From assembly GCF_017876575.1 (NCBI RefSeq), contig NZ_JAGIOE010000002.1, positions 1 to 64,000 on the forward strand: a stretch of DNA of 64,000 bases, read 5' to 3'. The notes beneath the pieces were generated by a model, which was not told the DNA's origin, did no database searches, and saw nothing but the letters and a program-made list of their open reading frames with translations. Made by a program: the position numbers and the translations under genes. Numbering within the stretch: position 1 is the stretch's first letter; every line of letters begins with the position of its first letter. Of the stretch, positions 1 through 64,000 are shown one piece after another. This stretch comes from Paeniglutamicibacter psychrophenolicus. Its GTDB lineage: Bacteria; Actinomycetota; Actinomycetes; Actinomycetales; Micrococcaceae.

Positions 1-1031
1 GCCATGCGGTGGAGGCACGGCTCTATGCCGAGGACCCGGCCCATGACTTCCTGCCGTCCATCGGCACCATCCTGCACGTGCAGGAACCAACGGGCGAGCA
101 CGTGCGTGTGGATAGCTCGCTGCGCAACGGCCTGGAAATTTCCGCCCACTACGATCCGATGCTCGCCAAGGTCATCACCTGGGGCGCCGACCGCGCCGAG
201 GCCCTCACCCGACTGGACCGGGCCCTGTCCCAAACCGTGGTGCTGGGCGTGCTGACCAACATCGAATACCTGCGGCTGCTCATCAATGACCAGGACGTTG
301 CGGCGGGCAAGCTGGACACCAACCTGATCGGGCGCAAGATGGCGCAGATGCACTTCCGTTCCGTGGACGACAGCGATCTGGCGCTGGCAGCGCACCTGGC
401 GCTGGGCACCAGGGAACACACTGGTGGCACCTGGCACCGGGGAGACGGGTGGCGCCTGGGCACGCCTGTCGACTCCGCCCTATATATGGAGATCGACGGT
501 CACGTCGTTTCCTTGCGGGCCCGCTCCACCGGTGCCGAAACCACCGTCCTGGTTGACGGCAACGAATTCACGGTGCTGCCCAGCACCTCCGGTGCCATAT
601 CCGTCAACGGGGTGATCCGGCCAGTGGGCATCTCGATTGCCCCCGACGGCACCATCTGGCTCTCCCGCGACGGCTGGGCCACCGCCATCCACCCCTTGAG
701 CCGCCGGGAACATCTGGCCCGCGAGCTCGCTGCCATGGACCGCGACGCAGGAACTCTGTCCCCCGAGGTGCGCTCCCCCATGCCCGGAACGGTCATTGCC
801 GTCCAGATAAGCGACGGACAGAAAGTTGTGGCCGGACAGGTCCTGGCATCGATTGAGGCCATGAAGATGGAACACCAAATGCTCTCGCCCAGCGACGGAA
901 TCGTCCACATGAGCCACCTCAAGGTCGGCGATCTGGTCAAGGCCAACCAGATCATTGCCACGGTGAAAATCGTGGAAGCCGAAGCCAACGACACCGAAAT
1001 CCCCCAAATCGAATTGGAGCACAGCGCATGA
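1..1031 (+). CDS. acyl-CoA carboxylase alpha subunit (biotin carboxylase C-terminus plus biotin carrier domain), 5' partial
   Basis: This is the 3' part of a biotin-dependent acyl-CoA carboxylase alpha chain, and the N-terminal ATP-grasp region lies outside the window. The first visible residues, HAVEARLYAED, are the well-known biotin carboxylase C-terminal signature. A biotin carrier domain closes the protein with EAMKMEH, and the biotinylated lysine codon is at 864-866. The alpha chain carboxylates its own biotin with ATP and bicarbonate, and a separate beta chain transfers the carboxyl group to an acyl-CoA. Its stop overlaps the next start (ATGA), so it belongs to the same operon as the MaoC and CitE-like genes. 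With those neighbours a methylcrotonyl-CoA (leucine pathway) carboxylase is the best guess. Propionyl- or acetyl-CoA carboxylase cannot be excluded. Confidence 0.93.
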   Translation, partial: HAVEARLYAEDPAHDFLPSIGTILHVQEPTGEHVRVDSSLRNGLEISAHYDPMLAKVITWGADRAEALTRLDRALSQTVVLGVLTNIEYLRLLINDQDVAAGKLDTNLIGRKMAQMHFRSVDDSDLALAAHLALGTREHTGGTWHRGDGWRLGTPVDSALYMEIDGHVVSLRARSTGAETTVLVDGNEFTVLPSTSGAISVNGVIRPVGISIAPDGTIWLSRDGWATAIHPLSRREHLARELAAMDRDAGTLSPEVRSPMPGTVIAVQISDGQKVVAGQVLASIEAMKMEHQMLSPSDGIVHMSHLKVGDLVKANQIIATVKIVEAEANDTEIPQIELEHSA

Positions 1032-1543
1032 GCACCCAGACCCCCGAGCGCGTGGAGCAACGTGGGTTCTACCTGGACGAGTTGCGCGAGGGTGTGGTGT
1101 ACGCGCACCGTCCCGGGCGCACCCTGACCGAGACCGACAACGTGCTCTTCACCTCGCTGACCATGAACAACCAGGGCCTGCACCTGGACGCTGCCTGGAG
1201 TGCCACCCAGCCCTTCGGGCAGCGGCTCATGAATTCCCTCTTCACCCTGGGAACCATGATCGGGCAGTCGGTTCCGCAAATGACGGAGGGGACCATCATC
1301 GGCCAGCTCGGGATCGACGCGGTGAAATTCCCGCATCCGATGTTCCACGGCGACACGCTCTACACCGAAACAGAAGTCACCGGCATCCGGCTCTCCAAGT
1401 CCCGTCCGGGACAGGGAATTGTCACGATGAAACACACCGGCAGGAACCAGGACGGCGTGGTCGTGGCCACCGCCACTCGCACCTGCATGATGTGGACCAG
1501 GGACGCCCACACGACATCCATGAACACCGCGGGAATGGACTAG
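1028..1543 (+). CDS. MaoC-family dehydratase (itaconyl/mesaconyl-CoA hydratase-like)
   Basis: A 171-residue hot-dog-fold hydratase of the MaoC type. The region around LTMNNQGLHLDAAWSA and FGQRLMNSLFTLG resembles the hydratase core, in which an Asp/His pair activates water. The start overlaps the preceding stop by four bases (ATGA), showing translational coupling with the carboxylase alpha gene. The next gene, a CitE-like lyase, starts 2 bp after the stop. The order carboxylase alpha, MaoC, CitE recalls the leucine/itaconate-dissimilation cluster of Mycobacterium, where the MaoC protein hydrates itaconyl-CoA to citramalyl-CoA. The substrate assignment rests on this context only. Confidence 0.85.
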   Translation: MSTQTPERVEQRGFYLDELREGVVYAHRPGRTLTETDNVLFTSLTMNNQGLHLDAAWSATQPFGQRLMNSLFTLGTMIGQSVPQMTEGTIIGQLGIDAVKFPHPMFHGDTLYTETEVTGIRLSKSRPGQGIVTMKHTGRNQDGVVVATATRTCMMWTRDAHTTSMNTAGMD

Positions 1544-1545
1544 GC

Positions 1546-2430
1546 ATGAAAAACTTCACCATGGGACCGGCAATCCTGTTTTGCCCCGCGGACCGGTCGG
1601 ACCGATATGCCAAGGCACTGGAACGCGCAGATGCGGTGATCCTGGACCTCGAGGACGCCGTCGCGGCGGAAAACCGCGCCGGGGCGCGTCGCATGCTCAT
1701 CGATAACCCCCTGGATCCGGAACGCACCATCGTGCGGATCAATCCGGTCGGCACCCTGGACTTCGCCGCGGACGTGGCCGCGGTCCAGCGGACCGCCTAC
1801 CGCACCATCATGCTCGCCAAAACCGAAACCCTTGGCGACTTGGCCACCGTCGCCGATTTCAACGTCGTGGCCCTGTGCGAGACCGCGCTGGGGATCATCA
1901 ATGCCCCGCAAATTGCTGCCGCCCGCCACGTCGTGGGCTTGATGTGGGGCGCGGAGGACCTGGTTGCGTCCCTCGGCGGATCTTCCTCCCGCCAGGAATC
2001 CGGCACGTACCGGGACGTGGCACGGCACGCCCGGTCCCAGGTGCTGCTGGCCGCCGGCGCTTTCGGCAAGGTAGCCATCGACTCGGTCTACATCAACATT
2101 CCCGACCATCAGGGCTTGCTGGCCGAATCCATTGACGCCCAGGCCTCGGGATTCGGGGCCAAGGCCTCCATCCATCCCGGGCAAATGGCCGTCATTCGCA
2201 AGGCCTTCATGCCGACACCGGAACAGGTCGACCGGGCCGCGCGCCTACTCGCCGCTGCCGAAGACGCTAACGGCGTCTTTACCTTTGAGGGGCAGATGGT
2301 CGACGAGCCGATCCTGCGCCACGCGCGGGCCATCCTGGACAGGAGGGCAATTCCCGACGACGGCCAGGACCAAGATTCAGACCGAACATCTGAAGACAGG
2401 CCCAAGGGTTCCCCTGTCCACCTCAACTGA
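1546..2430 (+). CDS. HpcH/HpaI aldolase / CitE-like (citramalyl-CoA or hydroxyacyl-CoA) lyase
   Basis: A 294-residue CitE-type TIM-barrel lyase. The ATG at 1546 is chosen because it lies 2 bp after the preceding stop; an upstream extension would overlap that gene by more than 50 bp. Family motifs are visible: the metal/acidic segment VILDLEDAVAAENR near residue 25, VVALCETALG with a conserved glutamate near 108, and MWGAEDLVASLGG near 130. Stand-alone CitE proteins next to MaoC genes cleave beta-hydroxyacyl-CoAs such as citramalyl-CoA to acetyl-CoA and pyruvate. The last 25 residues are polar and look non-conserved. The gene is followed by a degraded CoA-transferase gene. Confidence 0.87.
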   Translation: MKNFTMGPAILFCPADRSDRYAKALERADAVILDLEDAVAAENRAGARRMLIDNPLDPERTIVRINPVGTLDFAADVAAVQRTAYRTIMLAKTETLGDLATVADFNVVALCETALGIINAPQIAAARHVVGLMWGAEDLVASLGGSSSRQESGTYRDVARHARSQVLLAAGAFGKVAIDSVYINIPDHQGLLAESIDAQASGFGAKASIHPGQMAVIRKAFMPTPEQVDRAARLLAAAEDANGVFTFEGQMVDEPILRHARAILDRRAIPDDGQDQDSDRTSEDRPKGSPVHLN

Positions 2431-2511
2431 TAGCAGCATCAATACGCCCCCTGGGGCCGGTCGGGACAAGAAAACGGCGCAATCCATATCATGGGTCCCG
2501 AAAAAAGATCC

Positions 2512-2868
2512 ATGTCAGCGAAAGTAGTAGTTGACGCTGCCCAGTCTCTGACCTTGAAAATGCGAGACGGGGTGATCATCACTGTCTGAGGTTTCGGGCT
2601 CAGCGGGATCCCCAGCCGTTTTATCGGCGCCCTGCGCGATTCGGACGCCATCGGATGACCATTGTCTCGAACAACATGGTCGTGAAGGGTAAGGGCTTGG
2701 CGTCCTCTAGAAAAACAACCCAAGTACAGGCCTCCTGCGTGGAAGAGAATAAACTCTTGGCCCAGCAGTTTTGAACAATGGACTCGAATTCGAGTTCCTA
2801 CGTGGAGGCCCAGTCAAACTATCCTCAAGCTCAATTAGGGCTGCGGAGGTTCGCTCTGTCTTCCGGTG
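2512..2868 (+). pseudogene. decayed 3-oxoacid CoA-transferase subunit A (scoA-like) remnant
   Basis: Pieces of a class I CoA-transferase A subunit can be read in order but in shifting frames. The ATG at 2512 opens MSAKVVVDAAQSLTLKMRDG. A stop then interrupts the ITV*GFGLSGIP block, which matches the family hallmark VGGFGLCGIPENLI. GALRDSDAI follows, and after a frame change TIVSNNMVVKGKGLAS matches TVVSNNAGVDDWGLG. Next comes TTQVQASCVEENKLLAQQF, which resembles KTRQIRKVVASYVGENKEFERQ, and then, in another frame, LEFEFLRGG. At least two in-frame stops and two frame changes rule out a working protein. The catalytic beta subunit is missing. The remaining 280 bp before the next gene hold its leader region, with nothing else recognisable. 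Confidence 0.75.
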
Positions 2869-3147
2869 AATTAAGAGCGGACCAGACAATTTTGTGCCAA
2901 GACGAGGACTACAAGAAAGCCACCGCACGAATCGTTTCAGGCTTCCTAGCTAACATGCGCGAAACCCCCATCCAACGCTTCCCACCTGACAGCTAGCTAG
3001 AGGTTTCTTTCCTCTGGTTGTGTGATTCCACAGTGTGAAGCGCGGCAGTCTTCTAAGTCCTCCAGTGACCGGCGCCTTACGAACAGGAGAAGATAGTGAG
3101 GTAGATCACCGAGGCGTTGCCTCAGACGACACGAAGGACTTCCGGAG

Positions 3148-4353
3148 ATGGCCACAGCAACAGGAATTTTTCCCGACGATGCCGGGATCCCGCCTCTGCA
3201 GGGGATCCGGGTGCTTGATCTGACCCGTTACCTTTCCGGCCCGTATTGCACGATGCTTTTGGCGGACGGCGGAGCTGAGGTCATTAAGGTCGAACCGGCC
3301 CGGGGGGAGGTCAATCGTGAACTTCCACAGATGATGGACTTGCAGGACGGCGAATCAATCAGCACGTACTTTCTGCGCCATAACCGCGGAAAGAAGTCTG
3401 TGACGTTGGATATTCGTTCCCCGGAACAGCGGCCTCTCTTTGAAGCCCTCATCCGATCCGCCGACGTTTTGGTGGAGAATTTCAGGCCCGGTGCCATGGA
3501 TGCCTGGGGCTTGGGATGGAATGAGCTGCAACGCATCAATCCTCGGTTAATCTACGCTTCGATCAGTGGATTCGGCCACACCGAAAGCGAGTATCGTTCC
3601 TGGCCGGCCTTCAACCTGGTGGCAGAATCCATGGCTGGTGTAGTCAGCCAATTGCCGATGGAAGGCTCCCGTCCCCGTGCCGTGGGCTTGCCGTTCGGCG
3701 ATAGCATCACTTCCGTCTACGCGGCAGCGGGAATAGCTATGGCCCTGGTCCGTCGGGCTACCACCGGGGCCGGGTCACGGGTGGACACGGCCATGTACGA
3801 TGCCATGCTTTCGATGAACGAGTGGAGTATTGCCCTCAAGTCGGGAGCCGATATGAACCTTGACCTCGGCGCCGACCACCATGGCTGGTTCGCGCCCTAC
3901 GGGTTCTTCGAAGCCTCCGACGGCTGGCTTTGCATTTGCGTCATCAGCGATGACCAGTGGCACGCCCTGTGCAAAGTCGCAGGATTGGACGACCTCGCCG
4001 CTGACCCCCGCCTGGAGCACGGCACCGGACGCACAAAACATTTGAAAGACGTGATCGAGCCCAGATTGACCCAGTGGCTCGCAACAAGGACACGGGTGGA
4101 AACATCTAAGATGCTTGCCGAGACCGGGGTTCCTTCCTCGCCGCTGCAACGCGCAGAGGAACTGCTCGACTCGGAACAGGCAAACCTGCGGGAAATGATT
4201 GTCGACATGAAAATCAGCGGGTCCTCCTCCATCAAACTGGCCGGAAACCCGATCCGCATCGAACCGCGAAACATGTCCCACGCCGAAGGCTTCGCCAGCG
4301 TTGGCCAACATAACGAAGAAATCCTGTCTCCACTATTAGCAAGCAAGGAGTAA
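3148..4353 (+). CDS. family III CoA-transferase (CaiB/BaiF type)
   Basis: A 401-residue family III CoA-transferase, which moves CoA between carboxylic acids through an aspartyl-CoA thioester. The N-terminus carries LDLTRYLSGPYCTMLLADGG followed by EVIKVEPARG, the usual opening of the family. RSADVLVENFRPGAMDAWG follows near residue 110. The catalytic aspartate is expected at residue 213 in SRVDTAMYDAM. The length is normal for the family. A ribosome site (CCGGAG) sits directly before the ATG. It starts a run with the transporter (4 bp away) and the enoyl-CoA hydratase, suggesting uptake of an organic acid, CoA activation and hydration. Next to MaoC and CitE-like genes an itaconate CoA-transferase role is attractive, but the sequence alone does not prove the substrate. 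Confidence 0.88.
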   Translation: MATATGIFPDDAGIPPLQGIRVLDLTRYLSGPYCTMLLADGGAEVIKVEPARGEVNRELPQMMDLQDGESISTYFLRHNRGKKSVTLDIRSPEQRPLFEALIRSADVLVENFRPGAMDAWGLGWNELQRINPRLIYASISGFGHTESEYRSWPAFNLVAESMAGVVSQLPMEGSRPRAVGLPFGDSITSVYAAAGIAMALVRRATTGAGSRVDTAMYDAMLSMNEWSIALKSGADMNLDLGADHHGWFAPYGFFEASDGWLCICVISDDQWHALCKVAGLDDLAADPRLEHGTGRTKHLKDVIEPRLTQWLATRTRVETSKMLAETGVPSSPLQRAEELLDSEQANLREMIVDMKISGSSSIKLAGNPIRIEPRNMSHAEGFASVGQHNEEILSPLLASKE

Positions 4354-4357
4354 ACAG

Positions 4358-5722
4358 ATGGATATTGCCGCAACGCCGGGGCAAACCACCGCCGCCCCCG
4401 AGTCTGAGCCGGGCGTCACCAAACAACAGAAACGTCTTCTGCGGGGGGCGGCAGTAGGACAGTTCGTCGAATGGTACGACTTCCTCGTCTATGCCTCATT
4501 GGCTCCGGTCCTGGCCGCAAATTTCTTCCCGGCCACCAATTCCACCGCAGCTGTATTGAGCATTTTTGCTGTGTACGGAGCCGGGTTCCTCATGCGCCCA
4601 GTGGGAGGCATCGTGTGCGGAGTATTGGGTGACCGCTTGGGGCGCCGAAACATTCTTTCGGGAACCATCCTCCTTATGGGTGGGGCAACATTGATTTGCG
4701 GCCTACTGCCGACATATGCCTCCATTGGCCTTGCGGCTCCCGCCCTGTTGCTTCTCTGCCGATTGACTCAGGGATTTGCAGCTGGAGGCGAAGCGTCCAG
4801 CATGGGTCCCCTTGTCATTGAGTCCGCACCTCCGTCTAAACGAGGTATGTGGATCGGCGTCGCGTTTGCAGCAAGCTTCCTGCCGTCAGCCTTCGCAGGC
4901 TTCTTTATCCTTGGCCTTAATGGGGTTTTCGGCGTCGAAGCTTACAACGCCGGAATATGGCGAGTTCCGTTCCTTCTCGGCGGTGTCTTGGCTGTCATCG
5001 GACTTATAATCCGTCTAAAGGTGGAGGAGTCGGATGAGTTCCGGATCCTCGCTGAAGAGGGAGCGCTCTCTGAAAAACCCATCAGGGAGGCAACAACCAC
5101 CCATAGGAAAGCCATAGTGTACGTCTGCCTTGTCATCAGCGTTCTGGCGGTAAGTGCCTACACCGTACACAGCTATATGTTCACGTTCCTCGTCACTACA
5201 ATCAAAATGGCGACCATTCCAGCCATGTTGAGCACATCCATATCAGTGCTCGGTGTTGTTTTCCTCCTTCCGCTATGCGGCAAACTGGCCGACAAATACG
5301 GGCGCCGCCCGCTCATGGGCATCGGGACAATATACTTGGCTGTTGCGGCCTTGCCCGCTTATCTCCTGTGTACTACGGGGACATTCCTAGGGGCCCTGGC
5401 AGCGCAACTCTTCCTGGCCGTCGGGATCTCTATCTTCGGCGGAGGCGGTTATGTCGCCCTATACGAGCTTTTCCCCACCAGTGTGCGGTCGACCGGCATC
5501 GGACTCTCCTACAATCTCGGATACGCGATCTTTGGTGGCACCATGCCGTTCATCAGTCAGCTACTAGTAGAAAGTACGGGCTCGCCATTGTCCCCAGCTT
5601 TTTATCTCATCGCCGTCTGCCTGGCAGCCATAGTCGTTGTCAAGAAAATCCCGGAAACGGCAGGTAATGACTTGAACAACTCAGCATTTTCAATCCCGCA
5701 GGAGCGGACCAATGGACACTGA
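4358..5722 (+). CDS. MFS transporter of the metabolite:H+ symporter (MHS) type
   Basis: A 454-residue protein with about twelve hydrophobic segments. GQFVEWYDFLVYASLAPVLA opens the first membrane segment and is typical of the MHS family (proline/betaine, alpha-ketoglutarate and shikimate transporters). The loop motif GDRLGRRN lies near residue 92 and a second-half counterpart, ADKYGRRPLMG, near residue 315. These proteins import organic acids with protons. The gene lies 4 bp after the CoA-transferase and overlaps the enoyl-CoA hydratase by 11 bp, so it probably imports the acid that the CoA-transferase activates. The substrate is not determinable from sequence. Confidence 0.88.
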   Translation: MDIAATPGQTTAAPESEPGVTKQQKRLLRGAAVGQFVEWYDFLVYASLAPVLAANFFPATNSTAAVLSIFAVYGAGFLMRPVGGIVCGVLGDRLGRRNILSGTILLMGGATLICGLLPTYASIGLAAPALLLLCRLTQGFAAGGEASSMGPLVIESAPPSKRGMWIGVAFAASFLPSAFAGFFILGLNGVFGVEAYNAGIWRVPFLLGGVLAVIGLIIRLKVEESDEFRILAEEGALSEKPIREATTTHRKAIVYVCLVISVLAVSAYTVHSYMFTFLVTTIKMATIPAMLSTSISVLGVVFLLPLCGKLADKYGRRPLMGIGTIYLAVAALPAYLLCTTGTFLGALAAQLFLAVGISIFGGGGYVALYELFPTSVRSTGIGLSYNLGYAIFGGTMPFISQLLVESTGSPLSPAFYLIAVCLAAIVVVKKIPETAGNDLNNSAFSIPQERTNGH

Positions 5723-6500
5723 ACTTCTGGACAACGTAACCATCTCTATCGACGCAGGTATTATTCGACTCCGCCTGAATCGGCCTGACAAACTGAATGC
5801 ATTGAATATAGAGGTCGGGCGCGAGGTTTCTTATGCCGTGAAAAAGTATGCCTACCGGAACGATGCGAAGGTCATGATCCTTAGCGGCGAGGGATCGTCA
5901 TTTTGCGCCGGGCATGATCTGAACGCACCCTGGAAGGCAGAATCGGCGCGGGATCGGCTGTTGGAATATTCGGACTTTCAGCAGATGTTCGTGGATATTG
6001 AAAGAGCCCCCGTAGTCAAGATCGCCCAAGTCCAGGGGCATGCTGTGGGCGGGGGGCTGGTTCTTCCAACCTTATGTGAACTCAGATATGCCTCCACTGA
6101 TGCCTCACTCCGCGTATCGGAGCTGGACTTGGGGGTGCCACTTTCAATGGGCGGTTTCCCGCGCCTTGCCCGCCTGATCGGCTTAACGCGTACCGCCGAC
6201 TTAGTTCTCACCGGGCGCAAGATGCTCGCAGCTGAGGGGCACGAGTGCGGATATTTCACCGATGTTTTCGAGCCGGCTGATCTCGAGAGTCGTGTCTCCA
6301 AAGTAGCGTCGGCTCTGACTAACCGTTCGTCTTTCGTTCTGATGGAAACGGCGAAACGGGTTCGGGAAGCGGCCGAAGAGATGTTGTCCGGTCACCGCGA
6401 CGATTTGCCTTCCCTCATGGCAGCCAACCGCGATCCAGAGTCCCGAACAAGCGGCGAGGAATATGCCGCCAGGTTCAAGCGGCCCGCAGCAATTATTTAG
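5712..6500 (+). CDS. enoyl-CoA hydratase/isomerase family protein
   Basis: A 262-residue crotonase-fold enzyme. Both oxyanion-hole regions are present: ILSGEGSSFCAGHDLN near residue 65 and VQGHAVGGGLVLPTLCELR near residue 105. The second active-site region reads RVSELDLGVPLSMGGFPRLA, with one acidic residue in a position used by hydratases. The start overlaps the transporter by 11 bp and has AGGAG upstream. It is the last gene of the catabolic run and is followed 24 bp later by a perfect hairpin, so the transcript likely ends here. The substrate is unknown; hydration or isomerisation of an unsaturated acyl-CoA fits the neighbours. Confidence 0.87.
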   Translation: MDTELLDNVTISIDAGIIRLRLNRPDKLNALNIEVGREVSYAVKKYAYRNDAKVMILSGEGSSFCAGHDLNAPWKAESARDRLLEYSDFQQMFVDIERAPVVKIAQVQGHAVGGGLVLPTLCELRYASTDASLRVSELDLGVPLSMGGFPRLARLIGLTRTADLVLTGRKMLAAEGHECGYFTDVFEPADLESRVSKVASALTNRSSFVLMETAKRVREAAEEMLSGHRDDLPSLMAANRDPESRTSGEEYAARFKRPAAII

Positions 6501-6524
6501 GGAACCGGACGAAATGCAGAATGC

Positions 6525-6556
6525 GAGTGGGCGGTTCCAATCGGAACCGCCCACTC
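6525..6556 (+). terminator. hairpin terminator after the catabolic operon
   Basis: A perfect 14-bp stem (GAGTGGGCGGTTCC and its complement) with a 4-base loop begins 24 bp after the enoyl-CoA hydratase stop. There is no T-tract, as is usual in high-GC actinobacteria. Confidence 0.8.
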
Positions 6557-6774
6557 TGCGCCCGATCATTCATGCTCCTTTTCAACGCCACAGCCGTGAT
6601 CCTCTCCACTGAGTGGTGAATATTGGCCCTGGTGGGCTCCACTTGTGGTGCGGGTGAGCTCCACCGCCCGGTAGCGCGATTGGCGTGTTTGAGCACCACC
6701 GCTGGTGTGTTTGAGCACCACCTGCAAGGCTCCTTCCACCATGTGATGGCCACATGGTGGAAGGAGTACCGGCA

Positions 6775-8331
6775 ATGGTACGGAAGATCAAAGCGAAGCT
6801 GGTATTGCAGCTGCGTAACCAGAGCCTGTCGCGGCGAGCGATCGAGTCTGCCCATAAGATATCCCGGCACAGCATCCAGGCGGTCCTCGATGCGGCGGAG
6901 CTGGCGGGACTTGGTTGGGATGACGTCGCCGAGATGTCCGAGGCCGAGGTGTATGCGGCGTTGTTTCCCGGCCGCGGGGTCCGGGAGAGCGTATTCGCGC
7001 AACCGGACTGGGCCCGGGTGCACACCGAGCTGGCGCGGGTCGGGGTGACGTTGAAGCTTTTGCACCAGGAATATGTCGACACGACCTCCCGCGCAGGGCA
7101 GCCGGTCATGAGCTACGACCGGTTCTGCCGCCTCTATGGCGAGCACGCCGCCGTGACCGGGGCATCGTCCCGGGTCGGGCACAAGGCCGGCCGCAGCATC
7201 GAGGTGGACTGGTCCGGTCCCACGATGCAGCTGCTGGATCCGACCATGGGTGAGATCTCGAAGGTGTATTTGTTCGTCGCCTGCCTGCCGTTCAGCCGTT
7301 ATGCGTTCGTGGAAGCCACCTTGGACATGAAGCAGGACAGCTGGTTGCGTGCCCACGCGGCGATGTTCGCCTTCTTCGGCGGCAGCGTTCCACGCCTGGT
7401 GCCCGACAACCTGAAGACCGGGGTGATCTCCCACCCACGCGAGGGAGAGGTCGTTCTCAACGACGCCTACCGGGAAATGGCGGCGCACTATTCGGCCGCG
7501 GTGTTGCCGGGCAGGGTTCGGGCTCCAAAGGATAAAGCGAGCGTTGAAAACACCGTCTCACATGTGGCGACATGGGTCATCGCGGGGCTCAGGCATGAGC
7601 AGTTCACCTCGTTGGCGCAGTTGCGCACCCGGACCCGGGAACAGATCGATGCCTATAACCGGCAACCGTTCCAGAAACGCGCCGGCTCCCGGCTGAGCGT
7701 GTTCACCACCGAGGAGCTGCCGCTGATGCAACCGCTGCCGGCAGCCGCGTTCGAGATCAGCACGTGGGCCTACAGGCGCAAAGTGAACAAGAACGCCCAC
7801 GTGGTCTGGGCTCGGAACTTCTACTCCGTGCCCTTTGGCCACATCGGCGCCCACGTTGACCTTCGGGTGACGGATACGATGCTGGAGGTCTATCGGGGTG
7901 ATGAGCGACTGACCAGCCACCTGCTGCTGCCGGCAAGCACGGTGAACCAGTATCAGACCAACGACGCGGACATGCCAGAGGGGCGCAGTTGGCAGGCTTG
8001 GGACCGGGGCCGGATCGAGGACTGGGCAGCCCGGATGGGCCCGGCCACGACGAGCGTGATCGGCAAGATCTTCGAGGCAGCCTCCATCGAGGAGGCCGGC
8101 TTCGATCCGGCCTTGGCGGTGCTGCGCCTCTCCCGCCGGTTCTCCCCGGCGCGGGTCGAGGCGGCCTGCGAGCTGGCGCTGCGCGGACCGATCCGTTCTC
8201 CCCGATATGCGCACCTGCGCCCGATCCTCGACACCGGGCAAGACAAGACGGGGCGCGTCCCCGACGAGCCCGAGGCGGAAGAGGGCGGATACGTCCGCGG
8301 CAGCGCCTACTACGCCGGTGGCACCCGATGA
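6775..8331 (+). CDS. istA: IS21-type transposase IstA
   Basis: A 518-residue transposase. The start at 6775 is preferred because AAGGAG lies 8 bp upstream; a further ATG at 6754 lacks such a site. An N-terminal helix-turn-helix (LRNQSLSRRAIESAHKISRH) is followed by the DDE integrase core. The first Asp is in RSIEVDWSGPTMQL, the second in VPRLVPDNLKTGV and the Glu in PKDKASVENTV. A C-terminal beta domain follows. It cuts and joins the IS ends. The stop overlaps the istB start (ATGA), so the two proteins are translationally coupled. Confidence 0.95.
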   Translation: MVRKIKAKLVLQLRNQSLSRRAIESAHKISRHSIQAVLDAAELAGLGWDDVAEMSEAEVYAALFPGRGVRESVFAQPDWARVHTELARVGVTLKLLHQEYVDTTSRAGQPVMSYDRFCRLYGEHAAVTGASSRVGHKAGRSIEVDWSGPTMQLLDPTMGEISKVYLFVACLPFSRYAFVEATLDMKQDSWLRAHAAMFAFFGGSVPRLVPDNLKTGVISHPREGEVVLNDAYREMAAHYSAAVLPGRVRAPKDKASVENTVSHVATWVIAGLRHEQFTSLAQLRTRTREQIDAYNRQPFQKRAGSRLSVFTTEELPLMQPLPAAAFEISTWAYRRKVNKNAHVVWARNFYSVPFGHIGAHVDLRVTDTMLEVYRGDERLTSHLLLPASTVNQYQTNDADMPEGRSWQAWDRGRIEDWAARMGPATTSVIGKIFEAASIEEAGFDPALAVLRLSRRFSPARVEAACELALRGPIRSPRYAHLRPILDTGQDKTGRVPDEPEAEEGGYVRGSAYYAGGTR

Positions 8332-9077
8332 GCCGGTTGGACGGGGAGACCAAACGCAAGCTCCGCGAAATGAATGCCGGAGAACTCCTGGATGCGATCG
8401 ACAGCCAGGATGAGACGCTCAGCCTCGGCATGCCCTTCGAAGAGCGGGTGCGGCTGGTCGTCGATGACGCCTATTCCACCTTTGCGCATTCCAAGGTCGA
8501 GGGCCTGATCCGGCGGGCCGGGCTTCGTTACCCGAGCGCCGACCTGCGCCGCATCGACCTTCTCGAGGAGCGCAGCCTCAACCGGGAGCTGCTGGCCCAG
8601 CTCGGCACCTGCTCCTTCGTCACCCGGCAGCAGAACGTTGTCTTCCAGGGATTCACCGGCTCGGGGAAATCATACCTGGGGTGCGCCATCGCCAAGCGTG
8701 CCTGCGAACACCGCATCAGGGCCCACTACGTCCGCATGCCCGACCTCGAGGAAGCCTGGGTCGCCGCGCAAGACAGCCCGGGAGGGTCCGCGAAGTTCCT
8801 GCGCAAGTACGCCGCGTTCACGCTGCTCGTTATTGACGAGTGGCTATTGGACCGACCGACGGAATCGATGCGCGGCATGTTGCTGGAGCTGATGGAGCGC
8901 CGCTACGGCGAAACGTCAACGGTGTTCTGCACCCAGTATTCGCAGAAGGACTGGCATCAGCGGCTCGGCTCCGGTGTCCACGCGGACGCGATCATGGACC
9001 GTATCATCCACAACACGATCTGGGTCGAGACCGGCACCTACAACATGAGGGAGCATGCCGCGCTGGCCAGCGCATAA
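8328..9077 (+). CDS. istB: IS21 transposition helper ATPase IstB
   Basis: A 249-residue AAA+ helper of the DnaC/IstB type. The Walker A box GFTGSGKSYLG is near residue 107 and the Walker B box FTLLVIDEWLL near 165, where the usual D-D/E pair is intact. The start ATG at 8328 overlaps the istA stop. IstB assembles on target DNA with ATP and directs IstA to it. The protein has the usual family length, so the IS is probably functional. Confidence 0.95.
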   Translation: MSRLDGETKRKLREMNAGELLDAIDSQDETLSLGMPFEERVRLVVDDAYSTFAHSKVEGLIRRAGLRYPSADLRRIDLLEERSLNRELLAQLGTCSFVTRQQNVVFQGFTGSGKSYLGCAIAKRACEHRIRAHYVRMPDLEEAWVAAQDSPGGSAKFLRKYAAFTLLVIDEWLLDRPTESMRGMLLELMERRYGETSTVFCTQYSQKDWHQRLGSGVHADAIMDRIIHNTIWVETGTYNMREHAALASA

Positions 9078-9233
9078 TCCATGGCGGAGGGCACCAGTGG
9101 TTCCCAGCCACACCACCACTGGTGCTCTCTCGCACGAACGGTGGTGCTGAACCGCACGATTGGGTGGTGCCCAACGCGTCAAATACTCAGTGGAGCGTGG
9201 AGCCTCGGGCCATAACGACCTATACGTGGTCTG

Positions 9234-9419
9234 GAGCTAACGGTTATCGACGAGTCAGCGCTGCTCTCGTTCCTATTACGTGAATACTGTCCTGAGGCGT
9301 TCAGCGGCAGAGCCTTCTCAATACAGATGGACGGTGGTTATGCAGTCATTGCCGGCAGTATTGTCCTGATTCCTTTCCTTGCATGCGCCACCATATCGAC
9401 CAGGCAGTACTTGCCCTAA
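9234..9419 (+). pseudogene. truncated short-chain dehydrogenase C-terminus
   Basis: This open frame has no start. It reads IDESALLSFLLREYCPEAF then SGRAFSIQMDGGYAV, the C-terminal pattern of classical short-chain dehydrogenases (substrate loop, then ITGQxIxVDGGY). The glycine-rich cofactor fold and the YxxxK active site are absent. The remnant starts about 60 bp after the right end of the IS21 element, which fits loss of the 5' part on insertion. The tail after DGGY is longer than usual and probably not original. The remaining bases up to 9670 contain no gene I can support. Confidence 0.5.
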
Positions 9420-9670
9420 TGGCATGCCTCTGTACCAAGCATCGTCTTCCTACAGTTGCTTAGAAGTCGCGCAACCACGCGGAAGCACGCCGCAAATATA
9501 AATGCGAACAACCGCCTCCTTGCTCTATCAGCAACAAAAACACCAATTGCCTTTCGAAGAAGACTCGACGTTCTGCCACCACCCACCACCCACACTCCCA
9601 GTACAGCCGCGCATCTGAACCTTGGGAATGCAGTTAGACATCGAAAACGAGCCGCTCCTCACTCTGGCAT

Positions 9671-10846
9671 TTAGTGATAGGTTCCGAAATCCTTGCAGGC
9701 CAGCAGGAACTGGATATCAGCCAACAGGTTCAGGCTGCGAAGATCCAAGTCGCAAAATTCCCGGACGGCGGCGATTCGATAGTAAATGGTGTTTGTATGC
9801 ACATGAAGTTTCTGCGCTGCCTGGGCCACATTCCCCTGCGACTTCGTCAACGCCCGTGCAGTTTCAACCCATTCATGGTTCATTTTGACGTCTTGGGCTA
9901 AAAAAGCTTCAATCTTCGGTGGGACGTCGCCCGGCTGCAGATCCGCTTGCAGTGCAGCAATCTGCACTAGGGACAATGAATCGAAATCCACTACCCGCTC
10001 AGCACCCCCGGCTCCGAGGAGCGCCAGCGTAGCCTGGCGTAGGGGGGTATCAAGACTAAAGGTTGCTGGCGATGGCCTGCTGATGCCAACGTTCATGGCT
10101 TGACTAAGGCGGTCCGGCAGCTGTTTGAGGCTCTCGCGACTGTGCATGTCATCCGGCAGACAGACAATCAGCATTCCTCGAAAGACTGTCCAAGGCAGCC
10201 GCCTGCGGTGCGCCTGCAGGTCGCGCAGGACCGGCTCCAGGACAAACGGTGATTCTGCCAGATTCGCCGGGTTCTGTCCGGTAAACGAGCAGGCAGCAAG
10301 AAAAATCCTGTCCGAACGGATACCGAGCGCATGAAGCGTTTTGGAAGTTTGATCCGGTGAACGACCCTCCAGAAGTGCGTCCATAGCGGAACGCCGGGAT
10401 ACAAGTTCTCCGGCCTTCAGCTCGCTCTGTGCTTCGAAGAAGGCATCCGTAACCGCACCGACATAGCGTTCGGAAAGATCCAGGAAATCGTTCCACAAGA
10501 CGAGACCATCGCCCCGCGCATCGAAGTCCACCGGGCACTGCGTCGTCAACCAGTTCCACATCCCGCGATTGACCACCCGCCATGATTGAGTCATGGCTCC
10601 ACCGTCAAAGCCTTGATGTGCACGTCGCCGGGCATTAGCGATGAGCTCAGGATTCAGGTCCTTGCGGGTTCCTTGGGCATGCTGCAGGAAAGTGTCAATA
10701 ACAATTGATATCGTCCCTTGCAGCTCGCCTTCAAAACCTGCATAGGCAGGAATGGTCCCGACAGTAGTTTTAGTGATCTCTCGCGATATCTCAGTGACAT
10801 TATCGGCGATTGCCCCCAAAAGTTGGTGACGGGAGACCATGTTCAT
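9671..10846 (-). CDS. PucR/CdaR-type transcriptional regulator
   Basis: A 391-residue regulator. The C-terminal helix-turn-helix (VAQAAQKLHVHTNTIYYRI, with VREFCDLDLRSL following) is the signature of the PucR C-terminal domain. The middle (about 160-320) resembles the GGDEF-like central domain of the family. The ATG at 10846 is chosen for GGGGAG eight bases upstream; the frame stays open to 10990 with weaker sites. Such regulators control purine, amino-acid or carboxylic-acid catabolism and are often next to their targets. This one is divergent from an OsmC-like gene 375 bp away and may act there or on the catabolic cluster. Confidence 0.85.
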   Translation of the reverse strand: MNMVSRHQLLGAIADNVTEISREITKTTVGTIPAYAGFEGELQGTISIVIDTFLQHAQGTRKDLNPELIANARRRAHQGFDGGAMTQSWRVVNRGMWNWLTTQCPVDFDARGDGLVLWNDFLDLSERYVGAVTDAFFEAQSELKAGELVSRRSAMDALLEGRSPDQTSKTLHALGIRSDRIFLAACSFTGQNPANLAESPFVLEPVLRDLQAHRRRLPWTVFRGMLIVCLPDDMHSRESLKQLPDRLSQAMNVGISRPSPATFSLDTPLRQATLALLGAGGAERVVDFDSLSLVQIAALQADLQPGDVPPKIEAFLAQDVKMNHEWVETARALTKSQGNVAQAAQKLHVHTNTIYYRIAAVREFCDLDLRSLNLLADIQFLLACKDFGTYH

Positions 10847-11220
10847 TTGGGTATCTCCCCATAGCTTGGTTCCAACAGCCATTCCTTCTTTTCTTTTAAA
10901 TGCTGGATTCGACAAGGCTGTATTCCATCGACTAATCGTATGGCATACCTCACCGCTCGGACCTAATAAGGGGGCATTGTGGAATTTCACAGCCTTGCTC
11001 CCTCAGATTGGGAACGATCGCCAAAGACAATCATGATCGTAACCAACAGACTTGGTAGTAATTCAAGGCCAACCCATCAGACGGCCTATACGCGATAAAC
11101 CGACTCGAACCGACGCGTCTTCTCATCAGCAAATGAACATGGACGTGTTACCCACCCAACTGCCGATTTGGGTCCTTCACGTGAATCCCGATTCGGCTGT
11201 ATATAGATGCGAGGAACCCA

Positions 11221-11778
11221 GTGACCATTACTAATGACATCGACCCTACCGCTCTCGAACAAACAATTGATGCCGTCAGGAGCAACCCTCGTTTGGGCCA
11301 AGTGACTTTCTCCGTATCCGGCGAATGGACAGGGGGATTCCGCCTCCAATCAAGCACCGGTCCCCTGCGCCAAGGAGACACACTTGACGAGTCACGAACC
11401 GGTCGGTTCTCAATGTCCAGCGACGAACCGACAGCATTGTTGGGCACAGACAGCGCGGTGTCACCGGGCGAATACATCGCTCAGGCACTCGCTGGGTGTT
11501 ACGCCGTTACTCTGGCCGCCAGCGCCACCGCATTAGGTATCAATCTCCGGGCCATGGCCATGGACATCGAAATCGACTTCGATCTCCGAGCCTTCCTTGG
11601 CATAGAAACCACAACACCCGCGGGCGCACGAACAATTCGGGCTCAGGTCAAGCTCGACGCCCCGGACAGCAGTCCCGAACAATTGAAGAAGCTGATGGGC
11701 CTCCTGGAACAGCGTTCACCAATCCGGGACACCCTCACGCGGGCCGTCGAAGTGATCACGACGCTGGAAAGCCTCTAA
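11221..11778 (+). CDS. OsmC-family protein with a single conserved cysteine
   Basis: A 185-residue protein starting at GTG. The OsmC/Ohr hallmark ALAGCYAVTLAASATALGI places the first reactive cysteine at residue 93. OsmC proteins reduce organic hydroperoxides with a pair of cysteines. In the position where the second usually occurs (a CP-type motif in the last helix) this protein reads EQRSPIRDTL, so serine replaces it. It is therefore closer to YhfA-like members of unknown activity. The N-terminal 25 residues are an addition. The gene is divergent from the PucR-type regulator. Confidence 0.8.
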   Translation: MTITNDIDPTALEQTIDAVRSNPRLGQVTFSVSGEWTGGFRLQSSTGPLRQGDTLDESRTGRFSMSSDEPTALLGTDSAVSPGEYIAQALAGCYAVTLAASATALGINLRAMAMDIEIDFDLRAFLGIETTTPAGARTIRAQVKLDAPDSSPEQLKKLMGLLEQRSPIRDTLTRAVEVITTLESL

Positions 11779-12078
11779 ATGAATGATTTCTAGTCCGACG
11801 TGAGCACAGAACAGGCCTTCGGCCATCGTTCCCGGAGATCTGCGTGGCTTCAACTCCGACTGTTCCCTGGGCGTCTCTGCATCTCGAAGTTGTTCGAAAG
11901 TCATGCTCGCACATGCGGCACACCCGGAAACTCATCGCATAAGCCGATCCCCCACCGCGACACCCGATGTCCAAAAATTTGACAGTTAAATACGTTGAAA
12001 ATTCAAGGAAGTCATATTCGCGTATACCCAGCCCGCATTAATGCCCGGTGAAGGTAACCTAAACGCTACACTTGAGGC
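11779..12078 (+). other. intergenic, no gene recognised
   Basis: Three hundred bases without a supportable coding frame. The last 80 bases before the resolvase gene are A/T-rich and would hold its promoter and any res site. I could not define binding sites by eye. Confidence 0.5.
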
Positions 12079-12651
12079 ATGTCGCCGCATCTGGTCGGGT
12101 ACGCCCGCGTCTCCACCAACCAACAAGACCTCGCCTCCCAGCAGGCAGGATTGAAATCCCTCGGCGTGCCCGAGGATTTGGTCTACGTCGACCACGGGCT
12201 CACCGGCCGGAACCGCGAACGCCCCGGACTGAACCAGGCTCTGGCCGCCTGCCGGGCCGGGGACACCCTGGTGGTCACCAAGCTCGACCGTCTCGCCCGC
12301 TCCCTGCCCGACGCCCGCGACATCGTCGAGGACCTCACCAAGCGCAACATCAAGCTGAGCCTCGGCGGCAACGTTCACGACCCCACCGACCCGGTCGGCC
12401 GGCTGCTGTTCAACGTACTGGCCATGGTGGCGGAGTTCGAGTCCGACCTCATCCGCGCCCGCACCCGCGAAGGCATGCAGATCGCCAAAGCCAAGGGCCG
12501 GCTCCGCGGCAAGCAACCCAAGCTCTCCCCCGCCCAGGAAAAACACCTCGTGGCCCTCCACCACGGCGGCAAGCACACCAGCGCCGAAATCGCCGAACTC
12601 TTCGGGGTCGCCCGCAGCACGGTGTACCGAATTGTTAATCGCACTTTGTAA
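12079..12651 (+). CDS. serine recombinase (Tn3-resolvase/invertase type)
   Basis: A 190-residue small serine recombinase. GYARVSTNQQDLASQQAGL gives the catalytic serine at residue 12, and VTKLDRLARSLPD and EFESDLIRARTREGM are the other active-site segments. The C-terminal helix-turn-helix is HTSAEIAELFGVARSTVYRI. The length is standard, so the gene looks intact. It resolves cointegrates or inverts DNA. It borders the accessory island with the zinc-ribbon and helicase genes and may be the marker of the mobile element that brought them, but no transposase lies beside it. Confidence 0.93.
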   Translation: MSPHLVGYARVSTNQQDLASQQAGLKSLGVPEDLVYVDHGLTGRNRERPGLNQALAACRAGDTLVVTKLDRLARSLPDARDIVEDLTKRNIKLSLGGNVHDPTDPVGRLLFNVLAMVAEFESDLIRARTREGMQIAKAKGRLRGKQPKLSPAQEKHLVALHHGGKHTSAEIAELFGVARSTVYRIVNRTL

Positions 12652-13000
12652 AGTGCTACCTCTATGATCGACGCGGAAGTCTAAACCTTGCAGGAACTTC
12701 GAGGGTAATCGATAATTCGCGTTTAGTTTTTGTCGCAGACTGGAGCGTAGAGAAAATAACACGGTTTGCTGTCGCAATCGGGTTAAGTCTCCCGACCTCA
12801 AATTTGCGCAGGCAGCCTGGGAGTGTTCCTCACCTCTATGGTTGGAAAATGACGGCGTCACATCACCGCCGAAATTTCCGGCTTCTCAGCATCACGCGCG
12901 ACTCGGTGAACAGAATCAATTATCAGGCCCCGGCCGCAATACGAGCCTTGGACCTCTTGCAATAAATATGTATTCATTCGGATAGGAAGCAACGACAATA
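12652..13000 (+). other. intergenic, A/T-rich, no gene recognised
   Basis: About 350 bases separating the resolvase from the zinc-ribbon gene. No coding frame is supportable. The composition changes here to visibly more A/T, which continues into the next gene. Confidence 0.5.
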
Positions 13001-14983
13001 ATGCCGCGGAAGACTGATCGCATCCAGCTCTCTCTTATCAGATGCACAAGATGCGGGACTATGCGGGTCCTGACGCAACCGTGCGCAGACTGTGGCGCCA
13101 AACCCCGTCCGAATGAGGTAAATCCAGCGTTGGCCGCTCGGCGACAGGTTCGCCTCCAAATAGATGCCTCCGTTGCATCCATTGAGGGGGCGGCACCAAC
13201 GCTGTTAAGGCACTCTGAGCTCCTGCAGCAAGGCCCTGCGTTGGTTCTTAACCAGCTCAGTGAGGCACTGGAATCATGGGATCACAGTATCCAACAAGTT
13301 ATAGTTCCCCGACCGAAAACAAAGGAGATCGATCAGCTAGCCCGAGTGATAATCCGGTTACGAGCACTCAAGAAGCAATTAAACGAACTGTCCCCCCTGC
13401 GCCCCTACGTTTCTCAACTAAGGTTATGGAGAAAAATAGCTGCGGATCTAAACGCGATATCAGACTCAACGTTAGAAGCGCTGACCAGCCCGGACATCGC
13501 CCATATCCAGGAAACGCTTAAAACAAATCAACAACGGCTGGATCGTCTAACCGAGCAACTGGGCACAGCCACCTTGTATCAACAGGCAGCAGAGCTACTC
13601 GAGCGAGGCGACAACTGGGAGAACGGCTTCGATAATCTGCTTGCGGCGCTCCAACTCCGATATCCCTCAAAAGGACTCGTCGAGCTCGACGAGATCGGTG
13701 CTCTCGCAGCAAGCCAGGTGACAAAAGCACATATCGCCCCCGGACAGGGGATTCAATACCTGTCACTCACCGTCCTAGCAGACGTCCACCTTGATCCGGA
13801 GAACTTCCGCCGAACTATCAAGGGCACGACCCAACTGTTCGGCCAGAACGCTCACCGTCTCTCTCTGCTGATGACAAACGGTCAAGCGGTAGCGGATCTG
13901 GCTCGTGCTAAGGAGAACATCCTAGATGTCCACCTAAATCTTGAGGCCGTGCTCGGACGTCCACTAACCGATGAACAGGCCCTCCGACAGCTCATGAAGC
14001 TGTATCACACGCTGTACGAAGAGGGAGGGCTTCCGATTTTTGCCTGGCTTCTGTTGGTGTCAGGACAAAAGACAGCAGCCTATTCTTCCCTGCTCCTCAA
14101 AGGGGCAACAACACTCGGTGATTCGATCGTCAAACACGAAGAGTTGTCAAAGCTCTTCAGCGGGGTCAATAAGGACCTGCGAACGGCAGCAAGCCACGGG
14201 CTCAGCTATATATTGACAGAAGAAGGCATTGCATTTAGGAACCTAAAGACGGCGAACGGCATCCTTCCATTAGCAGACTTTGCAGACACTCTCTTTGCGT
14301 TCATCGAAAGCCTGTTGGCCGTCATGTGGGCCCTTGACAACCAACTCGAACTCAGCGGCGCAACTGACCACAGGCAGGATGCATTCGTCATGGGACTTAA
14401 TCCAACAAAATTGGCCCAAGTCGCGCTGAGCCCACTTGGTGTAGAGATACTTGATACGGAGATCTCCGAAAACACATGGATCCTAGATGTCGGAACAACA
14501 CCGCAGCCATTAACTATTCTGGCTTGTTCCGTGGCCCTAAATGCTCTGCCCGGTGTTGAGAACATACTGGTGAGGAGGTATCTCCAGAATGCACAACCCA
14601 GAGAAGTGCTTGTCCCTGCACTGGCAGCGACCGAGAGAATTACTAGACATGGGCAGGGCTCGGCGGAAGACAAATATCTAGATGTCCTACGTTTCCTCAA
14701 CGAGATCAGAATCGACGGCAAATCAGCGCTAACGATGAGCCACTTGAAGTTCGTCGCCGGGCGCATCGGACTTGGGCTTGATGGAGACCGTTCGATCGGA
14801 AGGATCTCCGATCTCAGATGGCTGCTATCTCTATCGGCCTCTAAGGTTGATCAAGAATTCGAACCAATAATCCGTAAGCTCATGCGAGTAATGCGCATTC
14901 CAGCTGAGCAACTCAATCCTAAATTGAAGACAATTCTGGGACTTTGGGCCGATCTACCGCCCGTCCAATACGACCTGGTTTAG
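13001..14983 (+). CDS. unknown 660-residue protein: N-terminal zinc ribbon, HEPN-like RxxxxH motif
   Basis: I do not recognise a named family. The N-terminus holds a four-cysteine zinc ribbon (C15, C18, C28, C31, within CTRCG and CADCG). Residues 45-220 are helical with coiled-coil character. The C-terminal half is helical and contains KDLRTAASHGLSYIL, with arginine 394 and histidine 399. This R-x4-H spacing followed by a short strand resembles the (R)NAxxH core of HEPN nuclease domains in abortive-infection proteins. The usual polar residue after the arginine is threonine here. The codon use is more A/T-rich than its neighbours, a sign of recent transfer. It converges on the helicase-nuclease gene, with 106 bp between stops. 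A defence role is an inference. Confidence 0.6.
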   Translation: MPRKTDRIQLSLIRCTRCGTMRVLTQPCADCGAKPRPNEVNPALAARRQVRLQIDASVASIEGAAPTLLRHSELLQQGPALVLNQLSEALESWDHSIQQVIVPRPKTKEIDQLARVIIRLRALKKQLNELSPLRPYVSQLRLWRKIAADLNAISDSTLEALTSPDIAHIQETLKTNQQRLDRLTEQLGTATLYQQAAELLERGDNWENGFDNLLAALQLRYPSKGLVELDEIGALAASQVTKAHIAPGQGIQYLSLTVLADVHLDPENFRRTIKGTTQLFGQNAHRLSLLMTNGQAVADLARAKENILDVHLNLEAVLGRPLTDEQALRQLMKLYHTLYEEGGLPIFAWLLLVSGQKTAAYSSLLLKGATTLGDSIVKHEELSKLFSGVNKDLRTAASHGLSYILTEEGIAFRNLKTANGILPLADFADTLFAFIESLLAVMWALDNQLELSGATDHRQDAFVMGLNPTKLAQVALSPLGVEILDTEISENTWILDVGTTPQPLTILACSVALNALPGVENILVRRYLQNAQPREVLVPALAATERITRHGQGSAEDKYLDVLRFLNEIRIDGKSALTMSHLKFVAGRIGLGLDGDRSIGRISDLRWLLSLSASKVDQEFEPIIRKLMRVMRIPAEQLNPKLKTILGLWADLPPVQYDLV

Positions 14984-15089
14984 GGGTGACGGCGCGGCCG
15001 GAATTCGAAACGGAGAGGTCACCGATAAGTTTGCACGTCTTTTCGAGTGTTGCAGCCGGGAAGGGTGGGTGTTTTACTACTGACACGGC

Positions 15090-17669
15090 CTAGCCATTCG
15101 CGGCAACTGGGTCATGCGTGACTCGCTCATGAATTTGCGAGGGGAGGACACCCCGAGCGTTGAATGTTTCGGCAACGTGCTGGCGTAGTTCCTGCAAGGT
15201 TCGATTCGTACTCCTGGCGAGCAGTTCCTCCCATGCCGAGCTGACATCGGACGCGACCTCGACCATGGTCGATGGCGTGATCAGGTGGACATGAGACTCC
15301 GCGCCTTTGATTCCGTCATCGTGAATGCTCGGCTTGGGGGAGATGACAATCGTTGCGCTGTCGGCAGGTGCGGCATCCACACCTCTGTCGGCCGCAAGCA
15401 GTCTCAGCTGATCGTTGGCTTGTCGGATATCCTTATGCGGGACGACTCCTGTCGGCTCGTGGTCGCTCTTCGCTTCCAGAGCAAGCCAAAGTTCGTTCCC
15501 CCAGCACCAAGTCGAATCGCATCGCCCCGTGCCCGGCGGCTTAGATGCTGTCGCACCGACAAGTTTCCCAAGTTCTGTCAACGCCGGCTCGTATTTGGCG
15601 GGATCTCGTTGGTCGAGCCCGGAGCGCATCTCAGCAATACGCCGGTGGATTGTTCCTTGATTGACTCCAGCGTCCAACATGGTGGCTACCGTGCTGACGG
15701 CGTGTGCATCTACGGCACATAGGGCGGAACGCTGCATTGCGGGGAACGGCGCCATCTGTCGAACCCACGATCCGAGACCCATGACCTGCTCTGCAAGTCG
15801 GATCAGCCGCTGCGCCGCGGCGCGACCAGCATCATCACCCGCTTGCTCTGCGGCTATGTCTGCCCATGCCGCTTCGAGATAGATCCAGAATGCGCGGTAA
15901 CCGGCGGTGTCTGCGCCTCCCGTGCCCGCGAGGCGTGCAACCTCATGAGCATGTCGCGACGCGTCAGCCCAGTTTCCGATAGTGGCCGCAGCCCATGCCT
16001 GAATCTCTTCATCGACGCATGAAGACAAAGCGGTTGTGCCCTCCGGCATTCGCTGCGGCATCTCTCGGCGATAATCGGTGAGAGCTGGTTCTGCTTGAGT
16101 GCGCCAGCTCTCGTCTGTGTGCTGGTGGAGGAAGGCCCGAACGTTGCCGAGTACGTTGATGTCCGAGGTGCTCTGGGAGTTCTCCCGTCCGAATCGGATT
16201 TCTGCTTGTAGCTCTGAATCGAGAGCAGCTACTACCTCGGGACGGGTGAGGTACCTGGAAAGGTCTGAGCTGAGAACAAGCACGACTGCCGTATCTCCCG
16301 GGCCTCGCGTGCACCGTCCTGCCCCCTGGATGACCCGGGTTCGTACGCGCGCCGCCAAAGCGGCGCCGGCTCGTGCGCGTGACTGCAGGAACCGTTCTTG
16401 AAGGTTGTCTTGATCTGGGACTCCATCCAGCGCGACAAGACGGCACGCATCTCCCGGAAGGTCGAGCCCATCATATCGTGCAGCTAAGCCACACACTCCG
16501 TGCTCAAGCATTGCGAAAGCGTCAATGCCGGAGGCAACCTGATCGACGCCCCAAACCGGCCACCCCGGTTGAGCCAGGGCGGTGGCACCGGCCATCGCGG
16601 TCTCCGTGCGGGGTGACAGAACGAGCGCTTTTCCTGCCTCGGCAACGATCGAACGGCTCAGCTCAGCCGCGTCCCCTCCCTCTACGAACTCCGGGAAGAC
16701 GAAGAACCGTCGGCCGTAACGCGGTGCTGTGCTCTCGTCAGGCTGCTCTAGACGGAGAATCCCTGCACGACCGAAGGCCCGTTCGAGTTCCCCTCCCTCT
16801 CCCAATGTGGCCGACAGGTAGACCCGTTGTCGGGCCCCCGTGAAGAGGCGGTTCTGATGGGTCGGAGGAAGATAGGGGCGAACCAAAATCCCCGAGTATG
16901 CGACATACACCAAGCACGATGCCAGGCCAGTCCGAATCATCGAGTATCTGTAGCTATGAGGGGACGAGAAGGAGCTCAGTTTGGTATCGAGTTCGCTGAC
17001 CATCCCTGGTTGCCGAAGGGGTACAACCATCCGTACATCGGCGCCGATCCCGGGATCCGGTTGGTCACTTCGGAGACGGTCAAGAAAGACGCCGTCGAGT
17101 GCCGGAGCGATAGCGTCAAGGGCGGTGATGTACTCAGTGGGAGACTTCCAACGGCCCAGATCCACACTGTATGCCTCGCCGACGTATTGCTCTCCTGCAT
17201 GTGCGTCATCGAACAGTATCAAATCGGCTTCGGCTAGGTGAGGATTGCTATTGAAAATGCTGCTGTAGGTTGTGACAGCAATCGCATCGGCGGCTTCATA
17301 CGCTGCATGCGCGGAAGCCGGCCAGTCAGTGTGCCGGCCAATCAAAACAGCCACCTCGATACCCTCGCGGAAGGCAGCAGCGGCGACCTGACGTGCCAGC
17401 TGTTGTGTGGGGCACGCATAGATCACACGCGAGCGACGACTACGTCGTGTCCACTCCGCAATGAGTAGACCAGTCAGGGTCTTGCCGGTCCCCGTCGGTA
17501 GCTCTAGAGCAACATCAGCCTTGTTCGAATGAGAGGTGAAGGTCTTAAGCATCTCCGACTGGTGGGCCCACAGGCCGGGAACTGCACCTGGACGCCGCGG
17601 CAAGTCCCTGTACAGTTCGCCAGGAGATATGTAACTCGCCCCATCTGACTTCGTGCGAATGAACGCCAT
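15090..17669 (-). CDS. superfamily 2 DEAD/DEAH-like helicase with PD-(D/E)XK-like C-terminus
   Basis: An 859-residue protein started by AGGAGG 5 bp before ATG. The SF2 helicase motifs are LELPTGTGKTLTG (Walker A, near 60), LILFDDAHAGEQ (motif II as DDAH, near 150), VYLSATLGEGGE (motif III) and VIQGAGRCTRGPGD (motif VI, near 450). After a helical region the C-terminus holds a candidate nuclease site: an Asp near 718 in RCDSTWCWG, then LWLALEAKSDH with E-x-K near 732-734, a PD-(D/E)XK-like spacing. A nucleic-acid motor joined to a nuclease suggests a stand-alone defence protein. Hachiman-like or restriction helicases are alternatives. It is a single gene, convergent with the zinc-ribbon/HEPN-like gene. 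Confidence 0.75.
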   Translation of the reverse strand: MAFIRTKSDGASYISPGELYRDLPRRPGAVPGLWAHQSEMLKTFTSHSNKADVALELPTGTGKTLTGLLIAEWTRRSRRSRVIYACPTQQLARQVAAAAFREGIEVAVLIGRHTDWPASAHAAYEAADAIAVTTYSSIFNSNPHLAEADLILFDDAHAGEQYVGEAYSVDLGRWKSPTEYITALDAIAPALDGVFLDRLRSDQPDPGIGADVRMVVPLRQPGMVSELDTKLSSFSSPHSYRYSMIRTGLASCLVYVAYSGILVRPYLPPTHQNRLFTGARQRVYLSATLGEGGELERAFGRAGILRLEQPDESTAPRYGRRFFVFPEFVEGGDAAELSRSIVAEAGKALVLSPRTETAMAGATALAQPGWPVWGVDQVASGIDAFAMLEHGVCGLAARYDGLDLPGDACRLVALDGVPDQDNLQERFLQSRARAGAALAARVRTRVIQGAGRCTRGPGDTAVVLVLSSDLSRYLTRPEVVAALDSELQAEIRFGRENSQSTSDINVLGNVRAFLHQHTDESWRTQAEPALTDYRREMPQRMPEGTTALSSCVDEEIQAWAAATIGNWADASRHAHEVARLAGTGGADTAGYRAFWIYLEAAWADIAAEQAGDDAGRAAAQRLIRLAEQVMGLGSWVRQMAPFPAMQRSALCAVDAHAVSTVATMLDAGVNQGTIHRRIAEMRSGLDQRDPAKYEPALTELGKLVGATASKPPGTGRCDSTWCWGNELWLALEAKSDHEPTGVVPHKDIRQANDQLRLLAADRGVDAAPADSATIVISPKPSIHDDGIKGAESHVHLITPSTMVEVASDVSSAWEELLARSTNRTLQELRQHVAETFNARGVLPSQIHERVTHDPVAANG

Positions 17670-18036
17670 GTTTCCTCCTCATGATGCCGGTAGCACGCTT
17701 CCTACACTGGTACCGCAAGTGTCTCCCATCAGAGAAGGATCACGTCAATATATGAACGTAGCTGGCGTGCCGAGCGGGAAGATGAGGTTGGTAATGAGCT
17801 TGAGTGGTGGAGCTACGTGAAATGGTCCACACAACCCATACCAGCATGTATGGAAGATCGATGAGATTGACCGGGAGACACGGACCCTTCCGACGCCAAC
17901 TCGCGCCCGACATGCCTCACCGCACAGCCTCGATGTCGGGCATCCCGGGCGTCCATGGCGGCAGCACGAAGAAGACCAAGCCACCTAATGGCACCAAAGA
18001 GGAAACCCCACCTTGCTTTTTCACAAGCCACCCCGG
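17670..18036 (-). other. intergenic region upstream of the helicase gene
   Basis: About 365 bases. It must hold the helicase promoter and the end of the neighbouring operon. I see no coding frame with plausible composition and no clear hairpin. Confidence 0.45.
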
Positions 18037-18591
18037 CTAGGAACGAACGCGCCCGACCCAGGCCCGGTGCTTTGGGGCGACGTGGAGGCCGAGTCGGGTT
18101 CGCCCCCGCAGGACCCCGACGCGAGTTCGCCCCTCCACCACTTGCAGACCTTCAAGCTGGGGGTTGACCAGGGCTTGGTCGATGAGGATCGGCCAACTCT
18201 TCCAGGTCCCGTGCAAGTCCCACATCTCACGGACACCAACGTGGCAACCCTGACTGCGGATGTTGACCCAATGCTCGGGTTCCTTGGCGTAGTAGTCGAT
18301 GAGGTCGCTCTCCGAGGCACCCGTGGGCATCGTGATTAGCGCTTCCAAGGGGACGATCTCGACGCGCCAGGCAATGGTCGTCAGGTCAATATGTCCGTAG
18401 TCGTCGAGGAACGCGTGGTGATCAGCATGGTCATAGAGCCACTGCCCAGCGACGTCATCGGGCCAGTGGTGCAAACCTACGGTGTCCCTGTAGCCGAGGA
18501 AGGTGGCTAGACCTGCAGAACTGTCTCGGGCGGTCCGAGCGGCCTCAATGAGGTCGGGGAGATAGATCGGACGATGCCTCTTCTCAGGCAT
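18037..18591 (-). CDS. unknown 184-residue protein, last gene of the restriction-modification-like operon
   Basis: No family is recognised. The protein is rich in aromatic and acidic residues (LHHWPDDVAGQWLYDHADHH near residue 40, YYAKEPEHWVNI near 105). It has no signal peptide, membrane segment or obvious nuclease motif, although the His/Asp-rich stretch could bind metal. The basic tail RTRVGVLRGRTRLGL may touch nucleic acid. The start overlaps the end of the helicase gene by 8 bp, so it is co-translated and likely functions with it. It may be a specificity, inhibitor or accessory subunit. Confidence 0.7.
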   Translation of the reverse strand: MPEKRHRPIYLPDLIEAARTARDSSAGLATFLGYRDTVGLHHWPDDVAGQWLYDHADHHAFLDDYGHIDLTTIAWRVEIVPLEALITMPTGASESDLIDYYAKEPEHWVNIRSQGCHVGVREMWDLHGTWKSWPILIDQALVNPQLEGLQVVEGRTRVGVLRGRTRLGLHVAPKHRAWVGRVRS

Positions 18592-21082
18592 GGCTTTGCT
18601 CGACAGTCACGGTGTCCCACAGGCCGATCTGCTCGTGCTGGTGACGGCGTTCGCGCTCCTCGTCGGTGAGGGCGTAGTCGAGACTGGAGGACTCGAAGCG
18701 CTTGAACTGGTAGATGGCGTGGTTCATGTGCTGGGCATTGAACAGGCCGAGGTTGTTGAGCGTCTTGAAATCGGACACTGACAGGCCGGTGACGCGTTCG
18801 AACAGCTCCGAGTCGAGCGACTCGATAACGTGTTTAAGGGATTCCTCGCGGTAGTCGGTGGTGTACATAAACACTGGGATCTTGGCCAGGAACTTCTGGA
18901 GCTTCTCGCGGATCTCGGCTCGTCTCTTGGCGGTCTCGGACTGCTGGTTCTTCTGGTCGGGGGTAAGTTTGCCGCCCTGGTCGCGTTTGGCTTTCTTGAG
19001 GTCCTTGGTGTTGGTGATGACCTGCTGGGCGTTGTCGACCAGCGCGCGGAAGTCCTCGACGTTCTCCAGAGCCTCCATCAGGGCCGGCTGGGCCAGGACT
19101 GCGGAGAGGGTGTGCTCGTTGACATCGACGAGCAAAGGGGAGTTCCAGCGACGAGCCAGCGCAGCAGCCCCGACTCCAGCGCTGGCCCAGTCCAGCACCG
19201 CGGTAACGTCGAGCTGGGTCATCGCTCCCCCAGTGAAACCGAATATCGGGAGGTAATTGATCAGCTCGCCGATAGCCTGCGACGGGGTGGTGTCGCCGGT
19301 GGTGGCGAGCTTGGAGCCGTACTCGGCGACCAACGACAGGGCGCGGTTGGGGTCGAACTCGAAGACGAAGCAGACCGGCTTACGCAAGTCGAAGTTGCCC
19401 TCGGCGTCGCGGTAGGCCCACGGGGACTGGACGCGGAACGCGGCCTGGAAGTAAGACTCAGGGCTCTTCAGCGACCGGAGCATGAAGATCGCACCCCATT
19501 CGCGGACGGTGACGCCGGTCATCAGCTTGCCGACCGACAAGGTAATCGAGCCGACCGCGTCGCCCTTCTTGACGTCCTCGATGGCGCGCTCGACGGGCGG
19601 CAGGGCGGCTATGCCTTGGCCGGCCTTGTTGCCGGCGGCGACCACAATCTCGAACTGGGAGAAGAACGGGTGCTGCTCCAGCATCTCGGCCATCGCGAAG
19701 CAGGCGGCGACGTTGTTCATGTACCAAACCGAGTGCTTGACGGCAGATTTGAACCGGACGGCCTCGTAGGGGAACGGCGGCTTGTCCTGGGTGAGCACCT
19801 GGAGCTTCATCTGGTCCGAGAGCTTGCCGCGGAACATCTCCAGGAACTCGGCCACCTCGTCGGGGCGCTCGAACTCGAAGCCGTCGTTGGTCTTGGTGGC
19901 CTTGAAGAACTCGTTGAGGCTGAAGCCGTTGAACTCACCGTCCTCGGCGTAGCTCTCGGCGTTCTTGCCCATGTCGTAGGAGTACATCTGCATCTGGGGC
20001 AGCGCGATGTATGGGTTGGGACCCTTGGCGTTGTCCCATTCGAACTTCTCGCGCTGCTCGTCGACGTAGGTCCAGTTGAAGATCGCGTCCTCGGTGAACT
20101 CGCCGTCGGTGATCGCGCGGAACGGGGTGCCCGACAAGTACAGGTAGTGGCTAGCCTTGACCGCCAGTTCCTCGGCAAGTCCCTCGACTGTCACCTGCTC
20201 GTCGGGCTCCTCCAGTTCGGCCTCGGTCTTGTCAGCGGGGTCGTAGAGGGCCCGTGCTGAGTCACGCCAGGCTCCGAAGTGGTACTCGTCAAGGACGATG
20301 GCGTCCCAGTCGATCAGGTGGATGGACTCGTTCTTGGCCTTGATGTTGCCGTCGGCATCGCGGCCCCCGAGGTCCTGCAAGGAAGCAAACCAAACCACCG
20401 GGCCGTTGTAGTCGGCTGCGTCGTCGCGTTCTACTTCGCTGGCCTCCTTGTCGATGTAGCGCCAGCCGTCGAAGTCGACGTGGGAGACCAGGTCGTCGTG
20501 CCAGGCGGTGGCCACCGCGGGCTTGAAAGTCAGCACGAGTATTCGCTGCCAGTCCATCTCCTTGGCGAGCTGGTAGGTGGAGAAGGTCTTGCCGAAACGC
20601 ATCTTTGCGTTCCACAGGAATTTCGGCGCCTTGTTGCCTGCGTGACTGCGGAAGTAGGCCGCAGTGGTCTCGACGGCGGCGCGTTGCTCAGGGCGCATAT
20701 CGAAGGACTGGGTCCGCTTGGGCTGGTAGGCGATGCCGGAGCGCACTGTCTGGATTGCGGCCTTGACCTCGTCAAGGGTCGCCTCGAACCACTCACCGCC
20801 GGTGCGGTTGATACCGGCCGCGACCAGGGCGGCGTGCACGTCGTGGTCAGAGAAGGCCTCGCCGTTGACATTGGTCGCGGGTTCGTCCAGGAGGATGGTC
20901 ACGCCTTTGAGGCCGGGGTAGGCGGTGTTGAGCTGCTGCTTGATGCGAGCCCGGGCCGTGGCTTTGGTTGTCTGCCCTACCTTCAGCAGACCGGCGCCGA
21001 TTACCAGTCTGGAGCCTTCGGTGCGTTCCCAGGGCTCGGTATCCTTGCCGACGACGGTGTAGACGTAAATACGCTTGGTCAC
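18584..21082 (-). CDS. GIY-YIG/T5orf172-type domain fused to a restriction-type SF2 helicase
   Basis: An 832-residue two-part protein. Residues 5-105 match the T5orf172/GIY-YIG pattern: IYVYTVV, then LLKVGQTTKATARARI, then GEAFSDHDVH with a glutamate at 75 and histidines at 80 and 83, then GEWFE at 97-100. The rest is a restriction-subunit-like helicase: LWNAKMRFGKTFSTYQLAK at 157-173 (Walker A with RFGKT), AIVLDEYHFG at 261-270 (motif II DEYH), YLYLSGTPFRAI (motif III) and YFQAAFRVQSPWAY (motif VI). It would translocate on DNA and cut. The start overlaps the methylase stop (ATGA), and the gene is third of four in one operon. I infer it is the restriction subunit paired with the two methylases. 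Confidence 0.82.
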   Translation of the reverse strand: MTKRIYVYTVVGKDTEPWERTEGSRLVIGAGLLKVGQTTKATARARIKQQLNTAYPGLKGVTILLDEPATNVNGEAFSDHDVHAALVAAGINRTGGEWFEATLDEVKAAIQTVRSGIAYQPKRTQSFDMRPEQRAAVETTAAYFRSHAGNKAPKFLWNAKMRFGKTFSTYQLAKEMDWQRILVLTFKPAVATAWHDDLVSHVDFDGWRYIDKEASEVERDDAADYNGPVVWFASLQDLGGRDADGNIKAKNESIHLIDWDAIVLDEYHFGAWRDSARALYDPADKTEAELEEPDEQVTVEGLAEELAVKASHYLYLSGTPFRAITDGEFTEDAIFNWTYVDEQREKFEWDNAKGPNPYIALPQMQMYSYDMGKNAESYAEDGEFNGFSLNEFFKATKTNDGFEFERPDEVAEFLEMFRGKLSDQMKLQVLTQDKPPFPYEAVRFKSAVKHSVWYMNNVAACFAMAEMLEQHPFFSQFEIVVAAGNKAGQGIAALPPVERAIEDVKKGDAVGSITLSVGKLMTGVTVREWGAIFMLRSLKSPESYFQAAFRVQSPWAYRDAEGNFDLRKPVCFVFEFDPNRALSLVAEYGSKLATTGDTTPSQAIGELINYLPIFGFTGGAMTQLDVTAVLDWASAGVGAAALARRWNSPLLVDVNEHTLSAVLAQPALMEALENVEDFRALVDNAQQVITNTKDLKKAKRDQGGKLTPDQKNQQSETAKRRAEIREKLQKFLAKIPVFMYTTDYREESLKHVIESLDSELFERVTGLSVSDFKTLNNLGLFNAQHMNHAIYQFKRFESSSLDYALTDEERERRHQHEQIGLWDTVTVEQSHA

Positions 21083-22698
21083 TTGTCGGTCTCCGGGGCT
21101 TCGGCTCCTGCACCAGGTCGGTACTTCGAACCGCCGGACAGGTGACTGGCCGGGATGGGCGAGTCGAGAGAGAGGTTCACCGAACGCGGCTTGATGGTCA
21201 AGTTGATGTAGTCGCGCTCTTCCGGGGTGAGCTGGAAGTGGTCATACAGCTCCTCGTCTGTCCAGCTACGAGTCATATCGAGCATGGGAGCAAACCGGAA
21301 CCGATCCGGCGTGATGTCCTGCGTGACCTTTCGTTGCAGCACTAGGAAGCGGACGAACTTGGTGGCGAGGTAGTTGGCGTAGTTCTCCGTCTCGGCGGCG
21401 GAGTGGAAGACGCCTGCGACGAAGTATGTCTGGGTACACGCAGAACCGGGGGCGAGTGCGATCGGCGCACCGGTGACCACGTCAATGATATTGCCCTCGC
21501 CGTCGAGCGGGGTGTCACCGCTGCTTGCCTTCGGGAGCAATACTTTCCACCGGTCTACCCAGGCATGGTTTCGTTCAAGCTGGTCGTCCCGGACGTAACC
21601 GACGCGCGTCCCGTAGATGAGGGGGATGGAGTTGGGGAAGGGTGATTCCAAGGATCCGGCGAAGTTGGTCCTCAACCCGAATGGGACCTGGGGGCCGAAG
21701 GTTTCTTCGACCGATGGGTAGCCGAGCTGTGCGACCCGCTCGATGATCACTGCGGCGCGGTTATCACGGACAAGGACGCCTTCACCCTTGCGCAAGTCCC
21801 TTCGCACGGTTGATCGGATAGTTCCGTCGATCCTCGTGGAGAACTCGGTATCGTCATGGTGCTCCCGGTCCCAGAGGAAATAGCTCACACCCCCGCGGAT
21901 CTTCACTCCGGGAAAACAGTCAAAGATCTTGGGGTTGTCGACAAGCTTGGCCAGGCGGCGGTCTGCGATCATCCGCGTGCGGAAGTCGTCTAGGCCTAGA
22001 CCGCCAGCGAACCAGCGCGACGGTGTGATCATCAGGACGTAACGGGGGTCGAGGGCGATGGCCTGGTCCACGAACTTCTGGTAGATCGGCATGGTTCGGG
22101 TGTTGCCGTCAGAGTCAATCTGGTAGGGCGGGTTACCGACAATGACGTCGAACTTCATGTTGGCCATCTCCTGCGTGGGGTAGGTGCCGTGGATAAACGA
22201 ATAGGCGTAGTTTTCGCGACCCTCGCCGCGTTCGAGTTCCTCGGGAGCGTTGCACAGACTGCAACGGCCGTTGGCCTGGAAGTCGTGCGCTGCGGGGATG
22301 AACGGGAGATTGCCCTGCGGCTCGGCGAACCGGACGATGCTGTGCGGCCCGGAGGCGTTCGCGGAGCAATAGAGGCTGCGACGCGAGATGATCCCTGTCA
22401 TCTCGGTAATCGAGGCACCGTGGAGCATGCTGCGCAGGATATGCTCGCGACGTACAGCGAAGTCTGGCTCCCAGTCGGCCAGGCCTTCGAACAACCTGGT
22501 GGCGATCTCGCGGAGAAATACACCGGACTTGCTGAACGGATCGAGCCACACGAAGTCGGGCCTACGCCACACATCGTCGGGGAGCAGGTCAAGCATCGCT
22601 CGAGCGAGCTTGGGCGGGGTGGGCACCTCGTCGTTGGAGAGCTGTGCAAGGCAGTCGAGAATATCGGGAACATGCTGCCCAAAACGCGTCGTGGTCAT
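21079..22698 (-). CDS. Eco57I-type adenine-specific DNA methyltransferase
   Basis: A 539-residue N6-adenine methylase. The SAM site (motif I) reads VWLDPFSKSGVFLREI near residues 50-65, and the catalytic motif IV is VIVGNPPYQID with NPPY near 189. Between them a C-x2-C pair (CSLCNAPEELERG) suggests a small zinc-binding insert. ITPSRWFAGGLGLDDFR downstream is typical of the Eco57I family. The C-terminal 250 residues probably hold target recognition. The gene overlaps both neighbours by four bases. It should protect host DNA from the downstream helicase-nuclease. Confidence 0.87.
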   Translation of the reverse strand: MTTTRFGQHVPDILDCLAQLSNDEVPTPPKLARAMLDLLPDDVWRRPDFVWLDPFSKSGVFLREIATRLFEGLADWEPDFAVRREHILRSMLHGASITEMTGIISRRSLYCSANASGPHSIVRFAEPQGNLPFIPAAHDFQANGRCSLCNAPEELERGEGRENYAYSFIHGTYPTQEMANMKFDVIVGNPPYQIDSDGNTRTMPIYQKFVDQAIALDPRYVLMITPSRWFAGGLGLDDFRTRMIADRRLAKLVDNPKIFDCFPGVKIRGGVSYFLWDREHHDDTEFSTRIDGTIRSTVRRDLRKGEGVLVRDNRAAVIIERVAQLGYPSVEETFGPQVPFGLRTNFAGSLESPFPNSIPLIYGTRVGYVRDDQLERNHAWVDRWKVLLPKASSGDTPLDGEGNIIDVVTGAPIALAPGSACTQTYFVAGVFHSAAETENYANYLATKFVRFLVLQRKVTQDITPDRFRFAPMLDMTRSWTDEELYDHFQLTPEERDYINLTIKPRSVNLSLDSPIPASHLSGGSKYRPGAGAEAPETDK

Positions 22699-23330
22699 GA
22701 TCGGGCCTTCTTGGTGGCCATCACGGGCTCGGGGTTGTCGGCCAGCAGGGAATAGTGGATCGGCACGTCGTCGGCCTTCGGCACCGAGAACAGGTCAAGC
22801 TGATCGGCCTCGCCTGCCATCGACCACTCACGCTGGAAGGTTCCGTTACGGCTGGCGCGGTAGTCGACCCACTCAATGGAGTGCAGGTCGGTCAGCGTGT
22901 TGGCTAGGACAATATTTGTTTCCAAGATAGCTTCGACTGCGCTGGCGAAGCCGGGGGTCGGCACCTTGGTGTTGAGGTCGTTGTCCAGGTGGGACTGCAT
23001 CACGTGTTTCATCCGCTCCTTTGACTCGTCGACGTTCTCGGAGTCGATGTCTACGGCATAGATCGAGGCAAGCCCACGCAGCAGCCTGTGCTCGTACAAA
23101 ACGGTGGAGCGGTAATGGTCAGCAGTCACGAAGGCGAGCTTCCGGCGGAGGATCTCCTCGAGGAAGTTGCCCGAGCCTGCTGCCGGCTCGAAGAACTTGC
23201 GGTCGGTGTTGCTGGGGTCCTCCACGGTGGGAAACATGTCGGGAACCAAATCAAGCATGGCCGTCACCTCGCGGGTGTGAGTGTAGACCTCAGCGAGGTC
23301 ACGCACCCGCTGGCGCGTCTTAATCTGCAT
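22695..23330 (-). CDS. short methyltransferase-like protein with SAM motif and clamp-binding-like QLDLF
   Basis: A 211-residue protein, first in the operon, with GAGGAG six bases before ATG. Motif I is FFEPAAGSGNFLEEILRR near residues 47-63. ASIYAVDIDSENVDESKERM fits motif II. No NPPY catalytic motif is visible, so it cannot methylate by itself in the usual way. Near the C-terminus ADQLDLFSV matches the bacterial sliding-clamp-binding consensus QLxLF. The stop overlaps the next start (ATGA). It may be a degenerate partner that binds SAM or DNA and works with the complete methylase. Confidence 0.8.
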   Translation of the reverse strand: MQIKTRQRVRDLAEVYTHTREVTAMLDLVPDMFPTVEDPSNTDRKFFEPAAGSGNFLEEILRRKLAFVTADHYRSTVLYEHRLLRGLASIYAVDIDSENVDESKERMKHVMQSHLDNDLNTKVPTPGFASAVEAILETNIVLANTLTDLHSIEWVDYRASRNGTFQREWSMAGEADQLDLFSVPKADDVPIHYSLLADNPEPVMATKKARS

Positions 23331-23506
23331 GTTTCTCCTCAGGTCACAGGGGGTTCACTAGTCCATTGTGTCAGCCAAGTACGATGCACCGGATCACCGA
23401 CGCAGAGCCACCAGGCCTGTGCGTAAGCCGACCGGCATACGGGTTCCGGTCAGCCTGGTTCAAGCAGGTTTTGGCGCCTATGGAATCCATCTGACAAAGT
23501 GCTCAT

Positions 23507-23728
23507 ATGAAACATCAACTGATCCGCCTGGCAAGGACTGTCGCCCAGCACTGGAGCGCTGAGTGCAAGAACGAAAAACGATTCCACGTCCACTACAACT
23601 ACTGGAGGGGCAAGGGATGGGAATGTGCCGGCGAGTGGAACACCGCCACAGAGGCGGATCGCCTGAAGAAATTCTGGGAAAAACGTACCGATACGATATT
23701 GCTGGACGCGAACAAAGCGCTCGGGTAG
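23507..23728 (+). CDS. possible 73-residue hypothetical protein
   Basis: A small ATG-started frame with normal amino-acid composition (KRFHVHYNYWRGKGWECAGE in the middle). It lies divergent from the methylase operon and convergent with the XRE-type gene. No strong ribosome site is seen and no family is recognised. It may be a small defence-associated or phage-type protein, or it may be chance. Confidence 0.35.
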   Translation: MKHQLIRLARTVAQHWSAECKNEKRFHVHYNYWRGKGWECAGEWNTATEADRLKKFWEKRTDTILLDANKALG

Positions 23729-23904
23729 CTGGCCGTGCGAGCATAAGTCCTGAGCTTTACTCCAGGAGTAATCATCCTCATGCGATACCCATACAGACAT
23801 CTTGATGGGATGGTTGTCCCTGCTGTCCAGCCGTCGTTTGCGCAAGAAATATCCCTTGGCCCGCATTGAGTCTGGATCTCATATAAAGGGCACTCCCTCC
23901 ATAT

Positions 23905-24870
23905 TCATTCCTTCTCAGACTTCTTCGTTAGCTTCCCGGACTTGAGTCCCCTATAGATTTGGTCGGCGGTGCGATACTTGGAAGCCACAAAATCACCCTC
24001 TACGAGATCACGCATGTAATTGAATTTGGTCCTCTCCCAGAGCGTGACTACCTTCTCATAGCCGAATGAAGGTAACGAAAATTCTTCGTCGGTGTCAGCA
24101 AGTGGACTAGCAGTACCACCCAGCGTTTTAAGTAAGCCGGTCAAGTTGCGGACTTCATGCTCGGCCTGTTTGAGTCGTCGTACGGCCCGCTCAGCGTCCT
24201 TATGCTTCGCGGGATCCGCGGTTTTGACTTTTTCCAAGAATGCATCCATTTGCCGTAGTGCAGCTGACTCGGGAATAGTACGTACTGCCTCCATGATGCC
24301 CAGGTGCTCATCAAGCCCTGGTTCCCACCCAAAGGTTCCGAAACGAACATCTAGGGCAAACTCACTCGTCAATTCCGCGTGATGCTCCGTCGCGCTCCTG
24401 AGCTGGCGCCCAACAGTCAATAGCCTGATTGCATCCCATCCGCTTTCACCATAGGTGGCCTCAACAACCAGCCCCATGGGTGGCATAACGGCCGGACCAT
24501 TTTTGGCAAGGTCTTCCTCCATCAAGCCTCTGCTCTCACTCCACTGGGCGGGGCCGTCAAGGCCAGCCACCCAATCGACAATGTCGATAGTCCGCGGGCG
24601 CAGGATTTCATCGTCCACGTTTTCGTTGGGTGAAGATGTTGGCGCCATTGGCCTGGTCACGTCGAATAATATGGCCACGGGCGGTACTCGCAACACCCTG
24701 GAAATGGAGAGTAACTCGGAAACGGTAATGTCATCCCGACGCCCATTTTCTATGTTTGCGATCACGGATCGTGACATGCCCGCATCAAGAGCCAGCTCCT
24801 GTGCCGATAGGCCTTCCCGCTTCCGAAAATCTGCGATTCTTCTGCCGAGTCCCAGAGTATTTTGTGTCAT
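23905..24870 (-). CDS. XRE-family regulator with long unknown C-terminal region
   Basis: A 321-residue protein. Residues 8-62 form an XRE helix-turn-helix (RIADFRKREGLSAQELALDA, then GMSRSVIANIENGRR). The remaining 250 residues are helical, with acidic and basic stretches, and are not recognised. The ATG at 24870 is preferred over a TTG 18 bp upstream. A TATACT -10 element on the minus strand at 24879-24884 lies only eight bases before it, suggesting a leaderless transcript. The base composition is more A/T-rich than the methylase operon. It may control the flanking restriction-like operon. Confidence 0.8.
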   Translation of the reverse strand: MTQNTLGLGRRIADFRKREGLSAQELALDAGMSRSVIANIENGRRDDITVSELLSISRVLRVPPVAILFDVTRPMAPTSSPNENVDDEILRPRTIDIVDWVAGLDGPAQWSESRGLMEEDLAKNGPAVMPPMGLVVEATYGESGWDAIRLLTVGRQLRSATEHHAELTSEFALDVRFGTFGWEPGLDEHLGIMEAVRTIPESAALRQMDAFLEKVKTADPAKHKDAERAVRRLKQAEHEVRNLTGLLKTLGGTASPLADTDEEFSLPSFGYEKVVTLWERTKFNYMRDLVEGDFVASKYRTADQIYRGLKSGKLTKKSEKE

Positions 24871-25311
24871 GAAGACACAGTATATCAATGGGTGTCGCTT
24901 TCAAACACAAGATGCTAGAATTCTTGAAGATAAGAACAGCGGAGCGAACAGTGAACTTCTCCACGCCTTGCAGAGAGGGGACCATGGACTTCAAAGGGGC
25001 CGACCTCTGTCATCCAGTGGATATCGGTAAATTACCGATAGGCTCCCGGAGCACAGGCCAATCATGCGCACCGCGAAGCAAGGCCCATCGTCTCTTTTCA
25101 CTAGCATGATGGGCTATTTGAGCTGAGGGAATTGCCTTTCTTCCCAGCCACGCGGCCAAATCACCCAGATTGGTGAAGCAAGAGTCGATTCCGTCCGAAG
25201 GATCGAGTCGCGGGTTAAAGAAATAACCCCGGTCGCTTCATGGCTCTAGGCCAGAGAGGCGAATCCGGGGACTTCCTCACCAGTATATCCGAGAAAGCAG
25301 GAAAAGCCACG
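24871..25311 (+). other. intergenic region with a 9-bp inverted repeat
   Basis: This region separates the XRE gene from the divergent Abi-like gene. It holds a perfect inverted repeat, TATCGGTAA-A-TTACCGATA, at 25022-25040, a candidate operator. Short open frames here have poor composition and are not reported. Confidence 0.5.
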
Positions 25312-26058
25312 ATGAGCGCTGTCTCCCACGTGTGGTCAAACGGGGCTCATAGCCGCGCACTAGACAAGGCGATTACCCCGATGCGGATGTCGACGTATCT
25401 GGTCAACGCCAGCCATGACCCGGTCTATGCCCGTAGCCTCTATGTTTGGGACCGCGATGTCTCATCGGCGCTGCTTGCCGATATCGCGATCCTGGAAGTG
25501 GCACTGCGCAATGCGCTGAACGACCAGCTCACCACCGCCTATGGCCCGCAATGGTTCCACCTGGACATCGGGTTGGACGGACGGTCGCGCGATGACCTGG
25601 CCCGAGCCTGGAAGGACCTGCCCCAAGGCAAAAAGACGCCCGGGCATCTGGTCTCGCGGCTCATGTTCGGATTCTGGCGCGACCTGCTCAGCGCCGGCGG
25701 ATACGTGGGACGCGAACCCCAGCGTTTCCCCACCAACTACGAGACCCTGTGGCGCACGGTGCTGCACAAGGCATTTCCAGGAGGCAAGGCACTGGCCGCG
25801 ACCCAGGGCGCCCAATTCACCAGGACGTGGACCCTGGAGACCGTGACGATTGTCCACGCGGTACGCAACCGCGCCGCCCACCATGAACCATTCATCTCTG
25901 GTTTCCCACTGCCGGGGCAACGCACCCGGCTGACCGCTCAGCAGGCCCATGAGGCTTCGCAGAAGCTGGCGGGACTTTTAGATCGCGACCTGGCCTCTTG
26001 GATAGGTACGAATTCTTCGGTACCCGCCCTGCTCGCGGCCAAACCGCCTAACAGCTAA
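25312..26058 (+). CDS. Abi-family (HEPN-type) abortive-infection-like protein
   Basis: A 248-residue protein resembling the AbiD/AbiF-like Abi family. RMSTYLVNASHDPVYARSLY near residue 25 and VWDRDVSSALLADIAILEVA near 46 fit the N-terminal region. VHAVRNRAAHHEPF near 185 supplies the conserved R-N-x3-H HEPN ribonuclease core. The ATG at 25312 has AGGA upstream; the frame is open a further 24 codons to 25240 with no good site. Abi proteins stop phage spread by cutting RNA in infected cells. An HNH gene follows after 37 bp, so the two are probably one unit. Confidence 0.78.
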   Translation: MSAVSHVWSNGAHSRALDKAITPMRMSTYLVNASHDPVYARSLYVWDRDVSSALLADIAILEVALRNALNDQLTTAYGPQWFHLDIGLDGRSRDDLARAWKDLPQGKKTPGHLVSRLMFGFWRDLLSAGGYVGREPQRFPTNYETLWRTVLHKAFPGGKALAATQGAQFTRTWTLETVTIVHAVRNRAAHHEPFISGFPLPGQRTRLTAQQAHEASQKLAGLLDRDLASWIGTNSSVPALLAAKPPNS

Positions 26059-26095
26059 CCACCGACCCCAATAACAACATTAGGAGCAGCTTGTT

Positions 26096-26989
26096 ATGGC
26101 AAGCGGACCAAAGAACTACACGGTAGGCACAGAAAAAGCTCTTTTCCGCCTTGCCAAAGGGACTTGCTACTTTCCAGACTGTCTAAAGCCGATCATAGAA
26201 ACGGTTGATGGTGAACCTGTAGTAGCTGTGGAAACCGCTCATGTCAGTGGAGCCAAACCAGGATCTGCGCGATATGTAGAGTCAATGACAGATAAGCAGC
26301 GGGCCGCATTCGACAACCTCATTTTGCTCTGCGTTCCGCATCACAAGATTGTTGATCGTTTACGACCGAATGACTACCCCATCGAGACTCTAATGAACTG
26401 GAAGCGGGCCAATGAGCCGGATGAAGGAATCGAGATTTTAAGAGCTCTCACAGAGTCAAACCTGGAAGAATCGCTAGCGAAGGTAATGAAGGACGCCGGT
26501 CCTTATCGTGAGGTCAATTTGAACGTTACCGCAGGCGTCCTGCTCGCAGGTAATGAACTACTCACCATCCCATTCGAGTCCCTATCAACTTTTCTTGCTC
26601 ATAACCCTCATTTCAGGCAGTATCCTCTGGTCGTTTGCGTGGACATTCGGAACACCGGCACTGCAGCGGTGTCACTTGCTGGGGTCACTATCCACTATGC
26701 GATTGGCCCATTGGATGCACAAGGATCCCCGGCAAAATTCACATACATGGGTAGGAACGACTTTTACCAGATCAACCCCAAACTTCCACACCGTTTACTG
26801 GATGGAGCATCCGTGCAGTGGCTAATGAAATATGAATCACTACAAGAAGTTGGTGAGGACATGGCGAAAAGTACCGTAAACATCACCATTTCCGCTATTT
26901 ACGCAACCGTGCGTTTGGGTTCAGGCGAGAGTATGGATTCACCCCAAATTCCTTGGTCCCAAACAAAACTAGAGAACTCATCTATCTAG
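26096..26989 (+). CDS. HNH-type endonuclease-like protein with unknown C-terminal domain
   Basis: A 297-residue protein. The N-terminal 110 residues hold an HNH-like fold: CYFPDC near 24, ETAHVSGAKPGSARY near 55 (histidine of the first strand), and FDNLILLCVPHHKIVD near 80-95, the N-x-L-L-C-x2-H-H-K-x-V-D ending. The C-terminal 150 residues are beta-rich and look like a sensor or binding domain; they are not recognised. AGGAG lies 11 bases before ATG. The gene lies 37 bp after the Abi gene and is more A/T-rich than the plasmid backbone. A defence nuclease is the likely role. Confidence 0.72.
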   Translation: MASGPKNYTVGTEKALFRLAKGTCYFPDCLKPIIETVDGEPVVAVETAHVSGAKPGSARYVESMTDKQRAAFDNLILLCVPHHKIVDRLRPNDYPIETLMNWKRANEPDEGIEILRALTESNLEESLAKVMKDAGPYREVNLNVTAGVLLAGNELLTIPFESLSTFLAHNPHFRQYPLVVCVDIRNTGTAAVSLAGVTIHYAIGPLDAQGSPAKFTYMGRNDFYQINPKLPHRLLDGASVQWLMKYESLQEVGEDMAKSTVNITISAIYATVRLGSGESMDSPQIPWSQTKLENSSI

Positions 26990-27025
26990 ACTCGGTGGGT
27001 CCCTTTGGACCGCGCGGAAACCGTT

Positions 27026-27220
27026 CTACACGCAGCCACCGCCGCGGTGACGACCTTCGCGCTGGTCTTCGAATTCTGCCCCGCAGAGGGTGCACCGGTA
27101 CCGCCATTCCCCGGACACCAGCGTGTATTGGGGGTTGGTGCGGATGGCTTCTTTCTCGGCTTCCCGTGTTGCCTGGGCGGCCCGACGCTGGAGGATCTCC
27201 TTCGGGGGTGTCGTCTCGTC
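27026..27220 (-). pseudogene. in-frame continuation of the CoiA-like gene beyond an amber codon
   Basis: Directly after the TAG at 27221-27223 the same frame stays open for 64 codons and looks coding. DETTPPKEILQRRAAQATRE is followed by WRYRCTLCGAEFEDQ and then RHRGGGCV, with a zinc-finger-like C-x2-C and terminal His/Cys. No start codon with a ribosome site exists between the amber codon and this segment. The simplest reading is that it was once the C-terminal zinc domain of the CoiA-like protein, cut off by a nonsense mutation. Readthrough is an alternative. Confidence 0.6.
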
Positions 27221-28513
27221 CTATAAAGGCAGCACGGATGTTGCTGGGGTGGCCGGCGGCCGAGGCGGGGCCGGGCGTTTCGCCGCGGCCGGCTGGACGG
27301 CAGTTCTTGGAGCGCGTGGACGGTCGGGCAGGTCGGCGGGTGTCCCCTGCCGTGGAGGCACAACGCCCAGGACGCTTGCGCGGGACCATCGGGGTTCGGG
27401 GATGCTTGCAATGAGATCCTGCGGGATCCGGTGGTGGCATTCCGGGCAGAGAAAGCGTAGCTGCCGGTGCCGAGCGCTGTGCACCAGACGGGCTTCGGTG
27501 TGCGCGGTTCCCGTCAGCCACCGCCCGATGGCGTCTTTCGCCCACGGGGTCCGCTCCGCCCGGTACATGGTGAGCTCCTCGGACACGTGGAAGGCCCCGT
27601 CCTTCCCGCACGTCCATACAACGGATCGTTCATTGCACCTCGGACAGGCGACGCTGGCACCCCAGATGTTTCCGGCCGCGGGAACCGGGGGTGCCTCGAT
27701 GGAGACGACCGTATCGACGAATCGGCGGAACCTTGCCTCATGCGCGGCTCGCGCGGCGACTTTCTGTGCTTCGAGCGCGGCCCGTTGACGCTCGTGCTCC
27801 CGGCGTACTGCTTCTTCCTGCTGGGCGCGGGCCCGATCTTCCGCAGCATGGCGCGCCCGTTGCTCCGCAGGGGAGCCGTCCGTCCATACCTGCCTGGCCA
27901 GGAGAAGATCCTGGAGACGGTACCCGAGGGACCGCTCCCGACGCTCGAACGGATGCCACACCCTTTCTCGAAGCAGGTCTGTCGGGTCGGCGGGGAGGGC
28001 CGACTCCTTGGTGATGCCGGTATGGACCATGGGCAGCCTGATGCGCTCGTACCGATCGGTATGCGGGGTCACCCAGACCGGAAGGATTCCGTCGTCGAAA
28101 TACGCTTGCGTGCGTTCCTCCCATGCCTGCGTCGACTGTGTGGAGAGCTGGATCTCGAAGGCGATGCGCTGGCCGGCAGGTCCGATCGCCAGGACGTCGG
28201 CGACCCACCTCCGGTCCGGCCCGGGATGTTCAAGGACCGCCCGCCACCCGGGGGTTTCCCCCACGAGGAAGTACACGGCGGCCTTCAGGGCGCGGTGCTG
28301 CCTCGACTCCGGCTTGTGGATGGTCGTGCACCCGGAGGTGGAGTGGTGGGCGAAGAACCGGGTCCCGAGCGACGAGCTCTTGGCGATGGCGCGCACGCCG
28401 CAGCCCGGCATGGTCAGTTCCTTCCCGCGCAAGGCTGCCCACCGGATCTCGTCGAGGTCCAACGAGACGATTCTTTCGGCACCTAGCATCGCGACAAACG
28501 GCATGACGCTCAT
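27221..28513 (-). CDS. CoiA-like competence/nuclease protein, probably truncated by an amber codon
   Basis: A protein of about 430 residues. GGGGGG lies just upstream; a start nine bases downstream (28504) has better spacing. Residues 65-150 form the CoiA-like nuclease region: HRALKAAVYFLVGE, then RRWVADVLAIGPAGQRIAFE and IQLSTQS, where D and E-x-Q fit a PD-(D/E)XK site. A charged coiled coil (AEDRARAQQEEAVRREHERQ) follows near 250, then zinc-binding pairs CPRCNERS and FLCPECHH. CoiA proteins process DNA during uptake in competent bacteria. In actinobacteria, homologues ride on plasmids and islands. The frame ends in TAG but continues with coding character afterwards. Confidence 0.75.
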   Translation of the reverse strand: MSVMPFVAMLGAERIVSLDLDEIRWAALRGKELTMPGCGVRAIAKSSSLGTRFFAHHSTSGCTTIHKPESRQHRALKAAVYFLVGETPGWRAVLEHPGPDRRWVADVLAIGPAGQRIAFEIQLSTQSTQAWEERTQAYFDDGILPVWVTPHTDRYERIRLPMVHTGITKESALPADPTDLLRERVWHPFERRERSLGYRLQDLLLARQVWTDGSPAEQRARHAAEDRARAQQEEAVRREHERQRAALEAQKVAARAAHEARFRRFVDTVVSIEAPPVPAAGNIWGASVACPRCNERSVVWTCGKDGAFHVSEELTMYRAERTPWAKDAIGRWLTGTAHTEARLVHSARHRQLRFLCPECHHRIPQDLIASIPEPRWSRASVLGVVPPRQGTPADLPDRPRAPRTAVQPAAAKRPAPPRPPATPATSVLPL

Positions 28514-28745
28514 CCCCCCTTTTTGGCAGGGTAGCGCGTCAATCCGACGGTTTGGCATTCGCAGCACCCGCAGATCGAGGGGAGCTTGCCCGCCGCAGAC
28601 TGCGATTCCTTGTGGCCGGTGAAACCCACGTTCGCGCGCTTCGACACACCATGACGTGGTAGCCGACAGGTTTGGTTGACTGTGGGCCTGCCAGTGGCGA
28701 GGTTGCATCGATTGGCACTGTTGACGGTGGTTGGTGCAGGATTCC

Positions 28746-28955
28746 TCAGGATTCCCGCAGCGGGTAATCCCTGGTGAGATCCCTGAACCAGCGCATCTGT
28801 GCGGCGTCGCTGTCCCGGTCCAGGGCCTCGAGCTGCTGCACCAGCGCGCGGTGCCGGGGTGTACCTGGAGGCGTGGAGGCGATCTGCCGTTTGAGTTCAA
28901 GGCGCAGCCCGTGGATCTCTTGCTCCCGGGCGCGCGAGAGTTCTTCCATACCCAT
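28746..28955 (-). CDS. small 69-residue helical protein
   Basis: The ATG at 28955 has GGAGG eight bases upstream, so the longer frame to 29141 is not preferred. The product is charged and helical (MEELSRAREQEIHGLRLELK, then RALVQQLEALDRDSDAAQM). No family is recognised. It lies about 230 bp upstream of the CoiA-like gene on the same strand and after the KfrA-like gene; that 230 bp holds nothing I can support. Confidence 0.6.
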   Translation of the reverse strand: MGMEELSRAREQEIHGLRLELKRQIASTPPGTPRHRALVQQLEALDRDSDAAQMRWFRDLTRDYPLRES

Positions 28956-29224
28956 GGGCCCATCCTCCACGGCAAGGCCGCCTTCCACAACGGCAAGTGC
29001 TCCTGCCGACAGCGCGTCCCTCCCCCGCGGCATTCCAATGAGCCGGTGATCGCTGTGTCCACCCCGAGGTGATCTGACATCACCATGCAAACCTCCCACA
29101 CCACCCCGAAGACACAACGGTGCACGTTTCCGCGGAAGCACTCTCCTGCTTCCCCTCCAGCGGGCGCCGCCGACGGCACGCAGGCCCTGGTCGTGGGCTG
29201 CCCGGCCGGGGGCAGCCCCGCAGG

Positions 29225-30304
29225 CTAGGCCTTGCCTTCTTCTCGCGGCGTGACGCCGGGGCGTTCCCGGGCCGGTTCCTCCCGGGCCTGGGCCAGTTCC
29301 TCGCGGAGCTGGTCGACCTGCCGGCCGAAGGTCTCGCGCAGGTCCTTGACGCGTTGTTCCCCGTGCTCACGCTCCCGGTCGACATCGGTCCTGGCGGCGT
29401 CCCGCTCGGCAGTCAGGGCCGCCACGCGGCTGCGCATCTCTCCGGCAGCCTCGCGGGCAGCGTCATACTCAGCCCGGAGACTTTCCAGCTGCGTACGGGC
29501 TTCGGCGGCCGCGGCTTCCTCCCGGTCTGCACGCACTGCTTCCAGCTCCGCCCGCTGCGCCGCCCCCGTGGCCCGTTGGTCGGCTTCGTTCCGCGCGTTT
29601 TCCTCGGACTCGACCCGGGTCAGTGCCTCATCCCGGTCCTGCTCGGCCCGCTCGAGCTGTACCCGGACGGATTCGAGCTCGGCCTGCAGCCCGGCGTTCT
29701 CTGCCTGCGCCCGGTCCCGCTCGGCGGCCGCAGCAACCTGGGTGTCAGCCAGTTCCGCGGCAAGCTGTTCTGCCCTGGCCCGGCCGGCGTCCAGTTCCTC
29801 TCGGACCCCGGAGAGTTCCTGTGCAGTCTGCTCGCCGGCACGGGTGGCTTCCTCGGCCGCCGCGTCGGCTTCCTCCTTTTGGGCCTCGGCCCGGCGCTGG
29901 GCCTGCTCCGCCCGGGTGGCGCGCGCATTCGCGGCGGCGACCTGTTCGGCCGCCTCGCTGGAGACCGACTCGATCTGCGCCTCCGCCGCCTCGGGGTCCC
30001 CCACGGTGCGCAGCTCCTCCAGCAGCACGGTGAGCTGCTGTCCCAGGTGCTCGATCATGCCGCTAACCTGGCCGGTGATCTCGCTGGCCCGCTGGCGGGC
30101 CGAGTCGACCGGCCGCGCCTCGGCCGCCCGGGTGGCCGCATCATTGACCTGCTGGCGGGCCCTCCAGGCGGAGGCGCGGTTGTGGGTGGGGTCGTCGCAG
30201 TATTCCGGTGGCCGGCCGGTGCTGGCTTCCGGTGCCTCCGGCGGGCGTTGGCAGCCCGGGAACCGGCAGGTGCGTTTTTCGACGGTGGCAGGGTTTTCGC
30301 TCAT
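29225..30304 (-). CDS. KfrA-like plasmid coiled-coil protein
   Basis: A 359-residue protein. The N-terminus has a putative metal site (C13 and C18 in CRFPGC, then YCDDPTHN) and a short helical DNA-binding-like part (RASAWRARQQVND). Residues 60-345 are almost entirely a long coiled coil of E, A, R and Q heptads. KfrA-type plasmid proteins combine a small DNA-binding head with such a coil, repress their own promoter and help plasmid stability. The putative zinc head differs from classical KfrA. A cluster of AAGACG repeats lies just upstream, a likely self-binding site. Confidence 0.72.
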   Translation of the reverse strand: MSENPATVEKRTCRFPGCQRPPEAPEASTGRPPEYCDDPTHNRASAWRARQQVNDAATRAAEARPVDSARQRASEITGQVSGMIEHLGQQLTVLLEELRTVGDPEAAEAQIESVSSEAAEQVAAANARATRAEQAQRRAEAQKEEADAAAEEATRAGEQTAQELSGVREELDAGRARAEQLAAELADTQVAAAAERDRAQAENAGLQAELESVRVQLERAEQDRDEALTRVESEENARNEADQRATGAAQRAELEAVRADREEAAAAEARTQLESLRAEYDAAREAAGEMRSRVAALTAERDAARTDVDREREHGEQRVKDLRETFGRQVDQLREELAQAREEPARERPGVTPREEGKA

Positions 30305-30309
30305 GGGTC

Positions 30310-30382
30310 AAGTCTAAAACGTTTCGTTTGAAAACGGAAGACGTAACGGAACAAAAGACGAAAGACATAAGACGAAGGATAA
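30310..30382 (-). promoter_or_regulatory. AAGACG repeat cluster upstream of the KfrA-like gene
   Basis: Within 75 bases before the gene there are three copies of AAGACG on the plus strand and one related AAAGACAT. An inverted pair AAACG...CGTTT (AAACGTTTCGTTTGAAAACG) lies next to the start. The dense repetition is unlike the surrounding DNA and suggests an operator or partition-type site. Confidence 0.5.
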
Positions 30383-30479
30383 TCTGGAAGGCCTCCTTGT
30401 CGTCGACAAACGGTTAGGTGCCCCGACCAGCGGGCAGATGACAGCCCAGTGCTGCACCAAGGATTCAACGGAGATGGGC

Positions 30480-31805
30480 TCAGCTGGCGTACACGGTCAG
30501 CAGCTCGTCCCAGTGGGTGGTGTAGCGCGGTGACATCATTTCCCGGCGCATCGTCCATTCGGGGCCGGTCTTCATGCCCGCCAGGCCGAGCCCGACAGCG
30601 TTCACTCCGTGGTGCTGTTTGATCTTCTGGATCAGCGGACCGATGTCCCTGGCCTCGTGCCGGTTCACGAATGGTTCGAAGGTCTCTTGGGCGCCGGTCG
30701 GGCGGACGTCGGTCACCACGATTCCGGCTCGGGCGTACTTCACCCCGTCCAGGATCTTGGGCAGCAGCGCCTTGGCAGCCCGGGTCAGCAGCAGCGGGTC
30801 CGCGGTCGGCCCGGGAAGGGCGACGGTCACGGCGGGCTGGTGGTTGTCCTGGGTGTTGTAGTAACTGGTCATGGCCCAGGCAGAAAGCACCTTGGCCTGC
30901 CGCTGGTGCTTGTGCAGGCGGGCGGAGGCCTGTTGGGCGTAGATCCCCAGGACCTGCTCCATGCCGTGGGCGTCGGTGATGGGTGTGGAGAAGGAGCGGC
31001 TGAAGATCAGCTGGTCCTTGATTTCGTATTCTTCCTCCAGGGGGATGCAGGGGGTTCCGCGCAGCTCCAGGACGGTGCGCATCATGACGATGGAGAAGCG
31101 GTTGCGCAGCATCACCGCGTCGGCGTCGCGCAGGTCTTTCATGGTCCGGATCCCCAGGCCCATCAGCCGCTTGGCCAGGCGGGGGCCGATGCCCCAGATT
31201 TCCACCGTGGGCAGCCGGCCCAGGAGTTGTTCGCGGTCTTCCTCGGTGACGGCTTCCCATACGCAGACCCCGCCCAGGTGGGGGTTCTTCTTGGCGGCCT
31301 TGTTGGCCAGCTTGGCCAGGGTTTTTGTCTTGGCGATCCCCACGCAGACCGGCAGTCCGAGGTGGTCCATCACGTCCTGCTTCATGCGCCGGGCCAGGGC
31401 CTGGAGTTCAGGCAGCGTCCCGCGGACGCCCAGGAATGCCTCGTCGATGCTGTAGACCTCGACCCAGGCCGAGTGCCGGCCCAGCAGTTGCATGGTTCGG
31501 GCCGAGAGATCCCCGTAGAGCTCGTAGTTGCTGGATTTGGCGACCAGCCCCATCCGTTCTGCGGTGGGGGCGAGCTTGAACCAGGGGGCGCCCATGTCGA
31601 TTCCCAGGGCCTTGGCTTCGTCCGACCGGGCGACGGCGCAGCCGTCGTTGTTGGACAGGACGATCACCGGCCGGCCGATCAGCCTCGGGTCAAAGGCCCG
31701 CTCGCAACTGACGTAGAAGCTGTTCACATCCACATGGGCGATGTACTCCTCCGGGGAGGGTTCCCGTGGAGGGCAAAGGTTCAGGCCAGAAGCTGGTGCA
31801 GACAT
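30480..31805 (-). CDS. umuC: Y-family DNA polymerase UmuC
   Basis: A 441-residue error-prone polymerase. The catalytic start YIAHVDVNSFYVSCERAFDP and VIVLSNNDGCAVARSDEAKA are characteristic UmuC motifs. VEVYSIDEAFLGV holds the second pair of acidic residues, and IGIAKTKTLAKLANKAAKK-like sequence and a helix-hairpin-helix (WGIGPRLAKRLMGLG) follow. The ATG at 31805 has GGGGAG ten bases upstream. It overlaps the end of umuD by 25 bp. Together the two form polymerase V, which copies damaged DNA in the SOS response and can help an incoming single-stranded plasmid. Confidence 0.95.
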   Translation of the reverse strand: MSAPASGLNLCPPREPSPEEYIAHVDVNSFYVSCERAFDPRLIGRPVIVLSNNDGCAVARSDEAKALGIDMGAPWFKLAPTAERMGLVAKSSNYELYGDLSARTMQLLGRHSAWVEVYSIDEAFLGVRGTLPELQALARRMKQDVMDHLGLPVCVGIAKTKTLAKLANKAAKKNPHLGGVCVWEAVTEEDREQLLGRLPTVEIWGIGPRLAKRLMGLGIRTMKDLRDADAVMLRNRFSIVMMRTVLELRGTPCIPLEEEYEIKDQLIFSRSFSTPITDAHGMEQVLGIYAQQASARLHKHQRQAKVLSAWAMTSYYNTQDNHQPAVTVALPGPTADPLLLTRAAKALLPKILDGVKYARAGIVVTDVRPTGAQETFEPFVNRHEARDIGPLIQKIKQHHGVNAVGLGLAGMKTGPEWTMRREMMSPRYTTHWDELLTVYAS

Positions 31806-32242
31806 GTTTCGGCAACTCCCCACACGGTGAGGGATGCCAGCTCCCCCACCACCAGATCCGGATACTGAGGGTTTTCCGCCTGCAGGACCACGCCCCGCGG
31901 GGTCAGGCGCAGTCGCTTGACGGTCATTTCCCCGTCCAGGACCGCCACCACGATCGAGCCGTCCACCGGCTTCCGGGCACGGTTGACGATCAGCTCGTCC
32001 CCGTCCGAGATGCCGGCACCCTCCATGGAACAGCCCGAGACCCGCACGATGAAGGTGCTCGTGGTGTCGTGGATCAAATGCTCACTGAGGTTGATCGTGC
32101 CGTCGAAGTAGTCCTGTGCCGGCGAGGGATACCCCGCCGCGACCGCGGTTTGGGCCACCAGAAGCGGGACCGAAGTGCCGCCCACTTCGAGAGAACGTAT
32201 GTACTGAATAGTCACTTTACGACCTAAATTTATGGAACACAT
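31781..32242 (-). CDS. umuD: UmuD-type S24 self-cleaving peptidase
   Basis: A LexA/UmuD-fold protein of about 153 residues. The self-cleavage site fits AVAAGYPSPAQDYFDG. The catalytic serine is in VSGCSMEGAGISDGDEL and the lysine in LDGEMTVKRL. Two starts are possible: ATG at 32242 with GAGGTG three bases away, or GTG at 32215 with AGG seven bases away. A LexA-box-like sequence overlaps the ATG, which favours the GTG. RecA-stimulated cleavage makes UmuD', the partner of UmuC. Confidence 0.92.
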   Translation of the reverse strand: MCSINLGRKVTIQYIRSLEVGGTSVPLLVAQTAVAAGYPSPAQDYFDGTINLSEHLIHDTTSTFIVRVSGCSMEGAGISDGDELIVNRARKPVDGSIVVAVLDGEMTVKRLRLTPRGVVLQAENPQYPDLVVGELASLTVWGVAETCLHQLLA

Positions 32243-32246
32243 ATTC
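32235..32246 (-). promoter_or_regulatory. LexA-box-like site at umuD
   Basis: GAACACATATTC differs at one base from the actinobacterial SOS core GAAC-N4-GTTC. The position immediately before umuDC fits SOS control. The match is imperfect. Confidence 0.45.
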
Positions 32247-32389
32247 ACCTCAAGGATACGCCCGCCACCCACAGTTTGATCCTTTCCACTCCTGTGGGGT
32301 TCAACCCAGGGGAATGATCGATGCTCCGCGATGAGCGATCATTGCGCGGGCCTGCATGGGGTGCGATGAGGTGACACCGGGCCAGATAC

Positions 32390-32422
32390 GTGAGAGGACG
32401 CCCACCAGGGGCGTCCTCTCAC
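32390..32422 (-). terminator. hairpin terminator after the small zinc-binding gene
   Basis: A perfect 14-bp stem (GTGAGAGGACGCCC and complement) with a 5-base loop starts 29 bp after the stop of the minus-strand gene ending at 32451. It separates that transcript from umuDC. Confidence 0.8.
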
Positions 32423-32450
32423 TTTCATAACTAGCCGTGCACGCGTGAGG

Positions 32451-32579
32451 CTAATACTCGTCGGCTTGCCGCGCTTCTACGATGTCGCGGTCAATCTTTT
32501 CGTGCCATCGGCTGTGCTTGCCCTTGTCGTTTTGCAGTGTCTGCGCTCCACATGTTGAGCAGCCAACAGTGTCGGCCAT
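32451..32579 (-). CDS. 42-residue zinc-finger-like protein
   Basis: A short frame beginning MADTVGCSTCGAQTLQNDKG and continuing KHSRWHEKIDRDIVEA. The C-x2-C pair with H-x3-H spacing suggests one zinc site. AGGGGA precedes the ATG at a good distance, and a strong hairpin follows the stop. Small proteins of this type are common on actinobacterial phages and plasmids. Function unknown. Confidence 0.6.
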   Translation of the reverse strand: MADTVGCSTCGAQTLQNDKGKHSRWHEKIDRDIVEARQADEY

Positions 32580-32754
32580 GGGTTCCCCTATCTTGCGTGA
32601 GCGCGCAGAAGCCCGCCGAGGCCGATCGCCTCGGTTTCGCTGGTCGCTCCCTGCCCAATGTCCCCTACCGGCTTGCAGGAAGCTATCCCCACCCTGCTCG
32701 CTGGGAGTGCCCCTCTTGCCACCCACAAGCCAGGGGTGAAGATCCTCTCAGGTT

Positions 32755-33186
32755 CTATCGGTCCACTCTTGTGCCGGGTTGCACGTGTGCAAAGACCCCG
32801 GCTCCGGCTTCTAGGATGGTGTCTATTTCTCCGGGCGAGGGCGTGCGTTGGCACTCCGACTCAATATCGGAGACGCACGGATTGAGTGTGTCAACGCGCA
32901 GCACTCTGCCGTCCCGGATCCAGACCACATCGAGCGGGATCTGCACACCAAACATCCACACTTCGGTGTTCTGCGGCTCCCCCAGCTCAAAGAGCATGCC
33001 TTGGTCCGCCAGGAGGTCCACACGGCCGCTTAGACCTTTTTGCTGTCGCTCAGGGGTATTGGCCAGCTCGGCGGAAACTGTGATCCCGTCAATGCTCACG
33101 TCCGTTCGCGCCGGAGCGCACGAAGTCAGCAAGCCGATAGCAACGAGTGCTGTCAGCGTTGCCCTCGATTTCCGCCGTATGGCCAC
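32755..33186 (-). CDS. DUF192 lipoprotein
   Basis: A 143-residue protein with GTG start and GGAG five bases before. The N-terminus is a lipoprotein signal (basic start, LVAIGLLTSC, cysteine 23). The rest matches DUF192: ELANTPERQQKGLSGR, MLFELGEPQNTEVWMF and IPLDVVWIRDGRVLRV. It would sit on the outer face of the membrane. It starts two bases after the stop of the parB-like gene, so it is the third gene of the partition operon, an unexpected place for a lipoprotein. Role unknown. Confidence 0.85.
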   Translation of the reverse strand: MAIRRKSRATLTALVAIGLLTSCAPARTDVSIDGITVSAELANTPERQQKGLSGRVDLLADQGMLFELGEPQNTEVWMFGVQIPLDVVWIRDGRVLRVDTLNPCVSDIESECQRTPSPGEIDTILEAGAGVFAHVQPGTRVDR

Positions 33187-33188
33187 GC

Positions 33189-33569
33189 TTACTCCAACGG
33201 GCGGCCGAGCCGGCCGGTTCGTGGTGCTGCGCCCTGGAACGGCTTGCCGTCATTGTATTTGGCTTCCAACCGCTCAATCTCACGCATGACCACAGCTGCG
33301 TGGAAGTCGCTGAACGTCTGGTACCCCTCCAGATGTCCTACCTGCTGGAAGCCGCCGCGAACACGCTCTGCGTCTTCCGCGTCCTGGTAATACGCGACCT
33401 TCGTTTTGGCGGCCTTCTTCTTGAACACAGGCACCGAAGCTGGCTTGCTGGCCGTGGTTCGCGCGGGAGCCGTGGCCTCTGCAGGTGTTTCGGCCGGCTT
33501 CGCTGGCGCAGCTGTCACTGGAGAGCTTCCTGCGAGGGAAGATTTCAGGGGCGCGGGGCGCTTGACCAT
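33189..33569 (-). CDS. small ParB-like centromere-binding protein
   Basis: A 126-residue protein two bases downstream of parA. The first 50 residues are an Ala/Pro/Lys-rich flexible tail (SSPVTAAPAKPAETPAEATA). The C-terminus (KVAYYQDAEDAERVRGGFQQ, then FSDFHAAVVMREIERLEAKY) looks like a small ribbon-helix-helix DNA-binding fold of the kind that partners plasmid ParA proteins. AAAGGA lies eight bases before ATG. It would bind the partition site; the AGTACT palindromes upstream are candidates. Confidence 0.75.
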   Translation of the reverse strand: MVKRPAPLKSSLAGSSPVTAAPAKPAETPAEATAPARTTASKPASVPVFKKKAAKTKVAYYQDAEDAERVRGGFQQVGHLEGYQTFSDFHAAVVMREIERLEAKYNDGKPFQGAAPRTGRLGRPLE

Positions 33570-33571
33570 TG

Positions 33572-34360
33572 CTAGTTTCCTTTCGGGAGGGTGCGAATAT
33601 ATCCCGCGTAGATTGCGGCGAGGTCATCGGCGTCGCCTCCCCATTCATCGAGTCCCAGGGCTGCCTCCATAGAGTCACTGATGGGTGCTCGCTTGGGTAC
33701 TGGGGGTTCAAGCACCGGAACACCGCGTGCCTCGGCTGCTTCCCCGATTTGTCCGGCCCAGTGGGCGCCGCCGAGAGTACGGGCCTCGTGCTGGTTGACC
33801 ATGAATCCGGCGATCTTCAAGCCGGCGTTGTAGTGGGCGCGTACCAGGTCAATGGTGGAGAGTAGCTTGCTGATTCCGTTGGCACTGAAAAGCTTCGAAT
33901 GCGTGATGATCACTACGCTGTCAGCGGCCGTCAGGCTGTTGATCGTCAGCTGGTCGAGCGAGGGTGCACAATCGATCAGAATCAGGTCGTAATCCTCGCG
34001 CACGGCCTCGAGCGCGTTCTTTAGCCGAGATTCGCGTCCTGCTCCCGCTAAAACGAGTTCATCACGGACCACTCCGAGGGTTTCCCCCGTGGTCGGGACA
34101 ACGTTCAGGCCATCCCAGATCCCGTTCACGCTCACCTCTTCGAGGGTCGCGGTTGAGCGGTCGCTCAGTGCGTCCGCGAGTCCCGCCTGATCCTCATCGA
34201 CTCCCCCGCCCAGAACCGTAGTGACGTTGCCCTGGGGGTCGGCGTCAACGACAAGCACTCTCATCCCGGCGAGCACCGCAGCGCGCGCCAAGTGAAAGGT
34301 GGTCGTCGTCTTGCCGACGCCGCCCTTCTGGTTGCATAGGGCAAAAATTGTTGCGGTCAC
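33572..34360 (-). CDS. parA: ParA-family partition ATPase
   Basis: A 262-residue protein with GTG start and GGAGG five bases before. The deviant Walker A box CNQKGGVGKTTTTFHLA is near residue 9 and VLVVDADPQGNVTTVLG near 36. LILIDCAPSLDQLTINSLTA near 120 is the Walker B region. There is no N-terminal DNA-binding domain, so it is a small type Ib ParA. It positions plasmid copies at cell division with the small ParB-like partner. Two AGTACT-type palindromes lie 30-62 bp upstream of the start. Confidence 0.95.
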   Translation of the reverse strand: MTATIFALCNQKGGVGKTTTTFHLARAAVLAGMRVLVVDADPQGNVTTVLGGGVDEDQAGLADALSDRSTATLEEVSVNGIWDGLNVVPTTGETLGVVRDELVLAGAGRESRLKNALEAVREDYDLILIDCAPSLDQLTINSLTAADSVVIITHSKLFSANGISKLLSTIDLVRAHYNAGLKIAGFMVNQHEARTLGGAHWAGQIGEAAEARGVPVLEPPVPKRAPISDSMEAALGLDEWGGDADDLAAIYAGYIRTLPKGN

Positions 34361-34389
34361 GATGGCCTCCGTCTGTTATGCCAATTCTA

Positions 34390-34422
34390 TAATACTTCTA
34401 TTATCCCCAATGGAACTATTGG
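34390..34422 (-). promoter_or_regulatory. palindromic repeat site A, parA promoter
   Basis: Two related units, TAATACTTCTATTA (34390-34403) and CCAATGGAACTATTGG (34407-34422), lie just upstream of parA. Both are near-palindromic and match the AGTACT family seen at four more sites to 36272. This is probably an autoregulatory operator and/or partition site. Confidence 0.65.
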
Positions 34423-34732
34423 GTATTGATGGGGCAGGATCTTCCCGCACCCTCAATGTCAGTCACTCTGCTTCCGCAACACCACAGCCGGTCTTGCTCT
34501 CGGTGGCACGCTGGCCCCGCAGTCTCACCGCAATTTCCCCTGCCCGCACCTCGCGCTGAATGCGCGACTCCCAGCTCACGGTCGTTCACAATGACACTTG
34601 CGAGCATTAGGTTCAGGTGTCGTTCTCTCGGCGCTTTGGGCTGCCAGCCCGGTTTCCTACTCGACTAATGTAGCTCACTCTTCACGCCCTGTGTCCCTAA
34701 TGGGGCCAATAGTACTAATGGGGATAAAGATT
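34423..34732 (-). other. non-coding stretch with palindromic repeat site B
   Basis: About 310 bases between parA and the DUF6573-like gene. Repeat unit CCAATAGTACTAATGG is at 34706-34721 and nearly matches, inverted, the second unit of site A, so the two copies frame this segment. A 38-codon minus-strand frame starting GTG near 34578 has fair composition but no ribosome site, and I do not call it. This may be the partition centromere or an origin-proximal region. Confidence 0.45.
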
Positions 34733-35122
34733 TTAGTCCTCGTCGGTGCACATGATCGTGATGACCGGTTCCGCTTGGTCTCCCCGGCCAATGACCAGGT
34801 GGAGCGTGAACAGTTCATCATCACACCAGGCACTCGGACACTCGGTGTTTGGTATGCGGTAGATGTCGAATGGCACCCGGCGAAAGACGCCGGCGCGGCC
34901 AGCGGCGACCCCGGCCAAATAGAGCACGTCCCACAGTCGACCCGCCTCATCCTGCAGTTCGGGATTCGCGTCATTCCATGCGACGGCATACGCCCAGGCA
35001 CTGCGCGTAAGGGCGACACTGACAGGGAGCCTGGCGCCTCTGGCCGTTTCCGTTACATCGATAAGCAGGCCATCTTCAAGTGCCTCTGCTCGGGTGTAGG
35101 CGTGAATTGCACTGTCAGGCAT
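34733..35122 (-). CDS. DUF6573-like plasmid protein
   Basis: A 129-residue protein with AAAGGAG six bases before ATG. The opening AIHAYTRAEALEDGLLIDVT followed by ALTRSAWAYAVAW resembles the DUF6573-type proteins found on actinobacterial plasmids and phages. The C-terminus (LFTLHLVIGRGDQAEPVITI) is beta-rich. Function is unknown. A near-perfect 34-bp palindrome stands directly upstream. Confidence 0.7.
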   Translation of the reverse strand: MPDSAIHAYTRAEALEDGLLIDVTETARGARLPVSVALTRSAWAYAVAWNDANPELQDEAGRLWDVLYLAGVAAGRAGVFRRVPFDIYRIPNTECPSAWCDDELFTLHLVIGRGDQAEPVITIMCTDED

Positions 35123-35143
35123 TCCTGGCTCCTTTCAGCGAGG

Positions 35144-35177
35144 CCATTATCACTAATAGTACTATTAGGGATAATGG
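35144..35177 (-). promoter_or_regulatory. palindromic repeat site C
   Basis: A nearly perfect 34-bp palindrome with one mismatched pair, centred on TAATAGTACTATTA (35154-35167). It ends 22 bp before the start of the DUF6573-like gene, where an operator would lie. Confidence 0.7.
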
Positions 35178-35189
35178 CGGGATGTTGTT

Positions 35190-35597
35190 CTATTGGGCGG
35201 AATTGTCGGCGTCGCACCTCCGGAACCACTGCCTATGATTCGCGTCGAGGCGGGCCCCGAAGGTACGGATACCTTCTGCCAGGTCGATTCTCTTGTCCGT
35301 GGCGGCCTTGTTGATCTGGTCGAGTGCCAGGCCGATGGGGAGCCAGGTGAAGCCGTAAGAAAAATGGACGTCAACACTGCCGTCCTCGTTGGCAATTGAA
35401 CCGACGCCCTCCCCGTTCACCACGGCACCATTGCCTCGGTCTACGGCAATGAGCATTTGGGGGAGTGGGCCATGTGAAAGCTGCCCGGCATCTGCGTCCG
35501 GGTGCAGCGCGGTGAACACTTCGCGAGCAGCTGTCAGCAGGATTTCCTTATCAAGCTTGATTCCGATGGCTCCGGTGGGGCGTGCTGTGCGGTGCAT
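35190..35597 (-). CDS. unknown 135-residue plasmid protein
   Basis: AAGGAG five bases before ATG supports translation. The product is mixed alpha/beta (EILLTAAREVFTALHPDADA, then VHFSYGFTWLPIGLALDQIN) without signal, membrane segments or recognised motif. Its promoter region carries paired AGTACT palindromes, so it is probably controlled with parA and the neighbouring small genes. Confidence 0.7.
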   Translation of the reverse strand: MHRTARPTGAIGIKLDKEILLTAAREVFTALHPDADAGQLSHGPLPQMLIAVDRGNGAVVNGEGVGSIANEDGSVDVHFSYGFTWLPIGLALDQINKAATDKRIDLAEGIRTFGARLDANHRQWFRRCDADNSAQ

Positions 35598-35617
35598 GTC
35601 ATCTCCTTCGTTTCGTC

Positions 35618-35648
35618 ATTAGTACTATTGTATCTAATAGTACTATTT
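35618..35648 (-). promoter_or_regulatory. palindromic repeat site D (two units)
   Basis: Units ATTAGTACTATTG (35618-35630) and TAATAGTACTATTT (35635-35648) are each followed by a GTATC/GATAC-type tail, forming a 17-bp direct repeat. They lie 20 bp upstream of the gene starting at 35597. Confidence 0.65.
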
Positions 35649-35658
35649 GATACAAGGT

Positions 35659-35898
35659 CTAGACCCTTTTTGCCAACTCGGAAATCATGTCAGGGCGGAA
35701 TCCTGACCAGTGGTTCTGATCATCCACGACCACGACGGGGGCCTGGCCATAACCCAGTTCATCAGTGACATATTCGAGTGCCGCGGGAACCTGGGTGAGG
35801 TCAACGACTCGATAGGGGATCTTGGCACTGTCCAGTGCCCGATAGGTGGCTGTGCATTGGACGCAACTGGGCTTGCTGTAAACGGTGATCTCTCCCAT
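35659..35898 (-). CDS. nrdH: NrdH-like glutaredoxin
   Basis: A 79-residue thioredoxin-fold redoxin. The start ITVYSKPSCVQCTATYRALD gives the C-V-Q-C redox pair typical of NrdH. QAPVVVVDDQNHWSGFRPD holds the cis-proline loop and the NrdH-type W-S-G-F-R-P-D ending. NrdH passes electrons from thioredoxin reductase to class Ib ribonucleotide reductase. No nrdE/F is present here. It follows the upstream gene by 5 bp and shares its promoter. Confidence 0.9.
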   Translation of the reverse strand: MGEITVYSKPSCVQCTATYRALDSAKIPYRVVDLTQVPAALEYVTDELGYGQAPVVVVDDQNHWSGFRPDMISELAKRV

Positions 35899-35903
35899 GG
35901 GTC

Positions 35904-36173
35904 TCAGTACTCCTCAAGTTCTTGGAGGCGGCGCCAGAATCGGGACTCGCAATTCTCGAGAATCAGGCTGGACGTTCGAACCGTGTAGTCGCCGTCCTCT
36001 GGGCTATCGCCCGGAAGGATCGTCTCAGCCTCAAAGAACCGATGTTCTGGTGGATTTACTGGAGCATCCAGGGAAGCCGCCATATAGGCAATGGCTCGCA
36101 TCTCGAAATCTGTGTGAAATTCCGGAGGTACAAACTGATCCAAAATAGCCTTCAACTGCTCTTCGGAAACCAT
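35904..36173 (-). CDS. unknown 89-residue acidic protein
   Basis: GGAGGA lies about eight bases before ATG. The product is acidic (QLKAILDQFVPPEFHTDFEM, then EDGDYTVRTSSLILENCESR) with no recognised family. It is the first gene of a two-gene unit with nrdH, and the paired palindromes of site E lie 70-100 bp upstream. Confidence 0.65.
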   Translation of the reverse strand: MVSEEQLKAILDQFVPPEFHTDFEMRAIAYMAASLDAPVNPPEHRFFEAETILPGDSPEDGDYTVRTSSLILENCESRFWRRLQELEEY

Positions 36174-36175
36174 AG

Positions 36176-36427
36176 CTACTTCCTCCTGCTGGTAAGGGGA
36201 TTCGCGACACCTGAACCATACCGGCCATCCTGCCCATCCCTATTAGTACCAATATATCTAATAGTACTATTAGTGTCAAGAGGTTTGCCGCAAGATTCCG
36301 TAGTTTCTTGGGGCCTTTTTACTGCCGCGTTCGGGAAATGAGACTGATGCCCGGGAACCTGGCCTGCCACGACGCGGATCACGGTTATGCCATCTTGAAA
36401 ACTACCCACGCGATTATGCTGAACCAT
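36176..36427 (-). pseudogene. diverged or broken copy of the small gene at 37859-38029
   Basis: From the ATG at 36427 the frame reads VGSFQDGITVIRVVAGQVPG, 17 of 19 residues identical over the core to the intact copy (GSFHDGITVISVVAGQVPG). After about 27 residues the similarity ends. The frame then runs through the repeat site E into the leader of the next gene, which is not plausible protein. The upstream GAGGTTCG ribosome-site context is conserved. It looks like a partial duplicate whose 3' end was lost. Confidence 0.55.
36242..36272 (-). promoter_or_regulatory. palindromic repeat site E (two units)
   Basis: Units ATTAGTACCAATA (36242-36254) and TAATAGTACTATTA (36259-36272), spaced as in site D and again each followed by a short A/T tail. 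They lie upstream of the 89-residue protein and nrdH. Confidence 0.65.
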
Positions 36428-36530
36428 CGCGCCCGAACCTCGGACCCGGCGCACACTCGTTGTCAATGCTGAAAAAACCCAACACCCAAAACAGGTGGGC
36501 CGGGTCGGGTGCCTTAGACCATGGGGAACT
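36350..36530 (-). repeat. imperfect direct repeat, copy 1
   Basis: About 180 bp resembling 37950-38130, including GTCAATGCTGAAAAAA, GGTGGGCCGGGTCGGG and CCATGGGGAACT in the same order. It covers the start and upstream region of the broken small gene. The two copies flank the nuclease gene and the 54-residue zinc-ribbon gene. Confidence 0.65.
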
Positions 36531-36644
36531 AGGGGTGGCTTACTCAGACCCGCGTCTCAATGGCTACAACTCCTGTGAGGAACTCATACATGCAGCCCGG
36601 CGTCGTGCATATTCAAAAGGATGCCAATCGCCTAGCATCAACGC

Positions 36645-36809
36645 ATGACGATCAAGCCGAATGCCCAGAGCAATCAGTATTCAATGCTGGACTGCCCACA
36701 CTGCGACAAAGCGGGGCCCCATTTCTTTATACACGAGCGGCGCAAAACCGGAATCGTGTTCCAGTGTGAGCAGTGTTTAGCCATGTTTACAGACCCATCG
36801 ATGGCCTGA
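36645..36809 (+). CDS. 54-residue double C-x2-C zinc-ribbon protein
   Basis: A short plus-strand frame from ATG to TGA. It contains DCPHCDKAGPHFFIHERRK and then FQCEQCLAMFTDPS, two C-x2-C knuckles about 25 residues apart, the pattern of a zinc ribbon. TAGCAT lies six bases before the ATG, so a leaderless transcript is possible. It is the only plus-strand gene between 29 and 41 kb. Function unknown; such ribbons often bind nucleic acid. The next 160 bp to 36970 hold nothing supportable. Confidence 0.6.
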   Translation: MTIKPNAQSNQYSMLDCPHCDKAGPHFFIHERRKTGIVFQCEQCLAMFTDPSMA

Positions 36810-36970
36810 CGATTGACGGGCTGGATATCGGACGGACACCAGCCCGGCGGGGGGATACGGCGGTGAGGACCATCGGTACAGTGGTTGGCGCTGTGCGCGT
36901 GAATATGGTTCTCACTGCCGGCTTCAATTGAACAAACGTACTGCCGCAATGCAGCTCCGCTGGAGACCAT

Positions 36971-37834
36971 TTACCATTCAATGTCTGCCAAGGCTGCCAG
37001 TGGCTTCCTTTCGGCGATGTCCCGCACTGCTATCAGTTCGGCGGCTTGTTTGACGGGCTCGGGGAAGTGAAGCAGTGTGCGTTCCTCGAGCTCGTCCATG
37101 GTGATTTGGTAGACCCGGAACTCGTCCAGGGCCAGGAGTGCCCGCAGATGGTCAAGGTCCTGGGTCAGCAGAAACGCGCGCGCTTTCAAGACGCCTTGTT
37201 CGTGGAAGACGAGTAGTTTCCAGTATTCGGAGGGTAAGGCGACGCCGCGGTATTTGCGGTCGTCGGGGTGGAAGACGGGACCGCCGAAGACGCTGGCTCG
37301 CAGGTTCTGGACGTCGACGTCTTCGTAGAGGGCGTTTTCGAGGCGGCCCCAGATCCCGTTTTGTTTGCTTTGGTTGAAGTCGTCCATTTGTGGGGTGATG
37401 TTGGTGTAGTGGAAGGAGTCTTGGTTGGCTTGTTGTGCTTCTGGGAGGGTTCCCCAGGTGAGGTCGGCGCGGCGGGCGATGTGGCCGCGGTCCAGTCGGT
37501 TGTCGCTGTACAGTTCGTTGCCGATCTGGGAGTCGGCCGCAAGTCGTGGGTCTTTGGTGAAGTTGAGGTTGGTGCGGCTGAGTAGTTTGATGCTGGTCCC
37601 GTCGATGTTCCAGGCGACCCAGCGGGCAAAGCGCCAGGTTTTGCTCAGTGACAAGGAGAAATGCGTGTAGGGAATGATCTCGGTTTCTTCCCACAAGACT
37701 GCGTCGTCTTGGATGCTCGCATCCAAGATTGGGACATCGGTGCGGGTGCCAAGAAAATCGGGGTCATACCCGGAAGGAGAGGCTTTTCCGGAGGAGTCGC
37801 GTGTATCGGTGGTCATCCTGGTCGCCGCTTTCAT
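36971..37834 (-). CDS. DNA/RNA non-specific endonuclease (NUC1 type)
   Basis: A protein of about 287 residues. LYSDNRLDRGHIARRADLTW carries the D-R-G-H catalytic motif, and NITPQMDDFNQSKQNGIWG holds the metal-binding asparagine region of the beta-beta-alpha-metal fold. FGGPVFHPDDRKYRGVALPS is also typical of the family. No signal peptide is seen, so it acts in the cytoplasm or is delivered by another route. Several starts are possible (37843 TTG, 37834 ATG, 37816 ATG), none with a clear ribosome site. It follows the small gene at 37859 by about 25 bp and may depend on its translation. Defence nuclease or plasmid-competition toxin are possibilities. Confidence 0.85.
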   Translation of the reverse strand: MKAATRMTTDTRDSSGKASPSGYDPDFLGTRTDVPILDASIQDDAVLWEETEIIPYTHFSLSLSKTWRFARWVAWNIDGTSIKLLSRTNLNFTKDPRLAADSQIGNELYSDNRLDRGHIARRADLTWGTLPEAQQANQDSFHYTNITPQMDDFNQSKQNGIWGRLENALYEDVDVQNLRASVFGGPVFHPDDRKYRGVALPSEYWKLLVFHEQGVLKARAFLLTQDLDHLRALLALDEFRVYQITMDELEERTLLHFPEPVKQAAELIAVRDIAERKPLAALADIEW

Positions 37835-37858
37835 CGATAGCAATGGTTGTACCGTTTG

Positions 37859-38029
37859 TCATGCTGATGCACTCACCGTAGGCCCTGCCACTGGATTCTC
37901 GTAGTATCGCTGTTCCACTTTTCTGCCGACTTCGAAAAGGTACTTGGGTCCGGGAACCTGGCCGGCCACCACGGAGATCACGGTAATGCCATCGTGAAAA
38001 CTTCCTCTGGGTTTAAGCCGAGCCATCAT
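37859..38029 (-). CDS. 56-residue small protein preceding the nuclease gene
   Basis: ATG at 38029 with GAGG seven bases upstream. The frame reads MMARLKPRGSFHDGITVISV, then VAGQVPGPKYLFEVGRKVEQ, and ends near NPVAGPTVSASA. A partial copy lies at 36427. Because it sits right before the nuclease and ends about 25 bp from it, an inhibitor (immunity) or leader role is possible, but nothing in the sequence proves this. Confidence 0.6.
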   Translation of the reverse strand: MMARLKPRGSFHDGITVISVVAGQVPGPKYLFEVGRKVEQRYYENPVAGPTVSASA

Positions 38030-38130
38030 GCGCGAACCTCGGGCCCCGTGGACTGGTTGTCAATGCTGAAAAAATCCAAGATCTCATGCAGGTGGGCCGG
38101 GTCGGGGAGTCTTGGACCATGGGGAACTGA
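37950..38130 (-). repeat. imperfect direct repeat, copy 2
   Basis: This matches copy 1 at 36350-36530. It includes the start of the intact 56-residue gene and about 100 bp of conserved upstream sequence, again with GTCAATGCTGAAAAAA and GGTGGGCCGGGTCGGG. Confidence 0.65.
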
Positions 38131-38213
38131 GCCGAAAGACGCCAGAAAATTACAGGCCACAGGGACATTGAGAAAACTAAGCGTCGGATATTTGACGAAT
38201 TCACAAGCCACAC

Positions 38214-39347
38214 CTATTTCTGTCGAAGTGCCCGGATTTGGGCCAGGGCCACGATTTTGGCGGGGGAGTCTTGGCCAACGCGGGTGGCGCGTTCTGCTCG
38301 TTCCTGGAGCAGTCGTGCGGTGTTTCGGGCGGCTTGGGCGCGGCGTTCGAGTGCCTGGGCGTCGGAGCGTTGGTCGCGGGAGCGTAGGGGTTCTCCGGTG
38401 TGGGTGCGCCACGCCGCTAGGCGTGTGCGCATCCAGCCTCGTAGGCGTGGTGCGTAGTCGCTTGAGGGGATTCCGGAGTAGGCCCAGGGAGATCCGTTGG
38501 GTTGGAAGTCCAGGGCGTGGTGTAGGTCTGCGACGGTCCAGCCTGCTATGAGGAAATCGCGAACTGAGGATGCGACGTCTTTGGTGCTCATGGGTCGTAA
38601 GAGGAAGATTCGGCGACGTAGTTCCGAAGCTGCGGCAAGACGCTGCTTTTTCGATGCTGTCGTTTTGTGGGTGGGCCAGTTTAGTTCTGGACGATAGGGG
38701 GTTTGGTGGGCAGATGCGGCGGAGCCGCCTAATGTGTTTTCAGCCGGCGTAGCCGGTCCTTCAAGGTTTGTTTCTCGCGCGCGTGTATGGGTTTCTTTTA
38801 AGTTCTTAAGGTGAGAACCGCCTACGGCGGGAGGGGTGCCAAATTCATCCACATTACCGGAGCCGGCTGTTTCGACTATGGCAAGGGGGGAGGGTGTGCA
38901 GAGTACGTAGACGGCTGCTTCGTTGGTGCGTTCTCCGTCTGGGCCTTTGGCGGCGTATTGGGCGCTGCGGCCGCTGGCTACGATGCCGAGTAGCCCCCAG
39001 TCTTGGAAGGACTTGAGGGCTCGGGCGATGGTTCTGCGGCTGACGCCTGCGATTTGGGCGAGGTAGTCCCATCCGGGGCGGGTGGTCATGGTTTCGTAGT
39101 CTGCGCGTTGGATGAGGGTGCGCATGACGTTGTGGAGTGTTCGTTGTGCGGAGGCGTAGCGGCGGGCGTATTCGGGGTGTTCGAGGAGGGCGCGCATGAC
39201 GTGGTTGCCGTGTGCGGCTCGTACGGCGCCTGGGGGGACGGATCGTAGGACTACGTCGCGGTGGGTTTCTTTGTGTCGAGAGACACGGCGTGTGCGACGT
39301 GTGAGAGGTGTTGGTTCTTGGGCAAGACTGTGTAAAATAGCAGACAC
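38214..39347 (-). CDS. helix-turn-helix plasmid replication-initiator-like protein
   Basis: A 377-residue basic protein with GTG start and AGGAG about four bases before. Residues 90-125 form a winged helix (WDYLAQIAGVSRRTIARALK, then SFQDWGLLGIVASGR). The N-terminus is Arg/His-rich. A middle linker (170-220) is followed by a second helical domain (RRRIFLLRPMSTKDVASSVR). Proteins of this build are annotated as replication initiators on Arthrobacter- and Rhodococcus-type plasmids. The neighbouring partition genes fit this. No iteron array was seen inside or just beside the gene. A regulator is the alternative. Confidence 0.65.
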   Translation of the reverse strand: MSAILHSLAQEPTPLTRRTRRVSRHKETHRDVVLRSVPPGAVRAAHGNHVMRALLEHPEYARRYASAQRTLHNVMRTLIQRADYETMTTRPGWDYLAQIAGVSRRTIARALKSFQDWGLLGIVASGRSAQYAAKGPDGERTNEAAVYVLCTPSPLAIVETAGSGNVDEFGTPPAVGGSHLKNLKETHTRARETNLEGPATPAENTLGGSAASAHQTPYRPELNWPTHKTTASKKQRLAAASELRRRIFLLRPMSTKDVASSVRDFLIAGWTVADLHHALDFQPNGSPWAYSGIPSSDYAPRLRGWMRTRLAAWRTHTGEPLRSRDQRSDAQALERRAQAARNTARLLQERAERATRVGQDSPAKIVALAQIRALRQK

Positions 39348-39377
39348 AAGGCTCCTGTAAAAGGGTGTGTTTGTGAG

Positions 39378-39421
39378 AGCTATTCACCCGAGACCCGCCA
39401 AGATCATGTGGGTAAATAGCT
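39378..39421 (-). promoter_or_regulatory. inverted repeat in the leader of the rep-like gene
   Basis: AGCTATTCACCC (39378-39389) and GGGTAAATAGCT (39410-39421) pair over 12 positions with one mismatch and a 20-base loop. They lie 30-75 bp upstream of the rep-like start, suitable for a control hairpin or initiator site. Confidence 0.5.
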
Positions 39422-39434
39422 AGATAACTTGAGT

Positions 39435-39459
39435 GAAGGCCCGTCTAGTACGGGCCTTC
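39435..39459. terminator. hairpin between the rep-like leader and the RHH gene
   Basis: A perfect 10-bp stem GAAGGCCCGT with a 5-base loop. It lies 7 bp after the stop of the minus-strand RHH gene. On the plus strand it is followed by TTCAATTT, so it could also end a short plus-strand RNA antisense to the region upstream of rep. Confidence 0.65.
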
Positions 39460-39465
39460 TTCAAT

Positions 39466-39693
39466 TTAAGAAGCGCGGATTATCGGCAGCTCCTCTTGGG
39501 TCTTAAGTAGGTTGAGATCAACTGTGGACAAATGAGCGGTGATTATCTCCGCAACATAGTCGCTGACTGTCTGTCCGCTGGCCTCGGCCACAATTTCTAG
39601 TTGACTAGCCGTATCGACAGGCATGCGAGAGCCGACGAGCTTGCGATCGCCTTTACTCTTCCTGCCGCCTCGACGGGCATTCGTAATAGCCAT
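39466..39693 (-). CDS. ribbon-helix-helix regulator
   Basis: A 75-residue protein starting MAITNARRGGRKSKGDRKLV. RMPVDTASQLEIVAEASGQT and VSDYVAEIITAHL give the strand-helix-helix pattern of small plasmid regulators. The ATG at 39693 has GGAG close upstream and lies eight bases from a perfect palindrome, so the protein probably represses itself. It may control copy number of the adjacent rep-like gene or act as an antitoxin; no toxin gene is next to it. Confidence 0.7.
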   Translation of the reverse strand: MAITNARRGGRKSKGDRKLVGSRMPVDTASQLEIVAEASGQTVSDYVAEIITAHLSTVDLNLLKTQEELPIIRAS

Positions 39694-39700
39694 GGCTCCA

Positions 39701-39727
39701 TTCAATCGGTAACAGATACCGATTGAA
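39701..39727 (-). promoter_or_regulatory. palindromic operator of the RHH gene
   Basis: A perfect inverted repeat with 11-bp arms, TTCAATCGGTA and TACCGATTGAA, around a 5-base spacer. It stands immediately upstream of the RHH start and overlaps where the promoter must be. Confidence 0.7.
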
Positions 39728-39776
39728 TGCAAGCCCGCCGCGTGTCGCAATATATTTTTCCTTGTCTCTGTCCAAG

Positions 39777-40505
39777 TCAGTGGATTCTTAGGGCGGACTG
39801 TCTGATTCGAGAAGTATCGTACTTTCGCAGTGCCATCCAGGCCGAGACAAGGCCAGCGATAACCAAGAGGGCCGCGATTCCGCTGAGGATCTGGCCAAAG
39901 TCATACAGTCCGTCGATGGCCAGGCCGGCAACCATGAGCACGGCCCGAACGATTGCCAAACCGAACCCGGCAGCGAGGAGGGCCGAGGCTACTTGCCTGA
40001 GCCTCTGCGGGGGAGTGCGTGCGTCCCTGAGCAGCGGGCCGATGAGCAAGGCCCCCAGGTAGCCGACGTAGGCCACGATCACGGTGTTGTAGGCCAACAC
40101 CAACGGGTCATCGATATAGGCACCCAGGCCCGGTGAGGGCTCCGGACTGTCCGTGAAGGCGAACAGAATCAAGGCGAGCACGAAGGTCAGAACCAGGATG
40201 GTCTTGCCGGAAATCCCTGCCGTGAGTCGCAGGACGCGAGGGTTTCGCAGGGCCCTCGCGATTTCACAGACGAGGATGTTGATGGCCAGAAGCAGAGCGA
40301 GTTTTGCGAACAGGTCAGTGAAATTCGTGCGCAGGAACAAGCCGTCCACGAATTCATAGACCGCTGGGAGCATCAGGCCGAAGGCTACGGCGGCACAAAG
40401 ACCGCTGAGGAAGATCGATTGGTTGATACTGCGAGCCAGCCCTCCAATTCTTGTCAGGCTAAGCGTCGCGCTTACGAGGACAACTACAAAAAACAGTATT
40501 TCCAT
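39777..40505 (-). CDS. integral membrane protein, about seven segments
   Basis: A 242-residue protein that is almost wholly hydrophobic, with segments near 1-18, 28-50, 65-85, 98-118, 135-158, 175-195 and 205-228. No transporter motif is seen. In build and context (membrane protein behind a helix-turn-helix gene) it recalls actinobacterial MAB_1171c-type proteins, but I cannot confirm that. The start overlaps the stop of the preceding gene by one base (TAATG), so the two are translationally coupled. Confidence 0.7.
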   Translation of the reverse strand: MEILFFVVVLVSATLSLTRIGGLARSINQSIFLSGLCAAVAFGLMLPAVYEFVDGLFLRTNFTDLFAKLALLLAINILVCEIARALRNPRVLRLTAGISGKTILVLTFVLALILFAFTDSPEPSPGLGAYIDDPLVLAYNTVIVAYVGYLGALLIGPLLRDARTPPQRLRQVASALLAAGFGLAIVRAVLMVAGLAIDGLYDFGQILSGIAALLVIAGLVSAWMALRKYDTSRIRQSALRIH

Positions 40506-41236
40506 TAACCTAGGGTCTCCAAATAATTGACTGCGGCGCTTTCGTCATCGACTTTCTTCTTGGTCTCGCGTCGCAAGAACTCCAAGCGGGAAGAAACCAG
40601 GTCGATGAGTTCAACATCCCCCAACTCGGAAAGGGCATTCTCTCGTCCGTACATCGGCCAGCCGGCCTCTTGCTCCGTCACCAGTCCCGAAACCAGCAGG
40701 CCGCTGGCACTGGAGACACCGGCAAAACGGGAGGCGATGATGGCCAGTTCGGGATCCAGCCGATTTTCTGCGAGCTGTGCCGATAGGTTGCTGGGCGCGA
40801 TACCGCCGTGTTCGGAAACATGTTGACGGATGCCTCCTGGATCTATCGCATCCAGCCAGTTCCTCACCGATCCGGCGAAAGGGATCGCTTCCATGGGGAC
40901 AACACCCAGTGCCTGGGCGAAGTCCGCGCGGATTCGCGACATCAGGTGCACGAGAGCATCAACATATGAGACCTGGCTTAGCAGCTCTGCGTCCGTGACA
41001 GGCTTCCGTTCCTGTCCCAGGGCGGCATAGGGCTCAAAGGACCCCAGCACATCCAGGGGATTCAGGCGTGCAGCTCGGGAGGCGGCGATCACCGTAGGCA
41101 CGGCAATACGCCCCCTGATTCGCTGGTTGTGCAGGGTGGTCCGTTTCATGCCAAGCAATTTGCTTAGCTGGGAGGCTCCATCGGGCAGGCCTGCGGTGGC
41201 AAGCCAATCGCTGAAGGAGCGGGCTGAGATAGACAC
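40505..41236 (-). CDS. DNA-binding regulator coupled to the membrane protein
   Basis: A 243-residue protein. Residues 10-55 fit a helix-turn-helix (WLATAGLPDGASQLSKLLGM, then KRTTLHNQRIRGRIAVPTVI). ASRAARLNPLDVLGSFEPYA follows. The C-terminal half is helical and not recognised. An A/T-rich upstream region (about 41295-41330) probably holds the promoter. With the membrane protein it could form a membrane-linked sensor and regulator pair. Confidence 0.65.
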   Translation of the reverse strand: MSISARSFSDWLATAGLPDGASQLSKLLGMKRTTLHNQRIRGRIAVPTVIAASRAARLNPLDVLGSFEPYAALGQERKPVTDAELLSQVSYVDALVHLMSRIRADFAQALGVVPMEAIPFAGSVRNWLDAIDPGGIRQHVSEHGGIAPSNLSAQLAENRLDPELAIIASRFAGVSSASGLLVSGLVTEQEAGWPMYGRENALSELGDVELIDLVSSRLEFLRRETKKKVDDESAAVNYLETLG

Positions 41237-41388
41237 GGGCGGTCCTTAATCGAGTGTGGTGTTCCTTCCCATTGTCGCTCATCGGGCACAACCAAGTGTG
41301 TCACAATAAAATAAATAATGACAAAATGTTAGGGTTGGGTCATACGGTGGGAGCGTAGGTCGTTCCCTTGTCGATGGTTGACCGGAGG

Positions 41389-41736
41389 CTATTCGCCATG
41401 CAAGTACTTGAGCAACAGCTTCGCAGCGACCGAGAGTTGCGTCCGATTGATTCGATAAAGGACGCGAACGCCTTGCCGCTCCTCCGTGGCGTCGGATTCA
41501 ACCACGCCATGGCTTTCGAGCATCACAAGGTGCCTGGCGACCGTGCGGTAGTTGGCCGACAGCGCCCTGCCCACATCCCCGGAGGTAACCCCTTCTTCGC
41601 ACATCGACAGGTGACGAAGAATCTCCGCACGCAACGGCGTCATGCCAAAAAGTTCGATCACCTCAGATGCCTCTTGTGAAGGCTCGGGTTTGGCTTGAAC
41701 GTATTTGGGCATTCCCCAATTCTGCCAAAAATTCAC
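41389..41736 (-). CDS. ArsR-like winged-helix regulator divergent from the conjugation operon
   Basis: A 115-residue protein with GTG start and GGAGGG six bases before. VIELFGMTPLRAEILRHLSM and GDVGRALSANYRTVARHLVM, then LESHGVVESDATEERQGVRV, form a winged helix with a beta wing, as in ArsR/MarR-type regulators. No metal-binding cysteine pair stands out. It is divergent from the transfer operon and a palindrome lies between them, so it is the likely repressor of transfer. Confidence 0.78.
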   Translation of the reverse strand: MNFWQNWGMPKYVQAKPEPSQEASEVIELFGMTPLRAEILRHLSMCEEGVTSGDVGRALSANYRTVARHLVMLESHGVVESDATEERQGVRVLYRINRTQLSVAAKLLLKYLHGE

Positions 41737-41747
41737 GACACTCCCTC

Positions 41748-41772
41748 CACTGTACTATTAAATGATACAGTG
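41748..41772. promoter_or_regulatory. operator between the ArsR-like gene and the conjugation operon
   Basis: CACTGTA and TACAGTG form a perfect inverted repeat with an 11-base A/T-rich spacer. It lies 12 bp from the regulator start and 41 bp from the first transfer gene, so one protein could control both. Confidence 0.65.
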
Positions 41773-41813
41773 ACCATAGTTCTCAAGACCCACGCAGACC
41801 TCGGAGAAACCTC

Positions 41814-42953
41814 ATGGAAAACTCGAAAGTTGCCGGAACAGCAGCCGCTGTTCTTGCTCTTTTCATGGTCCCCGTAGTGGTTGTGATGCTCCTGCTCATG
41901 GGCGGCAATACTGCCGCTTCTGCCGACAACGGAAGCTGCGGGGAAGATGCCGAGGCGCCCGTCGCCGAACAGGCAGAAAGCAAGTCGATTGCAGGATTCT
42001 CCGGGGCCCAGCTCAAGAATGCAGCGCAGATCATGACTGCCGCCTCCGACCTCAAATTGTCCCTGGCAGCCCAAATCCTGGGCGTACAGACCGCCATCGG
42101 GGAATCCACCCTCAAGGTCATCGACTTCGGTGACGGAGCCGGCCCGGACTCACGCGGACTCTTCCAACAGCGCGATAACGGCGCATGGGGATCATACGAA
42201 GACCGCATGAACCCACACACCAGCGCGACCAACTTTTTCAAGGCACTGCAGAAGGTCGAGGGCTGGCAGGACCTAGAGCCAAGCCAAGCGATTCACCGGG
42301 TCCAACGCAATGCGGACCCCAACCACTACACCCCGTTCCGTTCCCCGGCCGTTCAAATCGTCAAAGCCCTCTCGGTCGGCACGCTGGGCGAGGACCTGGA
42401 TGAAAAGTTTGAAGACATCACCCCCAACGGCGACTGCCCCGATACCTCACCTGACGCAAAACAAATAGGCGATCTGGGATCAGGGGAATGGTCCAGTCCA
42501 CTGCCTGGCTTCACAGCGATGACCAGCCCGTTTGGTCCACGTAAATGCCCTGCAGGGGCATCGTGCAATTCCAGCGTTTTGGACCACAAGGGCATTGATC
42601 TTTCCAAGAAGGGCGGGGCCTCCGTGCTGGCTCCCACGGACATGAAAATCACCGTGGCAGAGCAGGGCCAGGGTTGGAAATCCGCCTACGGAACCTACAT
42701 CATCGCCAAGCAGGTTGAAAAGCCCGGTCTGGTCTTCGAGTTCCACCACCTGGTCCACGGCAGCTTGAAAGTGAAAGCCGGGGACACCGTGGCCGCTGGA
42801 ACTCCCTTGGGGATCGAGGGAACCACGGGCAACTCCACGGGTGTTCACCTGCATTTCCAGATTGCCCCACCAGGAACCCCGGCCAATGCACCGACCTACC
42901 GAACCGTTGTTGATCCAGCACCAATCCTGAAGTCCAAGGGAGTCTTCTCATGA
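41814..42953 (+). CDS. conjugation-associated M23 peptidase with N-terminal membrane anchor
   Basis: A 379-residue protein. Residues 8-30 are a membrane or signal segment. Residues 60-170 resemble a lytic transglycosylase-like domain (ILGVQTAIGESTLKVIDFGD, then DSRGLFQQRDNGAWGSYEDR, with glutamate in GES). The C-terminus is an M23 endopeptidase: SVLDHKGIDLSKKGG holds the H-x3-D zinc ligands and TGVHLHFQIA the H-x-H motif. It would open peptidoglycan for the transfer channel, the VirB1 role. It is the first gene of the transfer operon and overlaps the next gene (ATGA). Confidence 0.9.
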   Translation: MENSKVAGTAAAVLALFMVPVVVVMLLLMGGNTAASADNGSCGEDAEAPVAEQAESKSIAGFSGAQLKNAAQIMTAASDLKLSLAAQILGVQTAIGESTLKVIDFGDGAGPDSRGLFQQRDNGAWGSYEDRMNPHTSATNFFKALQKVEGWQDLEPSQAIHRVQRNADPNHYTPFRSPAVQIVKALSVGTLGEDLDEKFEDITPNGDCPDTSPDAKQIGDLGSGEWSSPLPGFTAMTSPFGPRKCPAGASCNSSVLDHKGIDLSKKGGASVLAPTDMKITVAEQGQGWKSAYGTYIIAKQVEKPGLVFEFHHLVHGSLKVKAGDTVAAGTPLGIEGTTGNSTGVHLHFQIAPPGTPANAPTYRTVVDPAPILKSKGVFS

Positions 42954-43447
42954 ACACCACCCAGGCCCCCCAAGGGCTGAATCTCTGGCAGATGGCCGGA
43001 CTGGGCGTGTGCGCCCTGTCGTTGTCAGGGTGCGGCCTTTTCACCGGGCCAGCCAACGATGCGACACCACCAACGCCAACCCTTTCCTCTCCCGCTCCCA
43101 GCACTGTGGCCTCTGTGGAGGCACCGAAGGATGTGGCCATCAAGGTCATGGACCTTTTCGCCCGGCCCAATACCCCGGAGCGACGGTGGTTCATTGACTT
43201 GCTGCCGTACCTGACCGAGGAATACGCCGAGGAAGCCCAATACATTGATCCGGCACGCGTGCCCATGACCAAGGTCAACGCGAATCCCACCACCAGCCAA
43301 GACGAGCACATGCCCCAAATGGTCATCGTGCGATTCAGCACGAATGACGGTCCCTGGCAAGTTGTCTTGGTCCAAGACCATGACGGGCAACCTTGGCTGG
43401 TTCAGGCCATTGAACCTGACAAGCCAGCTCCCACCTTCACCCCCTAA
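42950..43447 (+). CDS. transfer-operon lipoprotein
   Basis: A 165-residue protein with a lipobox (ALSLSGC, cysteine near 28), so it is anchored to the outside of the membrane. A Pro/Thr/Ser-rich linker follows, then a globular part (DVAIKVMDLFARPNTPERRW, MVIVRFSTNDGPWQVVLVQD). Its position in the operon suggests a channel-supporting or VirB8-like NTF2-fold role. No exact family is recognised. Confidence 0.75.
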   Translation: MNTTQAPQGLNLWQMAGLGVCALSLSGCGLFTGPANDATPPTPTLSSPAPSTVASVEAPKDVAIKVMDLFARPNTPERRWFIDLLPYLTEEYAEEAQYIDPARVPMTKVNANPTTSQDEHMPQMVIVRFSTNDGPWQVVLVQDHDGQPWLVQAIEPDKPAPTFTP

Positions 43448-43479
43448 CGATCCGCCCCGACGACCAAAGAGGTATTCAC

Positions 43480-44889
43480 ATGGCCATTGACCAGTCCCTG
43501 ATCCAGAGCACCCCGGTCATCAGCGCGATCATCAACGCCGATAACACCGGAGTCCTGTCCGTTGATGGAACCGAAGAGCAATTCACCGCCGAGGACTCCT
43601 CGAGGTTGCGCGCGCTACTGATGTCCAGGGTCTTCGAGATTGCCCTGGATCATAGGCGCCCGGTACGGGTGAGCACGATGGATGAAAGCGGCTTGACCGG
43701 TCTGCGGGTATCGCCCGACCGCCAGGTTGAAGCCGAAGACACCGCAGAAGCCCAAACCCAGAAAATCCAAGCCACGGAGCCAGTTGAGACTGGGCACAAG
43801 GCAGTGCAGAAAGACTCCTCAACCAAGACCAACGCACCTGCCGACGCGGCATCCAAGGCAGTTTCCGAAGCTCCGGTGCCCATGAAAGAGACGCCAGTGA
43901 AGGAAACCACGGTGGAACCGACAGTGGAGCTGGTGGAGGAGTCTCAGCAGCTCGCTCCCGTCACCCGGCGAACTCTGCGGGATGCCGAATCGTTTCTCTC
44001 ACCCCACGGGGCGGCGCGACCCGCGACCCAAGGAATCCGCGGATGGCTCTCCAACCTGGGCATCAACGTTCCTGCCTCGGAGAAGGAACTGGCCGAACGA
44101 GCCGACATTGAACAGGTCTCCAAGCACTGGGCCGGCACCCGCACCATCATGGTGGCCAACCGCAAGGGCGGGGCGAACAAGACGCCCACGGTGAAGAACC
44201 TGGCCGCGATCTTTGCCCTCCACGGCGGGGGAGGGGTGCTGGCCTATGACGGGAATCCCGAGGTCGGCACCCTGGGCTGGCGCACCGAAAAAGGGGATCA
44301 CCACTCCACGGTGTTGGACGTGCTGGAAAACAGCGAACGGCTGCTCTCTGCCTCAGCCGTCTCCGGGGACATGGCCGGGTACGTTCACCACCAGAGCGCA
44401 GACCGATTCGATGTGCTGCGCTCCGATGACAGCTTGGTCGGCACGCACGTCATGACCGGGAAAGCTGTGGATACCATTCACGCGGTCGCGGCAAAGTACT
44501 ACCGCCTCCTGGTCATGGATTCGGGCAACGTGGACCGGGGTTCGGATTGGGCACGGATGATCGCCCACACCAACCAACTCGTGGTTCCCACCACCACCAT
44601 GGAGGACCGCGCCGAAGCGGCCCTGCTGACCCTCAAGGCACTGCATGAACGCGATGAGCACGCCGCACGCCTGGCCGAGAACGCGGTGGTCATCATCTCC
44701 CAGTGGCAACCAGGAGAAAAGGCTGTCGCCGACCGGATTGCCGAGGGATTCCGGCCTTTCGTCCGCGAGGTTCTTACGGTTCCTTTTGATCCGGCGTTGA
44801 AGTCCGGCCGCATCGTCCACAGCGCTTTGTCCCCGGCTTCGCGCCGGGCATGGCTGCGTGCGACTGCAGCGGTGGCACAAGGGCTGTGA
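43480..44889 (+). CDS. transfer-operon ParA/MinD-like protein with degenerate P-loop
   Basis: A 469-residue protein. The first 180 residues are acidic and low-complexity. The C-terminal 260 residues follow the ParA fold: MVANRKGGANKTPTVKNLAA near 225 in place of the standard KGGVGKTT, then YRLLVMDSGNVDRGSDWA (Walker B position) and LVVPTTTMEDRAEAALL. The replacement of GK by NK in the P-loop makes ATP hydrolysis doubtful. It has an ATG with AGAGG upstream and overlaps the next gene through GTGA. A scaffold that places the channel, or links plasmid positioning to transfer, is an inference. Confidence 0.75.
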   Translation: MAIDQSLIQSTPVISAIINADNTGVLSVDGTEEQFTAEDSSRLRALLMSRVFEIALDHRRPVRVSTMDESGLTGLRVSPDRQVEAEDTAEAQTQKIQATEPVETGHKAVQKDSSTKTNAPADAASKAVSEAPVPMKETPVKETTVEPTVELVEESQQLAPVTRRTLRDAESFLSPHGAARPATQGIRGWLSNLGINVPASEKELAERADIEQVSKHWAGTRTIMVANRKGGANKTPTVKNLAAIFALHGGGGVLAYDGNPEVGTLGWRTEKGDHHSTVLDVLENSERLLSASAVSGDMAGYVHHQSADRFDVLRSDDSLVGTHVMTGKAVDTIHAVAAKYYRLLVMDSGNVDRGSDWARMIAHTNQLVVPTTTMEDRAEAALLTLKALHERDEHAARLAENAVVIISQWQPGEKAVADRIAEGFRPFVREVLTVPFDPALKSGRIVHSALSPASRRAWLRATAAVAQGL

Positions 44890-45497
44890 GCGCCGTGGAA
44901 CAGCACATGGAAACCAGCCAGGATGCCAATCCGTGGCTGGAGGCTGCGCGCTCCGTCCCAGCCCCGCCGGTTCCCGAGGTCAACCGATCGGCTCCCGACT
45001 CCCCGGTGCAGGGTAGCCCTCTGCAGGATGCTCCCGCCGTTGAAGTGGCGTCCGAACAGACTCGTGCTGTCCTGGTCGCTGCCCATGGTGGGGCCGGGAC
45101 CACCACGTGGTCCCACATCCTGGGTGCAGTGGATGGCGGCAACGTGGAGAGCTGGGTTTCCGAACGCGAACCAGGTGATATCCCTGCAGTGCTGGCCTTG
45201 CGGGCCAGCGTCGAGGGGATCAACACCACCAAAAGCCTCCTGGCCCAATACGGGGTCGATGCCTTTGCAGCTGCCCTGGTTATCCCTGCTGCACCGGGGA
45301 AGCTTCCCCGCAGGATCGCTTCTGAATTAAGGATCCTGGGCGGGGCCATAAGCGTCATCCACGCCCCCTGGGTTCCGGCCCTGCTCTTGAAACGTGCGGC
45401 TCATGCTGCATCTTCTGATCTTTCCCCCAAGGAACTGACCAAACTCACCACGATGCTCGCCAACCAGGGCATTCAAACCCAAGGAGAAACAACATGA
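44886..45497 (+). CDS. second degenerate P-loop protein (DUF6668-like) of the transfer operon
   Basis: A 203-residue protein starting at GTG in a GTGA overlap. DANPWLEAARSVPAPPVPE opens it; LVAAHGGAGTTTWSHILGAV has the glycine-rich shape of a P-loop but no lysine. The remaining half is helical (SVEGINTTKSLLAQYGVDAF). It resembles DUF6668 proteins of actinobacterial conjugation operons. NPW-x-AAR recurs at the C-terminus of the VirD4-like protein. It overlaps the pilin-like gene by four bases. Confidence 0.7.
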   Translation: MSAVEQHMETSQDANPWLEAARSVPAPPVPEVNRSAPDSPVQGSPLQDAPAVEVASEQTRAVLVAAHGGAGTTTWSHILGAVDGGNVESWVSEREPGDIPAVLALRASVEGINTTKSLLAQYGVDAFAAALVIPAAPGKLPRRIASELRILGGAISVIHAPWVPALLLKRAAHAASSDLSPKELTKLTTMLANQGIQTQGETT

Positions 45498-45778
45498 ACA
45501 CGCTCAACCTGCTCGCTGGCCGCACCATCAACATCTTGGCTGAACCTAAGCCCCTTCCCGCCGAAGTCACCGATGCCATCGATACCGTCAAGCTCTGGGT
45601 CCAGGGCATCGGCGGCGGCGTGGCCGTCATCGGATTGCTGATCCTGGCGATCAGCTTGTTCTTTGCCAATCGGCACGGACAGGGCCAGGAGTTCATGGGC
45701 AAGGTCGGCTGGTGGATCGCCGGGGCCGTGTTGTTCGGTCTCGCTGGCGTGATTGCCCCGATCTTCCTCGGATTCTAG
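45494..45778 (+). CDS. pilin/VirB2-like small membrane protein
   Basis: A 94-residue protein with two membrane segments (VQGIGGGVAVIGLLILAISL near 38-57 and WWIAGAVLFGLAGVIAPIFL near 73-92) joined by a short polar loop, and a 35-residue N-terminal part. This is the build of VirB2/TrbC pilins and similar small channel proteins in Gram-positive transfer systems. It starts in a four-base overlap with the gene before. Confidence 0.75.
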   Translation: MNTLNLLAGRTINILAEPKPLPAEVTDAIDTVKLWVQGIGGGVAVIGLLILAISLFFANRHGQGQEFMGKVGWWIAGAVLFGLAGVIAPIFLGF

Positions 45779-45796
45779 AAAGGTACGGTCCCCGAC

Positions 45797-46519
45797 ATGT
45801 CGGATATGAAGAACGAGCGGGTGGCGAACCCGCAATGGAAAAAAGCTACGTTGTGGGCTTCAGCTGTCGTGTTGGTTCTCATCCTCGGCATGGCCTTACT
45901 TGTCATCTTTACCCCCAAGAAAGATGAAACCAGCCCCGCTGCCGGCCCCTCGGCACCGGCCAGCACCGTGCCCAGCAACCCCGCCACACAGGACGGGTGC
46001 AACGTACCGGCAGGCGATACTTCCGCGACTCCGAAGATGCCCGATGATCTGCGCTGGGAAGCGAAGAACGGGTGGACGTGGCCGGTCTCGGACACCTACG
46101 GACCCACAGCGCGCAAAGGCGACTTTGGCGTCTGCTTTGCCCGTTCACCCTTGGGAGCGGCATTGATGGCGGTCACGCTGAACACAGCCATTAGTACCTC
46201 CGACTTCAAGCAGGCGGTCGAACTTTACGTGCCTGACTCACCGGGCAAGGACTACGTGTTGGCCGAACCAGCGTCGGAGCGCGGGGAGCCGATTTCGTAC
46301 TCCGGTTTCATCGTGGATTCCTTCACCCCGGATAACGCCCAGGTGACCATGGTCTTTTCCACTCCCGATACCCCGACCGGGTTTACCGGCCTTCCCCTGT
46401 CCTTCCGCTGGATTGACGGGGATTGGAAGCAAGTGGTCTTGGATGACGGGTCCATGTTCCGTGGCCAGCCCATCGCCCCGCAGCGCGGGAGCTTCGTGGA
46501 ATGGAAAGCCACACCATGA
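45797..46519 (+). CDS. VirB8-like single-pass transfer protein (DUF8175-like)
   Basis: A 240-residue protein with one N-terminal membrane segment (WASAVVLVLILGMALLVIF near 20-38). A Pro/Ala/Ser-rich linker is followed by an outside domain: WPVSDTYGPTARKGDFGVCF, RSPLGAALMAVTLNTAISTS, FRWIDGDWKQVVLDDGS. This build fits VirB8/TcpC-type proteins that assemble the channel. The C-terminus overlaps the VirB6-like gene by four bases. Confidence 0.75.
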   Translation: MSDMKNERVANPQWKKATLWASAVVLVLILGMALLVIFTPKKDETSPAAGPSAPASTVPSNPATQDGCNVPAGDTSATPKMPDDLRWEAKNGWTWPVSDTYGPTARKGDFGVCFARSPLGAALMAVTLNTAISTSDFKQAVELYVPDSPGKDYVLAEPASERGEPISYSGFIVDSFTPDNAQVTMVFSTPDTPTGFTGLPLSFRWIDGDWKQVVLDDGSMFRGQPIAPQRGSFVEWKATP

Positions 46520-48084
46520 GTGGATGCAGCTTTGGGAAAGGCTATGCGGGGTGCAAGCTCGGTGAAGCTGCGGCAGATGCCTTCACCAAAATGGCAGAGA
46601 TGATGGTCGGCAGCTGGGATTCGATGATGAAGGAATTCCTGACGTCCTGGCTGAACGTCGGCCTGTTGGTTGACCTGGAAGCAGGTTCCATTCAGTGGCT
46701 CACCGCCCAGCTGCAAGTCATCAGTATTTTTCTCACCATCCTGGGCATCATGTTCGCCGCCATCTGGACGATGATCCATTACCGGGGCGATAAGGCCATC
46801 AAACTGGCCCAAACCATGGCCAAGGTCGTGGTGGTCACCACGCTGGGCGCCGCTGCGGTGCAGGTCATCATTGCCGGTGGCGATGCGTTCTCCACATGGA
46901 TTCTGGACAGTGCCGGGATCACCACCGATGCCCGGCAAATCCCTCTCACCATTGCCGCTGCCAATCCGGGCATAGCGATTCTGGGTGGGATTTTCGGCAT
47001 CATCGCCACCATCATCCAGTGGGGCATCATGCTGGTGCGTTCCGCGTTGCTGCCGTTGCTGATCGGCGTGTGGCCGGTTGCTGCCGCTGCCTCCATGATC
47101 GGCGGGGCAGACCAAGCATTTTCCAAGATCACCAACTGGATCATTGCCTTTGCCCTCTACAAGCCCGTGGCCGCAATCATCTATGCCTACGCCTGGAAAA
47201 CGAAGTCCGGGGATGAGGGCCTGGGCGGGGTGATCAATGGGCTGGTCCTCATTGCCTTGGCCGTGGTCGCGTTGCCAGCGATGATGCGCCTGATTGCTCC
47301 AGGCACTTCTGCCCTTGGTGGTGCCAGCGGCGGTGGCATGGCCCTGGCCGGTGGTGCCGCGCTTGTCGGTGCCGGTGTCGCCGCTGGTGCTGCAGTGCTT
47401 TCCGGTGGCGGCACTGCCGCTGCCGGTGCTGCCGGTGGGGCAGCCAAGATGGCTGGTGGTGCCGGTGCTGCCGGTTCCGTTGGCACTGCAGGTGGTTCCT
47501 CGGTAACCGCCGGCGGCGCAGGCGCTGCGGGAGCAGGCGGAGGCGCCGACCCCACCGGTGGAGGCAGTGGCGGGGGTGGGACTGGTGGTTCGGGTTCAGG
47601 CCCTGGTGGCGGAGCTGGTGCCGCTGGTGGTTCCGCCGACACAGCGTCCGGGGCGCTCGGCGGGGATGCTGACGGTGGAGATCCTGCCTCCGGTGGAACT
47701 GCAGGAGACACCATGGGAGCCGAAGGTGCCGGACAAGGTTCTGCCTCAGGCACTGGTGCAGCATCCGGGGCTGGCGGCGGGCAGGCCGCTGGCGGACCGA
47801 CTGCTCCTGCCGGTGCCCAACCCGGTTCCGCAGATGGTCCGGCTGGGGCCGATACCTCGGCCACCGGGACCAGTGAACCAACAAGCTCCCAGGGCGGGAC
47901 TGCTGGTTCTGCTGCCGGAACCAGTGCACCTACGGGCTCTTCTGAAGCTTCTGCCCCGGTTGCTGGATCTAGCAATGCTTCGCCCAAGACCAGGCCGGCA
48001 ACAAATGCCGCAGCCCAGTCGATGACTCAAGCCGTCGCCGATGGGGCCAAGGACGCTGATGGAAAGGACGTGATCGGCGAATGA
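46516..48084 (+). CDS. VirB6/TrbL-like polytopic membrane protein with Gly/Ala-rich tail
   Basis: A 522-residue protein; ATG at 46516 overlaps the previous stop. About six membrane segments cover residues 65-280 (VISIFLTILGIMFAAIWTMI, IAILGGIFGIIATIIQWGIM, LVLIALAVVALPAMMRLIAP). From about 285 to 505 it is a low-complexity tail of Gly, Ala, Ser and Pro. VirB6/TrbL proteins form the inner-membrane pore. The tail is typical of actinobacterial members and is exported or cytoplasmic depending on topology, which I cannot determine. Confidence 0.85.
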   Translation: MSGCSFGKGYAGCKLGEAAADAFTKMAEMMVGSWDSMMKEFLTSWLNVGLLVDLEAGSIQWLTAQLQVISIFLTILGIMFAAIWTMIHYRGDKAIKLAQTMAKVVVVTTLGAAAVQVIIAGGDAFSTWILDSAGITTDARQIPLTIAAANPGIAILGGIFGIIATIIQWGIMLVRSALLPLLIGVWPVAAAASMIGGADQAFSKITNWIIAFALYKPVAAIIYAYAWKTKSGDEGLGGVINGLVLIALAVVALPAMMRLIAPGTSALGGASGGGMALAGGAALVGAGVAAGAAVLSGGGTAAAGAAGGAAKMAGGAGAAGSVGTAGGSSVTAGGAGAAGAGGGADPTGGGSGGGGTGGSGSGPGGGAGAAGGSADTASGALGGDADGGDPASGGTAGDTMGAEGAGQGSASGTGAASGAGGGQAAGGPTAPAGAQPGSADGPAGADTSATGTSEPTSSQGGTAGSAAGTSAPTGSSEASAPVAGSSNASPKTRPATNAAAQSMTQAVADGAKDADGKDVIGE

Positions 48085-49589
48085 GCAACAACGTCGCACA
48101 AGACAAATTCGGGAACTGGCTCAAGCCCACCGCCCCTGGACTCTTTGGGTTGAGCCTCGGTGCACTGGCCGTATCGGGCACCGGAGTGGTCCTGGTTCTC
48201 CTGGCCTTGGTCCAGGAAGCATGGATGCTGGCGCTGGCGGTCTTGCTGATCACGTTCGTGGTGGTGTTCTTTGGCCTGGTGCGCTTTGGCGGCACCACGA
48301 TCCTGAGCAAGCTCACCGACCGGATCTCTCTGGCACACCGGAACCAACGCGGTGAATCGTTCTACGTCACCGGTCCGCTCTCGGCGTTGCCTCGGGAAGC
48401 TGCCCAGCGGTTACCCGGCGCCCTTCTCAATGTGGACACACTGTCCGGTGTTGATGGGTTGAACCGGGAGTATTCGTTGCTGCACCACAAGTCCGTGGGA
48501 AAGATCGCGGCCGTTTTCGGTTGCACCCCGGACGGGGCAGCCATGCAGGAACAATCGGTGGTCAACAACCAGGTCTCCCACTTTGGCTCCTGGATTTCCT
48601 CACTCAGTGTGGATGCCGGCCTCTCCGGGGCCACCATCGTGGTGGACTCGGCCTCCGAGTCCTCCGCCGGCACCTGCCAAGCCGTGCGGGAGGACGTTGC
48701 GCCCAATGCCCCGGCCTTCGCCAAGCAGGTCTTGGATGAAGCGGTGGGCACCTTGCCGGCCAGGTCCTCGGTGCTGAACGTGTATTCCACCCTGGTGTGG
48801 GACGCCAAGGCGCTCGGTGCCACCGATAAAGACATTTCCCCGGCGGTGGCCGAGGTCGCGTCCCGGCTTCCCGTCCAATCCCAAATGCTCACCCGCGCCG
48901 GGGCCGGGGCACCCAGGCCCTTGGTGGAGAGCGAGTTGGCCGAGATCGCGCACCTGGCCTACCAACCGGCACGGGACCAGGAATTGGCCCTCGATGCCCT
49001 GACGGGTTTGCGTGCCAATCGTTCCTGGGACCAAGCCGGCCCGGAGTTCTTCGATGATTCCCGGGGCCGGGTCGTCTTCCATGACGGGGTGGCCTCGATG
49101 ACGCTGATGATGACTGTTCCTCCCGAATCCCAGATCACCGCCCGGTCCTTTGACCAGCTCTTTGGCCCGAATGCGAAGTTCCTGCGCAAGCGGGTGGCGA
49201 TCATGTATCGCCCGGTGGACCCGGGTACCGCAGCCAAGACCGTGAACCGGTTGGTGCGCAACGCTGATTGGAAGATCAGTACCCGCAAGGGCAGAGCCAC
49301 CTCGTTCGATACCAAGAACAAGGCCGTGGCTGAAAAGACCGAATTGGAATTGGCACAAGGTGCCCGCCTGTCGATGTTCTCCCTGATGGTCACCGTGACC
49401 TTTGAGGCCAACCAGGATGCCTATCGGGATGCGCTGAACCAGATCAAGTCCCTGATGGGTCAGCTGTTGATGCCATACCGGTTTGTGGAGCACGCAGGAT
49501 CGGCCGCGTTCCACACCACGCTGCCTTTCGGGGTCTTGCCGTGGACGTACAACACCACTCCGTTGTGGCTTGAAGGAGTCCTGTCATGA
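48081..49589 (+). CDS. SCO6880-type protein (VirB3 plus VirB4 N-terminal half)
   Basis: A 502-residue protein. Two membrane segments at 20-75 (LGALAVSGTGVVLVLLALVQ, LALAVLLITFVVVFFGLVRF) are VirB3/PrgI-like. The rest resembles the N-terminal domain of VirB4 ATPases, without nucleotide-binding motifs. The next gene supplies the ATPase half and overlaps by four bases, so VirB4 is split across two genes. This is a known arrangement in actinobacterial systems (SCO6880 family). Confidence 0.82.
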   Translation: MSNNVAQDKFGNWLKPTAPGLFGLSLGALAVSGTGVVLVLLALVQEAWMLALAVLLITFVVVFFGLVRFGGTTILSKLTDRISLAHRNQRGESFYVTGPLSALPREAAQRLPGALLNVDTLSGVDGLNREYSLLHHKSVGKIAAVFGCTPDGAAMQEQSVVNNQVSHFGSWISSLSVDAGLSGATIVVDSASESSAGTCQAVREDVAPNAPAFAKQVLDEAVGTLPARSSVLNVYSTLVWDAKALGATDKDISPAVAEVASRLPVQSQMLTRAGAGAPRPLVESELAEIAHLAYQPARDQELALDALTGLRANRSWDQAGPEFFDDSRGRVVFHDGVASMTLMMTVPPESQITARSFDQLFGPNAKFLRKRVAIMYRPVDPGTAAKTVNRLVRNADWKISTRKGRATSFDTKNKAVAEKTELELAQGARLSMFSLMVTVTFEANQDAYRDALNQIKSLMGQLLMPYRFVEHAGSAAFHTTLPFGVLPWTYNTTPLWLEGVLS

Positions 49590-51079
49590 AACCCGCAATG
49601 CACATGCGCACCTCCCGTGGTTTGGCCGGGTTTGGCGGTGGTCGGTGGGGGAAGGTGCCCCAGCCGCCGCAGTGGTATTCGACCTCGGCGCAGTTGCCGG
49701 GGGTCTACCCCTTTGCGGCGGGCACCTCGAGGCCCAACATTGGAGCACCGCTTGGCAGGGACATGCATGTGGGCACGGCCGTGTGTGGGGACCCGCAGAC
49801 CTGGTACCGCTCGGGCCTGATTTCCTCCGCCTCCATGATGCTCTTCGGACTCAACGGCAACGGCAAATCCTCCCTGGGTGGACGGTTCATGTACTCGATG
49901 GCCGCGCGCGGCATTGCCCCGGCTGTCTTTGACCCGATCAAGAATGAGCACGGGGACGCTGTGGCGGCGATGGGCGGCAACGTGATTCGTGTCGGCCCGG
50001 ACAGCACCGACAAGATCAACCTCCTCGACCTTGGTGCCCTCGGGGATGCTGCCAAGAAAATCGGCGGACGGCTGGGAGACGAGATGCACCGGCAAGCCGT
50101 CGGCAAGGCCGTCGATGCCGTCTCCCTGGTCGTGCAGATCAGCCGCGGCACGCCATTATCCGACAGCGAGGATGCGGCGCTGGCAGAGCTGATCCGCTCA
50201 GTTCTCGCCCGCAACGACCACCCCTGGATGGGGGACTTGCTGACCGCGTTCATGGATCCACCACCGGAAGTGCTTTCGGCCACCGTGTGCAAGGACGCCG
50301 ACCAGTTCACCGACGAATACCGCCAGCTGCACCTCTCATTGCGTGCGGTGATGTCCGGGCAAATGGGTTCCCTGGTCGGGGGTCGCGAAAGCGTTCGCCT
50401 GGAAGTGGGCAACCCCGGCGGGTTCTGCTTCGATACCTCCTCCATCCCGGAGTCGAACACCAAGCTGCTCTCGGCGGCGATGTTGGCGACCTGGAGCATC
50501 GGTTTCTCCTCCATCGATGCCCACTACGAGCTTTCCCGCCATGACCCCTCCATCCACTGGGGCGGGTACTTCGCGATGCAGGACGAGTTTTGGTATCCGA
50601 TGCGTGCCTGCGAGGGGATCATTGACCGGGTGGACCGCATTGGCCGCACCAACCGCGGCAAGGGTGTCTCGGAGCTGAAGATCACCCACTCACCCAAGGA
50701 TTTTTTGTCCCTGCCCAATGCCAAGGACCGGGCCACGGCCAAGGGCTTCACCGAACGTTCCGGGGTTTTGGGCATCATGGCCCTGAGCCGCGAGGACCTC
50801 AACGATCTGAGCGAGGTCCAGCCGCTCAACGAACGCGAAATAGACACCGTGGCCGGCTTCAATGCGCCACCGTCGTGGAAACAGGAACGATCCGCAGACG
50901 GCCGGCCGGCGCCGCCTCCGGGGGCGGGAAAATTCATGTTGAAGATCCCCGGGCGCATTGGCATCGCCGTGCAGATGACTCTCACCGAGACCGAACGGGT
51001 CAAGCACATCACCGATGAACGAAGCATCAGCCACAACCACCTGGGAAACAGCAAACTGAGGAAAGGTCGTGTGGGCTAA
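49586..51079 (+). CDS. VirB4-like transfer ATPase (C-terminal half)
   Basis: A 497-residue P-loop ATPase. SMMLFGLNGNGKSSLGGRFM near 90 is Walker A. FDPIKNEHGDAVAAMGG follows, as in VirB4 proteins. YFAMQDEFWYPMRACEGIID near 330 holds the Walker B acidic pair. LSREDLNDLSEVQPLNERE is near the end. It powers channel assembly and substrate movement together with the SCO6880-type protein. The next gene begins at the base after its stop. Confidence 0.87.
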   Translation: MKPAMHMRTSRGLAGFGGGRWGKVPQPPQWYSTSAQLPGVYPFAAGTSRPNIGAPLGRDMHVGTAVCGDPQTWYRSGLISSASMMLFGLNGNGKSSLGGRFMYSMAARGIAPAVFDPIKNEHGDAVAAMGGNVIRVGPDSTDKINLLDLGALGDAAKKIGGRLGDEMHRQAVGKAVDAVSLVVQISRGTPLSDSEDAALAELIRSVLARNDHPWMGDLLTAFMDPPPEVLSATVCKDADQFTDEYRQLHLSLRAVMSGQMGSLVGGRESVRLEVGNPGGFCFDTSSIPESNTKLLSAAMLATWSIGFSSIDAHYELSRHDPSIHWGGYFAMQDEFWYPMRACEGIIDRVDRIGRTNRGKGVSELKITHSPKDFLSLPNAKDRATAKGFTERSGVLGIMALSREDLNDLSEVQPLNEREIDTVAGFNAPPSWKQERSADGRPAPPPGAGKFMLKIPGRIGIAVQMTLTETERVKHITDERSISHNHLGNSKLRKGRVG

Positions 51080-52882
51080 ATGAGTGCACCAAATCGCAAG
51101 GGCACCAGCGGCATGAACGGGCAAACCGTCCTGCCGTTCGTCTTGGTGGGCATCGTCGTCGCCGTCCTCGGTGGAGGCTGGTTGTCCCTCCAACTCGGTG
51201 CCCAGCTGGCCGGGAACCCGGCACCACCGACTGGACTATCCGTCCTGCTCGAAGGCTTGCTGCGCGGCACCATCCAGTGGCCGGCCCAGGCCACCCTGGT
51301 CGCCATTGCCTTGGCCCTAATCCTGGTTGCCCTGGCCGTGACAATTAGCCTGCTGGCTGGACGGCGCGGCCTGGGAGGCAAGAAACCCCGGGTGGACAAA
51401 GCCGCCGCGCACATGGGCAAGGGCAAGGACATTGCCGCCTACACCCACCAGGGGGCCACCAAGACAGCCAAGCGCCTCGGGGTCGAAGGAACGCCCGGGG
51501 TGTTCGTGGGAAATCTCGTGTCCACCAACCAGCCGTTCTACCAGTCCTGGGAAGACCTCTCCCTGGATATCTGGGGCCCACGCGTCGGCAAGTCTGCCTC
51601 GCGGGTGATCCCGGCGATCCTCGATGCCCCAGGGGCCGTGGTTTCCACCTCGAACAAGCGCGATGTCGTTGACGCCACCAGGGGTCCCCGTTCGGCCCAG
51701 GGACCCGTCTGGATCTTTGATCCGCAACAGATCGCCCAGGAAGAACCCACCTGGTGGTGGAATCCACTGTCCTACGTGCGTGATGAGGACAAGGCAGCAA
51801 AACTCACCCACCACTTCGCGGTGGCCTCCCGCACTCCCGGGGCGAAGTCCGATTCCTACTTCGACCCGAAGGCCGAAGACCTCATCGCCTCCCTGTTCCT
51901 CGCCGCTGCGCTGGGCGAACATCCGATCACCGATGCATACTTGTGGATCACCAGCCAGGATTGCGGGCTGGCCGTGGACCTGTTGAAGGATCATGACTAC
52001 GCGTTGCAGGCCGCTGGCCTGGCCTCGACCATGAACCTGGCCGACAAGCAGAAGGACGGCATCTTCGGCACCGCCGAAAAAATGGTCCAATGCCTCAAAA
52101 ACAAAAACACCCTGCGCTGGGTCGCACCGGCCAGGGGCGGAACGGTCCTGAATGACCGGCGCCCACAGTTCGACCCCACAGTCTTTGCCGCCTCCACACA
52201 AACCCTCTATGTCCTGTCCATGGAGGGCGTAGGAACAGCCGCACCGCTGACCACCGCGTTGACGGTCGCAGTGGCCGAAGCCCTCGAGGAGCGCGGGGCA
52301 CGCATGGGAGGCCGGCTGGAAGTCCCCGCCGTGTTTGCCCTGGATGAGTTGGCGAACGTGGTCCGCTGGGCGGCACTGCCTGACCTGTTCAGCCACTACG
52401 GTTCCCGCGGAATCATCGTCATGGCGATTCTGCAGTCCTGGTCCCAGGGCGTGGAGCTGTGGGGCGAGCCGGGCATGCGGAAAATCTGGTCTGCAGCCAA
52501 CGTGGTGGTCTACGGGGGAGGGGTGAAGGAAGATGCCTTCCTGCGCACCCTCTCGGACTTGATTGGCGATTATTCCTACAGCAGTGTCTCACAGTCCAAC
52601 GGGCGCGGTGGTGCCAGCAGCTCGCACCAAGAGGGCAAAGAACGAATCTTGGACGTTTCCGACCTGACGGAAATGGAACGCGGCCGCGCTGTGGTCTTTG
52701 CCTCCGGTGCCCGCGCCACCCTGGTCAAGACCCGGCCCTGGTGGAAGACGCCACACGAGGACGCAGTGAACGAGTCCATCTCCAGGTACGCGTCCAAGAG
52801 CGAACCGGCGATGGCGTCTGCACCGGCGTCCGCACCGGAGAACCCATGGATCACCGCAGCAAGGGAGTCTGGAAATGGATGA
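51080..52882 (+). CDS. VirD4/TraD-type coupling protein
   Basis: A 600-residue coupling ATPase. Two membrane segments at about 15-38 and 70-95 anchor it. LDIWGPRVGKSASRVIPAIL near 160 is Walker A, and VPAVFALDELANVVRWAALP near 418 is Walker B with TraM-recognition-type sequence after it. YGSRGIIVMAILQSWSQGVE fits motif III. It links the relaxase-DNA complex to the channel. The C-terminus ends with PENPWITAARESG, recalling the NPWLEAAR motif of another protein in the operon. It overlaps the DUF4913 gene by eight bases. Confidence 0.92.
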   Translation: MSAPNRKGTSGMNGQTVLPFVLVGIVVAVLGGGWLSLQLGAQLAGNPAPPTGLSVLLEGLLRGTIQWPAQATLVAIALALILVALAVTISLLAGRRGLGGKKPRVDKAAAHMGKGKDIAAYTHQGATKTAKRLGVEGTPGVFVGNLVSTNQPFYQSWEDLSLDIWGPRVGKSASRVIPAILDAPGAVVSTSNKRDVVDATRGPRSAQGPVWIFDPQQIAQEEPTWWWNPLSYVRDEDKAAKLTHHFAVASRTPGAKSDSYFDPKAEDLIASLFLAAALGEHPITDAYLWITSQDCGLAVDLLKDHDYALQAAGLASTMNLADKQKDGIFGTAEKMVQCLKNKNTLRWVAPARGGTVLNDRRPQFDPTVFAASTQTLYVLSMEGVGTAAPLTTALTVAVAEALEERGARMGGRLEVPAVFALDELANVVRWAALPDLFSHYGSRGIIVMAILQSWSQGVELWGEPGMRKIWSAANVVVYGGGVKEDAFLRTLSDLIGDYSYSSVSQSNGRGGASSSHQEGKERILDVSDLTEMERGRAVVFASGARATLVKTRPWWKTPHEDAVNESISRYASKSEPAMASAPASAPENPWITAARESGNG

Positions 52883-53603
52883 ACTGGACATGTTGGCCGA
52901 GATGAGCCCCATCGAGGCGGGAGAGCGATCTGCTGGGGAAACAGCACCAGCAGCATCCCTGATCAACGCCCAGCAGCGGTTGGACGCCGCACACCAGGCA
53001 CTGGCCAGGGCCGAGGGTGTGGTGCGTGAGGCAGCGGAAAAGAACGAAGAAACCCTTTCCGGGTGGTTGCGTGCCGCCGCCGCCGAAACACTGGCGCAGG
53101 CAGAACGCACCCGGGATCGGGCAGCGGCCGACGTGGAAAAAATCGCGGGGGAAGTCGAAGCGGCCAAGACCAACGCGGCCCAAGAAGACAATGGCAACAA
53201 AGAAGCCCGGCCAGATCCTGGTGAAGCACCTGCAGCTCAGGAGGAATCCCCGCTGGTCTACCAGTCAGCCGAGGAGTTCCTGCACGAGCATCTGCTTCCG
53301 CTGTATAACCGGATCATCGATTCACGGAACGGGAAATGGTGCAGGCAGTGGTTTCTTCACCCCGAAGCGGTCAGCCGGGTGGAAGCATTGTGGCGGGCCT
53401 GGGAGTACTTCCGTCTTGATCCGGCCACAGGGATGAGCGTGTGGTGGCGTGACCACGCCGATCCACATATGGCGGTTTTGCTGAGCCAGAAAGGGCCATT
53501 CCATCCCTGCAACAACGGCCGTCACCACACGCCCGAACCGTTTGAGTGCGATTACGCACCCGAAGGATGGTTCCCAAAGGCCGGGGATATTCCACCCGAG
53601 TAG
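52875..53603 (+). CDS. DUF4913 protein, last gene of the transfer operon
   Basis: A 242-residue protein. The N-terminal half is a charged helix (RLDAAHQALARAEGVVREAA). The C-terminal half matches DUF4913: FLHEHLLPLYNRIIDSRNGK, WCRQWFLHPEAVSRVEALWR, then WWRDHADPHMAVLLSQKGPF with a His/Cys-rich end (HPCNNGRHHTPEPFECDY). DUF4913 is regularly linked with actinobacterial conjugation genes; its role is unknown. The hairpin at 53617 ends the transcript. Confidence 0.85.
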   Translation: MDELDMLAEMSPIEAGERSAGETAPAASLINAQQRLDAAHQALARAEGVVREAAEKNEETLSGWLRAAAAETLAQAERTRDRAAADVEKIAGEVEAAKTNAAQEDNGNKEARPDPGEAPAAQEESPLVYQSAEEFLHEHLLPLYNRIIDSRNGKWCRQWFLHPEAVSRVEALWRAWEYFRLDPATGMSVWWRDHADPHMAVLLSQKGPFHPCNNGRHHTPEPFECDYAPEGWFPKAGDIPPE

Positions 53604-53616
53604 CGGAATACGAAAT

Positions 53617-53652
53617 GGGGGGTGCACATCGGTTTTCCGATGTGCACCCTCC
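53617..53652. terminator. strong hairpin between converging transfer transcripts
   Basis: A 16-bp stem with one G-T pair and a TTTT loop (core GGGTGCACATCGG). It lies 13 bp after the DUF4913 stop and 16 bp before the end of the minus-strand gene, so it can serve both directions. Confidence 0.85.
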
Positions 53653-53668
53653 ATTGACCGTGCGTTTG

Positions 53669-55138
53669 CTATCGCGTAGGGCCATCCTGGCCTTTGTCCC
53701 TGCCCTTGCCAGCGATAGCCGTGGCTTTGCGCGCCGTGGGTGTCTTCTCGGGAGCTTTTACTGCCTTGAAGGGGTGGATGGCCTGACCCCTGGCCGCGGC
53801 CACTCGACCCTTCACCTCTGCTTGCGTTGCTTTGCCTTCCAACGACGATTTAAAGCCCTCATATTGTTCGTTGGAGCCGTAGACCGGAACCGTCGGTTCC
53901 TTGTCTTTCTCGGAGAGTACTGGCGTCTTCAGGTTGGGATCATTGAGCACGTTGTCCTGGATTTCTCGGCCTAGGGGTGCGATCCACGCAAACAATTCCT
54001 TCTCCGCATTTTCATACCGAGCCTCAAGCCCGGTATTCCCCTGATCCACGAAACCTCCCTCGGCCAAGGTCTTTGCCTCGTGCCAGTCACGCGCGGTGGC
54101 TACGAATTCAGCGTCTGCGAACAATGAATCTTCGGCACCCGAGTAGTTCTGTCCAATCTCCTTGCGCAGATCATCAATGCTTGGTCCGTTGATCCCGTCC
54201 TGGTCAATCAGGTGCATACGTTCAGCCACGGCCAGGTCCGCATCCGGTGCAGAATCGGTTCCAGCGGCATTCTTTGATGCATGGAGTGCGGCCACCATAT
54301 CTTCGCTGGCAAGATACTCAGAGGGCACCTTGTGCCGTTCCAACTCGTCCTTCAGCTCTGCGGCGTAGCGCTTGATGTGCTCTGTCTGTGCGGCTTCGAC
54401 AAGGGCCATGGTATCGGCATGTTCCTTGGCTACTTTCAGGGCAGTGGCCCTATGCTGCTCATTTGCGATGAGCAGGTCAGGAAATTTCTCAGAGATAGCC
54501 CGATCTACGTCATCGTCTTTTCCAAGCAACCCTTGGATGATCCCTGTCTGGGCCCAGCCTCGGGCCTGCTCTTCTTTTGCTGTGCCCTCGACGAATTCTA
54601 AAGCGGCTTCCTTTGTTACTTCACGGGGCTTACTTGGTCTGCTTGTGAAGTCGGGGGTATAGAACTTCTGCGAGTCCAGGTTGGGCGGTATCGGCTGAAT
54701 CTGCAAAGTTCCGTCGTTAAGCTGTTGCACAGCAATGGTGTTTCGCATGTATGCGGCATCATTCTGCACGATTACGGTATCGATCCCATACCGTTCCTGT
54801 ACTTCATTGCTGATCTTCTCGGCTGCCGCCAGCGCCACAGGATCGTGGTCCTTCCACGCCTCGGCCAGAAGATGTGCCTGGGTGATCTGTTCCGGCCGGG
54901 CTGTTTCCCACCAATCATCCCGGGTAGCGGGAATGATGACGGATTGCATCACCGCACGGTCGGCGGCGAAGGCGCGCTGTGCTTCCACTGCGGCCTGCTC
55001 GCTGCGCTGCTCGACGTTGCGCATGTACTGCTGCCGGGCACGAACCACTTGATCTGCCAGCTGTGAGCCGGCGACTAGGGACTGGCGCAGCATTCCTTCA
55101 ACAACGTCTTCAACGTGCTCTTCGCTCATGGGACTCAC
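53669..55138 (-). CDS. helical protein downstream of the relaxase, unknown
   Basis: A 489-residue protein, soluble and strongly helical, rich in Ala, Glu, Gln and Lys. Starts at 55138 (GTG) or 55129 (ATG), with AGGAG upstream. DDWWETARPEQITQAHLLAE near 75 and IDTVIVQNDAAYMRNTIAVQ near 115 are distinctive but unfamiliar. The C-terminal 60 residues are basic and disordered. It lies 33 bp downstream of the relaxase gene on the same strand and probably works with it in transfer. Confidence 0.7.
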   Translation of the reverse strand: MSPMSEEHVEDVVEGMLRQSLVAGSQLADQVVRARQQYMRNVEQRSEQAAVEAQRAFAADRAVMQSVIIPATRDDWWETARPEQITQAHLLAEAWKDHDPVALAAAEKISNEVQERYGIDTVIVQNDAAYMRNTIAVQQLNDGTLQIQPIPPNLDSQKFYTPDFTSRPSKPREVTKEAALEFVEGTAKEEQARGWAQTGIIQGLLGKDDDVDRAISEKFPDLLIANEQHRATALKVAKEHADTMALVEAAQTEHIKRYAAELKDELERHKVPSEYLASEDMVAALHASKNAAGTDSAPDADLAVAERMHLIDQDGINGPSIDDLRKEIGQNYSGAEDSLFADAEFVATARDWHEAKTLAEGGFVDQGNTGLEARYENAEKELFAWIAPLGREIQDNVLNDPNLKTPVLSEKDKEPTVPVYGSNEQYEGFKSSLEGKATQAEVKGRVAAARGQAIHPFKAVKAPEKTPTARKATAIAGKGRDKGQDGPTR

Positions 55139-55171
55139 TTGCTCCTTTTAGGTGGGGTCGGGCGCTGGCTC

Positions 55172-56818
55172 TTAACGTCCGTGTTCTTGCTGGGGTCCTG
55201 GCTTGGTTGGTTGGTAGATGCGTGTTGGTTCGGTCTTGGACGGCACGACGCTGCCTGTCCGTGGCGCGGGTAGCTGCGTGGAGGCTGGAGCGGGGAAATT
55301 CAACCGTGCCAACCTGGAGGACGCATGCTCCGGTTCACTGGCCTTGGAGATAGCCTGCACAGGACGTGGCATCTGCTGTCCGAACGAATGCAGGTCGTTC
55401 GCCAGTACCGTGCGCAGGTTGCGGGCATGCCGGTAACGCTGCGACTGGTTGTGCATTTCAAAGATCGCTTTGGAGGTCCGCATGAGTTGGATCAATAGCG
55501 CAGTATGCGCGGCGGTCTTGCTCTTGGACCCGGCAGCAAGAAGCAGCATGGTGGAACCAGCCAGCGACGGCATGGGGACCGGCTTCTCGTGCCGGCGATA
55601 GTCACGCAATTGCGCGGTCTTGGCCAGCTCCGCGGCGGTGGATGCCAACGGCCCGGGCGTGGATTCAAGCTTCTCCGACCAAGCGGCAAACACTCCGGAA
55701 GTCTCGCGTGCCGCCCGCGCCCACGACGCGTGGTCATTCAGCGGCAGGGACCGCAAACGGTCGGCAATTTCTTGGGCCTGCGCGGTGTACTGATCCCACA
55801 GTTGCGCATCCGTCAGCTGTGGCTTGGTGTACCGTGCCTGTGGCTTGGCTTGTCTGCGGTTTCGGGCTGCTGCATTCCATTCGGCGACGGCGTCCATGGA
55901 CCCTTGGGCAGTGTCGGGCCACTTGGTCCGCAGCTGCCCCAGGCCAAGGTCGCGGGCGATCTTGCCGCCACCAAACCACACAGGACGCTCACCCTTGGCC
56001 GGGCGCTCGGCCACCGAATAACCGACCACCACATCGGTGGTGTTCTTCGCATAGCGCGGGCGCATGAGCAGGCCCAGGTCCCGGCCCTGGCGGACGAACT
56101 CTGCCTCGGTTGAAGCTGCGGTTGAAGCGGCACGAACCTTGCGTTCCAACGAGGTCCGGTGCATCTCCCGGCCCTGGCGGATCGCGGTCTGCTTTTCGGC
56201 AGGGTCATAGCCCCTTGAGGCATGGACGGTGGAGAGCTCTTCCAGCCCGTACTTCTTCTCCAACGCACGGCACGTGTCCTGTGCCCGCGAGCGGTCATTG
56301 TGCACCGACGCCTTGGTGCCGTCCTCGCGCACCAGCGACAGCGCAATGTGGATGTGCTGGTTCCCGCCGGCACTGGCTCCATGGTCTACGGCAGCCCAGC
56401 GACACTGCGCCTTGCCGCTGGCCTCCGAGAAACCCATCGCGTCAACAAAATCATTGGCGATGTCCCCCCATTCCTGGTCAGTGATGTTCCGCTCTCCCAC
56501 GGCAACACTCAGTGAGCAATGCCAGACATCCGCCTTGACCAACTGCGGCTTCCCATCCAGGCCTAAAGGAGCGTCCTTGCGGTCATCACGCCGCATGACC
56601 TCCACACCGAACTTGCGATGCGGTTCGTCCAGGTACGCAGCGATCCTGGAGGCATCATCCTGGTCAAGGATTCCATCATCGAACCACGCCATCACCGCCG
56701 CATCCCCCGCCACCAGATGCGGGTCATGGTGCACGTTCGACGTCTTCGCCGGATCAACCGAGACAAGGTATGACAGCAGTCCCTGCATCCGTCCGCCACG
56801 GGTAACGTTCGGCATCAT
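55172..56818 (-). CDS. relaxase/mobilization nuclease
   Basis: A 548-residue relaxase. MPNVTRGGRMQGLLSYLVS at the start is the usual first motif. VWHCSLSVAVGERNITDQEW near 98 holds a conserved histidine. GGNQHIHIALSLVREDGTKA near 151-170 carries the H-x-H metal-binding motif (H155, H157). Beyond 260 the protein is helical and basic. It nicks the transferred strand at oriT and leads it into the recipient. The start overlaps the mobC stop (ATGATG), so the two are coupled. It is of the MobP/VirD2-like group rather than the TrwC group, as there is no helicase. Confidence 0.92.
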   Translation of the reverse strand: MMPNVTRGGRMQGLLSYLVSVDPAKTSNVHHDPHLVAGDAAVMAWFDDGILDQDDASRIAAYLDEPHRKFGVEVMRRDDRKDAPLGLDGKPQLVKADVWHCSLSVAVGERNITDQEWGDIANDFVDAMGFSEASGKAQCRWAAVDHGASAGGNQHIHIALSLVREDGTKASVHNDRSRAQDTCRALEKKYGLEELSTVHASRGYDPAEKQTAIRQGREMHRTSLERKVRAASTAASTEAEFVRQGRDLGLLMRPRYAKNTTDVVVGYSVAERPAKGERPVWFGGGKIARDLGLGQLRTKWPDTAQGSMDAVAEWNAAARNRRQAKPQARYTKPQLTDAQLWDQYTAQAQEIADRLRSLPLNDHASWARAARETSGVFAAWSEKLESTPGPLASTAAELAKTAQLRDYRRHEKPVPMPSLAGSTMLLLAAGSKSKTAAHTALLIQLMRTSKAIFEMHNQSQRYRHARNLRTVLANDLHSFGQQMPRPVQAISKASEPEHASSRLARLNFPAPASTQLPAPRTGSVVPSKTEPTRIYQPTKPGPQQEHGR

Positions 56819-57213
56819 GTCGGAATCCCGTCAACGACTTCCCGAATGCGGACAGCAAGTTTCTTCACGTACGCCAGGGTGGCCGCCGCCTCGGCCGGGA
56901 ACTCATCACCGGAGTTGGCGTGACGCGCCAACTGGTTCACGTTGTTCGATACTCGCGCCAGCAGCGTGTGGACGGCGAACAATTCTGCGATGGCTTGCTT
57001 ACGTTCCGTGGGGGTCTCCGATGCTTCGGAACTCAGCGCGGACTCAACCAGCAAACGCGGGATCGTCACGCCCTGCTTCTCGGCCAACTGCAACAACTGG
57101 GCCTCCTCTTCCGGAGACACCTTCACCTTGTGAAAGTGCTGCCGCCCTCCCTCGACGTTGGCACGCCGACGACGAGAAAACATCCGACCTGTCGGAGTCT
57201 GCTCACTCATCAT
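56815..57213 (-). CDS. mobC: MobC-type relaxosome accessory protein
   Basis: A 132-residue protein; ATG at 57213 or 57210 with AGGA just upstream. The frame is open further up but without support. KVKVSPEEEAQLLQLAEKQG and VTIPRLLVESALSS form a ribbon-helix-helix. ELFAVHTLLARVSNNVNQLA is the MobC hallmark. MobC proteins bind oriT and help the relaxase open the strands. The oriT candidate lies about 100 bp upstream. Confidence 0.9.
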   Translation of the reverse strand: MMSEQTPTGRMFSRRRRANVEGGRQHFHKVKVSPEEEAQLLQLAEKQGVTIPRLLVESALSSEASETPTERKQAIAELFAVHTLLARVSNNVNQLARHANSGDEFPAEAAATLAYVKKLAVRIREVVDGIPT

Positions 57214-57309
57214 TACGTCCTGTCCTTGGCCCAGCGCAGCGACCCCGAAACCTCGGGGACCACACCACAAGTGTGCCGGACACAGAGCGCAGCGTCTAGT
57301 CCGACAAGC

Positions 57310-57338
57310 CATTTAGGGGACCTAAATGTATAGCTTGC
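57310..57338 (+). other. oriT candidate: hairpin plus nic-like sequence
   Basis: CATTTAGG-GGA-CCTAAATG (57310-57328) is a perfect 8-bp inverted repeat. It is followed directly by TATAGCTTGC (57329-57338), which is close to the nic core of IncP/Ti-type origins (TATATCCTG|C). A hairpin just before the nick, next to mobC and the relaxase, is the standard build. If correct, the nick falls after TTG at about 57337. Confidence 0.65.
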
Positions 57339-57402
57339 TGCGTTTCAGTTCAGTATCGGTCCTATCTGGCCGTTGGGCACGGGATCGGGTTAAGCTGGTG
57401 TC

Positions 57403-57687
57403 ATGGACACCATCGAACGCACCCAGCAGCAGGCACGCGAACTGCTGAACTCACGCATCGACTCGGTCACCGACCTGGTCAAGGCACGCCAGCACGTGGC
57501 CGACCTGGAAGCCAAGCTCGTCGAAGCGAAAAAGGAAAACAAGAAGGCCTACGTGCGCGCCATCAAGGACGGGTGGAGTGCAGAGGAACTCAAGAAGCTC
57601 GGTCTCGACCAGGCCACCACCACGCGTCGCCGGCAGGCAACAAAAAAGCCGACTGAATCCCAGTCGGCTCCCGCGGCGGACGCATAA
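57403..57687 (+). CDS. 94-residue helical plasmid protein
   Basis: It is divergent from mobC. MDTIERTQQQARELLNSRID and HVADLEAKLVEAKKENKKAY are helical. ATTTRRRQATKKPTESQ gives a basic tail. The middle (IKDGWSAEELKKLGLD) resembles a small DNA-binding helix-turn-helix. Proteins of this type are frequent beside transfer genes of Arthrobacter plasmids. It may bind oriT or regulate mobC. A hairpin overlaps its stop codon. Confidence 0.75.
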   Translation: MDTIERTQQQARELLNSRIDSVTDLVKARQHVADLEAKLVEAKKENKKAYVRAIKDGWSAEELKKLGLDQATTTRRRQATKKPTESQSAPAADA

Positions 57688-57700
57688 CGTCCGCTGCGGG
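57670..57700 (+). terminator. hairpin overlapping the stop of the 94-residue gene
   Basis: CCCGCGGCGGAC pairs with GTCCGCTGCGGG (one G-T pair) around a 7-base loop that contains the TAA stop. It is a likely intrinsic terminator. The following 200 bp to the next gene hold nothing supportable. Confidence 0.7.
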
Positions 57701-57907
57701 CAAGTGCGCGGTTGGTTCCCTGGAGGTGGTGTTTCCCCGCGACCACATGGGCACGGCAAAAGATATTTCCTTCGGTCTTTTCCCGCACACATGTGGATGC
57801 CGGGACCCAGCTGACCACCTGCACACAACGCCCGGCTCACCGCAACCCCGCAAGGTCGCCAACCGCAACCGGGCGATGTGCACAGCCTCCACCCGTGGTG
57901 CTTGCGT

Positions 57908-60900
57908 TTACCGCTCCATGTCAGCGCGGTCAACAGTGCTCGCGCCGCGCCTAGTTGAAGCCACCGCAGGCTCAGTTGCCAGCGCTGAACCCCGCGTCCC
58001 AGCCGGGACCGGCGAGTTGGCACGCTGGATCTTCTGCATGGTCTTGAGCTCTGCATCGAACGTGGGCTGGGGGTTCTCTTCCCCGCGCATCTGCCTACCG
58101 ATTCTCTCCACATCCCACCGGGCTACTTGTAGTGCATCGGCGTGCTTGAACGGTTCCCTCAAGGCTGCTGCGGCATCGCGATATTCCTGCCGTGTTTCCT
58201 CGATGGCGCTCTCCAGTTTCACCACTGCCTGCGGCAGGCGATTGATCTGGTTTTCCAGCCGCTGGATGAGTCCCACATTTGGGTTCATCGCCGTCTCTCG
58301 GCCGACCTCCACATACACCCCCGGGGCTTGGTCAATGTGGAAGCGAACCGGGGATGAGTTGATGTCCCCCAGGATGCCCATCCCTTCCACGACGCGCACG
58401 TTGTGTCCGGCGAGGGTTCCCGCGATTCCGGCGTCCCGCTCGGCGTGCATCGGCGGCCTGAACGACGTGTTCTCCTTGACCCACGTGCCCAAGGCCTCGG
58501 CTGCGTCGGTGCGCTTGTCGTGGCGTGTGCCCTTGATGGTCATGGCGAAAGAATCCCCGCCGACTTCACCGGTAGTTCGGGCTGCAGCCGCTTGAAGCTT
58601 GGGCAGGTTGTCGATCTGCACGCGACCCTTGGTTTCCGCTCCGTCCTTGCGGTGCACCAGCGAGGCCTGGTTGCGGTTCCAGGCACGGCTGAGCCGTTCC
58701 AGGCGGGAGAGTTCCTGCTCGGCCTTCGACTTCTCAAGGATCAACGGGTTGCCACTGGAAATGGCCTTGACCTCGGCAAAAGACAAGGTGTTTTCCCCAA
58801 CGTCCTCGATCTCGCGCACGTCGAGCTTGCCGCGCATGATCTGGTCAATGAACTTGGACTTCCGCTCCAAGGTTTGCCACATGAACGTGTCGAACGATCC
58901 CTTGGTAACGACCTGGGAAATCTCAACCTCGGGATTCTGGTTCCCCTGCCGAATGATTCGTCCGTGGCGTTGGGAAACATCAGCAGGACGCCACGGCGCA
59001 TCCATATCCACCAGGTGCACGGCACGGTTCTGGATGTTCGTTCCCACACCCATTTTTTGGGTGGAGCCAATCAGCACGGCAACGTCCCCACTGCGGCACG
59101 CGGCAAAGAGCCGGCCCTTTTCGGCATCATTTTTTGCCTCATGCATAAAGCGCACCTTCTCTCCCGGCACACCACGGGCGGCCAGGTCGTCCTTGAGCTG
59201 GTCATACACGTTCCAGTCCTTCGACGGTGTACCCAAATCGCAGAACACGATCTGCAAGGCCCCCGGAGTCGGATGGTCCTCCTTCGTGCTTGGATCCATG
59301 AAGATGCGTTCTTTGGTCTTCTCATAGACCCCGGCAATCACGTCCGCTGCAGCCCCGGTCTTCGTGGAGGCCTCCAGCATCTCCAAGGTCGGATCCACCA
59401 AGCGCATATCCAGTGCGGCCTTGCGCCCGTCACCGGATATCTTGAGCATATTGTCCTCACGAGGGTCCACCTGCCGTGCCTGCACCGCTTCTGCGCGCTC
59501 ACCGATATCGGCAATGTAATCCGACAGCTCTGCACTGGGCTCCACAATGACCATCCGCGGCAGTCGCTTCCCGTCCTCACGGGCAGCAAGATCAGGCACC
59601 GGCAGCTGAAGGTCTTCAGCGGTCTTCACGTCCGCGAAAGTGTGGAACATCTTCAACAGTTCCGGCACATTCTGGAACTTGGCGAAACGTTCTTTCAGCT
59701 TGAAGCTATCCCCGCCGGCTACGGACATCTCCATCTCCGACACCACTTCACCAAAGGTCGCCGCCCAGGTGTCGAAGTCGTTGATCCCTGCCTTTTCCAG
59801 CAGGTCCGGGCGCAGGTAGCGCTGCATGACATACATTTCGGTGACACTGTTGGCAATCGGCGTAGCCGTGGCCCCGGTGATCACCCGGTCTCCGTGGGTT
59901 TCGCGCAGGTAGTCGACCTTTGCGTGCAGGTCGGCTGCACGCTTGGAACCATCAATGGCCGCATCACTGATGTTGGACGGGGTTTCCAGGTTCTTGAAGT
60001 CGTGCAGCTCATCCACGATCAGGTAGTCGATACCGGTCTGCTCAAACGTAATCCCCGGATCGACGGGTCGATCTCGTAGAACCTTCATTTTTTCTTCCTG
60101 GGCTTGGAGGCGCGTCTCCATCTTTTTGACTGTCATCGACTTTTCACCACGTTCTGCCGCTCGTGCGCTGGCAGCGTCCAGCTCGCGTCGACTTTTACCT
60201 ATTTCCCGCATCACGTACTTCTCTTCTGACTCTGGAGACAGCTCGATCCGCTCGAACGCATTCCTCGTCATGATGACCGCGTCCCAGTCATTGGCCGCAG
60301 CACGCGCCACGAACTCGCGGCGTTTGTCCCCTTTCAGGTCTGCCGATGACGCGGCAAGAATCTGTGCCTGCGGATAGATTTGCAACCACTCCCGGGCGAA
60401 CTGGTCCAACATGTGGTTCGGCACCACGACGGCCGGCTTGTTCGTCATTCCCAGTCGGCGCAGTTCCATGGCACCCATGACCATCTCGGCGGTCTTGCCG
60501 GCCCCCACCTCGTGGAACAATCCCACCGAGGGTTCGGAAATCATCCGTGCCACCGCTGCGCGCTGGTGCGGGCGCGGTTTCCAACTCTGCACCAACCCGG
60601 GGAATGTCAGCCGTTCCCCCTCGATGCTGTAGTCACGCAGCACAAGAGAATTGAAACGACGGTTGTATTCATCGGTCAGCACGACCGTGCGTGCGGGGTC
60701 TTCCCACACCCATTCGCTGAACCGCTCCTTGATCATCTGCGCCTTTTCCTGCGCAGCAGTGGTCTCGGTCGGATTCACGATACGGCGGTTGCCCTTTTCA
60801 TCGTCGGGGTCCGGATCGGTCACCTGCACCCGTCGCTGTTCCAGCAGGTTCTTAAAAATTTCCCCTGCCGCCATCCGATGGGTCCCCCAGTCATTACGCG

Positions 60901-63451
60901 CTTGGAAGGTCTGCTTGCTGGCTTTCACATCCCAGTTCGCACCACTGGCCCTATCCACATGGGCACGCGGGTCCTTGATCAGATCACGAAGGAACTGCGC
61001 ATGGATTTCCGGGGCGATCCAGACCGAACCAACCTTCGCCTCAATCTCATCCGCACCCAAGGGACGCGGCAGCACATCCTGCAGATCGGTGACATTGCGC
61101 TGATACATCGGGTCATCGATTGCCGCTGCGGTGGCGGCATCGAGCTTTTCGCGGATATCCCCGCTGAGGTATTCGGCACGGGTCTCCATGACCCCCGGTT
61201 CACCGGGAACGTCATAGACCAAATCCCCCAGCGCTTCGCGCGCCTGTGCTGGTTCGGTGCCCAGCAAGGAAGCAATATATTCCAGATCAACTTCACCCAC
61301 GGCATCCAGGGTGACGACCAAGCCCTCGGCGGGGGTGTCCACCCCGCGCACGGGCTTGCGCGGCTGAACCTGGCGTTCGGTCAGCAGTGCTGCCGGGGCC
61401 GCACTTTGGGTTCCCTCATCAAAGTACTCAAGGGCTGACACCAAGGGGCCGTAGGGGTCTTTGCGCAGCGTAGCCATGACGCGCGGCTGTATGCGGGAGA
61501 GGATGTCATTCCCGTGCTCGTCCGTGCGTCCCGTGCGCCGCTGACCGAACCGGTTAATCGGCCCGTACTTTGCCGCGTATTGCTCGTATTTGGTCGCCAG
61601 TTCAGCGCGAGCGGTCACCAATTCATCGGTGTCCTCCACGTTGGAGGCTTCCAGGCTCAAGACCAAGCGTGCTCCGTCGCGCAATCCAAGGAGGGAACGC
61701 AGTTCGGCCTGTTGGGTGGCGGGGACTGTCAGCGGCTCGGCGACCCTGTTAGAGCTGACCTGGGTGAAGGTTCCATCCTCGAGCGCGGCGATGTGCCCGA
61801 CCTGTTCGCTGGCTGGTGTTTGCGGCATACGCGCTGCTGCTTGCACTTCGGCGGCGCGCAGGTCTTCTCCCATCCCCCGGCCTGCGGCCACGGCGGTGGT
61901 GGCAATCTCCTGCAACTGCTCATGCAGCTGTGCGGGGACTGCCTGCAAGTCATCGGTCCGCACGTTCACGGTGGCGTTGCCGTACATACCGTTGCCCACT
62001 TCAATCTCCCCCAGGACCTTGTCCGAGTTCTGGGTGAAGTAGTTATTGATGCGTGCTTCGGCCCCGGATGCGGTGGCGACGGGCCGGGAATCCAGCCACT
62101 CTGCATTCCCTGGTTCTTCTCCTGGCAGGCGGCGGCGGAAGACCAGGACATCGGTCAGTGCGTCCGTGCCGGCTGCCCTGCGGTGTGCCCCGTTGGGCAG
62201 CCGCACCGCGCCCAAAAGGTCCGCATTATCAAAGATTTCCCGTCGCGCGGCCGGATTCTGCGCATCAAGGGTGAAGGCCGAGGAAACCACTCCCACCACA
62301 CCCCCGGGACGGGTGAGATCCAGGGACTTGATGATGAAGTGGTTGTGCATCGAGTGCCGGCCCTGGTTGTGGGTCGTATCGTGCAAGATGTTCCGGCCAA
62401 AGGGCACGTTGCCCACCGTGGCATCGAAACGTGCCGAACCGAACTGCGAGTCCGCAAAGGACTCGGTACGGATCGTGGCTCCTGGGTACAAAGCTTGGGA
62501 AATACCTGCGGTGATGGGGTCCAGCTCCACCCCGGTCATGGTGGCTCCCTCCGGTGCCAAACCAATGAAGGTGCCAGCACCGGACCCTGGCTCCAAAACA
62601 TTGCCGCCCTCGAAGCCCAGGGTTTGCAGGGTCTGCCAGATCTCGGTGGCCAGTGCCGGGTCGGTGTAGTGGGCATTGATGACCGTGCGGTTCGCCGCCC
62701 GGTATTCGGCCTCGGTGAGGAGTTCGCGCAACTCTGCGCGATCCTCGGCATATTCGGGGCGGTTTTCGTCAAAGACTTCTGCCACCCCGGTGGCTCCCCA
62801 GCTGCCCCACCGGGCCAGGATTTCCTTCTCCGATGCGCTGGCCTCACGCTCGGCCTCTTGTAGCCCGCGCAAGGTGCGCAAGGCTTCAAGGTTGGCGCGG
62901 AACCGCGCCCTGGCGCCCGAGGGTGCCAAGGCATCCTGGTTGACTGGAATGAACCGTGAGAGCGTTTCTACTGGTTCAGGTCGTGTCCCATCTCTTCCTG
63001 CTGCAATTCCTCCAGGGTCTCGCGGTGAAGCCGGTTCACTTCCTTCATGTATTCCAGATAGACGCCCATCGTGCTCGGTTCCTCGTCCTCGTCCGGCTCC
63101 TCCTCCAAGTCCTCCGGCTGTGGGGTCAACATCTCGGCCCTCACGATTTCCTCCGCCTGCATCTTCGCGCCCGTCAACCTCCCGACCTTCTCCAAATAGG
63201 TCTCCCCCGGCGAATCGGGTCCAGCGATCTGCACCTGCAGACTGTCCACGCTGTTCTCCGCTTCCTCCCCCAGGTTCGTGAACCAGGCTTCCGGGTCCAC
63301 TATCAGTTCGTACTGGCTCGGGGCCAGGGTCTTCCACGCGTTCTGTGCGAACTTGCCGTATGTGTTCATCACGAACCTCCTCGGGTTCTGGAAAGAGAAA
63401 ATCATCCAGGGATATTTGGCCCTGAACCTGGGTTTTGCGCGCTCTGGCCAC
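57908..63451 (-). CDS. giant plasmid-borne methyltransferase-helicase (SNF2-like)
   Basis: About 1,847 residues from the GTG at 63451 (GGGAG seven bases before). Residues 10-160 are low-complexity. Then APSGARARFRANLEALRTLR begins the conserved part. The SAM site is NVLEPGSGAGTFIGLAP near 285-298, and motif IV is VGNVPFG near 347 (NVPF instead of NPPF/Y). The helicase half has LFHEVGAGKTAEMVMGAMEL near 980, DYLIVDELHDFKNLETPSN near 1143 and VSQRHGRIIRQGNQNPE near 1490. Such DarB/antirestriction-like proteins travel with conjugative plasmids and are thought to protect incoming DNA. The true start could lie further downstream, because the first 160 codons overlap another gene. Confidence 0.88.
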   Translation of the reverse strand: MARARKTQVQGQISLDDFLFPEPEEVRDEHIRQVRTERVEDPGPEPVRTDSGPGSLVHEPGGGSGEQRGQSAGADRWTRFAGGDLFGEGREVDGREDAGGGNREGRDVDPTAGGLGGGAGRGRGTEHDGRLSGIHEGSEPASPRDPGGIAAGRDGTRPEPVETLSRFIPVNQDALAPSGARARFRANLEALRTLRGLQEAEREASASEKEILARWGSWGATGVAEVFDENRPEYAEDRAELRELLTEAEYRAANRTVINAHYTDPALATEIWQTLQTLGFEGGNVLEPGSGAGTFIGLAPEGATMTGVELDPITAGISQALYPGATIRTESFADSQFGSARFDATVGNVPFGRNILHDTTHNQGRHSMHNHFIIKSLDLTRPGGVVGVVSSAFTLDAQNPAARREIFDNADLLGAVRLPNGAHRRAAGTDALTDVLVFRRRLPGEEPGNAEWLDSRPVATASGAEARINNYFTQNSDKVLGEIEVGNGMYGNATVNVRTDDLQAVPAQLHEQLQEIATTAVAAGRGMGEDLRAAEVQAAARMPQTPASEQVGHIAALEDGTFTQVSSNRVAEPLTVPATQQAELRSLLGLRDGARLVLSLEASNVEDTDELVTARAELATKYEQYAAKYGPINRFGQRRTGRTDEHGNDILSRIQPRVMATLRKDPYGPLVSALEYFDEGTQSAAPAALLTERQVQPRKPVRGVDTPAEGLVVTLDAVGEVDLEYIASLLGTEPAQAREALGDLVYDVPGEPGVMETRAEYLSGDIREKLDAATAAAIDDPMYQRNVTDLQDVLPRPLGADEIEAKVGSVWIAPEIHAQFLRDLIKDPRAHVDRASGANWDVKASKQTFQARNDWGTHRMAAGEIFKNLLEQRRVQVTDPDPDDEKGNRRIVNPTETTAAQEKAQMIKERFSEWVWEDPARTVVLTDEYNRRFNSLVLRDYSIEGERLTFPGLVQSWKPRPHQRAAVARMISEPSVGLFHEVGAGKTAEMVMGAMELRRLGMTNKPAVVVPNHMLDQFAREWLQIYPQAQILAASSADLKGDKRREFVARAAANDWDAVIMTRNAFERIELSPESEEKYVMREIGKSRRELDAASARAAERGEKSMTVKKMETRLQAQEEKMKVLRDRPVDPGITFEQTGIDYLIVDELHDFKNLETPSNISDAAIDGSKRAADLHAKVDYLRETHGDRVITGATATPIANSVTEMYVMQRYLRPDLLEKAGINDFDTWAATFGEVVSEMEMSVAGGDSFKLKERFAKFQNVPELLKMFHTFADVKTAEDLQLPVPDLAAREDGKRLPRMVIVEPSAELSDYIADIGERAEAVQARQVDPREDNMLKISGDGRKAALDMRLVDPTLEMLEASTKTGAAADVIAGVYEKTKERIFMDPSTKEDHPTPGALQIVFCDLGTPSKDWNVYDQLKDDLAARGVPGEKVRFMHEAKNDAEKGRLFAACRSGDVAVLIGSTQKMGVGTNIQNRAVHLVDMDAPWRPADVSQRHGRIIRQGNQNPEVEISQVVTKGSFDTFMWQTLERKSKFIDQIMRGKLDVREIEDVGENTLSFAEVKAISSGNPLILEKSKAEQELSRLERLSRAWNRNQASLVHRKDGAETKGRVQIDNLPKLQAAAARTTGEVGGDSFAMTIKGTRHDKRTDAAEALGTWVKENTSFRPPMHAERDAGIAGTLAGHNVRVVEGMGILGDINSSPVRFHIDQAPGVYVEVGRETAMNPNVGLIQRLENQINRLPQAVVKLESAIEETRQEYRDAAAALREPFKHADALQVARWDVERIGRQMRGEENPQPTFDAELKTMQKIQRANSPVPAGTRGSALATEPAVASTRRGASTVDRADMER
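62968..63369 (-). CDS. TnpV-like protein nested in the 5' end of the helicase gene
   Basis: A 133-residue protein with GGAGG six bases before ATG. NTYGKFAQNAWKTLAPSQYE, IVDPEAWFTNLGEEAEN and GPDSPGETYLEKVGRLTGAK are the recurrent motifs of TnpV-like proteins on Gram-positive mobile elements. The tail is acidic. It lies in a different frame inside the first 160 codons assigned to the helicase, so either the two genes truly overlap or the helicase starts later. Role unknown. Confidence 0.75.
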   Translation of the reverse strand: MNTYGKFAQNAWKTLAPSQYELIVDPEAWFTNLGEEAENSVDSLQVQIAGPDSPGETYLEKVGRLTGAKMQAEEIVRAEMLTPQPEDLEEEPDEDEEPSTMGVYLEYMKEVNRLHRETLEELQQEEMGHDLNQ

Positions 63452-64000
63452 GTGTCGTCTCCCGGGGTGAGATTGCTGGTTTCTTACCAGCGTATCCATC
63501 CCCGGCCAGCCCATCCTGGCGCAGCGCACGAATGATCGTTGATCGACTGACCTCGAATTTCTCCGCAATGCGGTCAAGCGACCACTCTTCGTGCTCTCTC
63601 AGCCTGCGTGCCTCGCGCACATCATGAGGTTGCAAGCGTGGGGGCCGGCCTCCCTTGCCGGTGGCCGCCCCCAGACCGGCCATGGTGCGTTCGCGGATCA
63701 GTTCGCGCTCCATCTCGGCCACCGAGGCAATGATCCCGAACATCATGCGTCCCTGCATCGTGGTGGTGTCGATGCCTTCGGCCAGGGAGCGGAAGGCGAT
63801 CTTGCGTTCCTTGAGCGTGTCGAGCAGTTCAGCCAGGCCGCGCACGGTGCGGCCCAATCGATCCAGCTGGGTGACCACCAAGGTGTTGCCCGGCTGCATG
63901 GCACGCAGGCAGGCATCCAGTTCTGGGCGCACCACGGTTGCCCCTGGCTTCCCTTGGTCTGCATACACGTCATAACAGCCTGCGGCGATGAGTTGCTGGC
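63402..64000 (-). CDS. serine resolvase, 5' end cut by the window
   Basis: The visible 199 codons lack the N-terminal catalytic serine, which lies beyond the edge. QQLIAAGCYDVYADQGKPGA is the usual second segment, NTLVVTQLDRLGRTVRGLAE the third and MERELIRERTMAGLGAATGK the long helix. The C-terminal helix-turn-helix is EWSLDRIAEKFEVSRSTIIR. It is of the Tn3-resolvase type and differs from the resolvase at 12 kb. Its 3' end overlaps the proposed helicase start by about 50 bp. It probably resolves plasmid multimers. Confidence 0.92.
   Translation of the reverse strand, partial: QQLIAAGCYDVYADQGKPGATVVRPELDACLRAMQPGNTLVVTQLDRLGRTVRGLAELLDTLKERKIAFRSLAEGIDTTTMQGRMMFGIIASVAEMERELIRERTMAGLGAATGKGGRPPRLQPHDVREARRLREHEEWSLDRIAEKFEVSRSTIIRALRQDGLAGDGYAGKKPAISPRETTRGQSAQNPGSGPNIPG

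What the first reader, a model, noticed from the sequence alone, without database searches (positions are those of the whole stretch)
18037..23330. Four-gene operon: two methylase-like proteins, T5orf172/GIY-YIG-helicase, small unknown
All genes overlap by 4-8 bases, so they are made in fixed ratio. The restriction part is a helicase with an N-terminal GIY-YIG-like domain instead of the usual PD-(D/E)XK or PLD nuclease. Modification seems split into a complete Eco57I-type methylase and a short SAM-motif protein without NPPY. The last gene has no known family. I cannot place this in types I-IV as usually described.
Basis: partly seen in the sequence, partly recalled or inferred. Interest (0 to 1): 0.8.

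Follow-up and report, generated by a model that had tools for sequence, protein, structure and literature searches.

The report
DrdVI-type restriction system, divided methylase
A plasmid carries a known but barely studied kind of DNA-defence system whose DNA-marking enzyme appears to be divided between two proteins, one likely to hold the methyl donor and the other to do the chemistry, and this may change how such systems are thought to tell self from foreign DNA.

Summary
The operon is real (minus strand, 23330 to 18037), but it is a three-gene system plus a passenger. Genes A (211 aa), B (539 aa) and C (832 aa) match, in the same order, the three genes of DrdVI from Deinococcus wulumuqiensis, a published m6A 'Type IIG' system (GCAGCC). 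Of 80 related genome loci, 74 show C, and in all 74 the order is A-B-C. Gene D is not part of it: it was found in 0 of the 80 loci, and the 92%-identical block shared with a congeneric genome stops at C's stop codon. In 118 paired sets A keeps the SAM-site acid (118) and the first motif I glycine (117), while B has lysine for that glycine and no acid (118), yet carries the NPPY/F catalytic motif (118). Two natural viral chains join A directly to B's catalytic half. So A and B are probably one obligate two-chain m6A methyltransferase, and B's N-terminal half is a disabled copy of A. That half is usually found with the GIY-YIG translocase C and is fused to it in two other lineages. No structure could be predicted; nothing was tested at the bench.

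The parts
22695..23330 (-). Gene A (M1-like, 211 aa): SAM-binding half of an m6A methyltransferase; EPAAGSGNF (motif I) and the motif II acid D94, no NPPY
   Evidence: first motif I glycine 117/118, second 118/118, D/E at the motif II position 118/118 in paired homologues; a [NDS]PP[YFW] string in 1 of 80 A frames; homologous to the first methylase gene of pDrdVI
21079..22698 (-). Gene B (M2-like, 539 aa): residues about 8-112 = BN, degenerate copy of A (DPFSKSG, no motif II acid); about 113-178 = H138/C146/C149/H170 region; about 179-300 = catalytic half with NPPYQ; about 301-505 = presumed TRD. The limits are my own divisions
18584..21082 (-). Gene C (R, 832 aa): N-terminal T5orf172/GIY-YIG nuclease (about 1-115) + SF2 helicase/translocase (GKT 164-166, DEYH 265-268, SGT 317-319, QAAFR 546-550) + C-terminal region
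   Evidence: Y6, K34, G36, R46, E97 and the scored helicase residues in 103 of 103 C homologues; PADLOC Type IIG profile PDLC03626 in 47 of 47
18037..18591 (-). Gene D (184 aa): passenger of an actinobacterial/phage family (PHROG 8867, unknown function); overlaps the end of C by 8 bases, not part of the conserved system
18575..23430 (-). Unit of conservation: block 92.2% identical to a second genome of the same genus (L040), holding A-B-C and 100 bases upstream of A, ending 9 bases past the C stop codon
   Evidence: blastn of L040 against the window
23334..23340 (-). Purine-rich Shine-Dalgarno-like stretch (GAGGAGA) before the ATG of gene A
   Evidence: sequence; upstream 20 bases

Best explanation
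A-B-C is a DrdVI-type (Type IIG-like) restriction-modification system carried on a plasmid-like contig. A and B together are one m6A methyltransferase: A provides the intact SAM pocket (motifs X to III), and B provides the NPPYQ catalytic motif and the target recognition domain (TRD). B's own N-terminal half (BN) is a degenerate duplicate of A that cannot hold SAM in the usual way and that mostly travels with the nuclease-translocase C, so its likeliest job is to couple recognition to C. C is an ATP-driven translocase with a GIY-YIG nuclease in front; at unmodified sites it is expected to move along DNA and cut, probably after two oppositely oriented sites communicate, as in Type ISP and as proposed for MmeI-like enzymes. 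Shown here: the genes, their conservation, the complementary motif loss, the module rearrangements, D's absence from the relatives examined. Inferred: the joint active site, the role of BN, translocation, the two-site rule, and the modification itself (known only for DrdVI). My likelihoods: DrdVI-kind R-M about 0.93; A+B one obligate enzyme about 0.75; A physically replacing BN on the catalytic half about 0.4; translocation with two-site cleavage about 0.6.
For: pDrdVI carries A, B and C homologues in the same order (31, 37 and 45% identity), and no other methylase among the features listed (PLSDB's gene table is incomplete). PMC6430315 assigns M1-2.DrdVI to GCAGCC, 6mA, IIG, with MTase genes cloned in E. 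coli. GCAGCC has one A and its complement none, so two M genes for one methylated base fit one joint enzyme. C was found in 74 of 80 fetched loci and order and strand are A-B-C in all 74. Complementary loss in 118 pairs: A acid 118, first glycine 117; B lysine 118, acid 0, NPP[Y/F] 118. BN and A are homologous (hhalign 98.5%, E 2.3e-15). Chains with A joined directly to the catalytic half and no BN: L173 and L176 (Pfam N6_Mtase on the A half, Eco57I on the B half) and, further split, L192; L182 has the same halves as adjacent genes. No C was found in their held flanks. BN is fused to C in two other lineages. Catalytic residues of C 103/103.
Against: Covariation does not show A contacting B's catalytic half: 0.33 strong pairs per 1000, against a maximum of 0.33 in 10 shuffled pairings, while A-BN gives 6.2. 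BN and the catalytic half, in one chain, also give only 0.92, so the test has little power, and shared history can explain the A-BN signal; but it equally allows an A-BN dimer rather than replacement of BN. BN keeps much of its fold signature (DEVxTPP, DPxxKSGVFLREI), so unusual SAM binding by B is not excluded. BN is not strictly tied to C: 8 BN-BC frames lie in loci where no C was found, several of them cut by contig ends. The BN-less viral cases are few (five), and L176 has only 0.3 kb held upstream. No solved structure matches C's helicase credibly by sequence. Identity to DrdVI is only 31-45%, and activity of this copy is unknown.
Confidence: 0.75

Rival explanations
1. B is a self-sufficient methylase with an unusual SAM site (DPxxKSG), and A is a second, independent or regulatory SAM-binding protein.
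For: B has both an N-terminal half with motif X (TPP) and a motif I-like loop, and the catalytic half. The lysine is invariant (118/118), so the loop is under selection. A covaries with BN, not with the catalytic half.
Against: B lacks both the first motif I glycine and the motif II acid in all 118, while 23 BN-like domains in distant viral chains (several on near-identical contigs) keep a glycine there. A is present in 80 of 80 loci picked by B. A lacks NPPY, so it is not expected to methylate alone. A fused to the catalytic half without BN exists.
Confidence: 0.15
2. An A-BN heterodimer is the stable unit: A docks on BN as a pseudo-dimer (like a catalytic and a degenerate partner) and its SAM reaches the B active site across the interface without displacing BN.
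For: A-BN and A-zinc-region covariation 6.2 and 4.7 per 1000, against maxima of 1.06 and 0.35 in 10 within-cluster shuffles.
Against: A, BN and the C domains share one history while the TRD does not, so co-inheritance alone could produce this pattern. The A-catalytic-half fusions show that BN is absent from some chains.
Confidence: 0.25
3. A four-gene system in which D is an essential effector or regulator.
For: D overlaps C by 8 bases. One other genome (G068) has D about 2.5 kb from a related A | C-BN | BC system (L049).
Against: D was found in none of the 80 genome loci (held stretches) and not in the 92%-identical block of the relative. In the five plasmid records opened, its homologues (Streptomyces, Rhodococcus, Pseudarthrobacter) lie beside genes that are not annotated as R-M. 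In two searches of 198 relatives D matched 7 and C 13 genomes, sharing only G000 and G068.
Confidence: 0.04
4. Modification without cleavage (BREX-like): C uses translocation to block DNA and the GIY-YIG domain is not the effector.
For: The B profile's best solved match, in the BN region, is an adenine methylase, with BrxX among the weaker ones (8c45, E 0.004; 8c45 0.032 and BrxX 0.24).
Against: The GIY-YIG residues Y6, K34, G36, R46 and E97 are invariant in 103 of 103 C homologues. No BREX gene was matched in the ten operon and flanking proteins scanned, beyond weak PglX hits on B (E 0.035 and 0.082).
Confidence: 0.06

Closest known systems
DrdVI (M1.DrdVI, M2.DrdVI, DrdVI) of Deinococcus wulumuqiensis 479
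   Same: Same three genes, order and domain make-up; published as m6A, 'IIG' (PMC6430315, whole text), R described as fused translocase and REase with a GIY-YIG relative (PMC4996451, section 17); homology
   Different: 31-45% identity; recognition site here unknown; a passenger gene D follows here and no D homologue was found in the pDrdVI stretch searched; the division of SAM site and catalytic motif is not described in the parts of the two papers that I read
Type ISP enzymes (LlaGI, LlaBIII)
   Same: Nuclease, SF2 translocase, methylase and TRD for one asymmetric site; the fused lineage C-BN-BC has the same domain order (PMC3874165 passages; PMC4666363 abstract)
   Different: ISP is one chain with an Mrr-type nuclease and its own methyltransferase; here GIY-YIG and a separate SAM half. 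The C profiles found no Type ISP enzyme among solved structures
OspHL35III-type Type IIG-like systems
   Same: Separate chains with a GIY-YIG nuclease and a translocase (PMC4752239, section 10 and the S4 figure legend)
   Different: There the methylase is described as MmeI-like, with translocase and nuclease as separate proteins; here nuclease and translocase are fused and the methylase is divided
Two-chain cytosine methylases M.AquI and M.EcoHK31I
   Same: Conserved motifs distributed over two polypeptides (PMC3404938, passages)
   Different: Those are m5C enzymes with only the last motifs on the smaller chain; here the m6A SAM half is separate and its partner keeps a disabled duplicate of it

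Membership tests
DrdVI-type system | M1 + M2 + R genes, same order and strand | tested here: met
   (window queries against pDrdVI, L021); order in 74 of 74 genome loci in which C was found, of 80
DrdVI-type system | R is a translocase with a GIY-YIG nuclease domain | tested here: met
   T5orf172 E 9.6e-6 in the window's C; helicase PHROG E 1e-10; residues 103/103
DrdVI-type system | m6A modification of a short asymmetric site | not testable with these tools
   no methylation data for this genome; known only for DrdVI
Type IIG-like (as in PMC4752239) | one TRD for both methylation and restriction | tested here: inconclusive
   a single presumed TRD, in B; its use by C is inferred
Type IIG-like (as in PMC4752239) | nuclease and m6A methylase typically on one polypeptide | tested here: not met
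   three chains in the window; the source calls this typical, not required; PADLOC's fused IIG profile PDLC03626 matches C at 150-801 and B at 1008-1357 of 1359
Type ISP | single chain with an Mrr-type nuclease and a complete methylase | tested here: not met
   GIY-YIG instead of Mrr, separate chains; intact SAM half on another chain
Type ISP | ATP-driven translocation and cleavage between head-to-head sites | not testable with these tools
   needs biochemistry
Type I | HsdS specificity subunit with two TRDs and an HsdR PD-(D/E)XK nuclease | tested here: not met
   no such family hits in A-D
Type III | Mod beta-class methylase with Res PD-(D/E)XK helicase | tested here: not met
   B is Eco57I by Pfam (gamma class recalled); C has a GIY-YIG-type domain; only the helicase part is ResIII-like, in 39 of 47 homologues
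BREX | PglX/BrxX with PglZ, BrxC and other BREX genes | tested here: not met
   no BREX gene hits among ten operon and flanking proteins beyond weak PglX on B

The most novel reading that the evidence does not exclude
A and BN compete for the same catalytic half of B, making a molecular switch: with A bound the complex methylates (self-marking mode); with BN folded onto the catalytic half the complex recognises but cannot methylate, and hands the site to the translocase-nuclease C (restriction mode). The ratio of A to B and C would then set modification against restriction. This would explain why BN is kept in nearly all loci that have C with its SAM loop altered (lysine in most, threonine in five C-BN chains), is fused to C in two lineages, and is missing in five virus-borne methylases with no C found nearby.
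Probability: 0.15. Interest if true: 0.85.

Novelty: new member of a known kind. Interest (0 to 1): 0.52.

Why it matters
The system is common: one capped scan confirmed 575 relatives of B, in many phyla, and A matched 14 of 296 genomes of the phylum. Yet a search of the held library found three papers naming DrdVI. Records label B an Eco57I methylase-domain protein and A variously 'hypothetical', 'N-6 DNA methylase' or 'type III subunit M'. If A and B are one enzyme, such annotations and methylome assignments need pairing. If BN is a coupling or switching device, the family offers a direct test of an old question: how a system that marks only one strand avoids cutting its own freshly replicated DNA, and how one recognition domain serves both marking and cutting. 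The virus-borne chains of A plus catalytic half would be candidate protective methylases.

Tried and rejected
Four-gene reading: rejected, D is a passenger. B as a complete methylase: rejected as the leading reading on motif loss. First coevolution run: its strongest A-B pairs fell largely on residues 4-8 of B and on columns absent from the window, so it was redone with stricter columns and a shuffled-pairing control. The A-BN signal cannot be separated from co-inheritance: pairwise distances of A, BN, zinc region and the C domains correlate at 0.63-0.88, the catalytic part at 0.37-0.47 with these, and the TRD at 0.22-0.30 with these and 0.39 with the catalytic part (103 triples). A clean cassette boundary at NPPY was not confirmed: of 8 pairs printed (six from the top's list, two picked freely), 7 show identity declining through residues about 200-280 rather than breaking at NPPY, and L161/L163 stays higher. 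Promoter scan: 0 found, 1.2 expected; terminators 2, 4.0 expected. Rfam and tRNA: none in the window. ParB-like reading of D's GLQVVEGRTRVGVLRGR motif: recalled resemblance only; no Pfam family and no credible solved match. Transfer of the GCAGCC specificity to this copy: not attempted. A Bibersteinia-like A-B fusion (PMC4996451) was looked for; no A-BN-BC chain appeared among the fetched loci. A close-relative scan for the A-catalytic-half chain L176 returned only itself.
Full report
OBSERVATION. The four frames are present as described: A 23330-22695, B 22698-21079, C 21082-18584, D 18591-18037, all on the minus strand with overlaps of 4, 4 and 8 bases. They are not chance: the longest stop-free frame in 200 shuffles of the region was 394 codons, against 832 for C and 539 for B. 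Pfam calls Eco57I in B (E 1.5e-25) and T5orf172 in C (E 9.6e-6); A has only a sub-threshold MmeI_Mtase hit and D nothing. PHROGs calls a DNA helicase in C (E 1e-10). PADLOC's Type IIG profile PDLC03626 (1359 positions) matches C at 150-801 and B at 1008-1357, so fused relatives were already known to that library. A purine-rich stretch (GAGGAGA) precedes A's start.

WHERE IT LIES. The window is the first 64 kb of an 83,774-base contig of a two-contig, 4.9 Mb genome. Window 40-64 kb is 91.9% identical, over 95% of its length, to an Arthrobacter plasmid with TraM-like and relaxase genes (NZ_MH067975), so the contig is probably a conjugative plasmid of an Arthrobacter-like host (inference; no overlap of the contig ends was seen).

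THE UNIT IS THREE GENES. A second genome of the same genus (L040, from G002) shares a block of 92.2% identity from window 18575 to 23430: A, B, C and 100 bases upstream, ending just past C's stop codon. In 80 genome loci fetched with the B alignment (the best 80 of 575 confirmed relatives, itself a capped list), A and B are found in 80 of 80 and C in 74 of 80. Order and strand are A-B-C in all 74, though not always tightly packed (gaps up to about 2.5 kb, as in L111, and C in two frames in L074 and L080). D is found in 0 of 80. Of the six without C, five contigs end within about 1 kb of B (lengths); the sixth, L093, has 3.3 kb without C. D's own family lies on Streptomyces, Rhodococcus and Pseudarthrobacter plasmids (25 records); in the five opened, the neighbours are not annotated as R-M genes. 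It matches PHROG 8867 of unknown function.

CLOSEST KNOWN SYSTEM. tblastn of C against 72,556 plasmids found 79 records, among them pDrdVI of Deinococcus wulumuqiensis NEB 479. There A (31%), B (37%) and C (45%) have homologues in the same order, and the features listed for the plasmid include no other methylase (that gene table is incomplete). [quoted passage not shown] coli. [quoted passage not shown] A search for DrdVI found three papers (the third, PMC10113651, was seen only in the listing), and M1.DrdVI/M2.DrdVI found one. The word combinations showed in their listings no study of how this methylase works. Of those papers I saw passages of PMC8432527, PMC8709438, PMC12707154, PMC4752239, PMC10853773, PMC4081073 and PMC3874165. 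The library is open-access only.

DIVISION OF LABOUR IN THE METHYLASE. In 118 paired A/B sets (117 loci and the window, after length and coverage filters) A has E48-P49 in 118, the first motif I glycine in 117, the second in 118, and a motif II acid (D 61, E 57) in 118. B has lysine in place of the first glycine in 118, no acid at the motif II position (A 70, G 36, S 9, P 3), and NPP[Y/F] in 118 (Y 117). Among the 80 A frames one has a [NDS]PP[YFW] string. Alignment of the B profile with a solved adenine methylase (8c45) shows the same two losses: LDPacGSG against LDPvtksG, and FGLDID against fgiait (a weak match, E 0.032). BN and A are homologous (hhalign probability 98.5%, E 2.3e-15). The lysine is not a rule of the wider superfamily: 23 BN-like domains in distant viral chains (BN score 22-61 bits, against at least 112 for the 129 lysine cases) keep a glycine there, 2 have alanine, and 5 were not scored by the pattern, one of them (L061) a lysine case in the alignment. 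Motif numbering follows recalled convention.

NATURAL FUSIONS. Two viral-contig proteins, L173 (529-codon frame) and L176 (521), run from A's full length straight into the FDVIIGNPPYQ of B's catalytic half with no BN; Pfam sees N6_Mtase on the first half and Eco57I on the second. L182 has the same two halves as adjacent genes, L192 has a further-split A-catalytic-half chain, and L185, whose contig has the same length as Tenacibaculum phage PTm1 (224,680 bases), has a catalytic-half gene and an A gene. In none of these five was C found in the held flanks (upstream 0.3-7.8 kb, downstream 1.9-8.0 kb). PHROG 11371 has the TRD region before the A half, a circularly permuted order. In other lineages the modules sit as A | C-BN | BC (L046-L049, L223, and L193 in the order A | BC | C-BN) or as A with a fused C-BN-BC. 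The region between C and BC in 15 fused chains, as one alignment, matches BN (98.1%, E 1.3e-13) and hardly A (14%); by eye it keeps the lysine in 14 of 15 (L027 lacks it). In the eight chains with C and a BN found by the BN model the position is K in 3 and T in 5. A tree of 57 C proteins groups the architectures (3 changes; shuffled mean 17.5, as low in 0 of 200), with long branches that make deep placements unsure. BN without C also occurs: 8 BN-BC frames are in loci where no C was found, several of them cut by contig ends.

WHAT THIS SUGGESTS. A plus the catalytic half of B equals one ordinary gamma-type m6A methylase (class recalled), cut between motifs III and IV; BN is a disabled duplicate that mostly goes with C. 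DrdVI supports a joint enzyme: GCAGCC carries a single adenine and its complement none, so two M genes serve one methylated base. Against the simplest version, A does not covary with the catalytic half (0.33 strong pairs per 1000; shuffled maximum 0.33) but does with BN (6.2; shuffled maximum 1.06) and the H/C-rich region (4.7; 0.35). BN and the catalytic half, on one chain, reach only 0.92, so the test has little power (effective number of sequences about 84). The same pattern would arise without contact because A, BN and all C domains share one history (Spearman 0.63-0.88) while the catalytic part (0.37-0.47) and the TRD (0.22-0.30) follow others. Pairs such as L145/L155 have 99% identical helicases and 26% identical TRDs. 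So whether A replaces BN or sits on it is open.

RESTRICTION. C has invariant Y6, K34, G36, R46 and E97 of the GIY-YIG-like domain and invariant GKT, D-E-x-H, SGT and Q546/R550 helicase residues in 103 of 103 homologues. T5orf172 is called in 39 of 47, MUG113 in 31, ResIII in 39. By analogy with Type ISP (PMC3874165 passages, PMC4666363 abstract) and the one-strand argument made in PMC3874165 for MmeI-like enzymes, the likely mode is ATP-driven translocation from an unmodified site and cleavage on meeting a second, oppositely oriented enzyme. This is inference; no solved translocase credibly matches C by sequence.

VERDICT. A new member of the DrdVI kind.

Noticed in passing
L175:5067-11206: A fused C-BN-BC system followed by two extra catalytic-half/TRD frames, one inverted; inverted repeats lie over the NPPY motif (33 nt at 97% between the two extra frames, 160 nt at 76% between the main and the inverted one), which looks like specificity switching by inversion.
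   Followed up: partly
window 15090-17669 (-): DEAD/DEAH helicase matching the PADLOC candidate defence family PDC-S28 (E 2e-90), next to the R-M operon.
   Followed up: no
window 25240-26989 (+): A weak, sub-threshold Abi_2-like protein and a protein of a PADLOC candidate family with HNH-labelled relatives (PDC-M68A, E 6e-25): perhaps a small defence island around the operon.
   Followed up: no
window 13001-14983 (+): 660-aa protein with no Pfam family above its cut-off and no PADLOC hit, between a resolvase gene and the defence genes.
   Followed up: no
window 21079-22698, B residues 138, 146, 149, 170: H138, C146, C149 and H170 of gene B are invariant in 118 of 118: a possible metal site between the degenerate SAM half and the catalytic half.
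   Followed up: partly
window 40000-64000: Conjugative-plasmid backbone 92% identical to Arthrobacter plasmid NZ_MH067975.
   Followed up: partly
L022 and its record NZ_CP015624: In a Corynebacterium crudilactis plasmid, mobile elements and aminoglycoside phosphotransferase genes lie between the A-B homologues (record 3012-5215) and the C homologue (12011-14569).
   Followed up: no
L197, L199-L203, L206: Virus contigs (some near-identical) with two to five related methylase frames in tandem plus a short BN- or A-like frame.
   Followed up: no
L049:5312-5902 (-): A homologue of passenger gene D lies about 2.5 kb from an A | C-BN | BC system in another genome of the family.
   Followed up: partly
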